From: an uncultured Tateyamaria sp.
GTDB lineage: Bacteria > Pseudomonadota > Alphaproteobacteria > Rhodobacterales > Rhodobacteraceae
Length of the DNA: 51,951 bases
Assembly (NCBI GenBank): GCA_905480645.1
Contig: CAJQRC010000053.1
Span: forward strand, 1 to 51,951
Direction of reading: 5' to 3'
Within the stretch, counting starts at the first letter, position 1. Every line of letters starts with the position of its first letter. A model generated the notes under the pieces. It did no database searches and was not told the origin of the DNA. It saw nothing but the letters and a program-made list of their open reading frames with translations. Of the stretch, positions 1 to 51,951 are shown piece by piece. A program made the translations under genes and the position numbers.

Positions 1-416
1 AGAGAGTGTTTCTGGCTCATCGTAACCAGTGAGAGTGGGAGCCAAGACAGGCCAGTAAGGGCCATGGCGAGATGCTTGTTAAAGACATCAATCGAGCAAT
101 CAGCAAACGGTATTCTTTGGAAGAGAAGATCCGCATAGGTCTGTCCAGCCCCCAATATATGTACTATTTTTCAATAGAGTATCTGGAACTGGTGGTTTCA
201 TATTCAAGGCTTGGTGAGGGCGGATGTGATTGTACTGTTTTAGCCATAGATTGATGGCCGTTTGGGCTTGTTTATTGCGCCCATCTTTCTCGTCCCTCAA
301 TTGGTCCTACCCTTAATGTGGTGTATGATGGAATGTGCTGACACAAGGTGACAAAACAATATATTTATAAACAACGGCTTAGGTATTTTGGCCCAATTAA
401 ATAAGGGTTTGAGGCT
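1..416. other. Left-edge intergenic stretch with transposon scrap
   Basis: This stretch holds the tail of a transposase (annotated separately at 100-300) and noncoding sequence on either side. Positions 301-416 separate the remnant from the kinase-like gene and show no gene or clear terminator. Terminal inverted repeats and a target-site duplication could not be assessed because the element is cut by the window edge. Confidence 0.5.
100..300 (-). pseudogene. Transposase C-terminal remnant (integrase-core type, IS3/IS481-like)
   Basis: The 66-codon minus-strand frame contains WLKQYNHIRPHQALNMKPP, the characteristic C-terminal end of DDE integrase-core transposases of the IS3/IS481 kind (YN-x-x-RPHQAL). 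The catalytic DDE core that should lie upstream, at higher coordinates, is missing: beyond position 300 there is only about 115 bases before the next gene and no integrase sequence. It is therefore a dead fragment left by an insertion sequence. It marks past mobile-element activity at the border of the catabolic island. The exact IS family is not certain from so short a piece. Confidence 0.75.
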
Positions 417-1757
417 TCATATCATGTAAGCCTCAATCATCGGACGTAGATTTACATGTGCTCGTAGTTTAGTGGCCATAAGATACATACCGCCGATTTT
501 ACGGTGTAAAAATAATGTAGCTGCGGGTGGTATGTGTGCGAGCTCCCGTTCTTTACCAATATTCAAGCCCATATCGCGTAATTGTTCTAAAAGTTCGTTA
601 TTCCCAAAGTTAAAAGGAGTTTCCTGTTTTAAGGGTGATACTGCTAACTTGAACATAGACAGGATCAAATCTTTATGGTGTTGAGCGGTGTTTGAATCAA
701 AATATCCAATGCGCTGCATTGCAGAACGCATCTCTTCTTCTTCACCATTCAACGCTATTCGCGCAAGGGTGCGAAAATTAGCGCTGAGTTCCGGTGCAAT
801 TGGTTGGACTGCCCCAAAATCAAGTAGTACTACACGCTTGGTTTTTGAGTTGTATCTAAAATTTGCAAGATTAGGATCAGTTTGCATAACATTGAAAACA
901 AACAATTCTTTGAGGACTAAATCAATCAAGGATGTTGCCACCTCATCGCGGACGGTTTGGTTGGCGTCTTCCAAGGTTTCGAGCGGCTTGCCCTCGAGAT
1001 AGTCCATCGCCAATATTTGCGATGTGCAAAAGTCGTCATGTACCTCCGGAACAGTGAAGGAATTAGACTTTGTAAGTAGCCTCCCGAAAGAAGAAAGGTG
1101 CTGAGCCTCTGCTGAGTAATCGGCCTCCGTGTGTAACTGTCGTTTGGCCTCGGACAGTAGCGGCTTCAAGTTCATTTTTTTAGGAACAAGACCGGGCAGG
1201 CGCATAAGTGCAGCAATGTTGTCTACATCGCTATCGATACTAGCCCTGACGCCTGGATATTGAACTTTAATCGCCATCGCTCGCCCATCATGTGTTTTAG
1301 CAAAGTGGACTTGTCCGATTGAGGCAGCGGCAAAAGGTCTCACATCAAACCTTGAGAAACGGCTATACCAACCTGCACCCCATTCAGAATTGAGCACGTT
1401 TTGTAACTGCTTGGGTGGCATATGTCGCGCATTATTACGCAACTGGGAAAGGATAGTGGTCAGCTCATCAGAAAGCACCAACCCGCTATCCATTGATAGC
1501 ATTTGTCCGAGTTTTAATGCTGCCCCTCGCATGTGCGAAAGGCCACTGGTGAAACGTAAGGTATTTGTAGGCGTCAATAAGAGCTGCGCCATGTTGGGTC
1601 GCTTACCGTTCGCAATTGTACGCACTCCATCGATTGCCACGTTACCGGCAATTCCTGTTGCTATACTCCCAATCTTTAGCAATCTCTCAACGCGCCCAGT
1701 TGGTACGACTGCTGACATTTCATCATAATTCTGCGATTGGACAAAGACAGGTTTCAT
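417..1757 (-). CDS. ABC1/UbiB (AarF/Coq8)-family atypical kinase-like protein
   Basis: A 446-residue protein of the UbiB/ADCK family of atypical protein-kinase-like ATPases, which in known cases support ubiquinone synthesis or lipid homeostasis at the membrane. Family marks visible in order are the KxGQ motif (KLGQML, about residue 82), the Ala-rich nucleotide loop AAASIGQVHFA (about 143), the lysine of AIKVQYPGV, a catalytic loop QTDPNLANF and the metal-binding DFG (LLDFGAV). Length matches stand-alone bacterial and mitochondrial ADCK3-like members. The start overlaps the stop of the upstream DCC-family gene by four bases, so the two are probably co-translated. Its link to the amine catabolism genes is unclear, and it may belong to the background genome outside the island. 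Confidence 0.85.
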   Translation of the reverse strand: MKPVFVQSQNYDEMSAVVPTGRVERLLKIGSIATGIAGNVAIDGVRTIANGKRPNMAQLLLTPTNTLRFTSGLSHMRGAALKLGQMLSMDSGLVLSDELTTILSQLRNNARHMPPKQLQNVLNSEWGAGWYSRFSRFDVRPFAAASIGQVHFAKTHDGRAMAIKVQYPGVRASIDSDVDNIAALMRLPGLVPKKMNLKPLLSEAKRQLHTEADYSAEAQHLSSFGRLLTKSNSFTVPEVHDDFCTSQILAMDYLEGKPLETLEDANQTVRDEVATSLIDLVLKELFVFNVMQTDPNLANFRYNSKTKRVVLLDFGAVQPIAPELSANFRTLARIALNGEEEEMRSAMQRIGYFDSNTAQHHKDLILSMFKLAVSPLKQETPFNFGNNELLEQLRDMGLNIGKERELAHIPPAATLFLHRKIGGMYLMATKLRAHVNLRPMIEAYMI

Positions 1758-2146
1758 TTGGTATTAGATTCGGCTTGTTTACGCATTCTTTGCAAGTGCC
1801 ATCTATAGATTAAGGGTGCTAAGATGTAGTCATAGCATGCTGACGCTATTTGACGGGCGCCCTGTAATCCTACCAGTCTGGCCAGCCATTTGTATTTTGG
1901 CATTTGTGCCCAAAGCACTAGAAAGGCTGGAACTCCTGATGACAGCTGCCCATCATGCAATACATAAAGTCGCCGCGCAGCTGTATCAGCGTCGAGCCCC
2001 CACGCGGTCAATGCGCTGGAATTTAGATCATGAAACTTGATGGGTAAGTTACTTTGATCTGCATATTTTTTATAGTGCGTTATTTCAAAATTACATACTG
2101 GGCAATTAGCGTTGTAGAGCACTTTAGTAGATATTTTTTTTACCAT
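1754..2146 (-). CDS. DCC-family (DUF393) thiol-disulfide oxidoreductase-like protein
   Basis: A 130-residue protein with the N-terminal signature YNANCPVCNFEI (about residues 11-22), in which the CPVC pair occupies the place of the family's D-x-x-C-P-x-C motif. This is the DCC/DUF393 family, small proteins predicted to be thiol-disulfide oxidoreductases, often encoded next to membrane or quinone-related genes. No signal peptide is visible. Its last codons overlap the start of the UbiB-like gene by four bases, giving a two-gene operon read leftward. The usual leading Asp is replaced by Asn (NANCP). The true substrate is unknown. Confidence 0.75.
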   Translation of the reverse strand: MVKKISTKVLYNANCPVCNFEITHYKKYADQSNLPIKFHDLNSSALTAWGLDADTAARRLYVLHDGQLSSGVPAFLVLWAQMPKYKWLARLVGLQGARQIASACYDYILAPLIYRWHLQRMRKQAESNTK

Positions 2147-2495
2147 GAAAAAGAAGTAGACTACCTCAAAACGAATTCAATATTTACTGAGATATAGACT
2201 GCGTAAAAAGCGCAATTTCATACGTATCCTTGAATACTTGCTGTAACTTTAGTCACTGGTGTAACATGAAAATATTTTTGAATCTGTTGTTTAGTGCAGG
2301 AGCCAAAGATCATGTAAATTTTGTATAGGCTTTTATGGCAATCAGTTGGCAAGCTATTTAGATACACTTAAGCATTGATTTAGATACTTTCTTGAATTTT
2401 AACATTACAAAAAAATCATTTAATTATTCAACAACAATGGCGGCTTATTGCAGTTGTAGAAAAAGTATAGCTAAGTGTAGTTGGAGATAATAAAC
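2147..2495. promoter_or_regulatory. AT-rich divergent intergenic region before the BLUF gene
   Basis: About 350 bases separate the leftward DCC/UbiB pair from the rightward BLUF gene, so promoters for both units should lie here. The stretch is strongly AT-rich around 2390-2435. No convincing inverted repeat, riboswitch or sigma-54 site was recognised. The last 13 bases carry the BLUF ribosome-binding site GGAG at 2483-2486. Confidence 0.35.
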
Positions 2496-2900
2496 ATGCA
2501 TCACGTCCAGCTCATTTATTCATCACAGCCGTTCGGTTTTGACGAGGCGATTTTGAATGGTATCCTTCTAGATGCCAGGAGATGTAACAACCGCGATGGT
2601 ATAACAGGTGCACTTGTTTGCAGACGTGATATTTATCTTCAGCTACTTGAAGGGCCAGATGCCGAAGTCCAATCAGCGTTTAACCGAATTATTCGTGATG
2701 ATAGGCACGTTAATATACAAAAATTGTTATGTCGTCCCGTGACTGATCGCTTATTTGCTGCTTGGGATATGTTTCATGACCCGGCACAGTCTTTTCATTG
2801 GACGGGTGAACAGATTTCTGAAGGTGTCCTCGATAATGCAAATGAGGATGATGTTCTAAATGTCTTTATAGAATTAGCTTATCGATTAGATGAAAAATGA
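2496..2900 (+). CDS. Short BLUF-domain blue-light photoreceptor
   Basis: A 134-residue protein made almost entirely of one BLUF domain, which binds FAD and signals blue light through a hydrogen-bond switch. The key residues are in place: the N-terminal Tyr in LIYSSQ, the Asn in RRCNNRDGITG, the Gln in IYLQLLEG, and a later AWDM motif holding the Trp/Met semi-conserved pair. I chose the ATG at 2496 because GGAG sits nine bases upstream; an in-frame TTG at 2481 would overlap that ribosome-binding site. There is no fused output domain, so it must signal by protein contact. Its nearest neighbour is a convergently transcribed adenylate cyclase. Confidence 0.9.
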   Translation: MHHVQLIYSSQPFGFDEAILNGILLDARRCNNRDGITGALVCRRDIYLQLLEGPDAEVQSAFNRIIRDDRHVNIQKLLCRPVTDRLFAAWDMFHDPAQSFHWTGEQISEGVLDNANEDDVLNVFIELAYRLDEK

Positions 2901-3097
2901 TGATGGTGAATAAAAAAGGTGATTGCATAACAATATGCCGCCAGTGAAGGGGTCAACAGCGCGTTTGGAATGGGCAAAAGTAATCCTTAAATTTTCCGGT
3001 TCAATCTACATAAAAGTACTTAGTTTAAGATTGGAAAATTCTCTATGGTATTGCATCAACCATAAAAGAAAAAAATTAATCCAACATTAATTTCAAA

Positions 3098-5230
3098 TCA
3101 CTTGAGCTTCATATTGTAGACACCATCCCAATTTATTGAGGGGGGGGTAGCAATAAAAGTGCGGCAGCGGGCGATAAAGGTATCCACAATAATACGGTTG
3201 GATGTGGTGCCACGGTGTGCCTCGAGAGCAACTAGGGCTTTATTCCATGATCTCGCCCTGTAAAGAGCGTAGCAAAGGGCCCAGTTTTTGGCTTCTCTGA
3301 GCTTTTCAGAATTTGGAAAAAATTCAGATGTTTCGCTGGCAATGCCCAAAAGTTCGAAAATTTTTATTGGTTTACTTGTTCCGGCAGGCGATACTATGTC
3401 CAGCTCACTAAAAAGGAAAATATCAGGTACTTGCGAAACGACATCTTCAGAAACAAGGATCTGTGTGCCGTAAAGCTTGTTTAAATTTTCTATTCGCGAG
3501 GCAAGATTCACTACCGCGCCAAGAGCCGTGTATTGCATGCGAGATAACGACCCAACATTACCAACAATGACTTGTCCTGTGTGTAGGCCAATCCGTGTAT
3601 GCAATGGCAGTAGTGGCGAACTACCATTATTATTAATGTTATCTTCTGCCTGCAAACAAGCCAAAGCCGCTCTACATGCATTTTCAGTATGTTTGGTGTC
3701 TTTTACTGGCGCATTCCACATAGCCATGATTGCATCTCCGATGTATTTGTCAACGTTCCCACCGGTAGCCGCAATTTCAATTTCCATAGTCTCAAAATAG
3801 TGAGAGAGTGCTGGCATAAGTTCTTCTGGGTTAAGATTTTCTGTACGCGAAGTGAAATCCTGCAAATCAGAGAATAACAACGTCACTTCGCGCGAGATGC
3901 CACCCACACCGGCCATTTCGCCCTTTGAAACAATGGATCGTACTAGGTCTTGTGGGACATAAGCACCAAAACTGGCAAGGCCGGTTTTCATGCTGGAAAT
4001 TGCAGACTCCAGCTCGAAGACTTCCTTTATTTTTGAACCAAGCGGTAAGTCATCGGTAAGTTGAAAATTACTGATACGGCGGGCTTCTTCGGCTACCTGC
4101 CTTAAACTGAAGCTTAATAGTCGGGCTATTAAAACCGTAAAACCAATTGAAATCAGCAAAATCAAGCCACTGATTTGCAGCACCCGTATGGTTGTCTGTT
4201 TTATCTCACCCACAAACTCAGATTCTGGCACAGCAAGCCCGAGGATCGGACTGATGCCTATAATCTCGGGTATAGGAGCAACAGAAGCGATGTAGTTTTC
4301 ACCAGTATCTGGAGACTTGAAACGAAAGAAAGTCTCACCATCAGTTTGCCAATTCAAGATTGCCGTTTTGACAATTTTACTTTGGATTTCCAAACTCGCC
4401 TCAGATCTTGTTGTTGGAAAATGTGATCTGCTGCCCTCTGAGCGCTTGCCCGAATAGAAAAAAAGCTCATCAGCATGATCCAGCACAAAAACAACACCAT
4501 CTTCTCCAATCCTAGTTTCATTAAGAATTGTAGCAAATGTTGACAATGTCATATCAATGCCTGCTACACCGATTGATGTGCCAACGGCATCCACAATATT
4601 TTTAGCGAAAGTGATGCCAGGATTGCCCGTGCTTTCAAATATATATGGCAAGGTAAAGTATACTTTGCTAGTTTCCATCGCTCCCTTATACCAGGGACGC
4701 CCGCGAGGATCGTAGGTGGTTGGTTGCTCATAAAAAAATTGTGGTTCACCGGTTTGTTTAGACCAGAAATAAGCTTCTCTGCGACCGTCAGGGTAGGAAT
4801 TGGTAAGGCGTAAAACTCGTTTTGTTTTGTCAGGTACTGGTGTTGCTTTGGGTCCAAATGTGTTCAATCCTTCAGGTAGAAAGATGTTTTGATAAAAAGC
4901 ACCAGACGCCTGCATGCCAAAAAATATTCCATAATAATGCTCTCTTTTATTTGCCAGAGCATTAAGGACATTTAGACCATCAAATGATTGAGCTTTTTCA
5001 GGAAATTGACCTATAAAACTGGCTGCAGAAGATACGTCTTGAACAGCGTCTTTGATCGTTATCAGCATATTATCGACAGACCGCTCTCGAGCTTTGATCA
5101 TTTGATCGTGTGCTGTATTCAGCGCAATTTCTCGATTACCAAAATAAAGTATTGCAACTACGGTGCCGACAAGAATTACCGCTAAAACTGTGAAAACACC
5201 TGCGACTCCAATTTGGAGACGTATTTTCAT
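3098..5230 (-). CDS. Membrane sensor adenylate cyclase (Cache-HAMP-class III cyclase)
   Basis: A 710-residue protein predicted to make cyclic nucleotide in response to an extracytoplasmic signal. Visible layout: first membrane helix at about residues 8-30; a large periplasmic Cache-type sensor to about 345 (aromatic-rich, with RGRPWYKGAM as in double-Cache domains); second membrane helix at about 346-370; HAMP-like linker; class III cyclase catalytic domain at about 440-610; and a C-terminal tail. Catalytic marks are the metal-binding Asp in LLFSDLQDF and in DKYIGDAIMAMW, the base-selecting Lys in the latter, Thr in QYTALG as in class IIIb adenylate cyclases, and the Asn/Arg pair in NLASRIE. 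The usual GDAVN is GAVVN here. It is convergent with the BLUF gene. The ligand is unknown. Confidence 0.88.
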   Translation of the reverse strand: MKIRLQIGVAGVFTVLAVILVGTVVAILYFGNREIALNTAHDQMIKARERSVDNMLITIKDAVQDVSSAASFIGQFPEKAQSFDGLNVLNALANKREHYYGIFFGMQASGAFYQNIFLPEGLNTFGPKATPVPDKTKRVLRLTNSYPDGRREAYFWSKQTGEPQFFYEQPTTYDPRGRPWYKGAMETSKVYFTLPYIFESTGNPGITFAKNIVDAVGTSIGVAGIDMTLSTFATILNETRIGEDGVVFVLDHADELFFYSGKRSEGSRSHFPTTRSEASLEIQSKIVKTAILNWQTDGETFFRFKSPDTGENYIASVAPIPEIIGISPILGLAVPESEFVGEIKQTTIRVLQISGLILLISIGFTVLIARLLSFSLRQVAEEARRISNFQLTDDLPLGSKIKEVFELESAISSMKTGLASFGAYVPQDLVRSIVSKGEMAGVGGISREVTLLFSDLQDFTSRTENLNPEELMPALSHYFETMEIEIAATGGNVDKYIGDAIMAMWNAPVKDTKHTENACRAALACLQAEDNINNNGSSPLLPLHTRIGLHTGQVIVGNVGSLSRMQYTALGAVVNLASRIENLNKLYGTQILVSEDVVSQVPDIFLFSELDIVSPAGTSKPIKIFELLGIASETSEFFPNSEKLREAKNWALCYALYRARSWNKALVALEAHRGTTSNRIIVDTFIARCRTFIATPPSINWDGVYNMKLK

Positions 5231-5371
5231 CGCTCACCTGATATATTTTTTAGCTTTTTGCTCATATTTAAGTATTAACCGAAAATTTTGGTAATGTTGG
5301 TAGTTAAATTGTTCCCATATTCAAACCACTATCAAGAAAGTCAAACTCTATTTTTGTTGATTTATTTATAG

Positions 5372-5556
5372 TTAAAATTTTACTGCTTCTGCATCTACTT
5401 CATCAATATACGGCACTTTACCTTTTAAAAGATCCACTGCCTTTAAGTTCGGTAATCTATCGTAAATTTTAGCGTCTGTTAAGGTCTTTGGAAGCTCACG
5501 GAAATGATAATTTTGTTCTCTACTAGCAATAAATACAGAATTATGACTAGTTCTGT
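5372..5556 (-). pseudogene. Possible orphan 3' end of a lost gene
   Basis: Reading the minus strand in the region between the cyclase and the DUF1185 gene gives an open frame of roughly 60 codons ending at a TAA at 5374-5372, with protein-like sequence such as LPNLKAVDLLKGKVPYIDEV near its end. It has no ATG, GTG or TTG start that I can find and is closed upstream by a TGA just inside the DUF1185 gene, in a different frame from that gene. It may be the C-terminal scrap of a deleted gene. I do not recognise the family. It could also be chance open sequence. The rest of 5231-5556 shows nothing else. Confidence 0.3.
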
Positions 5557-6159
5557 TTATACCCCTGCAGGGTTCTCAACATCGCGACCTAATCTAGCTA
5601 AATCCGAGTATCTGTCGCCTATACGATGGTGGGGGCGCCCTCGGGTGGCTGCACCCAATGCAACAACTAGTTCGTTCACATCAGGCGCATCATAGATTGA
5701 AAACTGTACTGTCAAATAATGCGAACGTCGGCCTGTATCATGTTTGTCCATCAGTGGAATTTGAATTTGTGTATTGGCTGGACCCCGCGTGTTTGTGAAA
5801 CCCAAGTAACTTTTAGCGTCAACTGCCTCACGATAGAAGTTACCAAATTGCAAGGTATGAATTAAAGCAGAGGCATGCTCGATTTCACAGCTCGTGCCTG
5901 CTATGCAGGCTTTCCCATATGCTTCTATAGCTTTTCCAGATCCTGCCAGCTTGATTAAACGATCTGATAATATTTTTCCTAAAATAGGTGCCATACGTTG
6001 AATTTCTGGCTGTAAATCTTCCACATAACCGCGATTTGCCCAAGGGTTTGCAACTACAGCTGCCACTCCTATCATGCGCAGTGTAGGATTTGATGGCCGA
6101 CCGCCTTCAGAATGAATATCTTCATCAAATGTGATTACTTTGCGCAATTCGGGAAGCAT
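5557..6159 (-). CDS. DUF1185 'amino acid synthesis' family protein
   Basis: A 200-residue protein of the DUF1185 (AA_synth) family. It has the characteristic start EGGRPSNPTLRMIGVAAVVANPWANRG and the middle segment AYGKACIAGTSCEIEHASALIH. Length is normal for the family. No biochemical activity is established, despite the family name. The ATG at 6159 is preceded by a good GGAG. It is the last gene of a leftward operon: RidA, alpha/beta hydrolase, CoA-transferase/flavin-reductase fusion, then this gene 12 bases on. The company it keeps suggests a step in breakdown of an N-containing ring or amide rather than amino acid synthesis; that is inference. Confidence 0.85.
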   Translation of the reverse strand: MLPELRKVITFDEDIHSEGGRPSNPTLRMIGVAAVVANPWANRGYVEDLQPEIQRMAPILGKILSDRLIKLAGSGKAIEAYGKACIAGTSCEIEHASALIHTLQFGNFYREAVDAKSYLGFTNTRGPANTQIQIPLMDKHDTGRRSHYLTVQFSIYDAPDVNELVVALGAATRGRPHHRIGDRYSDLARLGRDVENPAGV

Positions 6160-6171
6160 TATTTTCTCCTG

Positions 6172-8268
6172 TTAGATTTGGTATTTGTGGTTTCCAGCGA
6201 GGGTGTGAACCACTCCTTCCACCTCTGTTCCATGGTAAATGCCAAAGGTGCCATAACGATTTTCTTTTGCGTATCTTTGCAGTAGCGACCGTTCGGCATC
6301 ATCAACAACTTTATCAAGAGGCAGTGCATTGAGGTCGTAAAATCTCAATCCATTGATTGCATTGCCTTCCGCCTCTCCGTGATAAATAATTCGTTGCGCA
6401 CCTGTCGATGTTACTTGGTATACGGCATAGAGCTGATTTATCGCTGACTTAAGCCCTTTATTGATCAAGGCTTGGCTAAGGGCACCTACTGAGTGGGCAT
6501 TTGGCAAAGTTATACTACCGTCTGACTTTTCAACAAGCAGTAATGTATTTTTGTATGCTAAAACTGCACCTATGGTGACATTGCCAGTTGTCGCCGCATC
6601 CGTCACTGCGCGATCTAATCCAATATCAAAATAAGCCCCTTTGTAGTAGCCTAGTGGTTTGCCATCAGTCATCTCAAGGTCAATCACTCTCCCAATTAGT
6701 ATGATGTGATCGCCAGCGTCTACAAGCCTGTGTTGCGCACAACTAAAATTTGCTAAAGCACCATCAATTAGGGGTACATTTTGTTCATTGTAATGCCACG
6801 CGGCGTTATCAAATTTATCTGCTGAACGTGACGCAAAAAGACCAGAAATTTCTCGTTGATCATCTGCAAGAATGTTGATTGCAAAGTATTTGGCTTTGAT
6901 GAAGCTCTCACAGGATAAAGCAGTTTTACTAATACAAACTAGTAAAAGTGGAGGATCAAGTGATACAGACGTAAAGGAATTTGCTGTGAATCCACGAGGT
7001 ATACTATCATCTTGGCGGGTTGTAACAACTGTGACACCTGTGGCAAACCGACCAAAAGCATCCCGTAAGTTTTTTATCGTTTTAGGATCTATTGGCTTGG
7101 TTGGGATAAGTTCGTCGAGTATTTGGGCGTCAGCACCTAAGACTGGTGGCGCTGTTAGCTCGCCATGATTATGTGCTCCGAAGCGCAATGGATTAGCTGC
7201 AACGATCCAAGGCTTTTCATTTGGAAACGGAGTATTAATCTTTGCCAGCATTTTTCGAGCCGCTGTGTGTGGGTCACGTTTTATATCGGCAATAGTGTTC
7301 AATGGACCAAAGGGCACTTTTCCACCTAGGGTCTTTGTTAGTTCACTTTTACTCCGTTTCGATGACCATGCAGAAACAATTTCATCTACAACGGTAGCAT
7401 TTGTAGCACGATTTGCCCTTGTCGCAAAGCGGGGGTCCGCAGCAAGTTCTGGATGATCCATCAGTTTTGCGAGCTTTTGCCAGAAAGCATCGTCTACAAT
7501 ACCAAGCGCAATGTAACCGTCTGAGGCAGGATAAAGCCCAAAAGGACTAAGAAAGGGGTGACCGTTGCCTTCCGGCCCTGGAACTTGCTTTGTGATGTCA
7601 TGTTGATACACCATGCGCTCACAAAGTGAGATCATCGCATCATACATTGCCACATCAACAAATTGACCTTTCCCAGTTGCCTCAGCTTCACGAAGTGCCG
7701 CCATGATACCAAAAGCCATCATCATACCGGCAAATATATCACCCACACCGGGGCCTGTTTTTGTTGGGCTATTTGCATCGGCTCCTGTAATTGACATTAG
7801 GCCACCTATAGCCTGAGCGACGACATCATATGACGGCCAATCGGCATATGGACTTTTACCAGAACGCGGGTCGCCATATCCGCGTATTGCAGCGTAGACG
7901 AGTCTGGGGTTGTCGGCTGCGAGCATTTCATATGCCAGTCCCAGTCGGTCCATCACGCCAGGACGAAAGTTTTCAACAATAACATCCGCTGTTGCTGCCA
8001 AAGCTCGAAATTGAGTTCGACCAAGGTCGGACTTGAGGTCAATTTGGATACTTTTTTTACCCCGATTTAAACTAATAAAATAGCCGGCCCAGTCTTGATC
8101 TGTGTCATCTTCTCTGAACGGACCGTTACCGCGACTTGTATCACCCGAACTACTTTCAATCTTTATTACTTCTGCTCCATGATCGGCCAGATGCATTGTA
8201 CAATATGGCCCTGATAACATGCGGCTTAAATCAATTACGCGTAGGCCTTTGAGGATTTTTGTGCTCAT
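6172..8268 (-). CDS. Fusion of class III CoA-transferase (CaiB/BaiF) and flavin reductase
   Basis: A 698-residue two-enzyme fusion. Residues 1 to about 390 are a family III CoA-transferase: start LRVIDLSRMLSGPYC, NRGKKSIQIDLK at about 69-80, VENFRPGVMDRLG, and a likely catalytic Asp at 177 in GVGDIFAG. Residues about 398-550 are an HpaC/NtaB-type flavin reductase: FGRFATGVTVVTT, GFTANSFTSVSLDPPLLLV, and GYYKGAYF near the end. Residues about 560-698 form a further alpha/beta-looking domain like the tail seen in TgnA-type reductases, though I cannot name its fold. The reductase part would supply reduced flavin to the monooxygenase at 11238. The transferase could activate the substrate or a ring-opened product with CoA. 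The start overlaps the hydrolase stop by four bases. Confidence 0.88.
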   Translation of the reverse strand: MSTKILKGLRVIDLSRMLSGPYCTMHLADHGAEVIKIESSSGDTSRGNGPFREDDTDQDWAGYFISLNRGKKSIQIDLKSDLGRTQFRALAATADVIVENFRPGVMDRLGLAYEMLAADNPRLVYAAIRGYGDPRSGKSPYADWPSYDVVAQAIGGLMSITGADANSPTKTGPGVGDIFAGMMMAFGIMAALREAEATGKGQFVDVAMYDAMISLCERMVYQHDITKQVPGPEGNGHPFLSPFGLYPASDGYIALGIVDDAFWQKLAKLMDHPELAADPRFATRANRATNATVVDEIVSAWSSKRSKSELTKTLGGKVPFGPLNTIADIKRDPHTAARKMLAKINTPFPNEKPWIVAANPLRFGAHNHGELTAPPVLGADAQILDELIPTKPIDPKTIKNLRDAFGRFATGVTVVTTRQDDSIPRGFTANSFTSVSLDPPLLLVCISKTALSCESFIKAKYFAINILADDQREISGLFASRSADKFDNAAWHYNEQNVPLIDGALANFSCAQHRLVDAGDHIILIGRVIDLEMTDGKPLGYYKGAYFDIGLDRAVTDAATTGNVTIGAVLAYKNTLLLVEKSDGSITLPNAHSVGALSQALINKGLKSAINQLYAVYQVTSTGAQRIIYHGEAEGNAINGLRFYDLNALPLDKVVDDAERSLLQRYAKENRYGTFGIYHGTEVEGVVHTLAGNHKYQI

Positions 8269-9065
8269 TTAGTGGTTATCAGTTCACTTAAAAAATTGGT
8301 CAGGGGCCTATTAATAGCTTTTGGGTCCTCGGCAAGTGCCATATGACGTAGTCTTGGTAATATTACTAATCGCGACCCGGTAATTTCAGAGGCTATCGCC
8401 TGCGACATTTCGGGGCCATTACCATGATCCTCGGTCCCGGTAATTACCAATGTGGGGCAGGAAATTGGCGGTGATGGTGCTACAATCTCATCAATACCAT
8501 CAGCGAGAACTTGGTAGGCCTTATGATATGTGGTAATGTCATTGGCGGTTACCCAACCTCTTACTGTATCCATCATTTGCGGATTGTCTTGCCTGAATTG
8601 GTCAGTAAACCATCGGTCTAATGCAGCCTCAACGGTTGATTGCGGCCCCTCATGCCTGGCTTGCGCAACACGTTTGAGAATTGCTCGTTGTGCTTCAAGG
8701 GTTCTTCTATGCGGTGAGTGAAGGATAATTAGCGCATCTGTTTTTTTGGGAAAATCTTGTGCAAAACGCCGTGCAATCATGCCGCCCAATGAAAATCCCA
8801 AAATCGTGGCCGTTTGTATATTACAATAGTCAAGCATCTCAACTAGCTGTTTCGAAAATAATGACAGGCTGGGGTTGCTAGGAGGTGATATAGTTAGACC
8901 ATGGCCATAAAGGTCATATGTTAAAACTCGGTATTTTTGGGCTAAAGTAGGACTGGTCCACTGCCAGCAATCCTGGTTCAAACCTAATCCGTGAATCATG
9001 ACAACAACTGGCCCATCAGATGGACCTATAAATTTAAATGCTGTTCCATTCAGATCCTTAAACAT
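8265..9065 (-). CDS. Alpha/beta hydrolase (TgnD/RutD-like)
   Basis: A 266-residue alpha/beta hydrolase. Visible features are the oxyanion HGLGLNQDCW, the nucleophile elbow GFSLGGM with Ser at about residue 92, a cap region, the acid Asp in ITGTEDHGNGP and the catalytic His in LRHMALAEDP. Its place next to flavin reductase, flavin monooxygenase, RidA and aldehyde dehydrogenase genes resembles TgnD, which in the trigonelline pathway hydrolyses the ring-opened N-methylformamido succinate, and also RutD of uracil breakdown. I took the ATG at 9065, which overlaps the RidA stop by eight bases; an in-frame TTG lies two codons upstream. A start so buried implies translational coupling. Substrate not proven. 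Confidence 0.82.
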   Translation of the reverse strand: MFKDLNGTAFKFIGPSDGPVVVMIHGLGLNQDCWQWTSPTLAQKYRVLTYDLYGHGLTISPPSNPSLSLFSKQLVEMLDYCNIQTATILGFSLGGMIARRFAQDFPKKTDALIILHSPHRRTLEAQRAILKRVAQARHEGPQSTVEAALDRWFTDQFRQDNPQMMDTVRGWVTANDITTYHKAYQVLADGIDEIVAPSPPISCPTLVITGTEDHGNGPEMSQAIASEITGSRLVILPRLRHMALAEDPKAINRPLTNFLSELITTK

Positions 9066-9456
9066 CGGCAATGGGGTGGTATGCGATCACTTCTACCTCG
9101 ACGCGAACATCTACCAACAGATCGCTAATAACTGCGGAACGAGTAGGTGGCTCAACTGGAAAGTATTCTCCATAAATTAAATTAAAACCAGGAAAATCAT
9201 TTCGGTCACGAAGCCAAACCATCGACTTTATGACGTCGTCGCGCGTGCATCCAGCAAGTTCTAAAGTTGCGGTGATATCATCTAACACTGCTCGCGTCTG
9301 ATCTTCTACAGAGCCATCGGTCATGGGCGCACCGTCTCTCATTGGAATTTGACCCGTAAGGTATACAAAATCACCTGCTCGGATGGCTCGGGAAAGGGAT
9401 AATATCCGTCCGCCAATCTCTAATGATCCACCAATAATTTGTTTTTTGTTCACCAA
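9058..9456 (-). CDS. RidA/YjgF/RutC-family protein
   Basis: A 132-residue RidA-family protein, typically a trimer that hydrolyses reactive enamines and imines. Marks are SLSRAIRAGDFVYLTGQIP, the active-site Arg in PPTRSAV and the end VEVEVIAYHP. It starts with TTG at 9456 (GGAG eight bases upstream) or GTG at 9453. It is the first gene of the leftward operon and shares a short divergent promoter region with the aldehyde dehydrogenase. In the present context it would clear an enamine or aminoacrylate-like product after ring opening, as RutC does in uracil breakdown; this is inference from neighbours. Confidence 0.87.
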   Translation of the reverse strand: MVNKKQIIGGSLEIGGRILSLSRAIRAGDFVYLTGQIPMRDGAPMTDGSVEDQTRAVLDDITATLELAGCTRDDVIKSMVWLRDRNDFPGFNLIYGEYFPVEPPTRSAVISDLLVDVRVEVEVIAYHPIADV

Positions 9457-9598
9457 TGTTTTTTCTCCAATAATATGAACCTGCCCTTATCACAGATGGC
9501 AGATTGTGGATTTTTCGACACACGATGTCGTATTTTCTGGTACGTGCTGAATGAAAGCGGACATGAATGGAAAAATTACAAACGAGGAGTCTCGCCAA
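9457..9598. promoter_or_regulatory. Divergent promoter region with inverted repeat 9516-9530
   Basis: This short stretch lies between the RidA gene (leftward) and the aldehyde dehydrogenase gene (rightward) and must carry both promoters. It contains an inverted repeat CGACA-CACGA-TGTCG at 9516-9530. The right half and following bases, GATGTCGTA at 9524-9532, recur exactly at 11113-11121 upstream of the monooxygenase gene. The site is a candidate operator for a shared regulator, possibly the AraC-type protein at 14015. Promoter boxes were not assigned. Confidence 0.4.
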
Positions 9599-11080
9599 GT
9601 GACTGACGTTACAAGCTACAAAATGCTGATTAATGGAGATTGGGTTGATGCTGCTGATGGACGCTTTTTTGAAAGCGTTAACCCGTCAGATGGAAGAATA
9701 TGGTGTCGCGTTCCAGAGGCAACAGAGGAAGATGTAAACCGTGCAGTTATTGCAGCGCACGACGCGTTCAGTGTTGGGCCATGGGCTTCTATGACACCCA
9801 CAGAGCGCGGCAAGAAGTTGCGCGCACTAGGTGACTTATTGGCTGAATACTCCGAGAGCTTAGGGCGGACAGAGTCGCTCGATACAGGAAAAATGTTGAA
9901 AGAAACTCGCTGGCAAGCCCAATACATTGCTGAGTTTTTCCATTTTTTTGCTGGCTGCGCTGACAAAGTTAGCGGTGAGACTCTACCCATCGATAAACCT
10001 GACATGTTTGTTTTTACCAAGCGAGAACCCTTAGGAGTGGTTGCTGCTGTGGTGCCTTGGAATTCACAACTATTTTTGGTGGCAGTGAAAATTGGTCCAG
10101 CCTTGGCGGCAGGAAACACAGTGGTTCTCAAGGCGTCTGAGCATGCCAGTGCCGCGATGCTGGAATTTGGCAAGTTAATTGAAAAAGCGGGTATTCCGCC
10201 TGGGGTCGTCAATATTGTTACTGGTCATGGAGAGCCTTGTGGGCGCGCTTTGACTGGACATCCATTAGTTGCCCGTGTTTCTTTTACAGGTGGCCCAAAT
10301 GCGGCGCGGCATGTTTTGGAAAACGTGAAACGTAACTTTGCAGAGGTTTCTCTTGAATTGGGGGGTAAGTCTCCATTCATAGTTTTCGATGATGCTAATA
10401 TCGAAAGCGCAGTTAATGCATCTATAGCAGGAATATTTGGCGCGACAGGGCAAAGTTGTGTTGCTGGTTCTCGCCTATACTTACACGAAAGTATTGCAGA
10501 TAATTTTTTGGAACAGATGATTACACTGACGAATAAAATTGTGCTCGGTAACCCATTAACTGATGAAACTCAAATGGGGCCGCTATGTACGTTGGCTCAA
10601 TTAGAACATATTGAACGGGAAGTAGCCTATGCACAGGAACAGGGGGGTAGGGTACTAGTTGGTGGCAAACAACCGGAAGGCCTATCGGGTCTGTTCTATG
10701 AGCCCACGATTATTGAATGTCCACGTCAAGATTTACGGATTGTAAATACAGAGTTGTTTGGACCAGTCCTATCAGTCCAGCGTTTTAAAACTGAAGACGA
10801 GGTGCTTGCTCTTGCCAATGACAATGAGCATGGTTTAGCAGCGGGCATTTTTACAAAAGATTCCGCTCGCTCCCTGAGAATGGCTAATTGTGTACGAGCA
10901 GGTATTGTTTGGGTAAATACGTATAGAGTGGTTTCTCCCATTGCTGAATTTGGTGGTGTCAAAGGCTCAGGATATGGTCGTGAAAGTGGTTTTCAAGCCA
11001 TTTATGACTACACTCGGCCTAAAACTATCTGGATGAATACTTCTGATGAACCGATGGCTAATCCTTTTGTAATGCGATGA
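9599..11080 (+). CDS. Aldehyde dehydrogenase (TgnC-like)
   Basis: An NAD(P)-dependent aldehyde dehydrogenase of about 493 residues. It shows the family start YKMLINGDWVDAADGR, the NAD-binding VVPWNSQLFL segment, the Glu of SLELGGKSPF, the catalytic Cys in GATGQSCVAGSRL and the late motif ELFGPVLSVQRF. I favour the GTG at 9599 because GAGGAG lies nine bases upstream; in-frame ATGs at 9551 and 9563 lack a clear ribosome-binding site but would give up to 509 residues. In the trigonelline pathway an enzyme of this family (TgnC) oxidises the ring-opened semialdehyde or lactol. Here it would act after the monooxygenase at 11238. It could alternatively serve betaine aldehyde or succinate semialdehyde. 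Confidence 0.87.
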   Translation: MTDVTSYKMLINGDWVDAADGRFFESVNPSDGRIWCRVPEATEEDVNRAVIAAHDAFSVGPWASMTPTERGKKLRALGDLLAEYSESLGRTESLDTGKMLKETRWQAQYIAEFFHFFAGCADKVSGETLPIDKPDMFVFTKREPLGVVAAVVPWNSQLFLVAVKIGPALAAGNTVVLKASEHASAAMLEFGKLIEKAGIPPGVVNIVTGHGEPCGRALTGHPLVARVSFTGGPNAARHVLENVKRNFAEVSLELGGKSPFIVFDDANIESAVNASIAGIFGATGQSCVAGSRLYLHESIADNFLEQMITLTNKIVLGNPLTDETQMGPLCTLAQLEHIEREVAYAQEQGGRVLVGGKQPEGLSGLFYEPTIIECPRQDLRIVNTELFGPVLSVQRFKTEDEVLALANDNEHGLAAGIFTKDSARSLRMANCVRAGIVWVNTYRVVSPIAEFGGVKGSGYGRESGFQAIYDYTRPKTIWMNTSDEPMANPFVMR

Positions 11081-11237
11081 GTTTTGTAAGTCCAAAATCT
11101 AAACTTGGCCGTGATGTCGTAACTATTTTTGTGGTAACCAATGTTATTTTTTATCTTGGAAAATTACGGCAATTATGCATCGCTATGCTGAAAAATTTTT
11201 GTAATTCTGTAATAATAATACGCGAAAGGATTTTGAT

Positions 11238-12278
11238 ATGAAATTCCAACTTGCTGTTAATATGGAGCGTATTGACGATAGTCTGGATATGCAGGATGTA
11301 GCCCGCCACACGCTTGAAATGGTGCAAATTGCTGAAGATAGTGGTTTTGATATTGTTTGGGCTGCTGAGCACCATGCTCTTGAAATGACCATCGCTCCAA
11401 ACCCATTTCAATTACTAACATGGTGGGCAGCTGAGACCAGCCGTATTCGTCTTGGAACGGCAGTTGCTACAGCGGCTTATTGGCACCCAATTAACCTTGC
11501 GGGTGAGGCGGCTTTCACTGATCTAATCACAGGTGGAAGGTTGGAATTTGGTATCGGTTCGGGCGCGTATCAGCGAGAGTTTGACCGAATGAAGCCTGGT
11601 TTGAGACAATCTGATGGCTGGCGTTACATGCAGGAAATGCTGCCTGCCGTGCGTGAGCTATGGAAAGGCGACTACGCTCATGATGGAGAATTCTGGCAGT
11701 TTCCAGCGTCTACTTCGGTTCCCAAGCCACTTCAAAAAGAAGTTCCTGTTTGGGTTTCTGCTCGCTCGCCGATCACATATGATTATGCTATGCGCGAGCG
11801 ATGTCATGTGAATTGTTGGCCCTTTACAAGACCATTTTCCGAAGCAGAGCTATACAAGCAGCAGTTGGATGACGCTATTACTAAAGCAGACAATGGCTGG
11901 ACGCCGCGGTTTGCTATGATGCGGCATTCCTGCATTTATGATAATTTAGAGGATGGGGAAAACGCAATGAATGCTATCCGACGTTTGCTCAGCCAATTCG
12001 AAAATCTTTATCGTAATTTAGGTGATGTTAAAAATGGCTTTCCTGCATCCATTCCCCTTGAGGATCTAGAGGGCCGTGAGCAGTATGACCCTGTGATGCT
12101 TGAGGAGAATTTAATGTTTGGTTCACCTGACCAAGCTATAAAAAAATTGAAACGTTATCAGGCGTTGGGAGTGGATGAATATATTTATTATGCATCCATG
12201 GGGCTTGATCATGCGTCGCAGCAAAAATCATTACGAATGTTTGCAAACGAAGTTATGCCTGAATTTAAAGAAGGATAG
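11238..12278 (+). CDS. LLM-class flavin monooxygenase, TgnB (trigonelline oxygenase)-like
   Basis: A 346-residue luciferase-like (LLM) flavin-dependent monooxygenase. Start, middle and end segments resemble my recollection of TgnB, the oxygenase part of trigonelline monooxygenase: a start ending in MERIDD, EHHALEMTIAPNPF, WHPINLAGEAAFTDLITGGR, GDYAHDGEFWQFP and a C-terminus ending in EVMPEF. TgnB opens the N-methylpyridinium ring using reduced flavin from a partner reductase, which here would be the fused reductase at 6172. An AAGGA ribosome-binding site precedes the ATG. The next gene starts four bases after its stop. The exact N-methylpyridinium substrate (trigonelline, homarine or another) cannot be read from sequence. 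Confidence 0.85.
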   Translation: MKFQLAVNMERIDDSLDMQDVARHTLEMVQIAEDSGFDIVWAAEHHALEMTIAPNPFQLLTWWAAETSRIRLGTAVATAAYWHPINLAGEAAFTDLITGGRLEFGIGSGAYQREFDRMKPGLRQSDGWRYMQEMLPAVRELWKGDYAHDGEFWQFPASTSVPKPLQKEVPVWVSARSPITYDYAMRERCHVNCWPFTRPFSEAELYKQQLDDAITKADNGWTPRFAMMRHSCIYDNLEDGENAMNAIRRLLSQFENLYRNLGDVKNGFPASIPLEDLEGREQYDPVMLEENLMFGSPDQAIKKLKRYQALGVDEYIYYASMGLDHASQQKSLRMFANEVMPEFKEG

Positions 12279-12282
12279 GGAA

Positions 12283-13086
12283 ATGTCAGACGGCGTAAAA
12301 GTTCACCGCGAAGGTCATGTTTTGGAAGTAGTTTTGGATCGTGGTAAGGTGAACGCTATTGACGTATCCACGTCTCAGGCTTTGGCCGCTGCGTTTCAGG
12401 AGCTTCATGAAGATAAAGATTTGCGATGCGCTATTCTGACTGGTGGTGGTGAAAAGATTTTCTCAGCTGGATGGGATCTGAAGGCGCTGAACAACGGTGA
12501 GATGCAACTTGATAATTGGTGGGAAGCTGATGAATACGGTTTCGGTGGATTTACAGGACTAACTGAAAATTGGAGCCTAAACAAACCTGTCATTGCGGCA
12601 ATTAATGGATTGGCAATTGGCGGAGGCTTTGAAATGGCAATGAGTTGTGATCTGTTGATTGCAGCCGATCATGTAGAATTTGGTCTGCCTGAAATGCCTT
12701 TGGGGATAGTTCCTGATGCAGGCGCTCTGCAACGTTTGCCACGCCGTATTCCGCATAATATTGCAATGGAGATGTTTTTACTTGGTCGTCGTATGACAGC
12801 GATAGAGGCTGCGCATTACGGGCTCGTTAATAAGGTGGTACCCAAAGAACAATTAATGGATGCTGCAAGGGAGTGGGCGGCGTCTATTTCTTGGTCTGCT
12901 CCTTTGGCGATGCAATCAGTAAAAGAAGTTCAGCGCGAGATTGACTGTGTTCCGCTTGAGGCTGCTTTTCAAAAAATGCGTACTGACCCGATGCCAATTT
13001 ACCGTAAGATGCTAAAATCTGCTGATGCTGCAGAAGGTGTTGCTGCATTTATTGAGAAGCGCGAACCAAATTTCAAAGGTGAATGA
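12283..13086 (+). CDS. caiD: Carnitinyl-CoA dehydratase / enoyl-CoA hydratase (CaiD-like)
   Basis: A 267-residue crotonase-fold protein that closely follows E. coli CaiD as I recall it: GKVNAIDVST near the N-terminus, EKIFSAGWDLKAL, NKPVIAAINGLAIGGGFE and LPEMPLGIVPDAGALQRLP. The two catalytic Glu positions (GGFE and LPE) are present. CaiD interconverts crotonobetainyl-CoA and L-carnitinyl-CoA. The ATG at 12283 follows an AAGGATAGGG ribosome-binding site, so in-frame starts further upstream inside the monooxygenase gene are rejected. Its end overlaps the carnitine dehydrogenase start, which supports a carnitine role. Being in one operon with a ring-opening monooxygenase leaves open a role on another enoyl-CoA. 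Confidence 0.85.
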   Translation: MSDGVKVHREGHVLEVVLDRGKVNAIDVSTSQALAAAFQELHEDKDLRCAILTGGGEKIFSAGWDLKALNNGEMQLDNWWEADEYGFGGFTGLTENWSLNKPVIAAINGLAIGGGFEMAMSCDLLIAADHVEFGLPEMPLGIVPDAGALQRLPRRIPHNIAMEMFLLGRRMTAIEAAHYGLVNKVVPKEQLMDAAREWAASISWSAPLAMQSVKEVQREIDCVPLEAAFQKMRTDPMPIYRKMLKSADAAEGVAAFIEKREPNFKGE

Positions 13087-14033
13087 TGTATTCTGATCCC
13101 TCTAAAATTAGGCGTGTTACAAGCATTGGTGCGGGTCCTATTGGTGCGGGCTGGGCAGCGCATTTTCTGGCGCGTGGGTATGATGTCACCGCATATCTTC
13201 ATGACACTTCTGAGACAAAAGCGTTCAATTTAATTCTTAAAACTGCATGGGTCAGTCTTACAAAATTGGGGCTGGCTGAGGGAGCTTCTCTTGCTCGTCT
13301 AAGCATTGTTACTGATCTTGAAACCGCATTGGATAATGCTGATTTTGTGCAGGAAAGTGCTCCTGAGCGATTAAATATCAAACAGGATTTGTACAAAAAG
13401 ATGGGGGATATTTTACCTGAATCCGTGGTGATTGGTTCTTCTACATCCGGTCTAACTATGACGGAAATTCAGGCATCATGTGCCTCACCTGAACGCTGCG
13501 TTATTGGTCATCCATTTAACCCCCCATATTTGTTACCGTTAGTGGAAATTGTAGGCGGCGATAAAACTGCAATTGAAGCGGTGTCATGGGCGGGAAAATT
13601 TTATGAAATTGCGGGCAAAGCGCCCTTGATAATGAAAAAAGAAATTCCTGGTTTTGTAGCTACTCGATTACAAGAAGCATTATGGCGAGAGGCTTTGCAT
13701 ATGGTGGCCAATGGTGAAGCCACGCCAAAGGATATAGATATTGCTCTGATGAACGGTCCAGCCCCACGAATGGTCAGTCAAGGCCAGTGTCTAGCTTTCC
13801 ACGTCGCGTGTGGGGCTGGGGGAATGGCCACCAATTTGGATCAGTTTGGACCAGCGCTCAAATTACCATGGACCAGATTGGAGGCTCCTGAATTAACCAG
13901 CGAACTACGCAATCGTATGGTAGATGGATGTAACGCTATTGCAGGAGAACATTCTTTTGAAGATATGGCTGCTCAGAGAGATCGTGAGATTGTGGCCGTG
14001 CTCAGTGCTCTGCGTCAGTCACGGCTTGGCTGA
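13083..14033 (+). CDS. lcdH: L-carnitine 3-dehydrogenase (3-hydroxyacyl-CoA dehydrogenase family)
   Basis: A 316-residue NAD-dependent dehydrogenase matching bacterial L-carnitine dehydrogenase, which makes 3-dehydrocarnitine. Visible features are the Rossmann motif GAGPIGAGWAAHF at the N-terminus, FVQESAPERLNIKQDLYKK, GSSTSGLTMTEI, the catalytic HPFNPPYLLPLVE and EIPGFVATRLQEALWREALH. It lacks the C-terminal thioesterase fused in some relatives. It starts inside the stop of the hydratase gene. The product would be cleaved by the beta-keto acid enzyme encoded at 15205. Its 3' end overlaps by 19 bases the end of the convergent AraC-type regulator gene. Confidence 0.9.
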   Translation: MMYSDPSKIRRVTSIGAGPIGAGWAAHFLARGYDVTAYLHDTSETKAFNLILKTAWVSLTKLGLAEGASLARLSIVTDLETALDNADFVQESAPERLNIKQDLYKKMGDILPESVVIGSSTSGLTMTEIQASCASPERCVIGHPFNPPYLLPLVEIVGGDKTAIEAVSWAGKFYEIAGKAPLIMKKEIPGFVATRLQEALWREALHMVANGEATPKDIDIALMNGPAPRMVSQGQCLAFHVACGAGGMATNLDQFGPALKLPWTRLEAPELTSELRNRMVDGCNAIAGEHSFEDMAAQRDREIVAVLSALRQSRLG

Positions 14034-15085
14034 ACATGCTTGGAGTTCTTTTTTAACGTTGATAGAAAATCAGAAAGAGATCCTGGCCAACTGGGCGCAG
14101 TTTCATTTACTGGCCAAGCTTCGCGATACTCAGAGGGGCGACGACCAAAAAATTTTCCAAATGAAAATGCGAAATGAGAAAGAGTGTTAAACCCAGAAGC
14201 AGTTGCAATCTCTCGCACTGTTAGGCTGGTTGAGATCAACAGTAATCTGGCATTTTGTAATCTCCTTAGAAGCCCGAATTGTACCACTGTGCAACCCACA
14301 TGCTTCTTAAATTGGCGTTCTAGCTGTCGTTGGGAAACTTCGAGAGTTTTTGCGAGTTCTGGGACGCTTAAAGGTTCCTCTATATTTTCTTCGATCATAG
14401 TCATAGCCTCACGGACTAATGGCAACATTGTTTTAGTGCTGCGTCCCATTGTGCTGCGTTGCGGAGAGTTGGCGTTACGAATTGGATGATGTAGCATCTG
14501 GTCTGCTATTTCACCTGAAAAGCTGCTGCCATGCGTTTTCTCTATTAGACGTAGCATTAAATCGACACCAGCCAACCCGCCTGAACAGGTTATAATTTTA
14601 CCTTTTATAGTAAACAGGCTCTCTTGCACGTCTACTCGATCAAAGGACTCTCGAAAACCGCTTAGCCATGACCAATGAGTTGTTGCAGGTTTACGATCGA
14701 GTAGGCCTGCACGGGCTATAATGTAGCATCCAAGCTCAACGCCACAGATACTTTCACCAGCTCGAGCGCGTTTCCGTAACCAAGCCGTTAAGGATCGGTT
14801 GTCGTAGTGTTCGGTCCCCCAACTTCCTAAAACGAATATAAAGTCAGCCGATGGCAGGTTTTCTAGGTCCGTCCTGACTATAGTTTTCATGCCGTTACTT
14901 GCTATGATCGTTTCGTTGTCAAAAGAGATGATATCCCATGAAAAAATGGGTTCAGACGCCAGATAGTTTGCGATGCGCATCGTCTCAATCATAGTTATTA
15001 GAGTGGTGACATTAAAGCGTGGCACGACAACGAAGATAGCATGATTGGCGGCGCGTGTTATCTGGTGGGTGGTGTCAATTTGCAT
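14015..15085 (-). CDS. GlxA/CdhR-type AraC-family transcription regulator
   Basis: A 356-residue regulator with an N-terminal class I glutamine amidotransferase-like (DJ-1/PfpI) domain (FVVVPRFNVTTLITMIETMRIAN, later CGVELGCYIIARAGLL) and a C-terminal AraC helix-turn-helix pair (LSVPELAKTLEVSQRQLERQF, then VREIATASGFNTLSHFAFSFGKFFGRRPSEYR). This layout is that of CdhR and GbdR, regulators of carnitine and glycine betaine catabolism. I chose the ATG at 15085, since the longer N-terminal extension has no family-like sequence. It is divergent from the carnitine operon at 15205 and convergent with lcdH. It probably activates one or both arms on sensing carnitine or a breakdown product. Confidence 0.85.
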   Translation of the reverse strand: MQIDTTHQITRAANHAIFVVVPRFNVTTLITMIETMRIANYLASEPIFSWDIISFDNETIIASNGMKTIVRTDLENLPSADFIFVLGSWGTEHYDNRSLTAWLRKRARAGESICGVELGCYIIARAGLLDRKPATTHWSWLSGFRESFDRVDVQESLFTIKGKIITCSGGLAGVDLMLRLIEKTHGSSFSGEIADQMLHHPIRNANSPQRSTMGRSTKTMLPLVREAMTMIEENIEEPLSVPELAKTLEVSQRQLERQFKKHVGCTVVQFGLLRRLQNARLLLISTSLTVREIATASGFNTLSHFAFSFGKFFGRRPSEYREAWPVNETAPSWPGSLSDFLSTLKKNSKHVQPSRD

Positions 15086-15204
15086 TGCTAAATTCCAATG
15101 AAAGAAGTGCGTTTTTTCGCCACTGTAAGCACAAATACGTCGTATAATCGATAACTTTTTTGATGGAATCCGCGCCAATCTGGAAAAAAAGGAGACTGCA
15201 CCTG

Positions 15205-16095
15205 ATGAACTACGACGTAGTGCTTACCTGTGCTGTTACTGGAGCGGGTGACACTGCAGGCAAAAGCCCACATGTTCCTGTTACGCCGAAAGAGATAGCG
15301 GACGCGGCAATTAATTCTGCTAAAGTGGGTGCAACAGCTGTACATATCCATGCACGCGATCCTGAAACAGGTTTAGGATCGCGTGATCCCAAACTTTTCA
15401 AAGAAATCGTTGATCGCATACGTGATAGTGACACGGATGTTATCATTAATGTCACTGCCGGTATGGGGGGCGATTGGGTGTCAATCCCTGATAACCCCGC
15501 CATGCCCGGTCCTGGTACCGATATGATCGGACCCGAAGAACGGTTAATTCATGTTAGAGAATGCATGCCAGATATTTGCTCTCTTGATTGTGGAACGTTG
15601 AACTTTTCAGACACAGATATGATCTATATTTCCACCCCACCAACGCTTCGTAAAATGGCTAAATTGGTGCAAGAATGGGGCGTAAAGCCCGAGCTTGAAG
15701 TTTTTGATTTGGGTCACATTCGTTTTGCAAAGGCGATGATAGATGAAGGCCTTATTGATGCACCGCCGATGTTTCAAATTTGCCTTGGAATTCCTTGGGG
15801 CGCTGAGCAAACGGTTGAAACTATGGCTGCCATGAAAGCACAATTACCCGCCGGTGCAAGCTGGGCTAGTTTTGGCATTGGGCGTGGACAAATGCCGATG
15901 GCGGCGGCTTCGGTCGTGTTGGGCGGTAATGTGCGCGTTGGATTAGAGGACAACATTTATTTGGAGCGCGGTGTGCTGGCTTCCAATGCGCAATTGGTTG
16001 TAAAAGTACGTGAAATAATCGAGCGTATAGGGGGTCGTATCATGAGCCCACAAGAAGCACGAAATAAACTGAAACTGCGGGGTGCTAATGGCTGA
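15205..16095 (+). CDS. Beta-keto acid cleavage enzyme (dehydrocarnitine cleavage)
   Basis: A 296-residue BKACE-family (DUF849) protein, a zinc TIM barrel that splits a beta-keto acid with acetyl-CoA. Features are the start [11 protein letters not shown], the zinc ligands in [17 protein letters not shown], and [19 protein letters not shown]. With lcdH beside it, the likely reaction is 3-dehydrocarnitine plus acetyl-CoA to betainyl-CoA plus acetoacetate, as in known carnitine clusters. The ATG at 15205 has GGAG ten bases upstream. It opens a long operon, and its stop lies eight bases inside the ABC ATPase gene. No hotdog thioesterase for betainyl-CoA is seen in the window. Confidence 0.9.
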
Positions 16096-17089
16096 ACCAT
16101 TAGAGATAGGCAGTTTACAGATTCGCAATGTTTCAAAGATTTTTGGGACTTTTAAAGCGGTAAGTGATGTAAGCTTAAACGTCCAAAAGGGCGAATTTTT
16201 AACGCTTTTAGGGCCGTCTGGTTCCGGCAAAACCACGCTGTTGATGATGCTTGCAGGTTTTTTGGATGTTTCTGAGGGAGATATAGCGCTAGACGGGGCT
16301 TCTATAGCGGGAGTGCCAGCAGAAAAGCGTAACTTTGGCATGGTTTTTCAAGGCTATGCTTTATTTCCACATATGAATGTCCGTGATAATATTGGCTATG
16401 CCTTAAGTGTGCGGAATCGGGCTGTTGCGGAGATCGAAGCTTGTGTGGATGAAATGCTTGATCTGGTGCAATTGCAGCAATTTGCGGACCGCAAGCCCGG
16501 GCAGTTGTCCGGTGGTCAACAACAGCGTGTCGCATTGGCGCGAGCGTTATGTTTTGCACCACCAGTCTTATTATTGGACGAACCACTTGGTGCATTGGAT
16601 AAAAAGCTTCGAGTCGAGGTGCAGGAGCAGCTTAAGGTCATTCACCGACGGATTGGAACAACGTTCATTTACGTTACCCATGATCAAGAAGAAGCTCTTT
16701 CGATGTCTGATCGTATAGTGATTATGCGTGATGGTGCTATCGAACAAGTCGGGACGCCAAAGGAATTGTACGAACGGCCAAAAAACAAATTCACTGCTAG
16801 CTTTCTTGGAAAATCGAATTTCATCCACCACAACGATAAAGTTTATGCATTGCGCCCTGAAAAAATTGATCTCATTGTGGGTGTTGATCACCAAGATGCT
16901 CGGATGAATGGGACAGTGAGCTCCATCACCTATTTTGGCTCTATGCAGCGGGTTATTGTAGACACAAAAGAAGGTCAAAAAATAGAGATTGATATTGATG
17001 TCTGGCGCAACGCTAATGAAGTAAAGCTTGGTGATGCTGTTGATTTACTTTGGGCAGATGAAGCTGCCGTCGAATTACAGATGGGGTGA
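16088..17089 (+). CDS. ABC importer ATPase (PotA-like)
   Basis: A 333-residue ATP-binding subunit of a polyamine/quaternary-amine type importer. It shows Walker [10 protein letters not shown], the Q-loop in [10 protein letters not shown], signature [15 protein letters not shown], Walker [12 protein letters not shown] and the switch His in [10 protein letters not shown], followed by a C-terminal TOBE-like region. I took ATG 16088; a GTG two codons upstream is possible. It is the first of four transporter genes set between the dehydrocarnitine cleavage enzyme and the acyl-CoA dehydrogenase, so the imported solute is probably carnitine, gamma-butyrobetaine or a related betaine rather than spermidine. 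That substrate call is inference. Confidence 0.9.
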
Positions 17090-17166
17090 ATGCCCTAAAT
17101 GAAGAGCGCTCTAAGGCGTCACACCAAAGAAGCGGGAAAGTTCCCGAACCCAATAGGAGAAATGAA

Positions 17167-18273
17167 ATGCACGATAAACAATTCATGAAAGAGACACTGC
17201 AAGACAGTGCAAAGGCCTATCAAGAAGGCCGTCTGGATCGCCGCACGTTTCTAGCGCTTTGCGGTGCCTCAGGTATTGCGTTGACTGCGGTAATGGCAGG
17301 TGATGCTGAAGCCGCCGCGGATCATGTTGTGATGTGGAATTGGGGTGGTCAGTCTGAAGAATGCCATAGCTCTGCGATTGGTGATGCATTTACTGCTAAT
17401 ACTGGTAAAGGCTTGAAGTTTGATACCTCTGGTCCTCTTGAAGGTAAGATTAAAGAGATGGTCGACAGTGGAAATGTTACAGCTGATGTTGCAGATGGAG
17501 ATCTCTTTAATGCAGTATCTCTTGGGCCAACAGGCCACCTCGAACCGATCGATTATTCTGTTGTGTCTAGAGATAAAACACTGCCGGGGTATGCGTTGGA
17601 ATTTGGAGTATCTATTATTCTTTATGGTTACGCGTTTGTTTATGACACAAAAGCTTACGGTGATAATCCACCGCAAAATTGGGCAGATTTCTTCGATACG
17701 GCTAAGTTTCCGGGTATGCGCTCGCTTTATAAATGGGCTAACGGTTCTCTAGAAGCTGCATTGATGGCCGATGGTGTTGCGGGTGATGCGCTTTATCCGC
17801 TTGATATGGACCGCGCTTTAACCAAAATTCAATCCATTAAAGAGGATAGTCTCTATTGGGGCTCTGGATCTGAGGCGCACTCCATGGTTGTCAATGGTGA
17901 GGTGTCTATGGGCATGATTTGGCAAAACCGTGGCCGTAACATCGAAAATGACACAGATGGTCGGTACAAGCTTGTTAACAATCAAGCCATGGCAATGCCT
18001 GGAGCGTACATTGTACCAAAGGGCAACCCGGCTGGATCCTCCGTTATGCAGTTCATTGCAACAGCGCAAGAAGTGCCTGCTCAACTGGCCTTGCTTGATT
18101 GTCTTGGAATGACACCATCTAATCCAGAAGCGTTTGGTCAAATTCCTGAAGATCAACAGGATTATGCGATTACTTCAGCCAAAAATATCGATAAAATTGT
18201 ATATAATGATCCTGAGTGGTGGGGGAAAAATGGCGGTGATGCAGTGAACGCGTTTCTAGACGCTATCAGTTAA
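17167..18273 (+). CDS. ABC importer solute-binding protein with Tat signal (PotD-like)
   Basis: A 368-residue periplasmic solute-binding protein. The N-terminus carries a twin-arginine export signal, with LDRRTFLALCG at about residues 25-35 followed by a hydrophobic stretch and an AEAAADH cleavage zone. The mature part has the polyamine-binding-protein pattern: VVMWNWGG, then YGYAFVYDTKAYGDNPPQNWADFFD, and WQNRGRN. The ATG at 17167 is chosen because AGGAG lies seven bases upstream; the in-frame GTG at 17086 would add 27 residues with no family likeness. A strong intercistronic hairpin follows the stop. Ligand is inferred from context to be a betaine. Confidence 0.87.
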   Translation: MHDKQFMKETLQDSAKAYQEGRLDRRTFLALCGASGIALTAVMAGDAEAAADHVVMWNWGGQSEECHSSAIGDAFTANTGKGLKFDTSGPLEGKIKEMVDSGNVTADVADGDLFNAVSLGPTGHLEPIDYSVVSRDKTLPGYALEFGVSIILYGYAFVYDTKAYGDNPPQNWADFFDTAKFPGMRSLYKWANGSLEAALMADGVAGDALYPLDMDRALTKIQSIKEDSLYWGSGSEAHSMVVNGEVSMGMIWQNRGRNIENDTDGRYKLVNNQAMAMPGAYIVPKGNPAGSSVMQFIATAQEVPAQLALLDCLGMTPSNPEAFGQIPEDQQDYAITSAKNIDKIVYNDPEWWGKNGGDAVNAFLDAIS

Positions 18274-18282
18274 TCTCGCTAT

Positions 18283-18311
18283 CTGGCTGCGTTGTATTAA
18301 CGCGCAGCCAG
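18283..18311 (+). terminator. Intercistronic hairpin after the solute-binding protein gene
   Basis: Perfect nine-base stem CTGGCTGCG (18283-18291) with CGCAGCCAG (18303-18311), extendable through GTT/AAC with a small bulge. There is no T-run after it, so it is more likely a 3'-protecting or partial-termination hairpin than a full terminator. Such a hairpin between a binding-protein gene and its permease genes usually raises the binding protein relative to the membrane subunits. Confidence 0.6.
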
Positions 18312-18332
18312 AAATTTCATAATGGGATCTCT

Positions 18333-19181
18333 ATGCAAACGTTTAACCGAAGTATTCATCCTGGATGGTTGATTATAGCGCCTCTTTTGGTGCTGGTTGT
18401 GACATTGTACTTGGGCCCAATCATGAACATCCTATGGTTGAGTTTCACTGACCCTGAGCCGGGTCTGGGTAATTACGCCAAATTAGGAGAAAGTGACGCA
18501 CTTTTGCGTATCGTTTGGACTACGGTTCGCATTTGCATTGTCACTACTTTATTTAGCGTCGGGCTAGGGTATTCAATTGCTTATGCTATGGTGCATTGTG
18601 ACCAGCGTCAAAAAAATTATATGCTGACGCTGTTACTTGTGTCGTTTTGGATTTCTATTCTAGTGCGGACCTTTTCTTGGCTGATGCTGCTGGGACGTAA
18701 AGGATTGGTCAACGGGACACTTGAGAATATCGGCCTAATAGCTGAACCCATCGCATTCATGCGCAATGAATTAGGTGTATTGATTGGCATGATCCATTAC
18801 ATGATACCCTATGCGGTGCTTCCTTTGCTTGTGTCGATGCAGTCTATCGATACCCGTATTATGGATGCTTCGCGTAACTTAGGGGCGAGTGGCAGTCAAT
18901 CTTTCTTGCGCATTTACTTGCCATTAACCCTCCCAGGGTTGGTTGCGTCGACGCTTCTTGTTTTCATCCTCAGCCTTGGGTTTTACGTCACGCCTGCAGT
19001 TTTAGGTGGCGGCAAAGTATTAATGGTCGCTGAGTACATCTCGGTACAACTTCTGGTTACGCTTAAATGGGGTACAGCAGCTATGTTAGCTGCGCTAATG
19101 CTTTTCGGTGTGCTAGCGATGCTGTGGCTGATGTCAAAGTTTATGAAATTAAGTACTGTATTCGGAGGAACGACCAGATGA
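18333..19181 (+). CDS. ABC importer permease 1 (PotB-like)
   Basis: A 282-residue inner-membrane permease with about six hydrophobic helices. The first is near residues 10-33 (PGWLIIAPLLVLVVTLYLG) and the last is near the C-terminus. The cytoplasmic coupling loop carries the EAA-like segment MDASRNLGASGSQSFLRIYLP at about 185-205. This arrangement is that of PotB/PotH permeases. The stop overlaps the next permease's ATG (ATGA). It forms the membrane channel with the second permease, energised by the ATPase encoded at 16088. Confidence 0.9.
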   Translation: MQTFNRSIHPGWLIIAPLLVLVVTLYLGPIMNILWLSFTDPEPGLGNYAKLGESDALLRIVWTTVRICIVTTLFSVGLGYSIAYAMVHCDQRQKNYMLTLLLVSFWISILVRTFSWLMLLGRKGLVNGTLENIGLIAEPIAFMRNELGVLIGMIHYMIPYAVLPLLVSMQSIDTRIMDASRNLGASGSQSFLRIYLPLTLPGLVASTLLVFILSLGFYVTPAVLGGGKVLMVAEYISVQLLVTLKWGTAAMLAALMLFGVLAMLWLMSKFMKLSTVFGGTTR

Positions 19182-19975
19182 CCTCGGGTTTTTTCTTTAA
19201 ATTTAACCGTGTGGGCGCATGGATACTGATGCTTTTTCTAGTGACGCCCGCGTTGATTTCAATTCCTGTATCCTTAACGCCTAAGCGTTTTTTGTCGATG
19301 CCTAAGGGTGAATTGTCTTTGCGGCATTTTGAAAAGTTGTTTACGTCTGAACAGTGGCTCTCCAGTTTTTTTCAGAGTGGAGTGATTGCTGTTTCAACTT
19401 CCTTATTGGCAACTTTTCTAGGTACGATTTGCGCGATTGGCCTTTGGCGAGTATCTTCAAAACTTTCAGAACTAGTACGAGCTTTTCTTTTATTACCCCT
19501 GATTATTCCACAGATTATTTCAGCTATGGCTTTTTACCGTCTTTGGATACCTCTAGGTTTGCTTGACAGTTATGCAGGGTTAATCATCGCGCATACAATA
19601 CTTGCTGCTCCTATGGTTTTGATCACGGTCAGCGCATCTCTTGCCTCCTTCGATCCCAAGCTAGAGCAAGCTTCGAAAAACCTTGGAGCGTCCAATTGGA
19701 CCACCATGCATCGCGTGATACTACCATCAATTAAACCGGGTGTTTTTGCTGGCGCACTATTCGCATTCATCCTCAGCTGGGACGAGATTGTTGTGACGCT
19801 GTTTATTTCAAAATATAGCGTCTACACTCTCCCGCGCCGGATGTGGAACGGTATTCGCGAAAATACTGACCCAACTGTTGCTGCGGCTGCCGTTGTGTTG
19901 ATTGCGATCACCATTATCGCCTTCATGATCTTTGTGATCCTGTCCCGTCGCAATACTAGATCTAAGGACGCATAG
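19178..19975 (+). CDS. ABC importer permease 2 (PotC-like)
   Basis: A 265-residue permease of the PotC/PotI type. It has several hydrophobic helices and the coupling loop LEQASKNLGASNWTTMHRVILP with the following SIKPGVFAGALFAFILSWDE, a hallmark of the family. The ATG at 19178 overlaps the upstream stop and has GGAGG in front; the longer in-frame start at 19067 lies inside the first permease gene and is rejected. It closes the transporter set; the acyl-CoA dehydrogenase follows 12 bases later in the same operon. Confidence 0.9.
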   Translation: MTSGFFFKFNRVGAWILMLFLVTPALISIPVSLTPKRFLSMPKGELSLRHFEKLFTSEQWLSSFFQSGVIAVSTSLLATFLGTICAIGLWRVSSKLSELVRAFLLLPLIIPQIISAMAFYRLWIPLGLLDSYAGLIIAHTILAAPMVLITVSASLASFDPKLEQASKNLGASNWTTMHRVILPSIKPGVFAGALFAFILSWDEIVVTLFISKYSVYTLPRRMWNGIRENTDPTVAAAAVVLIAITIIAFMIFVILSRRNTRSKDA

Positions 19976-19987
19976 AAGAGGCTTAAA

Positions 19988-21148
19988 ATGAATATGGAAA
20001 CCAGTCACGAAACCGACTTGTTAATCAGTACCGTCCACCACTTTGTGAAGACAGAGATGTATCCACATGAAGATGAGGTAGACCGTTTAGGCTACGTCCC
20101 TGAGGAGATTGGCCTAAGCATACAAGCAAAGGCGCATGAGTTGGGCTTGTACGCTTGTAATTTGCCCGCAGAAGTTGGTGGTGGAGGTCTTGACATTGCG
20201 CAGATGTCCCTGATTGAACGCGAATATGGCAAGACCAGTCATGCATTACAAAGTTGGGCTGCGCGGCCGACTGAATTGTTGATGGCCTGTGACGTTGAGC
20301 AGCGAGAAAAATATCTTTTTCCGGCGGTGCGTGGAGAAAAGCGAGAGTTATTTGCCCTTACTGAACCTAACGCTGGGTCAGATGTCATGGGAATGAAAAC
20401 CAACGCCCAGCAGGATGGGGATGACTGGATACTGAATGGTTCTAAACATTTTATATCTGGTCCCTGCATGCCTGATTTCGCTATTGTTTTTGCCGCTACA
20501 GGGATGAATGAAACGTCACGTGGACCACGTAAACGTGTGACAGCTTTCTTGGTCGACGTTGGTGCAAAAGGGTTTGACTGCCGCGAAGGAACAAAATGTG
20601 TAAGTTATCGTGGATATAAAACTTTTGAACTACACTTCGATAATGTACGGCTTGGCGCTTGCCAGGTTCTTGGCGAAGAGGGCAAAGGTCTTGAGCTATC
20701 TGACAAATGGCTTGGAATGGGTCGCATCTGGGTTGGTGCAACTTGCTGCGGTAAGGCTGAGCGAATTTTGGAAATGGCTACTGAATGGGCGGCCTCCCGT
20801 AAGCAATTTGGTAAACCTATCGGAACGTTTCAAGCTACCGGTTTTCGGCTGGCTGATGGAGCAATTCAACTACGTGCAGCCAATCTTATGGTTCAGGATG
20901 CGGTGGAGCGAGCAAAAAAGGGTATAATGAATGACTCTGACGCGGCAATGATCAAAGTGTTTTGCTCGGAAATGTTGGGTAAAATAGCTGATGATGCTGT
21001 GCAGATTTATGGTGGTATGGGGTTGATGGAAGAGTTGCCTATTCAGCGGTTTTGGCGGGATAGCAGACTTGAGCGTATATGGGACGGGACATCTGAAATA
21101 CAACGTCATATCATCACACGTTCTATTCTACGGCCCCTCGGTGCATGA
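19988..21148 (+). CDS. Acyl-CoA dehydrogenase (candidate gamma-butyrobetainyl-CoA dehydrogenase)
   Basis: A 386-residue FAD acyl-CoA dehydrogenase. Family features are FALTEPNAGSDVMGMKTNA, DDWILNGSKHFISG, the ASRKQFGKPIGTFQ loop and AVQIYGGMGLMEELPIQRFWRD. The C-terminal motif reads IWDGTSEIQR; many family members have Glu at the Asp position as catalytic base, so the base may be Asp or lie elsewhere. Set between an importer and an acyl-CoA ligase, beside CaiD- and carnitine-dehydrogenase genes, it would oxidise gamma-butyrobetainyl-CoA to crotonobetainyl-CoA. It could instead act on another short acyl-CoA. Its stop overlaps the ligase start by four bases. Confidence 0.87.
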   Translation: MNMETSHETDLLISTVHHFVKTEMYPHEDEVDRLGYVPEEIGLSIQAKAHELGLYACNLPAEVGGGGLDIAQMSLIEREYGKTSHALQSWAARPTELLMACDVEQREKYLFPAVRGEKRELFALTEPNAGSDVMGMKTNAQQDGDDWILNGSKHFISGPCMPDFAIVFAATGMNETSRGPRKRVTAFLVDVGAKGFDCREGTKCVSYRGYKTFELHFDNVRLGACQVLGEEGKGLELSDKWLGMGRIWVGATCCGKAERILEMATEWAASRKQFGKPIGTFQATGFRLADGAIQLRAANLMVQDAVERAKKGIMNDSDAAMIKVFCSEMLGKIADDAVQIYGGMGLMEELPIQRFWRDSRLERIWDGTSEIQRHIITRSILRPLGA

Positions 21149-23235
21149 CGCCTGAACGCACTGTAAATTTAAAAAGGCTACTTAAGCCCCGTCATATTGC
21201 TTTCATAGGTGGTCGAGATGCTGCAATCGCAATTCGCGAGGCACGCAGGCGTGGCTTTACAGGCTGCATGTGGGCAGTAAATCCTAAAAGGACTGATCTT
21301 GAAGGAGTGCAATGTGTACCTTCAATTTCTGATTTGCCAGATGCCCCTGATGCAGTCTATTTGGCAATTCCAGCTGATGGTGTAGTGGTGGCACTACGCG
21401 AATTGGCTGAGATCGGTGCTGGTGGTGTCGTCTGTTTTTCAGCTGGATTTAAAGAAATTGGTAATATCGAGGCCGAAAACTCTCTTAAAGAAGCAACTGG
21501 CGATATGGCCTTAATTGGCCCTAATTGTTATGGTTTGATCAACTACATCGATAATACTGCGCTTTGGTCTTTTGAGCATGGTGGATGGTCTCCCGGATAT
21601 GGGACGGCCATTGTTACGCAGTCTGGTATGTTTTCATCAGATATTACGATGAGTGCACGCTCTTTACCCATGGCTTACATGGTTTCAGCGGGAAACCAAT
21701 CAGTACTGGGATTAGAGGATTTTCTTAATTATTTTGCAGATGATCCAGCTGTACGCACAATAGGTCTTCATATTGAAGGATTGCAGGATATCCCTGCTTT
21801 CGAAAAAGCTGCTGTAAAAGCAATTAAAAAAGGTGTTGCTGTAGTAGCACTTAAAACAGGCAGTTCAGCAATCGGGTCGACACTGACAGTAAGTCATACT
21901 GGCTCTCTCTCGGGTTCCAATGAACTTTATGAAGCACTTTTTAAACGTTGTGGGGTCATCAGTGTAAATAACCCTGCGCAATTTTTAGAGACGCTGAAAT
22001 ATCTTTCCGTGGTGGATGCGCCAACAGATCCGAGCGTTGTCGGTTTTACCTGTTCTGGCGGTGGGGCTACGATGTTAGCAGATCATGCAGAAAAGATCGG
22101 ACTGACTTTTCCCAAGGTTGGCGTTAATGGGCATAAAGCGCTTCGCAGCCTATTGCCTGATATAGCAACTGTATCGAACCCACTGGATTATACTACTCCA
22201 ATTTGGGGTCAGCCAGAACGGACTTATCCTGTATTTTCTGGGGCCATGGAAAAGGTTGCCGCCGCGGCTGCATTATTGGTACAAGATTATCCTGCTGCGG
22301 GATTAGACGCCTCAAAAATATACTATCAAAATGACGCTAACACTTTCGCTAAAGCAGCTCAAGAGATGAGGATTCCTGCAGCTATTTGTTCAACGTTGCC
22401 CGAAAACCTTGATGAAGAAACACGTAGGTATTTGATCTCCTTGGGGATTGCTCCGATGCAAGGTATTCATGAAGCTTTAAACGCAATACTAGCCGCTGCA
22501 ACTTGGTCAGGGTGCCGGGAAAGAATTATTGCTAACCAGCCAAAAGAATTATTGCCTAGTTTTACTGCTGACGAGCTGGATATGTTGACGGAAGATGAGG
22601 GAAAAAAGTGGCTTGCATTGCATAATATCAATGTCCCTAGAGGCCGTTCTATTTCTGCCAGACACGTGCAAGATGCTGCTATAGAAATTGGCTATCCAGT
22701 TGTTCTCAAGATGATGTCTAAAGAACTTATACACAAAACTGAGGCTGGAGCGGTAACTTTAGGCATTAAAAATACAAAGGCTCTGCATGACGCTATAGAT
22801 GTTATGAAGCATTGCGTTGCGGAGTATGATGCAAAGGCGCTTACTGACAATTTTTTGGTAGAAGCTATGTCACCACCTCCCTTGGCTGAATTAATCGTAA
22901 ACTTGCGATCAGATCGGCAATTCGGTGCATCATTAGTGCTAGGTAGCGGCGGGACATTAACCGAATTAGTAAGCGACGTAATTACGCTTTTATTGCCTGT
23001 CACGCCTACCGATATTGCACAAGCACTCCAATGTTTGAGGGCTGGGCAGTTGTTAAATGGTTTTCGAGGTCGTGGTATTGCAGATATAAATAAAGTTTCG
23101 CTTGAGCTATATTCTCTTTCTGAAGCTTTCATCCAAAATCGAGATCAGGTTGCTGAAATTGAGATAAACCCAATGTTTATCTATCCGGACCATGTAATTG
23201 CGGTAGATGCTTTGGTTGGAAGGATTTTGCGATGA
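21145..23235 (+). CDS. ADP-forming acyl-CoA ligase (acetyl-CoA synthetase, NDP-forming type)
   Basis: A 696-residue single-chain NDP-forming acyl-CoA ligase. Order of parts: CoA-binding Rossmann domain (LLKPRHIAFIGGRDAA at the start); two succinyl-CoA-ligase-like domains including GPNCYGLIN, TQSGMFSSDI and the phospho-histidine region SHTGSLSGSNELYEALFK; and a C-terminal ATP-grasp domain from about residue 480 (GYPVVLKMMSKELIHKTEAGAVTLG, ending with VAEIEINPMFIYPD). It reversibly joins CoA to a carboxylate. In this operon the likely substrate is gamma-butyrobetaine or carnitine, feeding the acyl-CoA dehydrogenase encoded just upstream. It replaces the AMP-forming CaiC/BcoC ligase type of other carnitine clusters. 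Confidence 0.88.
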   Translation: MTPERTVNLKRLLKPRHIAFIGGRDAAIAIREARRRGFTGCMWAVNPKRTDLEGVQCVPSISDLPDAPDAVYLAIPADGVVVALRELAEIGAGGVVCFSAGFKEIGNIEAENSLKEATGDMALIGPNCYGLINYIDNTALWSFEHGGWSPGYGTAIVTQSGMFSSDITMSARSLPMAYMVSAGNQSVLGLEDFLNYFADDPAVRTIGLHIEGLQDIPAFEKAAVKAIKKGVAVVALKTGSSAIGSTLTVSHTGSLSGSNELYEALFKRCGVISVNNPAQFLETLKYLSVVDAPTDPSVVGFTCSGGGATMLADHAEKIGLTFPKVGVNGHKALRSLLPDIATVSNPLDYTTPIWGQPERTYPVFSGAMEKVAAAAALLVQDYPAAGLDASKIYYQNDANTFAKAAQEMRIPAAICSTLPENLDEETRRYLISLGIAPMQGIHEALNAILAAATWSGCRERIIANQPKELLPSFTADELDMLTEDEGKKWLALHNINVPRGRSISARHVQDAAIEIGYPVVLKMMSKELIHKTEAGAVTLGIKNTKALHDAIDVMKHCVAEYDAKALTDNFLVEAMSPPPLAELIVNLRSDRQFGASLVLGSGGTLTELVSDVITLLLPVTPTDIAQALQCLRAGQLLNGFRGRGIADINKVSLELYSLSEAFIQNRDQVAEIEINPMFIYPDHVIAVDALVGRILR

Positions 23236-24374
23236 GACCACATCAAATCATTATAAACCCGGACCTTGCCGTTGGCCCAGATAACAAACAGCGCTGGAAC
23301 CAGCCGGCTCACAGACGTCACGGTTTTCACAATGCGCATAATTTGTTTCGGCGCTCTAAAATGGTACGATCGCGGAATGTATTGGTTTTAGAGCCTGCCA
23401 GTAAGCAACTTACGCAGCAGGTTCCTGAACTGAGTGATTTTTTAGATCACTCGGCATTCTCTGCTTTTTGCTGTTTGCGTGCAGGACAAATACTTATGGA
23501 GGTTGCGGCATCGGATTTTTCGGTGACGCAACCACATTCCATTCAATCAGTTACAAAATTGCACATTCATATTATAATTGGCAAATTGCTAAAACAGGGA
23601 TTGCTGTCGCTCGATGCAAAGGTTTCGAAGTATTTACCAGATATTGGTAGCGGATATCGCGATGCGACCATTCAAGCTCTGTTGGATATGGCTGTGACCA
23701 ACGATTTTACTGAAGATTACGATGATCCAAATGCCGATTGTTATAATGAAGAAATTGCTTTGGGATGGCGTTTGCCAGAGCAGGGGCGGGAGGAAGTGAC
23801 GTTACAAGCATTTGTTTCTAGTGTTTCTGGTTTTAAACCAAGTAAGGATCGTAAAGAGGCTGAGTATAAATCGGCGAATACGGACGTACTTACATTGATA
23901 GCTGCAAAAGTTTCCCCAATCCCTTTAATGATACAAGTTGAACAGATTGCAGATGCTATTGGTTATGAAGGAGCCTTCCACATCAGTAGTAGTAAAGATG
24001 GGCATCCTGCATTTTCGGGTGGAGGTTGCTTAAGTGCGCGAGACCTAGCGCGTCTTGGTTTGTTTTTTGTACGCGGTGGTCGCGATCTTTTTGGTCAAGA
24101 AGTGGGAAATGAGCGATTCCTTGATGATAGTTTGATTAGGGCGGCACCCAAGCTTACTTCACCTAAGGACTGGCTGCGTTATTCTAATCAGACTATGACA
24201 GATGGACATGTGATGGGGCACGCTGGTTATGGTGGCCAATTTTTGATGTTTAACATGACTACAGGTATTTCCTGCGCTTTTCTAAGCGTACTAGAGAATG
24301 GTTCAGGTTATGATGACGCTTATATGAATAAATTGGCGAGAGTTTTGAGGCTTATCTGCTGTAATGTTGGTTAG
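23232..24374 (+). CDS. Beta-lactamase-fold serine hydrolase
   Basis: A 380-residue class C beta-lactamase/esterase-like serine hydrolase. The three active-site motifs are visible: SVTK (Ser-x-x-Lys) at about residue 105, a Tyr motif YKSANTD at about 214-220, and GHAGYGG near residue 335 in place of the KTG box. No signal peptide is evident, so it appears cytoplasmic. The first 50 or so residues are rich in His and Arg and unlike the family core. It overlaps the ligase stop by four bases and so belongs to the carnitine operon. It might hydrolyse an ester, amide or thioester such as carnitinyl-CoA or betainyl-CoA; that is speculation. Confidence 0.82.
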   Translation: MRPHQIIINPDLAVGPDNKQRWNQPAHRRHGFHNAHNLFRRSKMVRSRNVLVLEPASKQLTQQVPELSDFLDHSAFSAFCCLRAGQILMEVAASDFSVTQPHSIQSVTKLHIHIIIGKLLKQGLLSLDAKVSKYLPDIGSGYRDATIQALLDMAVTNDFTEDYDDPNADCYNEEIALGWRLPEQGREEVTLQAFVSSVSGFKPSKDRKEAEYKSANTDVLTLIAAKVSPIPLMIQVEQIADAIGYEGAFHISSSKDGHPAFSGGGCLSARDLARLGLFFVRGGRDLFGQEVGNERFLDDSLIRAAPKLTSPKDWLRYSNQTMTDGHVMGHAGYGGQFLMFNMTTGISCAFLSVLENGSGYDDAYMNKLARVLRLICCNVG

Positions 24375-24452
24375 CGGTTAGTGACTTTTATTGAAATTGC
24401 GCTCTAGTAAGTCTTTAAGAATCTTTTCTCAAGAAAACAAGGAATTAGTAAA

Positions 24453-24806
24453 TTGAATGGTATTTTAAAACATCCAGATCTTTCTTCTGTTTCGCCGATC
24501 ATGGAGGACTTGAACGGATGGACTGTGACAGCAGGAAATCCAACGATGAAAACATGGGTGCTAAATACTAGTAATGATGGCAGCATGATATCCGGATATT
24601 GGGAGGCAACTCCTGGAACTTATTATGCGGTCTACACTGAGTATGAATTCGTACATGTGATTGAAGGAAAAGTGATTATAACACCTGATGACGGTGAACC
24701 TGTAAAAATAGGCGCTGGTGATGCTTTTGTGGTTGAAGCTGGCTTTAAAGGAACATGGGAAATTATCGAAACTGTTCGAAAGCACTTCGATATTAAACTT
24801 TCCTAA
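24453..24806 (+). CDS. Small cupin-fold protein
   Basis: A 117-residue single-domain cupin of the DUF861/EutQ-like kind, with the hallmark segments SGYWEATPGTYYAVYTEYEF, VHVIEGKVIITPDDGEPVKIGAGDAFVVEAGFKGTWEI split over the two cupin boxes. Metal ligands are poorly conserved, so a binding or sensing role is as likely as catalysis. The only fitting start is a TTG at 24453 with AAGGA upstream. It lies 78 bases after the serine hydrolase gene and may be the last gene of the carnitine operon. Similar small cupins often accompany amine and betaine catabolic genes. Confidence 0.78.
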   Translation: MNGILKHPDLSSVSPIMEDLNGWTVTAGNPTMKTWVLNTSNDGSMISGYWEATPGTYYAVYTEYEFVHVIEGKVIITPDDGEPVKIGAGDAFVVEAGFKGTWEIIETVRKHFDIKLS

Positions 24807-24848
24807 CAGATGCCATGGAGATTTATGTGTCAGCACCCTACATCAGGT

Positions 24849-25286
24849 TTAATCACGGTACAGTTTGTGGCATGACTGGCATGTTGCTCCTAAAGATTTC
24901 ATCGCGGAGTTTAGGTCTTTTTTTGTAAGTATGGTAACAGATAGCTCTACCGCTAAATCCTCTAAATGATTGGATTTGATGGTAAAATCTGAGAAATTAT
25001 CCCAAATTATAGCTTTTGCCTCTGATTTTGGGTCATCTTCCTCGGGTTCAAATAATTTCGGTGTATCCCCTGCATGTTTTGCAATCTCTGCTGCGGCTAA
25101 TCTAGCCGTCGCGCTATCGAAAGGAGTTACACCCTTAGCCATTTTTCCTAATGTCTTCATTTGCTGTGCTATTGCACTCATCGCATCCATTCTAGCTTTT
25201 ACACTAGAGTTCATGACGCCTTTATGAGCGAGTGCAGAGCCAGCGAACATAATAGTAATTACTAGAAATATTTGTGTTTTTTTCAA
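24849..25286 (-). CDS. Cytochrome c' (periplasmic c-type haem protein)
   Basis: A 145-residue exported protein: signal peptide MKKTQIFLVITIMFAGSALA, then a helical body starting HKGVMNSSVKARMDAM, and one haem-binding motif CQSCH close to the C-terminus. This position of the CxxCH and the helical bundle pattern are those of cytochrome c', a high-spin haem protein that binds NO and other gases. It is convergent with the cupin gene and not clearly part of either neighbouring operon. Its electron partner is unknown. Confidence 0.88.
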   Translation of the reverse strand: MKKTQIFLVITIMFAGSALAHKGVMNSSVKARMDAMSAIAQQMKTLGKMAKGVTPFDSATARLAAAEIAKHAGDTPKLFEPEEDDPKSEAKAIIWDNFSDFTIKSNHLEDLAVELSVTILTKKDLNSAMKSLGATCQSCHKLYRD

Positions 25287-26070
25287 AGTCTGGAACCAAA
25301 GTTATTAGAATTAGTTACTTATTGAATTTTTAGTATATCGATTTATACATGGCACTACATGGTACATGGTAACATTTTTTCAATGCCTGAAACATTTTAA
25401 TTTTTCAGACTTAAGTCTGCTTCAGAAAATCTCGAAAGAACGCTAATTTTGATTCTTCTATATGACACGGCATACTGTATATTTTGCAGATAGAGTTCGA
25501 TCGAGTTAATTCTGGCTCAAGTATACCAAATAATAAGTCGGTGTTTGCGCCATTTATGTCTTTTTCTGTAAAAGATAATGAAAAAAATGCATTACAAATT
25601 GAAAAATCTAAGATTGAATGTTGACGCAAATGCAAAAAATATTCATCATAGTAAAATTAACATTCCTTCTTTGTTGGATAGAAAGATTTAACTATGGCGC
25701 GAGGTGACCGAAAGGGTATTGGGAAATCTTGCAATGACCGTAGTCGTCAGTTGAATGCTGTGGAACCTGAAGGCAACCGCCCGCTGCATCCCCAAAACCT
25801 TTGTGTAGTTGGAGCTGAACCGGGCAGCTTATCGTGCCTGATAATTCGGCGCGTGTCTGTTGAAATTAAGGCGTGCTCAGATTTCTCTGTATTCAAAGAT
25901 ATGGTTTTTGTGCCATTCATACACGTCAAGGCCGCAACCAGAGTAATTAAAAACCTTTTTGTTATTCTATATGCTCTCCCCAAATTCAAGTTCTCGGCAA
26001 TAAGTGTCGAGTCGGTAATGCAAATAGCAGCTGAGTAATCATTCTGCCAAATTTAATAGGACTGAAATAA
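25287..26070. other. Long leader region before fhs with a structured element
   Basis: This gap of nearly 800 bases precedes fhs. A minus-strand frame at 25411-25635 (74 codons) and a plus-strand frame at 25694-26038 (114 codons) are open, but neither has a ribosome-binding site or recognisable family sequence, so I do not call them genes. The part from about 25690 to 25870 is more GC-rich than its flanks and contains a strong compound hairpin at 25814-25850. It could be a structured RNA or the 5' leader of fhs. I could not match it to a known THF, glycine, TPP, FMN or cobalamin riboswitch, nor to 6S, SRP, tmRNA or RNase P. Confidence 0.4.
25814..25850 (+). ncRNA. Compound hairpin in the fhs leader, unrecognised
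   Basis: Outer stem GCTGAA (25814-25819) pairs with TTCGGC (25845-25850), including one G-U pair. Inner stem CGGGCA (25821-25826) pairs with TGCCTG (25835-25840), also with one G-U pair, closing an eight-base loop. An asymmetric internal loop of one and four bases lies between. There is no T-run after it, so it is not a standard terminator. Strand assumed from the direction of fhs. Confidence 0.35.
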
Positions 26071-27747
26071 ATGGCTTATAAAACCGACATACAAATAGCC
26101 CGTGAAGCACAAAAGAAGCCAATCCAAGAAATTGGCGCTAAACTTGGCATTGAGAGTAAGGATTTACTTCCTTACGGTCATGATAAAGCAAAGGTGAGCC
26201 AGGCATTTATTAATTCGGTGCAAGATCGTGACGACGGTAAACTAATTTTAGTTACGGCCATCAACCCGACACCTGCTGGTGAAGGTAAAACTACCACTAC
26301 AGTTGGCCTTGGTGATGGTCTCAATCGTATTGGAAAAAATGCTTGCGTTTGTATTCGTGAAGCTTCGCTGGGTCCTAATTTTGGAATGAAAGGTGGAGCT
26401 GCAGGCGGTGGTTATGCCCAGATTGTGCCGATGGAAGAAATGAATCTACATTTCACTGGTGATTTTCATGCGATCACCTCAGCCCACTCACTGTTGTCTG
26501 CAATGATAGATAACCACATTTATTGGGGCAATGCCCTAGAGATTGATACCCGTCGTGTTGTTTGGCGCCGCGTGGTGGATATGAATGATCGCGCATTGCG
26601 CCAAATTACAGCAAGCCTTGGAGGTGTTACTAACGGTTTCCCTCGTGAAGCAGGGTTTGACATAACTGTTGCCTCTGAAGTGATGGCTATATTGTGTTTA
26701 GCCAAGGATCTGAAAGACCTACAAAATCGTCTTGGTGACATGATTGTTGCTTATCGCCGAGATCGTAGTCCAATTTTCGCCCGTGATATTAAAGCAGATG
26801 GTGCTATGACTGTTTTATTGAAGGATGCTATGCAGCCCAATATTGTGCAAACTTTGGAAAATAACCCAGCTTTTGTGCATGGTGGTCCATTTGCTAACAT
26901 TGCACACGGTTGTAATTCAGTAATAGCCACCACTACAGCGCTTAAATTAGCTGACTATGTCGTTACAGAAGCGGGTTTTGGCGCAGATCTTGGCGCCGAA
27001 AAGTTTATGAATATTAAATGCCGCAAAGCAGGCCTTTCACCCTCTGTTGTTGTTTGCGTCGCCACGGTTCGTGCTATGAAAATGAATGGTGGGATCGCTA
27101 AGGCTGATCTTGGGTCAGAGAACGTCGAAGCGGTTAAAGCAGGTTGTCCAAACTTAGGTCGTCACATTGAGAACCTAAAATCCTTTGGTGTGCCGGTAGT
27201 TGTAGCCATTAATCACTTCGTCACGGACACGGATTCTGAAGTGCAGGCAGTTAAAGATTTTGTAATTGAACAGGGAGCGGAGGCTATACTTTCGCGGCAC
27301 TGGGAATTGGGTTCTGAGGGCTCCGCTGATCTTGCTACTAAAGTGGCGGAACTGGCTGACGCGAATATTGCAAATTTTGCCCCTATCTACCCCGACGATA
27401 TGCCACTTGCAGAAAAAATTCAGACTATTGCTAAGCGGATCTATCGCGCTGATGAGGCTCTAATGGATCAAAAGATCCTTGATCAGCTTAAATTGTGGGA
27501 AGAGCAGGGTTACGGCAAATTACCAGTTTGCATGGCTAAGACGCAATATTCTTTTTCTACGGACCCTAACTTGCGCGGAGCACCGACAGGACACTCTGTT
27601 CCTGTACGAGAGGTTCGTTTGTCGGCTGGTGCAGGCTTTGTAGTCGCTGTTTGTGGGGAAATAATGACGATGCCGGGTTTGCCGCGTGTGCCGTCTGCTG
27701 AAAATATCCACCTTAACGAGGATGGCCAAATTGAGGGCCTTTTCTGA
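26071..27747 (+). CDS. fhs: Formate--tetrahydrofolate ligase
   Basis: A 558-residue formate-THF ligase, normal length for the family. It shows the P-loop [19 protein letters not shown] near residue 70, [36 protein letters not shown] and the late [13 protein letters not shown] motif. It links formate to THF using ATP, or runs in reverse to release formate and make ATP from 10-formyl-THF. With folD just downstream, it handles one-carbon units liberated by the THF-linked demethylases of this window and could also take up formate from a ring-opening pathway. A TAGGACT ribosome-binding site precedes the ATG. Confidence 0.97.
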
Positions 27748-27769
27748 ATAAAATCCGATATTCACTGCG

Positions 27770-27790
27770 GGCACAGTGATATGCTGTGCC
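27770..27790 (+). terminator. Hairpin between fhs and folD
   Basis: Perfect seven-base stem GGCACAG (27770-27776) with CTGTGCC (27784-27790) around a seven-base loop. No T-run follows, so it is probably an intercistronic processing or attenuating hairpin within an fhs-folD transcript rather than a full terminator. Confidence 0.5.
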
Positions 27791-27825
27791 TGTAAAACAA
27801 TTAAATCAATTTGAAAGGGCGCAGT

Positions 27826-28728
27826 ATGAGTGCCACTATAATAGACGGAAAGGTATTTGCCGCAAAAGTGCGTGGCTTGGTCAGTGAAAGTGTTGCCAAG
27901 CTAAAAGCAGAACACGGTATAAAACCTGGACTTGCAGTAGTTCTCGTAGGCGAAGATCCAGCCAGCCAAGTTTATGTACGCTCTAAGGGTAAAATGACAG
28001 TCGAAGTTGGTATGAATAGTGTTGAACACAAGCTAAACGCTGATACCTCTGAAGTAGACTTATTAAAACTTATAGATGAACTGAATAACGATTCATCCAT
28101 TCATGGCATTCTTGTACAGTTACCTCTGCCCAGTCATCTAAATGAAGATTTAGTTATAAACTCAATTAATCCTGCCAAAGATGTTGATGGCTTTCATATT
28201 TCCAATGTTGGCTTATTGGGTACAGGGCAAAAATCAATGGTGCCCTGTACACCGTTGGGTTGTTTGATGATGTTGCGAGATTATCATGGATCTTTATCAG
28301 GATTGAATGCAGTTGTAGTCGGAAGGTCTAATATTGTGGGCAAGCCTATGGCGCAGTTATTACTCGGTGATAGCTGTACTGTGACTATAGCTCACTCGCG
28401 AACAAAGGATATTCAGTCTGTTACTCGTAGAGCTGATATTGTGATTGCCGCTGTCGGTCGTCCTGAAATGGTTACTGGTGAGTGGATCAAGCCTGGTGCC
28501 ACTGTGATTGATGTGGGCATTAACCGGATTGACGCACCTGAAAAAGGTGAAGGAAAAACTCGGCTAGTTGGGGATTGCGACTACGTAAGTTGTGCTAATG
28601 TTGCCGGAGCGATTACACCTGTTCCTGGTGGAGTTGGCCCTATGACTATTGCTTGTTTGCTTGCAAACACCGTTACGGCGTGTTGTAGGGCGCACAGATT
28701 GACAGAACCTAACGGACTTACTGCGTGA
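27826..28728 (+). CDS. folD: Methylene-THF dehydrogenase / methenyl-THF cyclohydrolase
   Basis: A 300-residue bifunctional FolD converting 5,10-methylene-THF to 10-formyl-THF. Visible motifs are [11 protein letters not shown] with the catalytic Tyr and Lys, [15 protein letters not shown], the NADP site [17 protein letters not shown] and the closing [12 protein letters not shown]. The ATG at 27826 has an AAAGGG site; an in-frame TTG 15 bases upstream overlaps that site and is rejected. It follows fhs by 78 bases containing a hairpin. Together the pair oxidises methylene-THF made by the GcvT-like demethylases of this island to formate with energy gain. Confidence 0.97.
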
Positions 28729-29166
28729 ATTTTCATTTTTGAACCATTGGCATAGCATGTGTGAGCCGTCAGGGTATCAAGACCTCCAGAAAGATAAAGT
28801 TATACAAGAAGAGTTCCAAGTATTGGTTCAGTAAATGGATAATTATCCGAATATTGTAAGCATAATATTACCCAGCTTTCGTTTCAAAGTATTTACGTTA
28901 CGAAGATGTTTTGAGCAATGCCCACCTGATGGGACAAGCCTTCATTAGAGCGGATATTATCGACATATATTTTGACATTTATTAAGCTGAGCCTGCAAAC
29001 AAAAAAACAAAATTGATAAAGAATTTCAGGATTAATAGTGTAAAAGTTTTGACTGGTTGGATTATACCATTGTCCAGCGTTTTACCGCTGTGGCTGGTAC
29101 AGTTCGAAAACATAAGCGCGTAGTAACTGGCTCAAGTAAATTAGATGCAGGATGAAGAGATTGATT
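28729..29166. other. Intergenic region after folD
   Basis: About 440 bases between the convergent folD and DMT transporter genes. It is AT-rich in the middle (28840-29040). I see no ORF with coding character, no RNA gene and no clear T-tailed terminator hairpin. Confidence 0.4.
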
Positions 29167-30012
29167 TTATACCGCAAGGTAGCCCACCCCTAAAAATGCT
29201 ACTGCGCAACCTGCCCACTGCGACTTTGTCATTCTTTCTCTCAAGAAGATCCATGCTAGTATGATTGTGAGCATCCCAAATAGCGAAGAAGCTACTGACG
29301 CATATTTCGCGTCTGGTAAAGCTCCTGCTGACAGAACACACATTAATGCAATGCCGTCTGCTAATCCCATAGCTATAAGCCAGGGTAAAGACTGTCTGTT
29401 AGGCCAAATAGGTTGCTTGAGTAAGATTAGGATCGTTGCAAGAAACAAAAAAGCGGTCAAACGCGTTACAAGGGTGTTTGGCATATCATCACTCAGGGCA
29501 GATGCACTCTGGCCCAATGCAAAAGTACCAGCAAATCCAATGGCGGCAATAATCGAAAATACAATAGTGAGCCCAATGGGTGGAATGTCATCGTCACTGG
29601 AATCTGAAAGAACAGCTACGATGGATACACCGGCTACAATTATGATTACTGCGAGCCATTGAAACCCTGAGACTGGGTCACCTAAAAAAACTGCCCATCC
29701 AACAGAAATAATAGGATAGCCGGCGATTAGCGGTGAAACCAGTCGGACGGGCCCACGTTGGAATGCATAGTAAAGCCCAAACGTGGCAATAACAAAGAAG
29801 ATTCCTGAACCTATTGAAAGGTATACAGCACTTTTTGGCATAGGTTCTATTGTGCTGGTAGTAAGTGTAAGAACCGAATGAAATATCAATCCAATCAATA
29901 GTACAGTAAACATACAGGAGCTAATAGCTGTTCTCTGGCTAAGAAATCTGGCGCAGACATCATGAAAGCCCCAACACAAAGCTGCAACTAAACCGAAAGC
30001 TAGTGCACTCAT
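29167..30012 (-). CDS. EamA/DMT-superfamily membrane transporter
   Basis: A 281-residue protein with about ten hydrophobic helices in two repeats, as in EamA drug/metabolite transporters (start MSALAFGLVAALCWGFHDV; second repeat around TIVFSIIAAIGFAGTFALGQ). The ATG at 30012 is chosen because the protein begins there in family style and overlaps the stop of the small upstream gene (ATGA). It is divergent from tdm, so it may export or import a methylated amine, amino acid or other product of the pathway. Substrate unknown. Confidence 0.85.
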   Translation of the reverse strand: MSALAFGLVAALCWGFHDVCARFLSQRTAISSCMFTVLLIGLIFHSVLTLTTSTIEPMPKSAVYLSIGSGIFFVIATFGLYYAFQRGPVRLVSPLIAGYPIISVGWAVFLGDPVSGFQWLAVIIIVAGVSIVAVLSDSSDDDIPPIGLTIVFSIIAAIGFAGTFALGQSASALSDDMPNTLVTRLTAFLFLATILILLKQPIWPNRQSLPWLIAMGLADGIALMCVLSAGALPDAKYASVASSLFGMLTIILAWIFLRERMTKSQWAGCAVAFLGVGYLAV

Positions 30013-30173
30013 TTGTCTTTCCGAAAGAAGGGGATCATGAAAATTAAGCAAGCCAATAAAAAGAAAACTGAGCCAAACATAGCCCAAAAATTACCTACGG
30101 ATGCGATACAAAATCCAATAGCGGATAGAACAAACAGGATCCAGCCGATAAAATTGATGCCGTTATTACTCAT
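30009..30173 (-). CDS. Small membrane protein (54 residues)
   Basis: A 54-residue protein with two hydrophobic helices (about residues 8-24 and 28-48) and a short charged end FFRKDK. I do not recognise a family. The ATG at 30173 is favoured over longer in-frame starts, because the extension runs into the divergent tdm promoter and start. Its stop overlaps the DMT transporter's start by four bases, so it is probably a co-translated partner of that transporter. Confidence 0.6.
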   Translation of the reverse strand: MSNNGINFIGWILFVLSAIGFCIASVGNFWAMFGSVFFLLACLIFMIPFFRKDK

Positions 30174-30266
30174 TTGTCCGATTTTGTTTGCTGATTGGAT
30201 ATACTTATGTATTCTTAAGATTAAACATTTATTCCGTTCATGCAACACATCAAAGGGAATATTAAA

Positions 30267-32636
30267 GTGCTTGACGACTATCCTAGTGTAAGGCCGGGCC
30301 CACCGAAGGCTAGCTCGATTATAATGCCACAAGTTTTTTCGTTACCAAAAGGTACTGAGCGTTATGTTGTTGAAGGGCAAGGCGCTGCTTTAATTCCTAT
30401 CGATGCTGGTGATCGAATTACCATTATTAATGATGAGGGTGGTCAGCACTGTGAGATTATTGTCGCTGACGAAGCTGGCATGGCGGACGCCGGAATAATT
30501 GGTGGAAGAGCAAATGGAGAAGGGAAGGGCATTCAAGCACTTCTCGTATCTGGTGATAAATCTTTACACGGTTTGAAAATGGGCCTTATTGCGAGAGGAG
30601 TCGATCTAAGTCGTGCAAATGCCATTCAACTTTTTGAGAATACGACACCGGCTAAAACAGAAGTGGAATTTACAGCGGTCCGGTCTGGTATAATTGTTGT
30701 AGCTGCTCCGGCTGGAATAATGGACTTCGACCAGCAGAATACAGCTACCTCTCTGACCGTAATAATAAGACGTGCTAAGATAAAATTAAGCGAGCAGTTT
30801 TTGCTTCCAGACCCATTGGCGGACCCTTTGACAGATGTCCGCATACATAGTCAGACTGCCGAAGCGTATTTTGTGAAGGCAGGTGATTATATTCAGATCC
30901 TAGACGTAGATGGAAGACAGTGTACCGATTTCGAATGTTTTTCTGCGCGTAAATTGGATAAAGGAATTGAGCATGCACTTGATGTGACCACGACCCGAAC
31001 TTTGATGGGCCATGCTTATCCAATGCCTGGCTTGCATGCTAAATACTATGATCAGGAAATGACCCCGTTGATTGAGGTTGTGCAAGATACATGCGGTCGC
31101 CATGACGCCTTTGCTCTCGCTTGTTCAGCAAAGTATTATGATGACATTGGATATCCAGGCCACGTCAATTGTTCAGATAATTTTAATAAAACTCTTGCAA
31201 ATTTTAATGTTGCCCCGCGGCCTGGTTGGATGGCCATCAATTTTTTCTTCAACACGTTTCTCGATGATCATGGCATTATGTATGCAGACGAACCTTGGAG
31301 CCGGCCGGGTGATTATGTATTACTTCGTGCTTTGACTGATATAGTTTGTGTTTCAAGCGCATGCCCTGACGATACAACAGCAGCAAATGGTTGGTACCCA
31401 ACCGACATTCATGTTCGCACTTATAGCGGTAAGGAAACATTTCAAAAGGCTGTTGCCACGCGTGTAACTCCAGATTCAGAGGTTAAGATGACAAAGCAAA
31501 CTGGTTTTCACGGAAGTTTTTCTACTCACACACGAAATTTTATTGAGTATAATGGCTATTGGTTGGCAAATTGTTTTGCCACCGCCGGGCCTGTTGCTGA
31601 ATATCAAGCCTGCCGTGAGAAAGCAGTAATTCTTGACCTTTCACCTCTGCGTAAATTTGAGATTACTGGCCCTGATGCTGAGGCATTGTGCCAATATGCA
31701 TTTACTCGGAATATGAAAACTCTTCCAGTTGGCGGCGTCGTCTATACAGCAATGTGTTATGAACATGGTGGGATGATTGACGATGGTACTGTTTACCGTC
31801 TGGGTAAAGATAACTTTCGTTGGGTTGGTGGAGCTGATTATGGTGGTGAATGGCTGCGACAATTGGCTGAAGATAATGCTTTGAAGGTCTTGGTGCGATC
31901 ATCCACTGATCAAATGCATAATATTGCGATTCAAGGCCCAGAAAGTAGAAATTTACTTAATAAAATTGTTTGGACTGCGCCGCACAACCCGGAGTTTAAT
32001 CAGTTGGATTGGTTCCGCTTTACACCAGCCAGGTTGCACACTGAAGCAGGAACTCCTTTTGTCGTGAGCCGTACAGGATATACTGGTGAATTAGGATATG
32101 AAGTTTTCTGCCATCCCAAGGATTGTAAAGAAATTTTTGACGTAATCTGGGCGGTTGGCCAAAATCATGGTTTGAAACCAATGGGTTTGGAAGCACTCGA
32201 CATGGTCCGAATTGAAGCAGGACTTATTTTTGCTGGTTATGATTTTTCTGATCAAACAGATCCTTTTGAGGCAGGCATTGGGTTTACTTGCCCCTTAAAA
32301 TCAAAAACTGATGACTTTGTTGGCCGTGATGCCTTAATTCGACGAAAAGAACATCCTATGCGTCAGCTTGTTGGTCTTGAGATTGATAGTAATGTTGATG
32401 TGGTTCACGGTGACTGTATTCATATTGGACGTGCGCAGATTGGGGAGGTGACCTCATCTATGCGGTCCCCGTTACTCAATAAGAATATTGCAATGGCCCG
32501 TATAGATGTTATGCATACTAAAGTTGGTACTGAAGTCGAAATAGGAAAGCTGGATGGACATCAAATGCGTCTACCAGCAAAAGTAGCGGAGAACCTTGCC
32601 GCATTTGATCCTAAAAAAGAACGCCCGCGTTCATGA
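30267..32636 (+). CDS. tdm: Trimethylamine N-oxide demethylase (aldolase)
   Basis: Tdm splits TMAO into dimethylamine and formaldehyde, passing the latter to THF. The protein (789-798 residues) has two N-terminal DUF1989-type regions and a C-terminal GcvT-like THF domain from about residue 430 (YQACREKAVILDLSP, SRTGYTGELGYEVF). Counting from the ATG at 30240, three cysteines at 295, 311 and 375 are spaced 16 and 64 apart, the spacing I recall for the zinc ligands of Methylocella Tdm (263, 279, 343). Asp 230 keeps the same offset to its catalytic Asp 198. I favour the GTG at 30267 (AAAGGG nine bases upstream); ATG 30240 and ATG 30324 are alternatives. The stop overlaps the next gene. Confidence 0.93.
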   Translation: MLDDYPSVRPGPPKASSIIMPQVFSLPKGTERYVVEGQGAALIPIDAGDRITIINDEGGQHCEIIVADEAGMADAGIIGGRANGEGKGIQALLVSGDKSLHGLKMGLIARGVDLSRANAIQLFENTTPAKTEVEFTAVRSGIIVVAAPAGIMDFDQQNTATSLTVIIRRAKIKLSEQFLLPDPLADPLTDVRIHSQTAEAYFVKAGDYIQILDVDGRQCTDFECFSARKLDKGIEHALDVTTTRTLMGHAYPMPGLHAKYYDQEMTPLIEVVQDTCGRHDAFALACSAKYYDDIGYPGHVNCSDNFNKTLANFNVAPRPGWMAINFFFNTFLDDHGIMYADEPWSRPGDYVLLRALTDIVCVSSACPDDTTAANGWYPTDIHVRTYSGKETFQKAVATRVTPDSEVKMTKQTGFHGSFSTHTRNFIEYNGYWLANCFATAGPVAEYQACREKAVILDLSPLRKFEITGPDAEALCQYAFTRNMKTLPVGGVVYTAMCYEHGGMIDDGTVYRLGKDNFRWVGGADYGGEWLRQLAEDNALKVLVRSSTDQMHNIAIQGPESRNLLNKIVWTAPHNPEFNQLDWFRFTPARLHTEAGTPFVVSRTGYTGELGYEVFCHPKDCKEIFDVIWAVGQNHGLKPMGLEALDMVRIEAGLIFAGYDFSDQTDPFEAGIGFTCPLKSKTDDFVGRDALIRRKEHPMRQLVGLEIDSNVDVVHGDCIHIGRAQIGEVTSSMRSPLLNKNIAMARIDVMHTKVGTEVEIGKLDGHQMRLPAKVAENLAAFDPKKERPRS

Positions 32637-32998
32637 TACGTTTTTTGATAGCTTTGCTGATTTGTTCCAGTACTGTAAAAGCACAATCCATAAAGTTGGA
32701 AGGGGCTGAAATTAAGTCACTTTTGAGTGGAAATACTGCCGTCGGCGTGCGGGACGGAGTGCAGTATAGGCAATATTTTGCTCTGAATGGAAATACATCT
32801 CTACTGACTAATGGTGGGTCATTACTGCTGGGAAAGTGGCGCGTAAAAGCAGCAGAACTTCAAAGTCAGATGCCTAGTGGAGCAAGTTGGCGGGGTTGGT
32901 TTGTAATGCAATATGCTGGTGATTGGTTTTGGGTTAGTAAGACGACCCCGCCTACAATTTTTCAGGTAATAGAGGGTAAAAAACTAGGTATTAATTAA
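32633..32998 (+). CDS. Small exported protein of unknown function
   Basis: A 121-residue protein with a clear signal peptide (MIRFLIALLICSSTVKA, cleavage likely after residue 17). The mature part of about 100 residues has GLY-rich and Trp-rich segments such as GASWRGWFVMQYAGDWFWVSK. I do not recognise a family. Its ATG overlaps the tdm stop (ATGA), so it is co-translated with the TMAO demethylase. That coupling of a cytoplasmic enzyme with a periplasmic protein is unusual, and its role may be in TMAO sensing or uptake, or unrelated. Confidence 0.7.
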   Translation: MIRFLIALLICSSTVKAQSIKLEGAEIKSLLSGNTAVGVRDGVQYRQYFALNGNTSLLTNGGSLLLGKWRVKAAELQSQMPSGASWRGWFVMQYAGDWFWVSKTTPPTIFQVIEGKKLGIN

Positions 32999-33344
32999 AA
33001 CTAATTTTGAGTTCGATACATTTCAAAGATTTTAAATTATGGACTATTTGCGAACATTATGGTGCTTAAAAAAGACACTTCGGAATTATCAAAGTATGTA
33101 AAATGTATAACCTATCAAGATTTATAAAGTGAATTATTTTGAGAACTTTCCCTAATTTATCACTAATTGTATCGAAGGAGATTTCTATGAGTATAACTGT
33201 ATAATTTCTAACATTTAAAAGTTACAATTTTTGTGAGAAGTATATCGATGCTTAGGCCTAAGATGCGTATTTCAGGCCCCATAATTTAGTATGCAGGTCT
33301 GAAATAGTTAGTTTTTAGATTTGCATTGAATGTTCTTAGTTACC
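32999..33344. other. Intergenic region between convergent genes
   Basis: About 345 AT-rich bases between the small exported protein gene and tmm, which converge here. No ORF, RNA gene or T-tailed hairpin could be supported. Confidence 0.4.
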
Positions 33345-34679
33345 TTAATTTTTTAAATATACATCAAGACTGTCATCCAACGCATCTTTCCACGGGGTGT
33401 GATGGACGGGTGCCATCGTTTTCGTGATCACTGATCTGTATGAGTTATCACGAAACGTCATAATATTTTTCTTTTTATGCCCTTTCCATTCCTTAAATGC
33501 CTGGCATGCTCCTTCAATATCGAAGTCGGGGTAGTCAGTTTCATCGATCAGTTCTTTGGTATAACCGCCTTGATACCATATGCACGCGTAGTCGTCTTCT
33601 AATTTAGCCTCAGTTTTTTTTCGTTCCGCAACGTCTGCAAGCATTGCAGCATGGCTTGGTAAGGAAATCTGACCCATAATCACGTCTCTAACCCACCAAG
33701 ATTGAGCATCAAACATATTGAAGGTAAACCACTGATCTTGCATACCTAAATAAAATAAGCTTGGCGCGTGTACGTAGGTTGTGCCTTTATAAAGATCATC
33801 AGCGGCTAACACGTTGGGCGTTTTCAGGCGCAAGCTGTCTGGTAAAAATGGAAAGTGATGTTTATAGCCAGTGCATAAGATTATAGCGTCAACTTTAGTT
33901 TGTGTACCATCTTTGAAGTGTGCCGTATCACCTTCTACTTTGATGAGTAGTGGTACTTCTTTCCAATTTTCAGGCCATTCGTATCCCATTGGAGCAGTCC
34001 GATGGCTCACTGTGATACTTTTTGCACCGTATTTCCAAAGTTGTGATCCAATGTCTTCAGCAGAATATGAAGTTCCAACAATAAGAATGTTCTTATCTGA
34101 AAACTCCATGGCATCACGAAAATCGTGTGCATGCAATATCCGGCCTTTAAAACTATCAAACCCTTCAAACTGTGGCATGTTAGGAGTGCTAAAATGCCCT
34201 GTTGCTACTATCACGTTATCAAAATGTTCTGTGTATGTACGATCACTTGGAAGGTTACATACTGTGACATCAAAGCCGTTTTCTGTTTTTTCTACCCACC
34301 TCACAACTGTTTCAAAACGAATCCAGTCGCGGACGCCAGCTTTTGTTACTCTTCCTTGAATATAATCAAACAAGACAGCACGTGGTGGATAAGAGGCAAT
34401 CTGTTTGCCAAAATGCTCTTCAAAGCTGTAATCTGCAAATTCGAGGCCTTCTTTTGGACCGTTCGACCAAAGATAACGGTACATAGATCCGTGGACTGGT
34501 TCTCCATATTGATCTAATCCGGTGCGCCATGTGTAGTTCCACAGGCCGCCCCAGTTAGCTTGTTTTTCAAAGCAAACGACCTCAGGGATATCGGCACCTT
34601 TTGCTTGAGCGGATTGGAATGCCCGTAATTGGGCAAGCCCTGAGGGTCCAGCGCCAAAAATAGCAACTCGCTTTGTCAT
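33345..34679 (-). CDS. tmm: Trimethylamine monooxygenase (flavin-containing)
   Basis: A 444-residue class B flavin monooxygenase matching marine bacterial Tmm, which oxidises trimethylamine to TMAO with NADPH and oxygen. It shows the FAD motif GAGPSGL at residues 9-15, [19 protein letters not shown], the FMO fingerprint [11 protein letters not shown], the NADPH motif [10 protein letters not shown], and ATGHFSTP. The sequence closely follows Roseobacter and SAR11 Tmm as I remember them. It can also act on dimethylsulfide and other small amines in known cases. A divergent promoter region (34680-34810) holds a TTCC-TTATT-GGAA repeat at 34748-34760. Its product is the substrate of the tdm product. 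Confidence 0.95.
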
Positions 34680-34810
34680 TTTACAGGCTCCTTACTTAAT
34701 TTTATATTAGCTGATTGCATAGAAAGTAATCTTTTAAGTCAATAAATTTCCTTATTGGAATATTTTTGTATATTTAGGAATTAAGTATGATCGCAAAAGG
34801 GATTTCTGCA

Positions 34811-35209
34811 ATGATAAACAAAAAACCACATTTTAGTTTTTGGGTTTTTGTTGGAGCCGGATTATTATGGAATTTAATGGGGTGTCTCAATTACATTACG
34901 CAATCTAATCCCGAGACTGTCGCTGAAATGCCTGAAGTTTATCAGATAATTATTGATGGACGCCCAGTTTGGGCAACTTCTGCTTTCGCCATTGGTGTTT
35001 TTAGCGGTGCCGTTGGATGTATTTTATTGCTGTTAAAGAAAAATGTCGCCACGACGGCTTTATTGCTATCTGGCGTTGGTGTTCTGGTAAACGCCTTTTT
35101 CGAAATTAAGGTTATTGGGTATATGCCTTTTACAATACTTTCTTTGCTCGTTGCAATTGCGCTAATTTGGTATGCAATGATATTAAAACGCTTAGGATGG
35201 TTAGATTAA
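34811..35209 (+). CDS. Four-helix membrane protein, unknown
   Basis: A 132-residue membrane protein with four hydrophobic helices: FWVFVGAGLLWNLMGCLNYI near the start, then ATSAFAIGVFSGAVGCILLLL, TTALLLSGVGVLVNAFF and FTILSLLVAIALIWYAMIL. Similar small four-helix proteins are common and uncharacterised. The ATG at 34811 has an AAAGGG site nine bases upstream; the in-frame ATG at 34787 overlaps that site. It is divergent from tmm and convergent with gmaS, so no operon partner is evident. I cannot assign a function. Confidence 0.72.
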   Translation: MINKKPHFSFWVFVGAGLLWNLMGCLNYITQSNPETVAEMPEVYQIIIDGRPVWATSAFAIGVFSGAVGCILLLLKKNVATTALLLSGVGVLVNAFFEIKVIGYMPFTILSLLVAIALIWYAMILKRLGWLD

Positions 35210-35258
35210 CCATCCTTAGAGCTGGCCATAAATCATATAATAGCGTAAATGCTATTTT

Positions 35259-36587
35259 TCAAATATCCAGTGTATTGGCTTTTTCCCAGTCGGAAAAATG
35301 TGAGACGTAGTCATTCCATTCTTCGTGCTTCATTTTTAGATAGGCTGCTGAAAATTCAATGCCCATTGCTTGCTTTAAGCTTTTATCTTTATCAAATTCG
35401 CGCAGCGCGTCTAGCATGTTTAATGGTAGTTTGGGAGCGCCTTTGACTTTGTGCCCTTCAGCATACATGTCAATGTCATGGCGCTTTCCCGGATCTGCTT
35501 TAGAACGAATACCGGACAGACCTGCCGCAATAATTACTGCCTGCAACAGATAGGGGTTTACAGCACCATCGGGTAGCCGTAGCTCAAACCTACCAGGCCC
35601 TGGCACACGAACCATATGTGTTCGATTGTTGCCTGTCCATGTGACTGTATTCGGTGCCCATGTTGCGCCTGACGTCGTCCGTGGCGCGTTTATTCTTTTG
35701 TAGCTGTTGACTGTTGGATTGGTAATTGCCGCTAAAGCACTGGCGTGTTTCATTATTCCGCCTAGAAAATGCTTACCCCGCTCGGAAAGACCTAACTCTC
35801 CAGTTTGACCTTCGCCGGCACCTGCAAATACGTTATTTTTTGCGGCGGCCCCAGGTGCATCCCAGACCGAAATGTGCGCATGGCAGCCGTTACCTGTCAG
35901 GCCCTCGACAGGTTTAGGCATGAAAGTAGCACGATACCCATGCTTTTCAGCTACGCATTTCGCCATAAATTTAAAGAAAGAATGTTTGTCTGCTGTGCTT
36001 AGTGCATCGTCAAAATCCCAGTTCATTTCCCATTGACCATTCGCATCCTCATGGTCATTTTGATAAGGATTCCAGCCTAGTTCTAACATATAGTCTGATA
36101 TTTCGCGGATCACGTCTAAGCGGCGCATGAAAGCTTGTTGATCATAGCAGGGCTTCGCTGCTGTGTCATACTCATCTGAAATTTGGTCACCGGTGGGAGT
36201 TAACAAGAAAAACTCAGCTTCAATTCCGGTTTTAACGTGCATTCCTTCTTCAGCAGCTTGGTCAATTAATTTGCGTAAGACATTGCGGGGCGCCTGTGCG
36301 ACGTCTTTTCCTTCCATTACGCAATTACCAGGAACCCACGCAATTTCTTTGTTCCAAGGAAGAATAATCACTGCTTCTGGGTCAGGCACGGCCAGCATGT
36401 CAGGATGTGCAGGGGTCAGATCTAGCCATGTCGCAAATCCTGCAAATCCTGCACCATCTTCTTGCATATCAGATATTGCGCGAGCAGGGACCAGTTTTGC
36501 TCTCTGACCTCCAAATAAGTCAGTGAATGAAATCATAAAATACTTCACACCATTTTTTTCAGCGAATTTTTCTAGATCAATTGCCAT
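35259..36587 (-). CDS. gmaS: Gamma-glutamylmethylamide synthetase
   Basis: A 442-residue glutamine-synthetase-like enzyme joining methylamine to glutamate with ATP. It keeps the catalytic GS motifs: GIEAEFFLLTP, NDHEDANGQWEMNW, GNGCHAHISVWD and FELRLPDGAVNPYL. The N-terminus starts MAIDLEKFAEKNGVKYFMI as in GlnT/GmaS rather than GSI. Length fits GmaS. The assignment over true glutamine synthetase rests on the upstream mgsABC genes, which use its product, and on the surrounding methylamine genes. It is read leftward after mgsC with a 64-base gap. Confidence 0.93.
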   Translation of the reverse strand: MAIDLEKFAEKNGVKYFMISFTDLFGGQRAKLVPARAISDMQEDGAGFAGFATWLDLTPAHPDMLAVPDPEAVIILPWNKEIAWVPGNCVMEGKDVAQAPRNVLRKLIDQAAEEGMHVKTGIEAEFFLLTPTGDQISDEYDTAAKPCYDQQAFMRRLDVIREISDYMLELGWNPYQNDHEDANGQWEMNWDFDDALSTADKHSFFKFMAKCVAEKHGYRATFMPKPVEGLTGNGCHAHISVWDAPGAAAKNNVFAGAGEGQTGELGLSERGKHFLGGIMKHASALAAITNPTVNSYKRINAPRTTSGATWAPNTVTWTGNNRTHMVRVPGPGRFELRLPDGAVNPYLLQAVIIAAGLSGIRSKADPGKRHDIDMYAEGHKVKGAPKLPLNMLDALREFDKDKSLKQAMGIEFSAAYLKMKHEEWNDYVSHFSDWEKANTLDI

Positions 36588-36651
36588 TGTGCGTTTCCCT
36601 ATAGTCTAATAAATAAGGCGCTATTTATAATAGGCTGCGCCATTGTTTTGT

Positions 36652-37998
36652 TTAGAAAGAGTTGCCGGACTTGCCAGGGTACCAGTTGGTTCCAGCTAAA
36701 GGAACCTGTGCCATAGCGGCGGCTTCCATTGTTAATGCTACTAGATCTTCCGGTTCGAGATTGTGTAGATGGTTTTTACCACATGCTCGAGCTATTGTCT
36801 GGGCTTCAAGTGTCATGACTTTTAGATAGTTGCGTAGGCGGCGACCACCTTCAACTGGATCAAATCGTGCCATTAAATCGGGATCTTGCGTTGTTATACC
36901 GGCAGGATCCTGACCTTCATGCCAATCATCGTAAGCTCCGGCAGTGGTGCCAAGAGCATTGTACTCTGTCTCCCACTTAGGATCATTGTCCCCTAGGGCA
37001 ATCAATGCAGCCGTTCCAATGGCTACAGCATCCGCGCCAAGGGCCATCGCTTTTGCAACATCTGCACCTGATCTAATGCCGCCTGAAAGTATTAATTGAA
37101 CTTTCCTGTGCATCCCTAGGTCTTGTAGGGCTTGTACTGCTGGTCGCACAATCGCAAGGGTTGGTTGGCCAACATGTTCGATAAAGACATCTTGTGTTGC
37201 CGCTGTCCCACCTTGCATGCCGTCAAGAACTACTGCGTCAGCACCTGCCTTGATCGCTAGCGTCGTGTCGTAGTAGGGACGTGCGCCAGCAACCTTTACG
37301 TATATAGGTACTTTCCAACCTGTGAGCTCACGAAGTTCAAGGATTTTTATTTCAAGGTCATCAGGGCCAGTCCAATCTGGATGACGGCAGGCGGAACGTT
37401 GATCAATTCCTTTGGGAAGATTGCGCATCTCTGCTACGCGATCTGAAATTTTTTGACCCAGAAGCATACCGCCACCGCCTGGTTTAGCACCCTGTCCAAC
37501 CACGATTTCAATTGCATCTGCCTTCCGCAAATCATTAGGATTCATTCCATACCGAGAAGGTAGATACTGATAGACCAACTTGCTTGAATGACCGCGCTCT
37601 TCAGGTGTCATGCCGCCATCGCCAGTAGTTGTTGAAGTTCCAGCGGCAGATGCGCCGCGGCCCAATGCCTCTTTCGCTGGCCCGGACAGAGCTCCAAATG
37701 ACATGCCTGCGATTGTAATGGGGATGTCTAATTCGATTGGGTTCTCTGCATTTAGTCCACCGATTGTGACTGTAGTTTCACACTTTTCCCGGTAACCTTC
37801 GAGCGGGTAACGTGAGATTGACGCGCCCAAAAATAATAGGTCATCAAATGATGGAACTTTTCGCTTCGCCCCGCCGCCACGAATGTCATAAATACCGGTA
37901 GCTGCAGCTCTGCGGATGTCACTATTTATGTCATGCGTAAAAGTTGCAGACTGCCGGGGCGTAGTGTGGGGAATACCCTGAGGATCAAGTTTATTCAT
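36652..37998 (-). CDS. mgsC: N-methylglutamate synthase subunit C (FMN glutamate-synthase-like domain)
   Basis: A 448-residue protein like the FMN-binding synthase domain of glutamate synthase: ITIAGMSFGALSGPAKEALG, STTTGDGGMTPEER, GQGAKPGGGGMLLGQK, VLDGMQGGTAATQD and SGGIRSGADVAKAMALGAD. The three cysteines that bind 3Fe-4S in GltB (CHLNTCP-type segment) are not present; the corresponding region reads TTAGAYDDWHEGQDPAGITTQDP. It forms N-methylglutamate from gamma-glutamylmethylamide and 2-oxoglutarate with the MgsA and MgsB subunits. An AGGA site lies upstream; the mgsB stop is 11 bases away. Confidence 0.92.
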   Translation of the reverse strand: MNKLDPQGIPHTTPRQSATFTHDINSDIRRAAATGIYDIRGGGAKRKVPSFDDLLFLGASISRYPLEGYREKCETTVTIGGLNAENPIELDIPITIAGMSFGALSGPAKEALGRGASAAGTSTTTGDGGMTPEERGHSSKLVYQYLPSRYGMNPNDLRKADAIEIVVGQGAKPGGGGMLLGQKISDRVAEMRNLPKGIDQRSACRHPDWTGPDDLEIKILELRELTGWKVPIYVKVAGARPYYDTTLAIKAGADAVVLDGMQGGTAATQDVFIEHVGQPTLAIVRPAVQALQDLGMHRKVQLILSGGIRSGADVAKAMALGADAVAIGTAALIALGDNDPKWETEYNALGTTAGAYDDWHEGQDPAGITTQDPDLMARFDPVEGGRRLRNYLKVMTLEAQTIARACGKNHLHNLEPEDLVALTMEAAAMAQVPLAGTNWYPGKSGNSF

Positions 37999-38009
37999 TT
38001 TAGGTGTCC

Positions 38010-38693
38010 TTAATATGCGCCAGCATTATCGACGTCAAAGTTATAAAGAGTGCGAGCCGATCCGTAGCGGGTAAATTCTGTTGGGTCAGCATCTATGCCG
38101 GCCTCATCTAGCAATTGTTGCAATAGAGCTAGATGTTCTTCGCGCATTTCTTTTTTCTCACAATCTGCGCCCAAGCTCTTTACTTCGCCACGAATAAAAA
38201 AGCGCGCCTCATAACAGCTGTCTCCAAGCGCATCTCCGGCATCTCCGCAGACCACAAGGTTGCCGGATTGGCCCATGAAGGCAGACATATGACCAACATT
38301 GCCTTGAACTACGATATTTACGCCTTTCATAGAAATCCCACAACGCGAAGACGCGTTGCCTTTTACAACGATCATACCTCCATGCCCTGTTGCACCAAGA
38401 TACTGGCTAGCATCGCCTTCAATGACGATTTTTCCAGACATAATATTCTCGCCAGTTCCCGGACCTGCGGAACCATGAATATTCACTGTGGCTTGTTGAT
38501 TCATTCCCGCGCAGTAATATCCTGTAGAACCTTTTACGGTTACTTCTATTGGGGCGTCCAATCCACAGGCAATAGCATGTGATCCTTTCGGGTTCACAAT
38601 TTCCCATGTGGTTTGGTTTGTATGTTCCGACTGTCCGTGAAGCATTTTGTTCATTGCACGTAACCCGGTTTCAGATAAATCAATCTTTTGCAT
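38010..38693 (-). CDS. mgsB: N-methylglutamate synthase subunit B (GXGXG beta-helix)
   Basis: A 227-residue protein equivalent to the C-terminal GXGXG domain of glutamate synthase, a right-handed beta-helix seen as repeated Gly-rich turns (GSAGPGTGENIMSGKIVIEG, YLGATGHGGMIVVKG, CGISMKGVNIVVQG). The ATG at 38693 overlaps the mgsA stop by one base (TGATG); longer in-frame starts lie inside mgsA. It acts as the structural partner linking MgsA and MgsC in N-methylglutamate synthase. Confidence 0.92.
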   Translation of the reverse strand: MQKIDLSETGLRAMNKMLHGQSEHTNQTTWEIVNPKGSHAIACGLDAPIEVTVKGSTGYYCAGMNQQATVNIHGSAGPGTGENIMSGKIVIEGDASQYLGATGHGGMIVVKGNASSRCGISMKGVNIVVQGNVGHMSAFMGQSGNLVVCGDAGDALGDSCYEARFFIRGEVKSLGADCEKKEMREEHLALLQQLLDEAGIDADPTEFTRYGSARTLYNFDVDNAGAY

Positions 38694-39616
38694 CAGGCCG
38701 CTTTCTCTGTGGCTGAGGGAGTTTCTTTGTGGTTCCAGAAATAAACAGTTGCGGGCTCTGGTTCCCAAACTCGCGCATCTTCGATCCCAGGCAAATTAAC
38801 AAGGGCTCGGTATTCAGAACCAAACGCCACATACTGTTTAGTTTCGGCCATTACTGCGGGCTTGCAAGCGATTGGATCACGTACAACCCCGAACCCATCT
38901 TTAGTGCCTACAACAAAAGTGAAAAATCCATCAAGATCATCAAGACTGTTGGTCAACGCTTCTCCTAAAGTTGCGCCATTCTGCATTTGCCAAGTTAAAT
39001 AGGCGGCACCGACCTCGGTATCGTTCTCTGTTTCAATATGAATACCTTCACGGCGAAGCTTGCGTCTTAAAGAGTTATGATTGGAGAGAGAGCCATTGTG
39101 TACCAAGCACTGATCTTCACCGGTATTGAATGGGTGCGCCCCCATGGTTGTAACGGCTGATTCTGTGGCCATGCGGGTATGGCCTATGCCGTGGCTGCCA
39201 GACATGGTTGTAATATCGAATTGAGCAGCCACATCTTGTGGAAGTCCTACTTCTTTATAAATTTCCAGATTGTTGCCGCGACTCATAACGCGAATTCCCA
39301 GTTTTGTAAGCTCACTGCGTACATCTTCTGTTGATCCAGTTGGGACATCAAGTATCGCGTGAGTGCTTCTTACTTGCATTGAAACGGATGCAGAAATCGC
39401 TTCACTCAAGGCGGTATCTAAATCTTTAAATGCAGTTTCAGGCGCGTCTGACTGCACAGTCATCTTTGCCCTTCCTATTGTTTCTTCTGAATAAATTGCG
39501 ATACCCGCGCTGTCTGGGCCACGGTCAGTCATAGTTATTAACATCTCTGTGAGCATTTTGCCCAGCTTTGGTTCTAATGATTTGTCTTTAAGAAAAAGAC
39601 CAACGATTCCACACAT
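38693..39616 (-). CDS. mgsA: N-methylglutamate synthase subunit A (class II amidotransferase)
   Basis: A 307-residue N-terminal-nucleophile glutaminase-like subunit. The chosen ATG at 39616 puts Cys at position 2 (MCGIVGLFL), the required nucleophile; an ATG one codon earlier is possible. GGGAG gives good spacing to the second ATG. Other family marks are DRGPDSAGIAIYS, GIGHTRMATES, HNGSLSNHNSLRR and NDTEVGAAYL. It would release methylamine from gamma-glutamylmethylamide for transfer to 2-oxoglutarate. First gene of the leftward mgsABC-gmaS operon, divergent from amt. Confidence 0.92.
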   Translation of the reverse strand: MCGIVGLFLKDKSLEPKLGKMLTEMLITMTDRGPDSAGIAIYSEETIGRAKMTVQSDAPETAFKDLDTALSEAISASVSMQVRSTHAILDVPTGSTEDVRSELTKLGIRVMSRGNNLEIYKEVGLPQDVAAQFDITTMSGSHGIGHTRMATESAVTTMGAHPFNTGEDQCLVHNGSLSNHNSLRRKLRREGIHIETENDTEVGAAYLTWQMQNGATLGEALTNSLDDLDGFFTFVVGTKDGFGVVRDPIACKPAVMAETKQYVAFGSEYRALVNLPGIEDARVWEPEPATVYFWNHKETPSATEKAA

Positions 39617-39721
39617 CATTTTGCTCCCGACTCAGAGTAGTTGGCTTAGATCAGCCTTCCCCTGCAAAGCTATCATCAAAATTTAAAAACTCAACCGTCA
39701 GGAAACTTTTTTTCTTAAAAT

Positions 39722-39732
39722 GCAAATTTTGC
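39722..39732. promoter_or_regulatory. Short palindrome between mgsA and amt
   Basis: GCAAA-T-TTTGC lies in the divergent region between mgsABC-gmaS and amt (39617-39828) and is a candidate operator for coordinated control of methylamine assimilation and uptake. No sigma-54 box or NtrC consensus was recognised nearby. The palindrome is short and AT-rich, so chance is possible. Confidence 0.3.
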
Positions 39733-39828
39733 TATGCAGATTGGTTAAAATATGCTTATTTTGTGACAGCGTCTCCGGGCGTCCTTAGACCGACTAACAA
39801 ACTGCAAAAGCGACAAAGGAGAAATACC

Positions 39829-41244
39829 TTGGAAGAACAACTAGCAGAACTCGCCGCCAAGATAGCCGATTTAGAGGCGGCAGGGGGTGGCGCAGTCGTC
39901 ACAAACACTATGTTTGCGGAAACTTTTTATTACCTAACTATTCCGCTAATGATCATTATTCACGCAGGGTTCCTTGCATATGAAATGGGTGCATCTCGCC
40001 TTAAGAATGTTCTTTCATCAGGCGTTAAAAACTTGTTGGCATTCGCTTTTATGATCCCAACTTTTTATTTTTTCGGTTGGTGGGTCTACTGGGGATTTCC
40101 TACAGGATTGCCAGGTGCGCCAGGACCAGCAGGAATTTCAGGCGTCGAATATGCTAATAGTATTGCGTGGGGCTGGGGTGAAAGTGCTCAGTATATGGGG
40201 CCAAACATAGCTGATCAAGCATCTGGAGTTTTTTTTGGTGCGTTTGCGATGTTTGCAGCCACAACTGCATCTATAATGTCCGGCGCAGTAATTGAACGTA
40301 TTCAGACTGTTGGTTTTATAATTCTTGCAGTTGTTCTAGGTTCATTTGCCTGGGTTGTCGCTGCGGCTTGGGGTTGGCATGCTGATGGCTGGCTGGTCAC
40401 TCAATTTGGTGTGCATGATTTTGGCGCAGCAGGTTTAGTTCACGCTGTAGCTGGATTTTTTGCTCTTGGCGTATTGATCAACCTTGGCCCTCGGATTGGC
40501 AAGTTTAATCCAGACGGGACTGCAAATCATATTCCTGGACACAATATGCCGCTGACAGTCGTTGGCTTAATGTTAATTATTGTTGGTTTCTGGGGCTTTC
40601 TGATGGCTTGTGTGATTGTGCCGGGTGAAGCGTGGTCTTGGTTTGGTGATAAACCTTCGACAATTTATGGCACTCCGATAACGTTGTCCGCTTTGTCGTT
40701 TAACATTTTGATGGCGATTGCTGGTGGTATTATCGGCGCATGGCTATTTACTCGGGATCCATTCTGGATGATGTCCGGGGCACTTGCTGGTATAATCTCG
40801 ACTGCTTCTGGGCTAGATATCTACTTTCCTGCTTTAGCCTTTATCATTGCTTTCTCGGCTGGTGTGATATTGAAACCCTGTGCTGACTGGTTAGAAAACC
40901 GAGGTATTGATGACGCAGTTGGTGCTGTGACAGTTCATGGTACAATAGGACTATATGGTGTTGTGATGTTGGGCATATGGGGATCTGGTTACCCTGCTCT
41001 TCAGGGTGCAGCAGGTGAAGTGCCCACGATTTCTTTGATGGGTCAGATCATTGGCGCACTTGTATTCTTTTTGTGCGGTTTTGTGCCTGGTTACATCGTG
41101 TCACTTATACTTAAGGTCCTCGGAATGTTGCGAGTTCCTGAAGGTGCAGAGCTTGCAGGAATGGATATCGTTAAAGTGCCTGCGTCTGGTTATCCAGAGT
41201 GGGGCGGCGATGCACCTGTTACTCCAGCACATCCAGCAGAATAA
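39829..41244 (+). CDS. amt: Ammonium/methylammonium transporter (Amt family)
   Basis: A 471-residue Amt-family channel with about eleven membrane helices: ETFYYLTIPLMIIIHAGFLAYEMGASRLKN region first, then VHAVAGFFALGVLIN and the pore segment AVGAVTVHGTIGLYGVVMLGIWG, each with a conserved pore His. I favour the TTG start at 39829 (AAGGAG seven bases upstream), giving a short coiled-coil-like N-terminus EEQLAELAAKIADLEAAGGG; the GTG at 39763 has no such site. It is divergent from mgsABC-gmaS and followed by a tiny membrane protein gene. Methylammonium, a classic Amt substrate analogue, is a plausible cargo. Confidence 0.9.
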   Translation: MEEQLAELAAKIADLEAAGGGAVVTNTMFAETFYYLTIPLMIIIHAGFLAYEMGASRLKNVLSSGVKNLLAFAFMIPTFYFFGWWVYWGFPTGLPGAPGPAGISGVEYANSIAWGWGESAQYMGPNIADQASGVFFGAFAMFAATTASIMSGAVIERIQTVGFIILAVVLGSFAWVVAAAWGWHADGWLVTQFGVHDFGAAGLVHAVAGFFALGVLINLGPRIGKFNPDGTANHIPGHNMPLTVVGLMLIIVGFWGFLMACVIVPGEAWSWFGDKPSTIYGTPITLSALSFNILMAIAGGIIGAWLFTRDPFWMMSGALAGIISTASGLDIYFPALAFIIAFSAGVILKPCADWLENRGIDDAVGAVTVHGTIGLYGVVMLGIWGSGYPALQGAAGEVPTISLMGQIIGALVFFLCGFVPGYIVSLILKVLGMLRVPEGAELAGMDIVKVPASGYPEWGGDAPVTPAHPAE

Positions 41245-41265
41245 TTAAATTAAAAGGAGAAAATT

Positions 41266-41436
41266 ATGTTTCCATACGAAGAAGCAAGCTGGTCTGTTGT
41301 CGATGGTGCGATGTTTATGGGATGGGGTAGCTCTCTGCCAGGCATCACAACTTTGATAGCAGCCATTATTTGTGTCCTCGTTCTTGTGATTGGACAGAAA
41401 TCCGAAGCCGCTAAGGCTCGGGCTTTTAAAAAATGA
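41266..41436 (+). CDS. 56-residue single-helix membrane protein next to amt
   Basis: A short gene beginning MFPYEEASWSVVDGAMFMGW and ending with the basic tail KARAFKK. One membrane helix, about residues 25-42 (LPGITTLIAAIICVLVLVIG). AAGGAG lies just upstream of the ATG, 21 bases after the amt stop, and a strong terminator follows 22 bases after its own stop. These signals and the protein-like composition support a real gene. I know no named family; a small subunit or regulator of the Amt channel is the natural guess. Confidence 0.75.
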   Translation: MFPYEEASWSVVDGAMFMGWGSSLPGITTLIAAIICVLVLVIGQKSEAAKARAFKK

Positions 41437-41457
41437 TCTATCAGTAATCCAATGTGT

Positions 41458-41483
41458 AGGGCCGCCGGAGTGCGGCCCTTTCC
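41458..41483 (+). terminator. Rho-independent terminator after amt and its small partner
   Basis: Stem GGGCCGC (41459-41465) with GCGGCCC (41472-41478), extended by an A-T pair, around a six-base loop, followed by TTT and a pyrimidine-rich tail. It ends the amt transcript and isolates it from dmmDABC. Confidence 0.8.
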
Positions 41484-41591
41484 AATTTTATTGCCTTACA
41501 GGAAAAAAAGTTGAATATGAATATTGCTTTTTCAGATAGGCTAAGGCTCAATAAGCCACTTATCGAGAATCAAAATTGAGGAATTTACAAC

Positions 41592-42740
41592 ATGGCAATC
41601 TTATGGAGATCTTCTGCGTTAGCACATCGCCACGCAGAAATAGGTGGCGAGCTGGAGGACTGGAACGGGATGGGGACTGCCTGGTTTTATGATCATACAC
41701 CCGAGCGCGCCAAAGCTGATTATGAAGCTGTGCGAACTAAGGCAGGTTTGATGGACGTATCAGGATTGAAAAAAGTCCATGTGGTTGGTGCTGACGCAGC
41801 ATATGTAATTGATCGAGTAACAACTCGGAACGTTGAAAAAATTGCACCAGGCCGAGCTACATATGCGTCAATTTTAAATTCTGAAGGTAAATTTATCGAT
41901 GACTGTGTCATTTATCATATAGCGGTAAATTCATGGTTAGTTGTACATGGTACTGGTGCCGGCATGGAGCAACTTGCCGCTGCTGCAGCTGGTAAAAACT
42001 GCGAAATTCTCATGGATGACGATCTTCATGACATGTCGTTACAGGGCCCCGTTTCGGTTGATTTACTGGCGCAAGAAATTCCATCAATCCGTGATCTTGC
42101 TTATTTTGGATTGATGCAGACCCGCCTGTATGGTCGTGATGTTATGATTTCGCGCACAGGATACACGGGTGAGCGTGGCTATGAAATTTTCTGTAGTGGG
42201 AAAGATGCAACTCACCTCTGGGATAATATTCTAAATGCTGGCAAAGATATGGGCGTACGCCCGGTACAGTTTTCGACGCTAGATATGTTGCGTATTGAGA
42301 GTTATTTGTTGTTTTATCCGGGTGACAATTCAGAGACTTTCCCTTTTGCGGATGAGACTTGTGGCGACACTCTTTGGGAACTTGGTTTAGAATTCACTGT
42401 TTCGCCGGGAAAAGAAGGTTTTGTAGGAGCGGAAAATCACTATGCATCCGAAGGGAAAGAAAGATTCAAGATTTTTGGTGTTCAATTAAGCGACAGTATG
42501 GATCAAATGGAAATGCACGCGAGAGTATTGCAAAATGGTAAAAATGTAGGTGTTATAACTTACGGGTTATCGTCTGAATTGAACGACTACAGCGTTGCGA
42601 TTGCTCGTCTTGATCCGTCGGTCGCTAAAGCCGGAACATCGTTAATTGTGAAACAGCCTGATGGAACGGAACTAGCTGCAACAGCAGAAGAAATGCCGTT
42701 TTATGATAAAGATAAAACTATAAGAAGCGCTAAAGGTTAA
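41592..42740 (+). CDS. dmmD: Dimethylamine monooxygenase THF-linked subunit (GcvT-like)
   Basis: A 382-residue GcvT-fold THF-binding protein: RTKAGLMDVSGLKKVHV, VTTRNVEKIAPGRATYAS, the SRTGYTGERGYEIF motif and LDMLRIESYLLFYPGDN. It heads the dmmD-A-B-C order known from marine Roseobacter. In that system the GcvT-like subunit captures the formaldehyde released from dimethylamine onto THF. A GAGG site precedes the ATG. By family alone it could be taken for DMSP demethylase (DmdA), but its three downstream neighbours point to Dmm. Confidence 0.88.
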   Translation: MAILWRSSALAHRHAEIGGELEDWNGMGTAWFYDHTPERAKADYEAVRTKAGLMDVSGLKKVHVVGADAAYVIDRVTTRNVEKIAPGRATYASILNSEGKFIDDCVIYHIAVNSWLVVHGTGAGMEQLAAAAAGKNCEILMDDDLHDMSLQGPVSVDLLAQEIPSIRDLAYFGLMQTRLYGRDVMISRTGYTGERGYEIFCSGKDATHLWDNILNAGKDMGVRPVQFSTLDMLRIESYLLFYPGDNSETFPFADETCGDTLWELGLEFTVSPGKEGFVGAENHYASEGKERFKIFGVQLSDSMDQMEMHARVLQNGKNVGVITYGLSSELNDYSVAIARLDPSVAKAGTSLIVKQPDGTELAATAEEMPFYDKDKTIRSAKG

Positions 42741-42794
42741 TAAATTTGGGTGCTGTTGAAGGAGCAGCACTCTACTACTTTTTAAAGGAGTAAG

Positions 42795-43391
42795 ATGTCG
42801 AAATTTACCTTCCCTGAAAGTATTAAAAGCCGCCCTGTCTATGGAACACTGGCAATGCGTGACGGACCGGCTCATTTATTGGTTGCAGATGGTCATGGTG
42901 CTGAGGCCATACTTGATGTGGCTACTCCAATTATGATGACAAAAGCGCATATTATCTACCTTCCTAAGGGCGAAAAATTTGCAAACAGGCTGCGCTCACT
43001 TAATCCAATTTCGTTTTATTCAGGTCCAAGTTATTCCGCCGCAACATCGCGTTTGGTCAAAGTACTTTCTGATGCAAAAATGGGATTACAAGTATACTTA
43101 GCGGGTACTGAGGGTTTAATAGGTCAGGCCCAAAACGCAGCTATGGAGGCTGGTATTCCGCACAATGCTATTCAGACAGAGCATCGTGGCAGTATCGCAC
43201 GGCGTATGCAGTGTGTTCACTGTAAAGGTATTACCGAAGACGTGGAAATAGATCCTTTTATTTGTGAACACTGTGGTCTCAGCTTGTTTGTACGCGATCA
43301 TTACTCTCGTCGCCTCGCAGCTTATCAGGGGGTTTGCATTGATGCAGAAGACCCAGGCAATATACCGAAATCCAAGGGGATTTACGAATGA
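42795..43391 (+). CDS. dmmA: Dimethylamine monooxygenase DmmA-family subunit
   Basis: A 198-residue protein with an N-terminal domain and a C-terminal zinc-ribbon-like segment, with Cys at about 140, 143, 157 and 160 (MQCVHCKG and CEHCGLSLF) and His at 130. The gene between the GcvT-like and reductase genes of dmm operons encodes a protein of this size and is called DmmA in one naming scheme; subunit naming differs between reports. It probably structures the complex or transfers electrons. The stop overlaps dmmB by four bases. Confidence 0.82.
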   Translation: MSKFTFPESIKSRPVYGTLAMRDGPAHLLVADGHGAEAILDVATPIMMTKAHIIYLPKGEKFANRLRSLNPISFYSGPSYSAATSRLVKVLSDAKMGLQVYLAGTEGLIGQAQNAAMEAGIPHNAIQTEHRGSIARRMQCVHCKGITEDVEIDPFICEHCGLSLFVRDHYSRRLAAYQGVCIDAEDPGNIPKSKGIYE

Positions 43392-44350
43392 GTGGGATAG
43401 AGAAGATACAAGTAGTGGTTACAAATATTGTGCGATTGAATGAGCTTGTCACTCGGTTTGAGTTCAAACGAACCGATGGAAAACTATTGCCAACATTTTC
43501 TGGCGGCGCTCATACGGTTGTGGAAATGCAAGATGGTGAAATCACTCGATTGAATCCCTATTCTCTGATGTCAGATCCGATGTGTCAGCGTGCTTATGCC
43601 ATTTCTGTTCGGCGTGATGACGAGGGACGGGGTGGTTCGCTTTTTATGCACAATAAAGTCTCGGTTGGGGACAATATGGTAATCTCATATCCGATAAACC
43701 TTTTTAGTCTTGATCTGCGAGCAAAAAAACATCTCTTCATAGCTGGTGGAATTGGGATTACCCCGTTTCTTGCACAAATCAAACAATTAGACCGTTTTAA
43801 CGGTTACTGGAATCTTCATTATTCCTGTCGGTCTGAAAGCTTGGGGTCATATGTAGACGAGCTTACTGATCAACATCCTAATGAAACGCATGTTTATTAT
43901 GATGACAAAGATCAACAAATTGATTTGGTTAAACTATTAGAGGGACAACCTTTAGGGACACATGTTTATGTCTGTGGCCCTAAAGGCATGATTGATTGGG
44001 TGTGCAATACAGCTTCAAAAGAAGGCTGGCCTCGTGAAGCAATTCACTACGAAGAATTCCTTGCCCCAAAACCTGGCAAACCTTTTGAGGTTAAGCTGGC
44101 GGTTTCAGGAAAAGTTATTCAAGTAGGTGAGCAAGAAAGCCTTTTAGAAGCTATTGAGCGTGAAGGCATCGATGCACCTTATCTTTGCAGGGGTGGCGCT
44201 TGTGGGCAATGTGAAACCGCAGTGATCGACTATGCTGGAAATTTCATTCACCGTGATCATTGGTTGGGTGAAGATGAACATAAGAGCGGTCAAAAAATTA
44301 TGCCTTGTGTAAGCCGATTTGAAGGAAAAATTTTGGTTTTGGACCGTTAG
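43388..44350 (+). CDS. dmmB: Dimethylamine monooxygenase reductase (flavin plus 2Fe-2S)
   Basis: A 320-residue phthalate-dioxygenase-reductase-type protein: flavin-binding NPYSLMSD, Gly-rich FIAGGIGITPFLAQIK, nucleotide-binding VYVCGPKGM, and a C-terminal plant-type 2Fe-2S ferredoxin domain with CRGGACGQC plus a later Cys (MPCVSRF). It passes electrons from NAD(P)H to the haem oxygenase subunit. The start overlaps the dmmA stop by four bases (ATGA), and the haem subunit gene follows. Confidence 0.9.
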   Translation: MSGIEKIQVVVTNIVRLNELVTRFEFKRTDGKLLPTFSGGAHTVVEMQDGEITRLNPYSLMSDPMCQRAYAISVRRDDEGRGGSLFMHNKVSVGDNMVISYPINLFSLDLRAKKHLFIAGGIGITPFLAQIKQLDRFNGYWNLHYSCRSESLGSYVDELTDQHPNETHVYYDDKDQQIDLVKLLEGQPLGTHVYVCGPKGMIDWVCNTASKEGWPREAIHYEEFLAPKPGKPFEVKLAVSGKVIQVGEQESLLEAIEREGIDAPYLCRGGACGQCETAVIDYAGNFIHRDHWLGEDEHKSGQKIMPCVSRFEGKILVLDR

Positions 44351-44372
44351 TACAGCGGTAGGAGAAACAATA

Positions 44373-45440
44373 ATGACCATTCAATTTAATGATGAAACAT
44401 TCCGAGATGATTACTCTTTTTTTAACTCTGAGAGAGCAATTAAAAGATTTCCGTTTCCGTTCCATGAAGACAGTTACATGTATTCAGTTAATATGGAGCA
44501 GCATCGTGGCGGGCCAGTTGATTCCATCTATGAAAAACGTTTTGATGTTGACGAACATTACGTAGCTGAAATGCGTGATAGAGCTTTAGTTTTGGCAGAC
44601 GATCCACTGCGCTGTCAATCACTGCCGCATATGACGCTTGCGGGGTGGGATTTGCTTGAATTGATTATGGTGACAAAATCTGAAGATTATCCAGATCTTT
44701 TTAAGCTTCATCGCGATGGCAATAAATGGCGCTGGGTAAATAAACCTCTGGGCATAGATGATAAATTTGTTTTTCTGGATGAAACAACTCTCCCGTATGG
44801 TCCGATGGAATATATCACTCGGCAAGCACAAGGTGATTTTTGCGTTTTGGATCAGCGTGATGATAATCTGTGGATGGATGCAGGAATGGTAACCACCCAA
44901 GCAGACTGGTCATTAGATTTTGACATTGGAATGAATTTTTTTGAGTGGCACGCACCTGTACCTCTAGCCCATGAAAAGGGTATATTTGTCCGTGCTTTGA
45001 AATTTTTGTTAAATATTCAGCAAGGCGCACCTGCGCGTCGGTTGAATTGGACAATGACCGTCAATCCCCTTTTAGATACAAGCCCTGAAAACTATCATAA
45101 ATGGGGAATTCAAAAAACCACACTGACGCCAAAAAACATTGGAGCAAAGCAACACTTGCGCGTGGAGCTACAAACCTTCTTTCGTCTCCCGCGGTCTAAT
45201 GGGTTAGTTTTTCCGATTAGGTGCTATTTGTGCAGCTTTCAGGACATTATGACAGTTCCAAAATGGGGTCGTCGTTTGCACCGTGTTATCCGAGATCTGC
45301 CGGAAGAGCTTGCAACGTATAAAGGTTTTATCGATAATCGGCCAATGATGCTGGAATATTTGAAAAATTTTGATGATGGTCTTCCAACATCTCTTGGTAT
45401 TTGGCCTGAAATCGACACTGAACCAAAACTCCAAAAATGA
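44373..45440 (+). CDS. dmmC: Dimethylamine monooxygenase haem subunit (DUF3445, oxidative N-demethylase)
   Basis: A 355-residue DUF3445 protein, the haem-dependent oxidative N-demethylase family with a PAS-like haem domain. Segments seen are RFPFPFHEDSYMYSVNMEQHRGG, DLFKLHRDGNKWRWVNKPLG-like strand, GMNFFEWHAPVPLAHE and VELQTFFRLPRSNGLVFPI. It oxidises dimethylamine to methylamine plus formaldehyde. The ATG at 44373 follows TAGGAG; the longer in-frame start at 44319 lies inside dmmB and is rejected. Last gene of dmmDABC, convergent with a regulator. Confidence 0.9.
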   Translation: MTIQFNDETFRDDYSFFNSERAIKRFPFPFHEDSYMYSVNMEQHRGGPVDSIYEKRFDVDEHYVAEMRDRALVLADDPLRCQSLPHMTLAGWDLLELIMVTKSEDYPDLFKLHRDGNKWRWVNKPLGIDDKFVFLDETTLPYGPMEYITRQAQGDFCVLDQRDDNLWMDAGMVTTQADWSLDFDIGMNFFEWHAPVPLAHEKGIFVRALKFLLNIQQGAPARRLNWTMTVNPLLDTSPENYHKWGIQKTTLTPKNIGAKQHLRVELQTFFRLPRSNGLVFPIRCYLCSFQDIMTVPKWGRRLHRVIRDLPEELATYKGFIDNRPMMLEYLKNFDDGLPTSLGIWPEIDTEPKLQK

Positions 45441-45593
45441 TCAATTTCGTGGGCTAGATAAGCTGATTAAGTCAAATTACCTGAAATTTCTGTTTTAGGA
45501 ATTGGTGGTCAAACGTAGAGTGTGCATAGTTTTAAGCATTCAGAACTATATCTCGTTCTCTATGGTCAATAATGATACGCACTGATGGTTTTA

Positions 45594-46250
45594 TTAGCCG
45601 TCCTGAGGATAGCTAATTATAGACAAGTATCGCGCTGGCAGCGAGATAAGATTTTCTGGGCCATGTGGTGCATCGGCGTCAAAAAACAGCGTATCGCCTG
45701 GTCGCAAGTTATAAACATTATCACCATGTCGATATTCTACTTCTCCATCCAACATGTAGATCGTTTCTATACCCGCGTGTTGGAAAGTTGGAAAAACGTC
45801 AGATTTATCCGAAAGTGTTATAAGGTATGGTTCCACCATCACCCCACTAGCATTAGATCCGATGTGACCAAGTAAGTTGTACTGATGATTTGCTCGAGTT
45901 CCTTCTCGTTCTAATTCCACACCAGCTCCTGCCTTTGTATGAACAGCTGTGCGAGTTTCTTCAAAACGTCGAAAAAAGTTTGTTAACGGCACAGATAACG
46001 CATTAGCAAGGCTCTGTAATGTTGTGAGCGATGGGGAAGTGTTGCCATTTTCAATTTTTGATAACATTCCAATCGAAATACCAGTGATTGAGGATAGCTC
46101 GGCCACTGTAATTTCTCTTTTGCGGCGATAGGTGCGAACTTCTCGACCAATAGCGACTTCAAGAACCTTCTCACGATTTTCATCTATGCGGTGAGGATCT
46201 TGTTTTAAAACAGTGTTTGCCATTACCACTTTCGAATTTTCTATGTTCAT
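45594..46250 (-). CDS. XRE-family regulator with C-terminal cupin
   Basis: A 218-residue transcription regulator of the PuuR-like type: an N-terminal helix-turn-helix at about 36-90 (VRTYRRKREITVAELSSITG, then MLSKIENGNTSPSLTTLQ) and a C-terminal cupin at about 140-215 (HAGIETIYMLDGEVEYRHGD, LRPGDTLFFDADAPHGP) that likely senses a small amine or amino acid. It is divergent from the AraC-type regulator 95 bases away and convergent with dmmC. Control of the dmm or mgd operons is a reasonable guess. Confidence 0.88.
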   Translation of the reverse strand: MNIENSKVVMANTVLKQDPHRIDENREKVLEVAIGREVRTYRRKREITVAELSSITGISIGMLSKIENGNTSPSLTTLQSLANALSVPLTNFFRRFEETRTAVHTKAGAGVELEREGTRANHQYNLLGHIGSNASGVMVEPYLITLSDKSDVFPTFQHAGIETIYMLDGEVEYRHGDNVYNLRPGDTLFFDADAPHGPENLISLPARYLSIISYPQDG

Positions 46251-46345
46251 AATTAAAATGCTTCGCTTTGGGCTAGTGTGCCGATTCCAATTGTTCGAAA
46301 TCTAAATACTAGTATACCATGAATTTTTCCTGATAGGATAATTAT

Positions 46346-47335
46346 ATGTATGCTCATGAAAAAAAAGACATAGGATTTTTAATTTTTCCTGGCTTTCCTA
46401 TGGCCTGCCTCACATCAATGATTGAGCCGTTACGTGCAGCAAACGAAATTGTGGGATATGAAGTTTTCCGTTGGTCTCTTGTTTCTGAGGATGGAGGTCG
46501 CACCGAAGCTAGCGCACGTGTTTCATTTGAGCCTGATAAATCTTTGTGCGAAATAGATAAAGTTGACCAGATTTATTTATTAAGTGATCCGTCTTCAAAT
46601 TTCAAAAGTTCTAAAAGATCGCACGGACATTTGCGTAAATTAGCAAAGCATGGTGCTATACTTGGAGCAGTAAGCGGAGGAGTTTTCCCTTTGGCCCGTT
46701 CGGGCCTCTTGACTGGATATATTGCGTCAGTGCACTGGTGTTATGAAGGAGCCTTTGGGGAAGAGTTCCCAGAGCTGAAAACTTCAAAAGATGTGATCAC
46801 TATCGATAGCTGTCGTATTACTGCTTCGGGAGCTGCCGCCGCATTTGATCTTTCCTTGCATATGATTGAGGAGGCCTTTGGGGCTGATGTTGCGACGGAG
46901 GTCGCCTGTTGGTTTCAACATCCATTAGTGCGAGGGCAGGGGGTGTCACAGCAAAAGCCAACCTTTGCTAACGAAAGTACAAATGACATGTTGCCATCAA
47001 GTGTCCGTGATGCTGTGACGATGTTTTCAAATCACTTAGATGATCCATTAAATATTTCTGACGTAGCGCGTGAGGTTGGCGTTTCTGTACGGCAACTTGA
47101 GCGTCTTTTCCAAAAAACAACAGGTAGAACTCCGCTTATTTACTATCGCTCTTTGCGGATGCACAAAGCTCGTCAATTACTAGTTTATGGTACATATTCA
47201 ATAGCACAGATCGCGGCGGCTGTTGGCTACTCCTCTTCATTTACATTAAATAAAAATTATTTAGAAGTTTTTGGTATTCTCCCCAGAGAAGAACGCAAAA
47301 AGGTCAACATGTTTCGAGTAAGTCAAGAGCATTAG
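46346..47335 (+). CDS. GlxA/GbdR-type AraC-family regulator
   Basis: A 329-residue regulator with an N-terminal DJ-1/PfpI-like domain (FLIFPGFPMACLTSMIEPL, AVSGGVFPLARSGLL) and C-terminal AraC DNA-binding domain (LNISDVAREVGVSVRQLERL, then IAQIAAAVGYSSSFTLNKNY). This is the family of GbdR, ArgR and CdhR, which respond to glycine betaine, arginine or carnitine. It is convergent with mgdD and divergent from the XRE-cupin gene, placing it to control the mgd or dmm genes. A TAGGATAAT site precedes the ATG. Confidence 0.87.
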   Translation: MYAHEKKDIGFLIFPGFPMACLTSMIEPLRAANEIVGYEVFRWSLVSEDGGRTEASARVSFEPDKSLCEIDKVDQIYLLSDPSSNFKSSKRSHGHLRKLAKHGAILGAVSGGVFPLARSGLLTGYIASVHWCYEGAFGEEFPELKTSKDVITIDSCRITASGAAAAFDLSLHMIEEAFGADVATEVACWFQHPLVRGQGVSQQKPTFANESTNDMLPSSVRDAVTMFSNHLDDPLNISDVAREVGVSVRQLERLFQKTTGRTPLIYYRSLRMHKARQLLVYGTYSIAQIAAAVGYSSSFTLNKNYLEVFGILPREERKKVNMFRVSQEH

Positions 47336-47346
47336 GGTCCAACAAG

Positions 47347-47910
47347 TTAAGCACACGATTTTGCAGCTATCATAAATGCATGATGTAATGTTGCAGCGGA
47401 AGCACGTGGGCCGAAAATACGTATGTGTGTTTGATATTTCAGACATAATACAAAACAGCTTAATTGGTGTATAGTTGTTCGTCGTGCTTCCCCGACTTCC
47501 ATTTTTCGAATGGGAGCGGCGCAAAGCCTTTCCATGACTTCTGAAACTCCAGAGCCGGTTAGATCAAAACATACCCAAGCCCCTGATTGTTCAGTAATTG
47601 AAGCAGTATTTAAAAAAAATGATTTAAGATTATTGGCAAGAAGCTCATGTGTACTTTTAGGAGCTTTGATCATCCACTGGTCAGGAGAAATCCAAAAACC
47701 GACCTCTGTATTATCTAAAGTTGCTTGCCCTGGCTTTGGTATGTCACCAAGTATTTTTTTGATTTTGTCACGGCAATCATTTTCGTATCCTTTTCGCGCG
47801 GCTACTGATGCCAGCGCTAAATCATCATTTTCGGTTATGATTATGCGCTCAAATTTATCAATGCGAGTTTCTAGCCCGCCAAGAGCAGTAATTGGTTGAA
47901 GATCATGCAC
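47347..47910 (-). CDS. mgdD: N-methylglutamate dehydrogenase subunit D / sarcosine oxidase gamma-like
   Basis: A 187-residue sarcosine-oxidase gamma-like subunit, recognised by FWISPDQWMIKAP, WVCFDLTGSGVSEVMERLCA and the ending pattern LKYQTHIRIFGPRASAATLHHAF. The gene overlaps the large subunit's stop region by eight bases. In heterotetrameric sarcosine oxidase this subunit packs against alpha at the THF-domain side. It is the last gene of the leftward four-gene operon; the call as N-methylglutamate dehydrogenase rather than sarcosine oxidase rests on the gmaS and mgsABC genes nearby. Confidence 0.8.
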   Translation of the reverse strand: MHDLQPITALGGLETRIDKFERIIITENDDLALASVAARKGYENDCRDKIKKILGDIPKPGQATLDNTEVGFWISPDQWMIKAPKSTHELLANNLKSFFLNTASITEQSGAWVCFDLTGSGVSEVMERLCAAPIRKMEVGEARRTTIHQLSCFVLCLKYQTHIRIFGPRASAATLHHAFMIAAKSCA

Positions 47911-50842
47911 GGAGACGCTCTCCTTCTGGATCTAAAAAGTGAGGACTGACTATCTCTATCTTAGTTTCAACTTTTGTTAGTGGACTAACTAGCCTCATGT
48001 GCTCTCCAATCCGCTCCGTCCCGTTTTTAAGAAAGCCAAGAGCAATCGCATGTCCAAGATTAGGTGAATAGCATGATGATGTTATATAACCTTGATCATG
48101 AACAGCAGTTATTGGTCCAGTAATATTCATTAAGTGAGCGCCTGCTGGGATGGATGCTTCAGAAAAAATTGGCTTGATTCCAATCTGACGCAAATCACTG
48201 GTAGTATTCAGACCCTCGCGTTCAGATAATATCGATCCAATACTATCTTTTTTCTTTGAAATCATCCGCCCCATACCTAAGTTTTGCGCTGTTGTAGTAC
48301 CATTAAGCTCATTACCAGCGGCGTGGCCTTTTTCAATACGCATGACGCCCAGAGCTTCAGTCCCATATGGCGTGATGTTAAATTCTGCTCCAACTTGCAT
48401 TATCTTTCGCATTAGAGCATCACCATATGCGGTCGGAACAGCAATTTCATACGCAAGCTCTCCGCTAAAAGAAATGCGAAATAATCGCGCTCTTAAACCA
48501 CCACACACGGTGATATTAGCACAAGCCATAAATGGGAAAGCGTCGTTTGAAATATCTTGATCGACAATCTTCCGCAAAACTGACCGACTGTTAGGGCCTG
48601 CTACTGCATATTGTGCCCATGCCTCAGTTGTTGAGATTAATTGTACGTCTATGTCAGGAAAAAGGCATTGGCGTACGAATTCCATGTGCCGATACACAGG
48701 GAGAGCATTGGCTGTGGTTGTCGTAACTACAAAGTGGTCTTCAAACAATCTTGCGGCAGTTCCATCATCCATAGCAATGCCGTCTTCACGCAGCATTAAT
48801 CCGTAACGCGTTTTTCCAACTGCAAGCTTTGCAAACCCATTACAATAGATTTTATTCAAAAAATCAGCGGCCTCTGTACCCTGAACGTCAATCTTTCCGA
48901 GGGTAGTAACATCACAGACCCCAACCGACTTTCGTGTAGCCAAAACTTCGCGATCCACGCTTTCTCGCCATGTTGTCTCTCCGTCGCGTGGAAACCACTG
49001 AGCACGAAGCCAATTGCCGACTTCAACAAAGACAGCGTTATGTTCTGTGGCCCACTGATGGCTGGGGGTTAGACGTTTAGGATGGAAATCTTGTCCACGA
49101 TGGCGTCCACCAAAGGCACCTATTGCGGTAGGTGTGTAGGGCGGACGAAAAATAGTAGTTCCTGTTTCTGGGATAGATTTTCCAGAAAGCTCCGCCATAA
49201 TGGCTAAACCGCCCATATTTGATGTTTTGCCTTGGTCCGTTGCCATGCCTAAAGTTGTATATCTTTTGAGATGTTCAACGGAGCGGAAACCCTCCTGATA
49301 GCTTAGTTTGACGTCTTTCACTGTCACGTCGTTTTGTTGGTCAAGCCATGCGCGCGAGCAACCCTCTACATACCAAAATGGAGTAAGATTTATGGTGGCG
49401 TCTTCTGCTGTTGGCAAATTGAAGCTAGTTTTTTTCAAGTTGAGCGCCTCAATAGCCGCTGTCTGCCCACCTCGTAGAGCTCCGGCAGTAGAAAAGTCCC
49501 CATTAGCCGCACCGGCAACAGTCATTCCGGGGGGCAAGTCATGTCCTGGGACGAATGCTGCTAAATCCTTATTCCACTGAGGACGCCCTCGTTGATGGCA
49601 GGTCATATGTACATTTGGGTTCCATCCACCCGACATACCTATTGCTCCACATTTGATCGACTTAACTGATCCATCTTTCAGCCGCACCTCCGCAAATGTT
49701 AAGCCGAGCCTTCCTTTGGTGTTGATAATTTCACCATGCAAAACTTCGTAATCCAAACTGGTGGGCGCATCTGACCGCACATCAACGACAGCAGCGATTT
49801 TTACACCTTTGTTATGAAGATCAACGGCAGTGCGGTGGCCGTCATCATTATTAGTAAAAATTGCAACTCGTTTGTCAGCTGTTACAGAAAAGCGATTGGC
49901 GTAAGTTCGCAAAGCAGAAGCAAGCATAATTCCGGGACGATCATTATTCTCAAATGCGATAGGCCGTTCAATTGCTCCACCTGCTAAAATTGTTCTTTGG
50001 GTATATATGCGCCACAAAATTTGTCGGGGCTTATCAATCTCAGGTTGTAAGACATGATCGCTGATGCGTTCGACGGCTCCATAGGTCCCATGGTCAAAAG
50101 CGCCTATCACTGTAGTGCGTGACATGACCCGAACATTTGGCATGTTTTTCAATTCACCAACGATTTTAATAGCCCATTCCGAGCCACTAATGTCTTCAAG
50201 CAAAAACGTCTCACTATTTAGGCGTCCGCCCATGCAGAAGTCTTCGTCAGCTATAATCACTTGTGCTCCTGATCGAGCAGCGGTTATGGCAGCAGCCAAG
50301 CCAGAAGGGCCTGCTCCAATAATTAACAAATCACAGTGTAGAAATCCTTTGTCATAAACATCTGGATCATCTTTCAGGGACAGTGATCCAAGGCCTGCAG
50401 CATTGCGAATAATAGGCTCATAAATTTTTTCCCAAAATGCTGCTGGCCACATAAATGTTTTATAATAAAATCCTGCAGTCAAAAAGTTTGATAGACGATC
50501 GTTGATGGCCAATAGATCAAAACGCAAAGAGCCCAATCGGTTTTGGCTTTTTGCAACCAGTCCATCATACAGTTCAGCTGTTGTTGCTCGTGTGTTTGGC
50601 TCTTGTCTGTCTCCCGCTCTCAATTCAACAATTGCATTTGGCTCTTCAGAGCCGGCGGTCAGCAAGCCACGTGGGCGGTGATATTTAAACGAACGTCCCA
50701 TGAGGCGCACGCGATTTGCTAATAATGCTGATGCAAGCGTATCACCTGCGTGACCTTTGTATCGTTTACCATCAAATATGAACTGGTGAGATGTGTCCCT
50801 TTGGATTTGCCCACCTGTAGAAAATCTATTTGTTTGGGTCAT
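47903..50842 (-). CDS. mgdC: N-methylglutamate dehydrogenase subunit C / sarcosine oxidase alpha-like
   Basis: A 979-residue alpha-type subunit. Order of parts: N-terminal ferredoxin-like fold at about 20-100 (HAGDTLASALLAN, GRSFKYHRPRG) without 2Fe-2S cysteines; FAD/NAD-binding domain with [12 protein letters not shown] at 174-185; and a C-terminal GcvT-like THF domain from about 590 (GVCDVTTLGKIDVQG, FRISFSGELAYEIAVP) that would trap the methyl carbon as methylene-THF. It oxidises a secondary N-methyl amino acid, probably N-methylglutamate to glutamate. Sarcosine is the alternative substrate. The start overlaps the mgdB stop (ATGA). Confidence 0.88.
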   Translation of the reverse strand: MTQTNRFSTGGQIQRDTSHQFIFDGKRYKGHAGDTLASALLANRVRLMGRSFKYHRPRGLLTAGSEEPNAIVELRAGDRQEPNTRATTAELYDGLVAKSQNRLGSLRFDLLAINDRLSNFLTAGFYYKTFMWPAAFWEKIYEPIIRNAAGLGSLSLKDDPDVYDKGFLHCDLLIIGAGPSGLAAAITAARSGAQVIIADEDFCMGGRLNSETFLLEDISGSEWAIKIVGELKNMPNVRVMSRTTVIGAFDHGTYGAVERISDHVLQPEIDKPRQILWRIYTQRTILAGGAIERPIAFENNDRPGIMLASALRTYANRFSVTADKRVAIFTNNDDGHRTAVDLHNKGVKIAAVVDVRSDAPTSLDYEVLHGEIINTKGRLGLTFAEVRLKDGSVKSIKCGAIGMSGGWNPNVHMTCHQRGRPQWNKDLAAFVPGHDLPPGMTVAGAANGDFSTAGALRGGQTAAIEALNLKKTSFNLPTAEDATINLTPFWYVEGCSRAWLDQQNDVTVKDVKLSYQEGFRSVEHLKRYTTLGMATDQGKTSNMGGLAIMAELSGKSIPETGTTIFRPPYTPTAIGAFGGRHRGQDFHPKRLTPSHQWATEHNAVFVEVGNWLRAQWFPRDGETTWRESVDREVLATRKSVGVCDVTTLGKIDVQGTEAADFLNKIYCNGFAKLAVGKTRYGLMLREDGIAMDDGTAARLFEDHFVVTTTTANALPVYRHMEFVRQCLFPDIDVQLISTTEAWAQYAVAGPNSRSVLRKIVDQDISNDAFPFMACANITVCGGLRARLFRISFSGELAYEIAVPTAYGDALMRKIMQVGAEFNITPYGTEALGVMRIEKGHAAGNELNGTTTAQNLGMGRMISKKKDSIGSILSEREGLNTTSDLRQIGIKPIFSEASIPAGAHLMNITGPITAVHDQGYITSSCYSPNLGHAIALGFLKNGTERIGEHMRLVSPLTKVETKIEIVSPHFLDPEGERLRA

Positions 50843-51126
50843 TTGCTTCGTCCCCGTTCGCGCGCGACATTCTGGGCAAGTTCAACTGAGGAAATTTCGT
50901 GGGTGACAGTATTACGAGTAACAACTAACCAAGATCTATCGCCAGCTTCGTGGAACCAAAGTTCTTTATGCCAGCCCGCTGGATTGTCGCGTAAATAACC
51001 ATAGTTATAGAAATCCTCTGCGGCTGTTTCAGACTGCCAATTTGGACGATCTATTAGTTTAGCATCCCCCAGATAGGTAAATTCTGCCGCATCTCTTGAA
51101 CCTAGAAGTGGATGTTCGATAATCAT
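50839..51126 (-). CDS. mgdB: N-methylglutamate dehydrogenase subunit B / delta-like, zinc motif missing
   Basis: A 95-residue delta-like subunit: MIIEHPLLGSRDAAEFTYLG at the start, then YLRDNPAGWHKELWFHEAGD and SWLVVTRNT. True sarcosine oxidase delta subunits start with a CPxCG zinc motif; here the place reads HPLLG and there is no cysteine in the chosen protein. The ATG at 51126 with GAGG upstream is preferred over an in-frame start at 51177 that overlaps mgdA. Loss of the zinc ligands may typify the N-methylglutamate branch. Its partners are the alpha and beta subunits. Confidence 0.82.
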   Translation of the reverse strand: MIIEHPLLGSRDAAEFTYLGDAKLIDRPNWQSETAAEDFYNYGYLRDNPAGWHKELWFHEAGDRSWLVVTRNTVTHEISSVELAQNVARERGRSK

Positions 51127-51139
51127 GACACGCGTCCTC

Positions 51140-51951
51140 TCAGTGCAGGTTGGGTTGATTGCCCATACCTTTTTCATCTATCATTAAACCTTTTTCAAAG
51201 CGATCAAAGCGATAGGCCTTAGCGGTGGGATGAGGTTCGTCTTTGGCTAATAAATGCGCAAAGCAAAATCCGCTGGCTGGCGTAGCTTTAAATCCTCCAT
51301 AACACCAGCCCCCATTGAAATAGAGACCTGTAATATGTGTACGGTCTATTATCGGAGAACCATCCATCGACATATCCATAATGCCGCCCCACATGCGCAG
51401 TAATCGTGCACGCCCAAATGCTGGAAAAATGGCCATTCCTCCCTCGCACACGTCTTCTACTGTTGGTAGGTTGCCGCGTTGTGCATACGAATTGTAGCCA
51501 TCTAAATCACCGCCAAAGACCAGGCCACCTTTATCGGATTGACTTACATAAAAATGGCCAGCTCCAAATGTAACGACACCAGGTAAAACAGGTTTCAAAC
51601 CTTCGGATACAAATGCTTGCAATACGTGGCTTTCCATCGGTAGGCGCATTTCTGCTTTTGCCATCAATCTCCCTGACGATCCTGCAACAGCACAACCCAC
51701 TTTTTTAGAGCCTACAAACCCTCGTGAGGTTTCAACACCAAGGCACTTGCCATTTTTTATTCGAAAACCAGTAACTTCACAATTTTGAATAATGTCAACG
51801 CCATGGCTGTCGGCTCCCCGCGCATAACCCCACGCGACAGCGTCATGGCGTACGGTCCCGCCGCGGTGTTGGGCTAAACCGCCTTTAATTGGAAAGCGTG
51901 CGTCTTTTGTATTGAGGAACGGGTAACGTGCTTTTATTTGTTCGGTTGATA
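51140..51951 (-). CDS. mgdA: N-methylglutamate dehydrogenase subunit A / sarcosine oxidase beta-like (partial)
   Basis: The right edge cuts off the N-terminal part, including the FAD dinucleotide motif. The visible 270 codons include GGLAQHRGGTVRHDAVAWGY and GVDIIQNCEVTGFRI, then FGAGHFYVSQSDKGGLVFGGD, ending with NGGWCYGGFKATPASG as in sarcosine oxidase beta (SoxB). It carries the FAD and covalent flavin chemistry that oxidises the N-methyl group. A GTG at 51700 is internal and not the start. First gene of the leftward operon, 13 bases before mgdB. Confidence 0.88.
   Translation of the reverse strand, partial: STEQIKARYPFLNTKDARFPIKGGLAQHRGGTVRHDAVAWGYARGADSHGVDIIQNCEVTGFRIKNGKCLGVETSRGFVGSKKVGCAVAGSSGRLMAKAEMRLPMESHVLQAFVSEGLKPVLPGVVTFGAGHFYVSQSDKGGLVFGGDLDGYNSYAQRGNLPTVEDVCEGGMAIFPAFGRARLLRMWGGIMDMSMDGSPIIDRTHITGLYFNGGWCYGGFKATPASGFCFAHLLAKDEPHPTAKAYRFDRFEKGLMIDEKGMGNQPNLH

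Follow-up and report, generated by a model that had tools for sequence, protein, structure and literature searches.

Marine plankton and animals are rich in N-methylated betaines, homarine among them, and where the nitrogen of these compounds ends up is decided by the enzymes that degrade them. The reference system for trigonelline breakdown is the tgnABCDE cluster, in which TgnB reportedly cleaves the C5-C6 bond, leaving an N-formyl group, which a cut between nitrogen and C6 would not. The Rut pyrimidine pathway also combines a luciferase-like flavin monooxygenase (LLM), a RidA protein, an alpha/beta hydrolase and a flavin reductase; it was rejected for the locus described here, as RutC, RutD and RutF models gave 52.3, 70.6 and 81.3 bits against cut-offs of 169.1, 238.5 and 254.75, respectively, and the RutA match reached only E about 5e-4. 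For homarine, a catabolism pathway was published by Ferrer-Gonzalez et al. in 2026 (Nat Microbiol 11:1531, as cited in PMC13390433), so the cassette studied in this work may already be known. The homarine operon reportedly bears the name homABCDER.

We analyzed a window of 51,951 nucleotides from an uncultured Tateyamaria sp., in which a first-pass annotation had proposed a trigonelline-like ring-opening gene set at 5557-13086, possibly for homarine. All gene types named in it were recovered as open frames at that place, and their Pfam scores exceed the curated cut-offs. The cassette consists of two divergent arms. On the minus strand lie an AA_synth (DUF1185) protein (5557..6159; PF06684, 223 bits), a fusion of a family III CoA-transferase with a TgnA-type flavin reductase (6172..8268), an alpha/beta hydrolase in the TgnD-type position, presumably a deformylase/hydrolase (8265..9071; Abhydrolase_1, 84.1 bits), and a RidA-family imine/enamine deaminase (9058..9456; PF01042, 86.6 bits). 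Following an intergenic region of 94 bases delimited by the open frames and the sequence (9457..9550), the plus strand carries a TgnC-type aldehyde dehydrogenase (ALDH) (9551..11080; PF00171, 527 bits) and the LLM, the presumed ring-cleaving oxygenase (11238..12278; PF00296, 171 bits). A promoter and terminator scan gave sites near the shuffle level (31 vs 33.3 shuffled; 21 vs 18.9 shuffled).

Flavin reductase and CoA-transferase had been read as separate proteins; both are present, but as one 698-aa frame with CoA_transf_3 at residues 6-380 and Flavin_Reduct at residues 405-549, the CoA-transferase half spanning about residues 1-385 and the reductase half, with its C-terminal extension, about 395-698. 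Residues 394-693 match chain 3rh7 (321 residues) at positions 17-317 with E 1.7e-59; 3rh7 is the flavin reductase of the tgn-like cluster on S. meliloti pSymA, and the homology thus covers the full reductase length. The same single frame was found again in 35 other fetched loci, so the fusion does not stem from a frameshift. The DUF1185 protein, a cassette gene that tgn clusters also carry, displays 58-61% identity to the S. meliloti pSymA copy and to the one next to the annotated TgnB. The ALDH is 53% identical to the annotated TgnC, whereas the three further ALDHs of the genome that were listed at E<=1e-80 reach 35-38%, in agreement with its earlier assignment to the TgnC type, while the hydrolase shares 27-28% identity with its counterparts in the PK01 and S. 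meliloti clusters and 62% with an Aminobacter copy. The proposed match to TgnA, B, C and D is supported, as homologues of all four, together with DUF1185, are present in both the window and the annotated tgn cluster. Among 84 retrieved loci that hold a related LLM (51 with and 33 without the carnitine-dehydrogenase-like gene described below), DUF1185 was present in 53, the hydrolase in 64 and the ALDH in 63, some loci being cut by contig ends so that absence counts are upper bounds; this recurrence indicates that the grouping is more than chance. RidA was found in 31 of the 51 clade A loci carrying the carnitine-dehydrogenase-like gene. Culturable Ruegeria strains possess the same cluster, among them R. 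atlantica CECT 4292 (L033) and R. conchae TW15 (L034).

The designation of the LLM as TgnB-like did not survive phylogenetic analysis: a TgnB clade of 14 rows (support 99/100) excludes the window protein, which belongs to a separate clade A and is 37% identical to the annotated TgnB, vs 60-75% for TgnB-clade members. Further, genome G100 carries a window-type LLM together with a second one, absent from the tree, at the TgnB identity level (34%); on both grounds trigonelline is not the substrate by default. In two other genomes (G093 and G337) two clade A LLMs were found each, and in related clusters an Xsc/acetolactate-synthase-like enzyme replaces RidA and the module described below, and thus clade A may not be confined to a single substrate. 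Position 108 is Ser in the window protein and Arg in groups B and C. We had considered this as a change in carboxylate binding and dropped that reading in favour of a flavin-phosphate role, since Arg107 of luciferase, to which position 108 may correspond, sits at the flavin phosphate; even the cofactor handling of the LLM may therefore differ. A single-sequence fold of the LLM gave a pLDDT of 36.2 and an alignment-based fold a mean of 89.6. Luciferases are the solved folds nearest to the latter, and its best matches, which also include further LLMs and F420 enzymes, share about 20% identity with it and say nothing on substrate.

The gene cluster is larger than first reported. The end of the proposed span includes an unmentioned CaiD-like enoyl-CoA hydratase gene (12283..13086, plus strand), starting, as read from the sequence, 4 bases after the LLM gene and matching the crotonobetainyl-CoA hydratase model NF002936 with 296 bits (cut-off 500), and the cluster runs on to 23235; both this carnitine-like module and the fusion had been overlooked. 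The hydratase gene is overlapped by one for an L-carnitine-dehydrogenase-like enzyme (13083..14033, plus; NF005471, 312.1 bits, cut-off 414; NF005716, 243.1 bits, cut-off 592), followed by an AraC/GlxA-type, GbdR/CdhR-like regulator (14015..15178, minus; NF052371 GbdR, 239.5 bits, cut-off 480), a BKACE beta-keto acid cleavage enzyme (15160..16095, plus; PF05853, 332.6 bits), a polyamine/betaine-type ABC transporter recognized from its open frames as ATPase, binding protein and two permeases (16082..19975, plus), an acyl-CoA dehydrogenase (19988..21148, plus; NCBIfam acyl-CoA dehydrogenase matches up to 240.5 bits, below cut-offs, and only 162.6 bits, also below cut-off, to the crotonobetainyl-CoA dehydrogenase model) and an ADP-forming acyl-CoA ligase (21145..23235, plus; NCBIfam matches of 228-262 bits, all below cut-offs). 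The transporter ATPase best matches PotA/PhnT2, below cut-offs, and the transporter is 33-45% identical to its counterpart in the tgn-like cluster on S. meliloti pSymA. For the CoA-transferase half of the fusion, the CaiB-type carnitine model gave 125.5 bits (cut-off 413) and a mesaconate-type model more, 407.8 (cut-off 700). A canonical carnitine cluster lies on another contig of the same genome, C44, with an LcdH-thioesterase at 755 bits vs a cut-off of 592, so the module is a paralogous set; a plain L-carnitine cluster was rejected on this and on the sub-cut-off scores of its dehydrogenase, hydratase and CoA-transferase. Neither "carnitine dehydrogenase" nor "TgnB-like" is a safe label for this locus.

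At a distance of 23-40 kb from the LLM, the window also holds genes resembling gmaS, mgsABC and mgd, the putative mgd/sox-like heterotetramer genes (47347-51949) being assigned by inspection. In an unselected genome scan, gmaS or mgs genes lay within 9 of 80 loci: L035 and L036 of Ruegeria, beside DUF1185, and L077, L078, L079, L084, L085, L088 and L105, with gmaS 6 kb from the LLM. A wider set gave 14 of 110, but we rely on 9 of 80, since some of the 110 loci are only about 4 kb long, L184, L195 and L199 lie on contigs equal in length to those of L036, L105 and L084 and are very likely the same places, and L183-L185 were fetched because mgsC had already been placed on their LLM contig (mgsABC directly behind the hydrolase and ThDP genes in L183, 12-14 kb away in L185). 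Such proximity in unlike arrangements supports an N-methylated substrate from which methylamine is set free, although a shared habitat could confound this, and the earlier proposal that other enzymes of the window use methylamine gains from it. At genome level, mgsC (at least 78% identity) was present in 23 of 29 genomes with a window-type LLM, 13 of 20 with a distant LLM only and 10 of 31 with neither, the last two groups being taken in list order from 49 and 217 genomes; Fisher p values vs the last group were 3e-4 and 0.04, respectively. Shared habitat or ancestry may account for this enrichment, and genomes with only a distant LLM are enriched too.

Taking these findings together, the reading we favour, at about an even chance, is a Tgn-type two-component flavin monooxygenase cassette for an N-methylpyridinium betaine other than trigonelline, with a second betaine pathway beside it. 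For the cassette itself, we lean towards the N-methylpyridinium ring-cleavage class, and homarine is the leading substrate candidate, although tentatively so. The fused reductase would supply reduced flavin to the LLM, by homology to Tgn, and the LLM would insert oxygen beside the ring nitrogen and break the C5-C6 bond; the ALDH would oxidize the resulting aldehyde, the hydrolase would then strip the N-formyl group, and RidA could aid hydrolysis of the resulting enamine or imine, yielding formate, methylamine and a keto acid, 2-oxoglutarate in the case of homarine. GmaS, Mgs and Mgd, each with candidate genes in the window, would process the methylamine from homarine. The first-pass annotation had placed the cut between nitrogen and C6, which would not leave the N-formyl group that a TgnB-type cut gives; the end products that it named do follow if homarine is opened between C5 and C6. 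The module at 12283-23235 would be a second, CoA-dependent pathway of the gamma-butyrobetaine/carnitine kind at the same locus, and the two parts together probably consume N-methylated betaines made by marine organisms, perhaps homarine. We infer the substrate, the bond cut, the order of steps and the roles of RidA and DUF1185, whereas gene content, clade, co-occurrence and methylamine-gene linkage were observed. One study reports homarine, gamma-butyrobetaine and N-methylpyridinium alongside one another in two species of cone snail (PMC8155685), and one locus might accordingly serve several betaines. Against the favoured reading counts a 2021 paper that judges a TgnA/TgnB-type attack on homarine sterically unlikely (PMC8269262), as do Ser108 of the LLM, the possible breadth of clade A substrates and the possible habitat or ancestry effect behind the mgsC enrichment.

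A single pathway, in which Tgn-type oxygenolytic ring opening is followed by CoA-dependent, carnitine-like chain shortening of one marine betaine, appears unlikely. C5-C6 cleavage of an N-methylpyridinium would give the skeleton of 4-(methylamino)butanoate, a compound akin to gamma-butyrobetaine, and the CoA ligase, acyl-CoA dehydrogenase, CaiD-like hydratase, carnitine-dehydrogenase-like enzyme and BKACE could shorten it. The single-pathway reading draws on an unexpected genome-wide tie between the clade A LLM and the module: among 295 genomes of the family, the LLM was found in 29 and the carnitine-dehydrogenase-like gene in 12, all within those 29 (Fisher 7e-14), and among 385 genomes of the class, the 7 with this gene (at least 57%) all carried the LLM (at least 54%; Fisher 7e-12), both p values ignoring shared ancestry and joint transfer and both class cut-offs having been chosen after the lists were seen. 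The family lists show a gap, LLM identities dropping from 59% to 45% with none between, and dehydrogenase matches being absent between E 3e-125 and the limit of 1e-80. The class sample holds 20 further genomes with dehydrogenase matches at E<=1e-80 but below 57%; the nearest two, G483 and G473 (54%), gave no LLM match at E<=1e-95, and G439, G447, G541 and G705 have LLMs at 44-52%. Both genes are kept even on different contigs or loci (G404, G359, G063 and G064), and the tight spacing of the LLM, hydratase and dehydrogenase genes, the recurrent CoA-transferase/reductase fusion, and the canonical cluster on C44, which leaves the module free for another task, all favour a single pathway. Conversely, 17 of the 29 LLM-bearing family genomes lack the carnitine-dehydrogenase-like gene, ring products of homarine or trigonelline should reach central metabolism without the module, and the L051 and L052 genomes hold a separate AraC-type gene for each part. 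Furthermore, the window BKACE, 49% identical to the C44 copy, has in common with it an insert missing from a third paralogue. Two pathways at one locus, the reading preferred here, would in turn need joint inheritance or a shared regulon, since the dehydrogenase-like gene never occurred without the LLM in either sample.

It is improbable that no pyridinium is involved and that the substrate of the LLM is instead a quaternary-ammonium intermediate from carnitine metabolism, the hydrolase serving as an esterase and the LLM carrying out, for example, a Baeyer-Villiger oxidation of trimethylaminoacetone derived from dehydrocarnitine. The tight coupling to carnitine-like genes, the conserved clade A aromatics W63, W194 and Y206, at sites that Leu or Thr occupies in groups B and C, and the type II Baeyer-Villiger enzyme 4uwm at rank 39 of the fold matches would suit it, but the TgnC-, TgnD- and DUF1185-type partners, RidA and the methylamine-gene linkage would be left unexplained. 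Trigonelline breakdown by diverged TgnABCD is very improbable and was rejected on the LLM tree, for although the cassette has its five gene types in common with tgn, the LLM lies outside the TgnB clade, G100 carries both LLM kinds, and a PK01-type succinate-semialdehyde dehydrogenase (SSADH) is missing, although patchy in TgnB-clade loci as well.

Compared with the tgn reference (tgnA, tgnB and tgnC annotated on a plasmid of Acinetobacter sp. PK01, NZ_CP094644), the cassette has homologues of DUF1185, the hydrolase, the flavin reductase with its C-terminal extension, the LLM and the ALDH in one cluster, and sequence comparison makes it a relative, not a copy, of the trigonelline gene set. TgnE, the SSADH, had no counterpart in any of the 84 clade A loci at 50% or more to the PK01 protein, nor did the window hold a second ALDH at E<=1e-80; as only L129 and L130 of 15 TgnB-clade loci have it, this is a weak feature. 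Unlike Tgn, the window has an AraC-type instead of a GntR regulator, a CoA-transferase fusion, an attached carnitine-like module, and RidA beside the cassette; the window RidA found no match in the 15 TgnB-clade loci, yet L131 has an annotated RidA gene downstream. The module resembles L-carnitine/gamma-butyrobetaine degradation (LcdH or CdhA, BKACE/CdhC, CdhR, CaiD) in gene types, regulator family and BKACE motifs, but its dehydrogenase-like, CaiD-like and CoA-transferase parts fall short of the curated cut-offs. The group B cassettes of Agrobacterium fabrum C58 pAt and a Thalassospira marina plasmid share flavin reductase, ALDH, LLM (45-46% to the window protein), hydrolase and DUF1185; both have a carboxymuconolactone-decarboxylase-like gene after the hydrolase, A. 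fabrum C58 alone a NIPSNAP gene, and their RidA genes lie several kb off. In homarine catabolism, Mgd takes part according to a 2026 paper (PMC13390433), and the window holds candidate mgd-like genes besides its gmaS/mgs-like ones. Thus, this work sets a Tgn-type monooxygenase clade apart from TgnB, with its own gene set and a link to methylamine assimilation, which together yield a short, directly testable substrate list.

The gene types that the first-pass annotation had named at 5557-13086 were recovered as open frames in their places, with Pfam matches exceeding curated cut-offs. The flavin reductase and CoA-transferase, which it had listed separately, are both present and form a single fused protein of 698 residues in one frame (6172-8268), as in 35 other fetched loci. 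The end at 13086 falls at a CaiD-like hydratase (12283-13086) which had gone unnamed and whose ATG lies 4 bases past the stop of the luciferase-like monooxygenase (LLM, 11238-12278); the locus itself extends on to 23235, with a carnitine-dehydrogenase-like gene (DH, 13083-14033), a GbdR/CdhR-like regulator, a beta-keto acid cleavage enzyme (BKACE), an ABC transporter, an acyl-CoA dehydrogenase and an ADP-forming CoA ligase. Hereafter, 5557-12278 is referred to as the cassette, and 12283-23235 as the carnitine-like module.

In a 43-row LLM tree, 14 rows including annotated TgnB formed a clade with support of 99/100 (TgnB clade), and the window LLM was placed in a separate 26-row set, clade A, whose stem is weakly supported (86/32) and within which the sets closest to the window LLM are well supported (2 rows, 99/95; 3 rows, 100/97). 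A third LLM group (group B), from Agrobacterium pAt and Thalassospira, is 45-46% identical to the window LLM. The genome scan retained 80 of 199 related stretches, mostly from marine Rhodobacterales (Ruegeria, Sulfitobacter, Roseovarius, Planktomarina, HTCC2083), uncultured alphaproteobacteria, and gammaproteobacteria, one of which lives in symbiosis with the worm Olavius algarvensis, all taxa being as named in the records. Clade A is not strictly marine, because a soil Aminobacter plasmid carries a clade A LLM.

The cassette and the module are statistically tied. Within a family sample of 295 genomes, a clade A LLM (at least 59% identity) occurred in 29 and the DH (E<=1e-80) in 12, all 12 lying within the 29 (Fisher p 7e-14); in a class sample of 385 genomes, the LLM (at least 54%) was found in 13 and the DH (at least 57%) in 7, each of these 7 having the LLM (p 7e-12), both p values disregarding shared ancestry and joint transfer. 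Co-occurrence extends to two genomes (G404, G359) where DH and LLM lie on separate contigs, and to the L051 and L052 genomes, where the module occupies a different locus from the cassette and has its own AraC-type gene. The LLM stands without DH in 17 of the 29 family genomes; DH was present in 51 of 84 fetched clade A loci, accompanied by RidA in 31, DUF1185 in 38 and the CoA-transferase in 32 of these. In four loci (L079, L084, L085, L088) gene order is shuffled and the LLM lies apart from the aldehyde dehydrogenase (ALDH) and CaiD, the cassette and module genes still forming one block, with gmaS and amt nearby.

Judged from sequence, the module is something other than the ordinary carnitine pathway of the cell, because a canonical carnitine cluster, which includes a BKACE, is found on another contig of the same genome (C44, 8970-11718 of the fetched locus) and its carnitine dehydrogenase-thioesterase fusion reaches 755 bits (cut-off 592), and because the window DH, hydratase and CoA-transferase each fall under curated carnitine cut-offs. 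A further CaiD/CoA-ligase/acyl-CoA dehydrogenase set on contig C61 is 43%, 34% and 53% identical to that of the window. The window and C44 BKACEs share an insert (TAGMGGD...GTDMI) and an LDCGT-NF motif, both absent from a third paralogue, which keeps a carnitine-type beta-keto acid plausible as substrate. In Ruegeria pomeroyi, cntTUVW (SPO2995-2998) is a proved carnitine transporter (PMC10130141).

Further along the window, we take 26071-51951 to be a methylated-amine and C1 island, with genes that by inspection resemble those for formate-THF ligase, FolD, Tdm, Tmm, GmaS, MgsABC, Amt, DmmDABC and Mgd. Of the 29 clade A genomes, 23 carried mgsC at 78% identity or more (10/12 with DH, 13/17 without); so did 13 of the 20 examined among the 49 genomes whose only LLM is a distant one, and 10 of the 31 examined among the 217 that lack both kinds. 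Compared with this last group, clade A gave p 3e-4 and the distant-LLM group p 0.04. Of the 80 loci that the genome scan gave without selection, 9 contained gmaS or mgs, in two arrangements: two Ruegeria loci (L035, L036) have such genes next to DUF1185, and in L077, L078, L079, L084, L085, L088 and L105 gmaS is separated from the LLM by 6 kb. Two further arrangements (L183, L185) come from loci chosen by following the mgsC search, outside those 80. The 15 TgnB-clade loci gave no gmaS/mgs match, and the tgn locus of the Acinetobacter sp. PK01 plasmid has FolD- and Tdm-like matches and sarcosine-oxidase-type genes. The recurrence of methylamine genes near or with clade A LLMs points to methylamine as a product of the cassette, which is what an N-methylated ring should release and what trigonelline breakdown also yields; habitat and ancestry could contribute to this link.

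TgnB reportedly cleaves trigonelline at C5-C6, yielding an N-formyl-N-methyl enamine aldehyde. By analogy, the same cut in homarine followed by the ALDH and hydrolase would give an enamine/imine of 2-oxoglutarate, which RidA-type hydrolysis would convert to 2-oxoglutarate, methylamine and formate; methylamine would then pass through GmaS and Mgs to N-methylglutamate, the substrate for Mgd, which agrees with PMC13390433, where Mgd is said to act in homarine catabolism. On the other side, PMC8269262 deems attack on homarine by TgnA/TgnB-type enzymes unlikely on steric grounds, and describes poorer growth of R. pomeroyi DSS-3 on homarine than on trigonelline. Among the papers listed in searches, no title or abstract gave a description of this cluster, and the 2026 homarine-pathway paper, the likeliest place for one, lay outside the comparison; the cluster is possibly the published homarine operon.

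Clade A probably spans more than one substrate, since some of its clusters have a thiamine-diphosphate enzyme instead of the module (closest model for the two tested, L112 and L089, sulfoacetaldehyde acetyltransferase, 427-431 bits, cut-off 620), some loci have Rieske oxygenases (closest model for the three tested, L038, L071 and L086, GbcA, far under its cut-off), and two family genomes each carry two clade A LLMs. Homarine, as the guessed substrate, may suit one branch of the clade and not another. Related to the thiamine-diphosphate enzyme of L089, which is Xsc/acetolactate-synthase-like, are those of L106, L111, L112, L183, L188, L189, L194, L198 and L200, whose fetched stretches gave no match to the window RidA or the carnitine-like module. 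The Rieske gene lies between ALDH and LLM in L038, L040, L057, L060 and L071, with 27-31% identity to one near the LLM in L086. The group B loci (L127, L128) represent a third cassette family, with a carboxymuconolactone-decarboxylase-like gene.

Regarding known systems, the annotated tgn cluster of PK01, from the plasmid collection, comprises DUF1185, an alpha/beta hydrolase, tgnA, tgnB and tgnC, with SSADH further on, and shares five gene types with the window, at identities of 58% (DUF1185), 27% (hydrolase), 42% (reductase), 37% (LLM) and 53% (ALDH); the window ALDH shares no more than 38% identity with any of the three further ALDHs listed from its own genome at E<=1e-80. One family genome (G100) has a clade A LLM and a second LLM whose identity (34%) is that expected of TgnB-type enzymes. 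The flavin-reductase half aligns almost end to end with the solved structure 3rh7; this protein, named only hypothetical oxidoreductase in PDB, is the reductase of a tgn-like cluster of S. meliloti 1021 pSymA (420982-446019) with GntR, DUF1185, hydrolase, reductase, LLM, ALDH, NIPSNAP-like, ABC transporter and SSADH genes, whose LLM falls in the TgnB clade. The Tgn-like reading holds for the co-occurrence of the five gene types, as in the tgn cluster; the monooxygenase, which the tree places outside the TgnB clade, is not TgnB.
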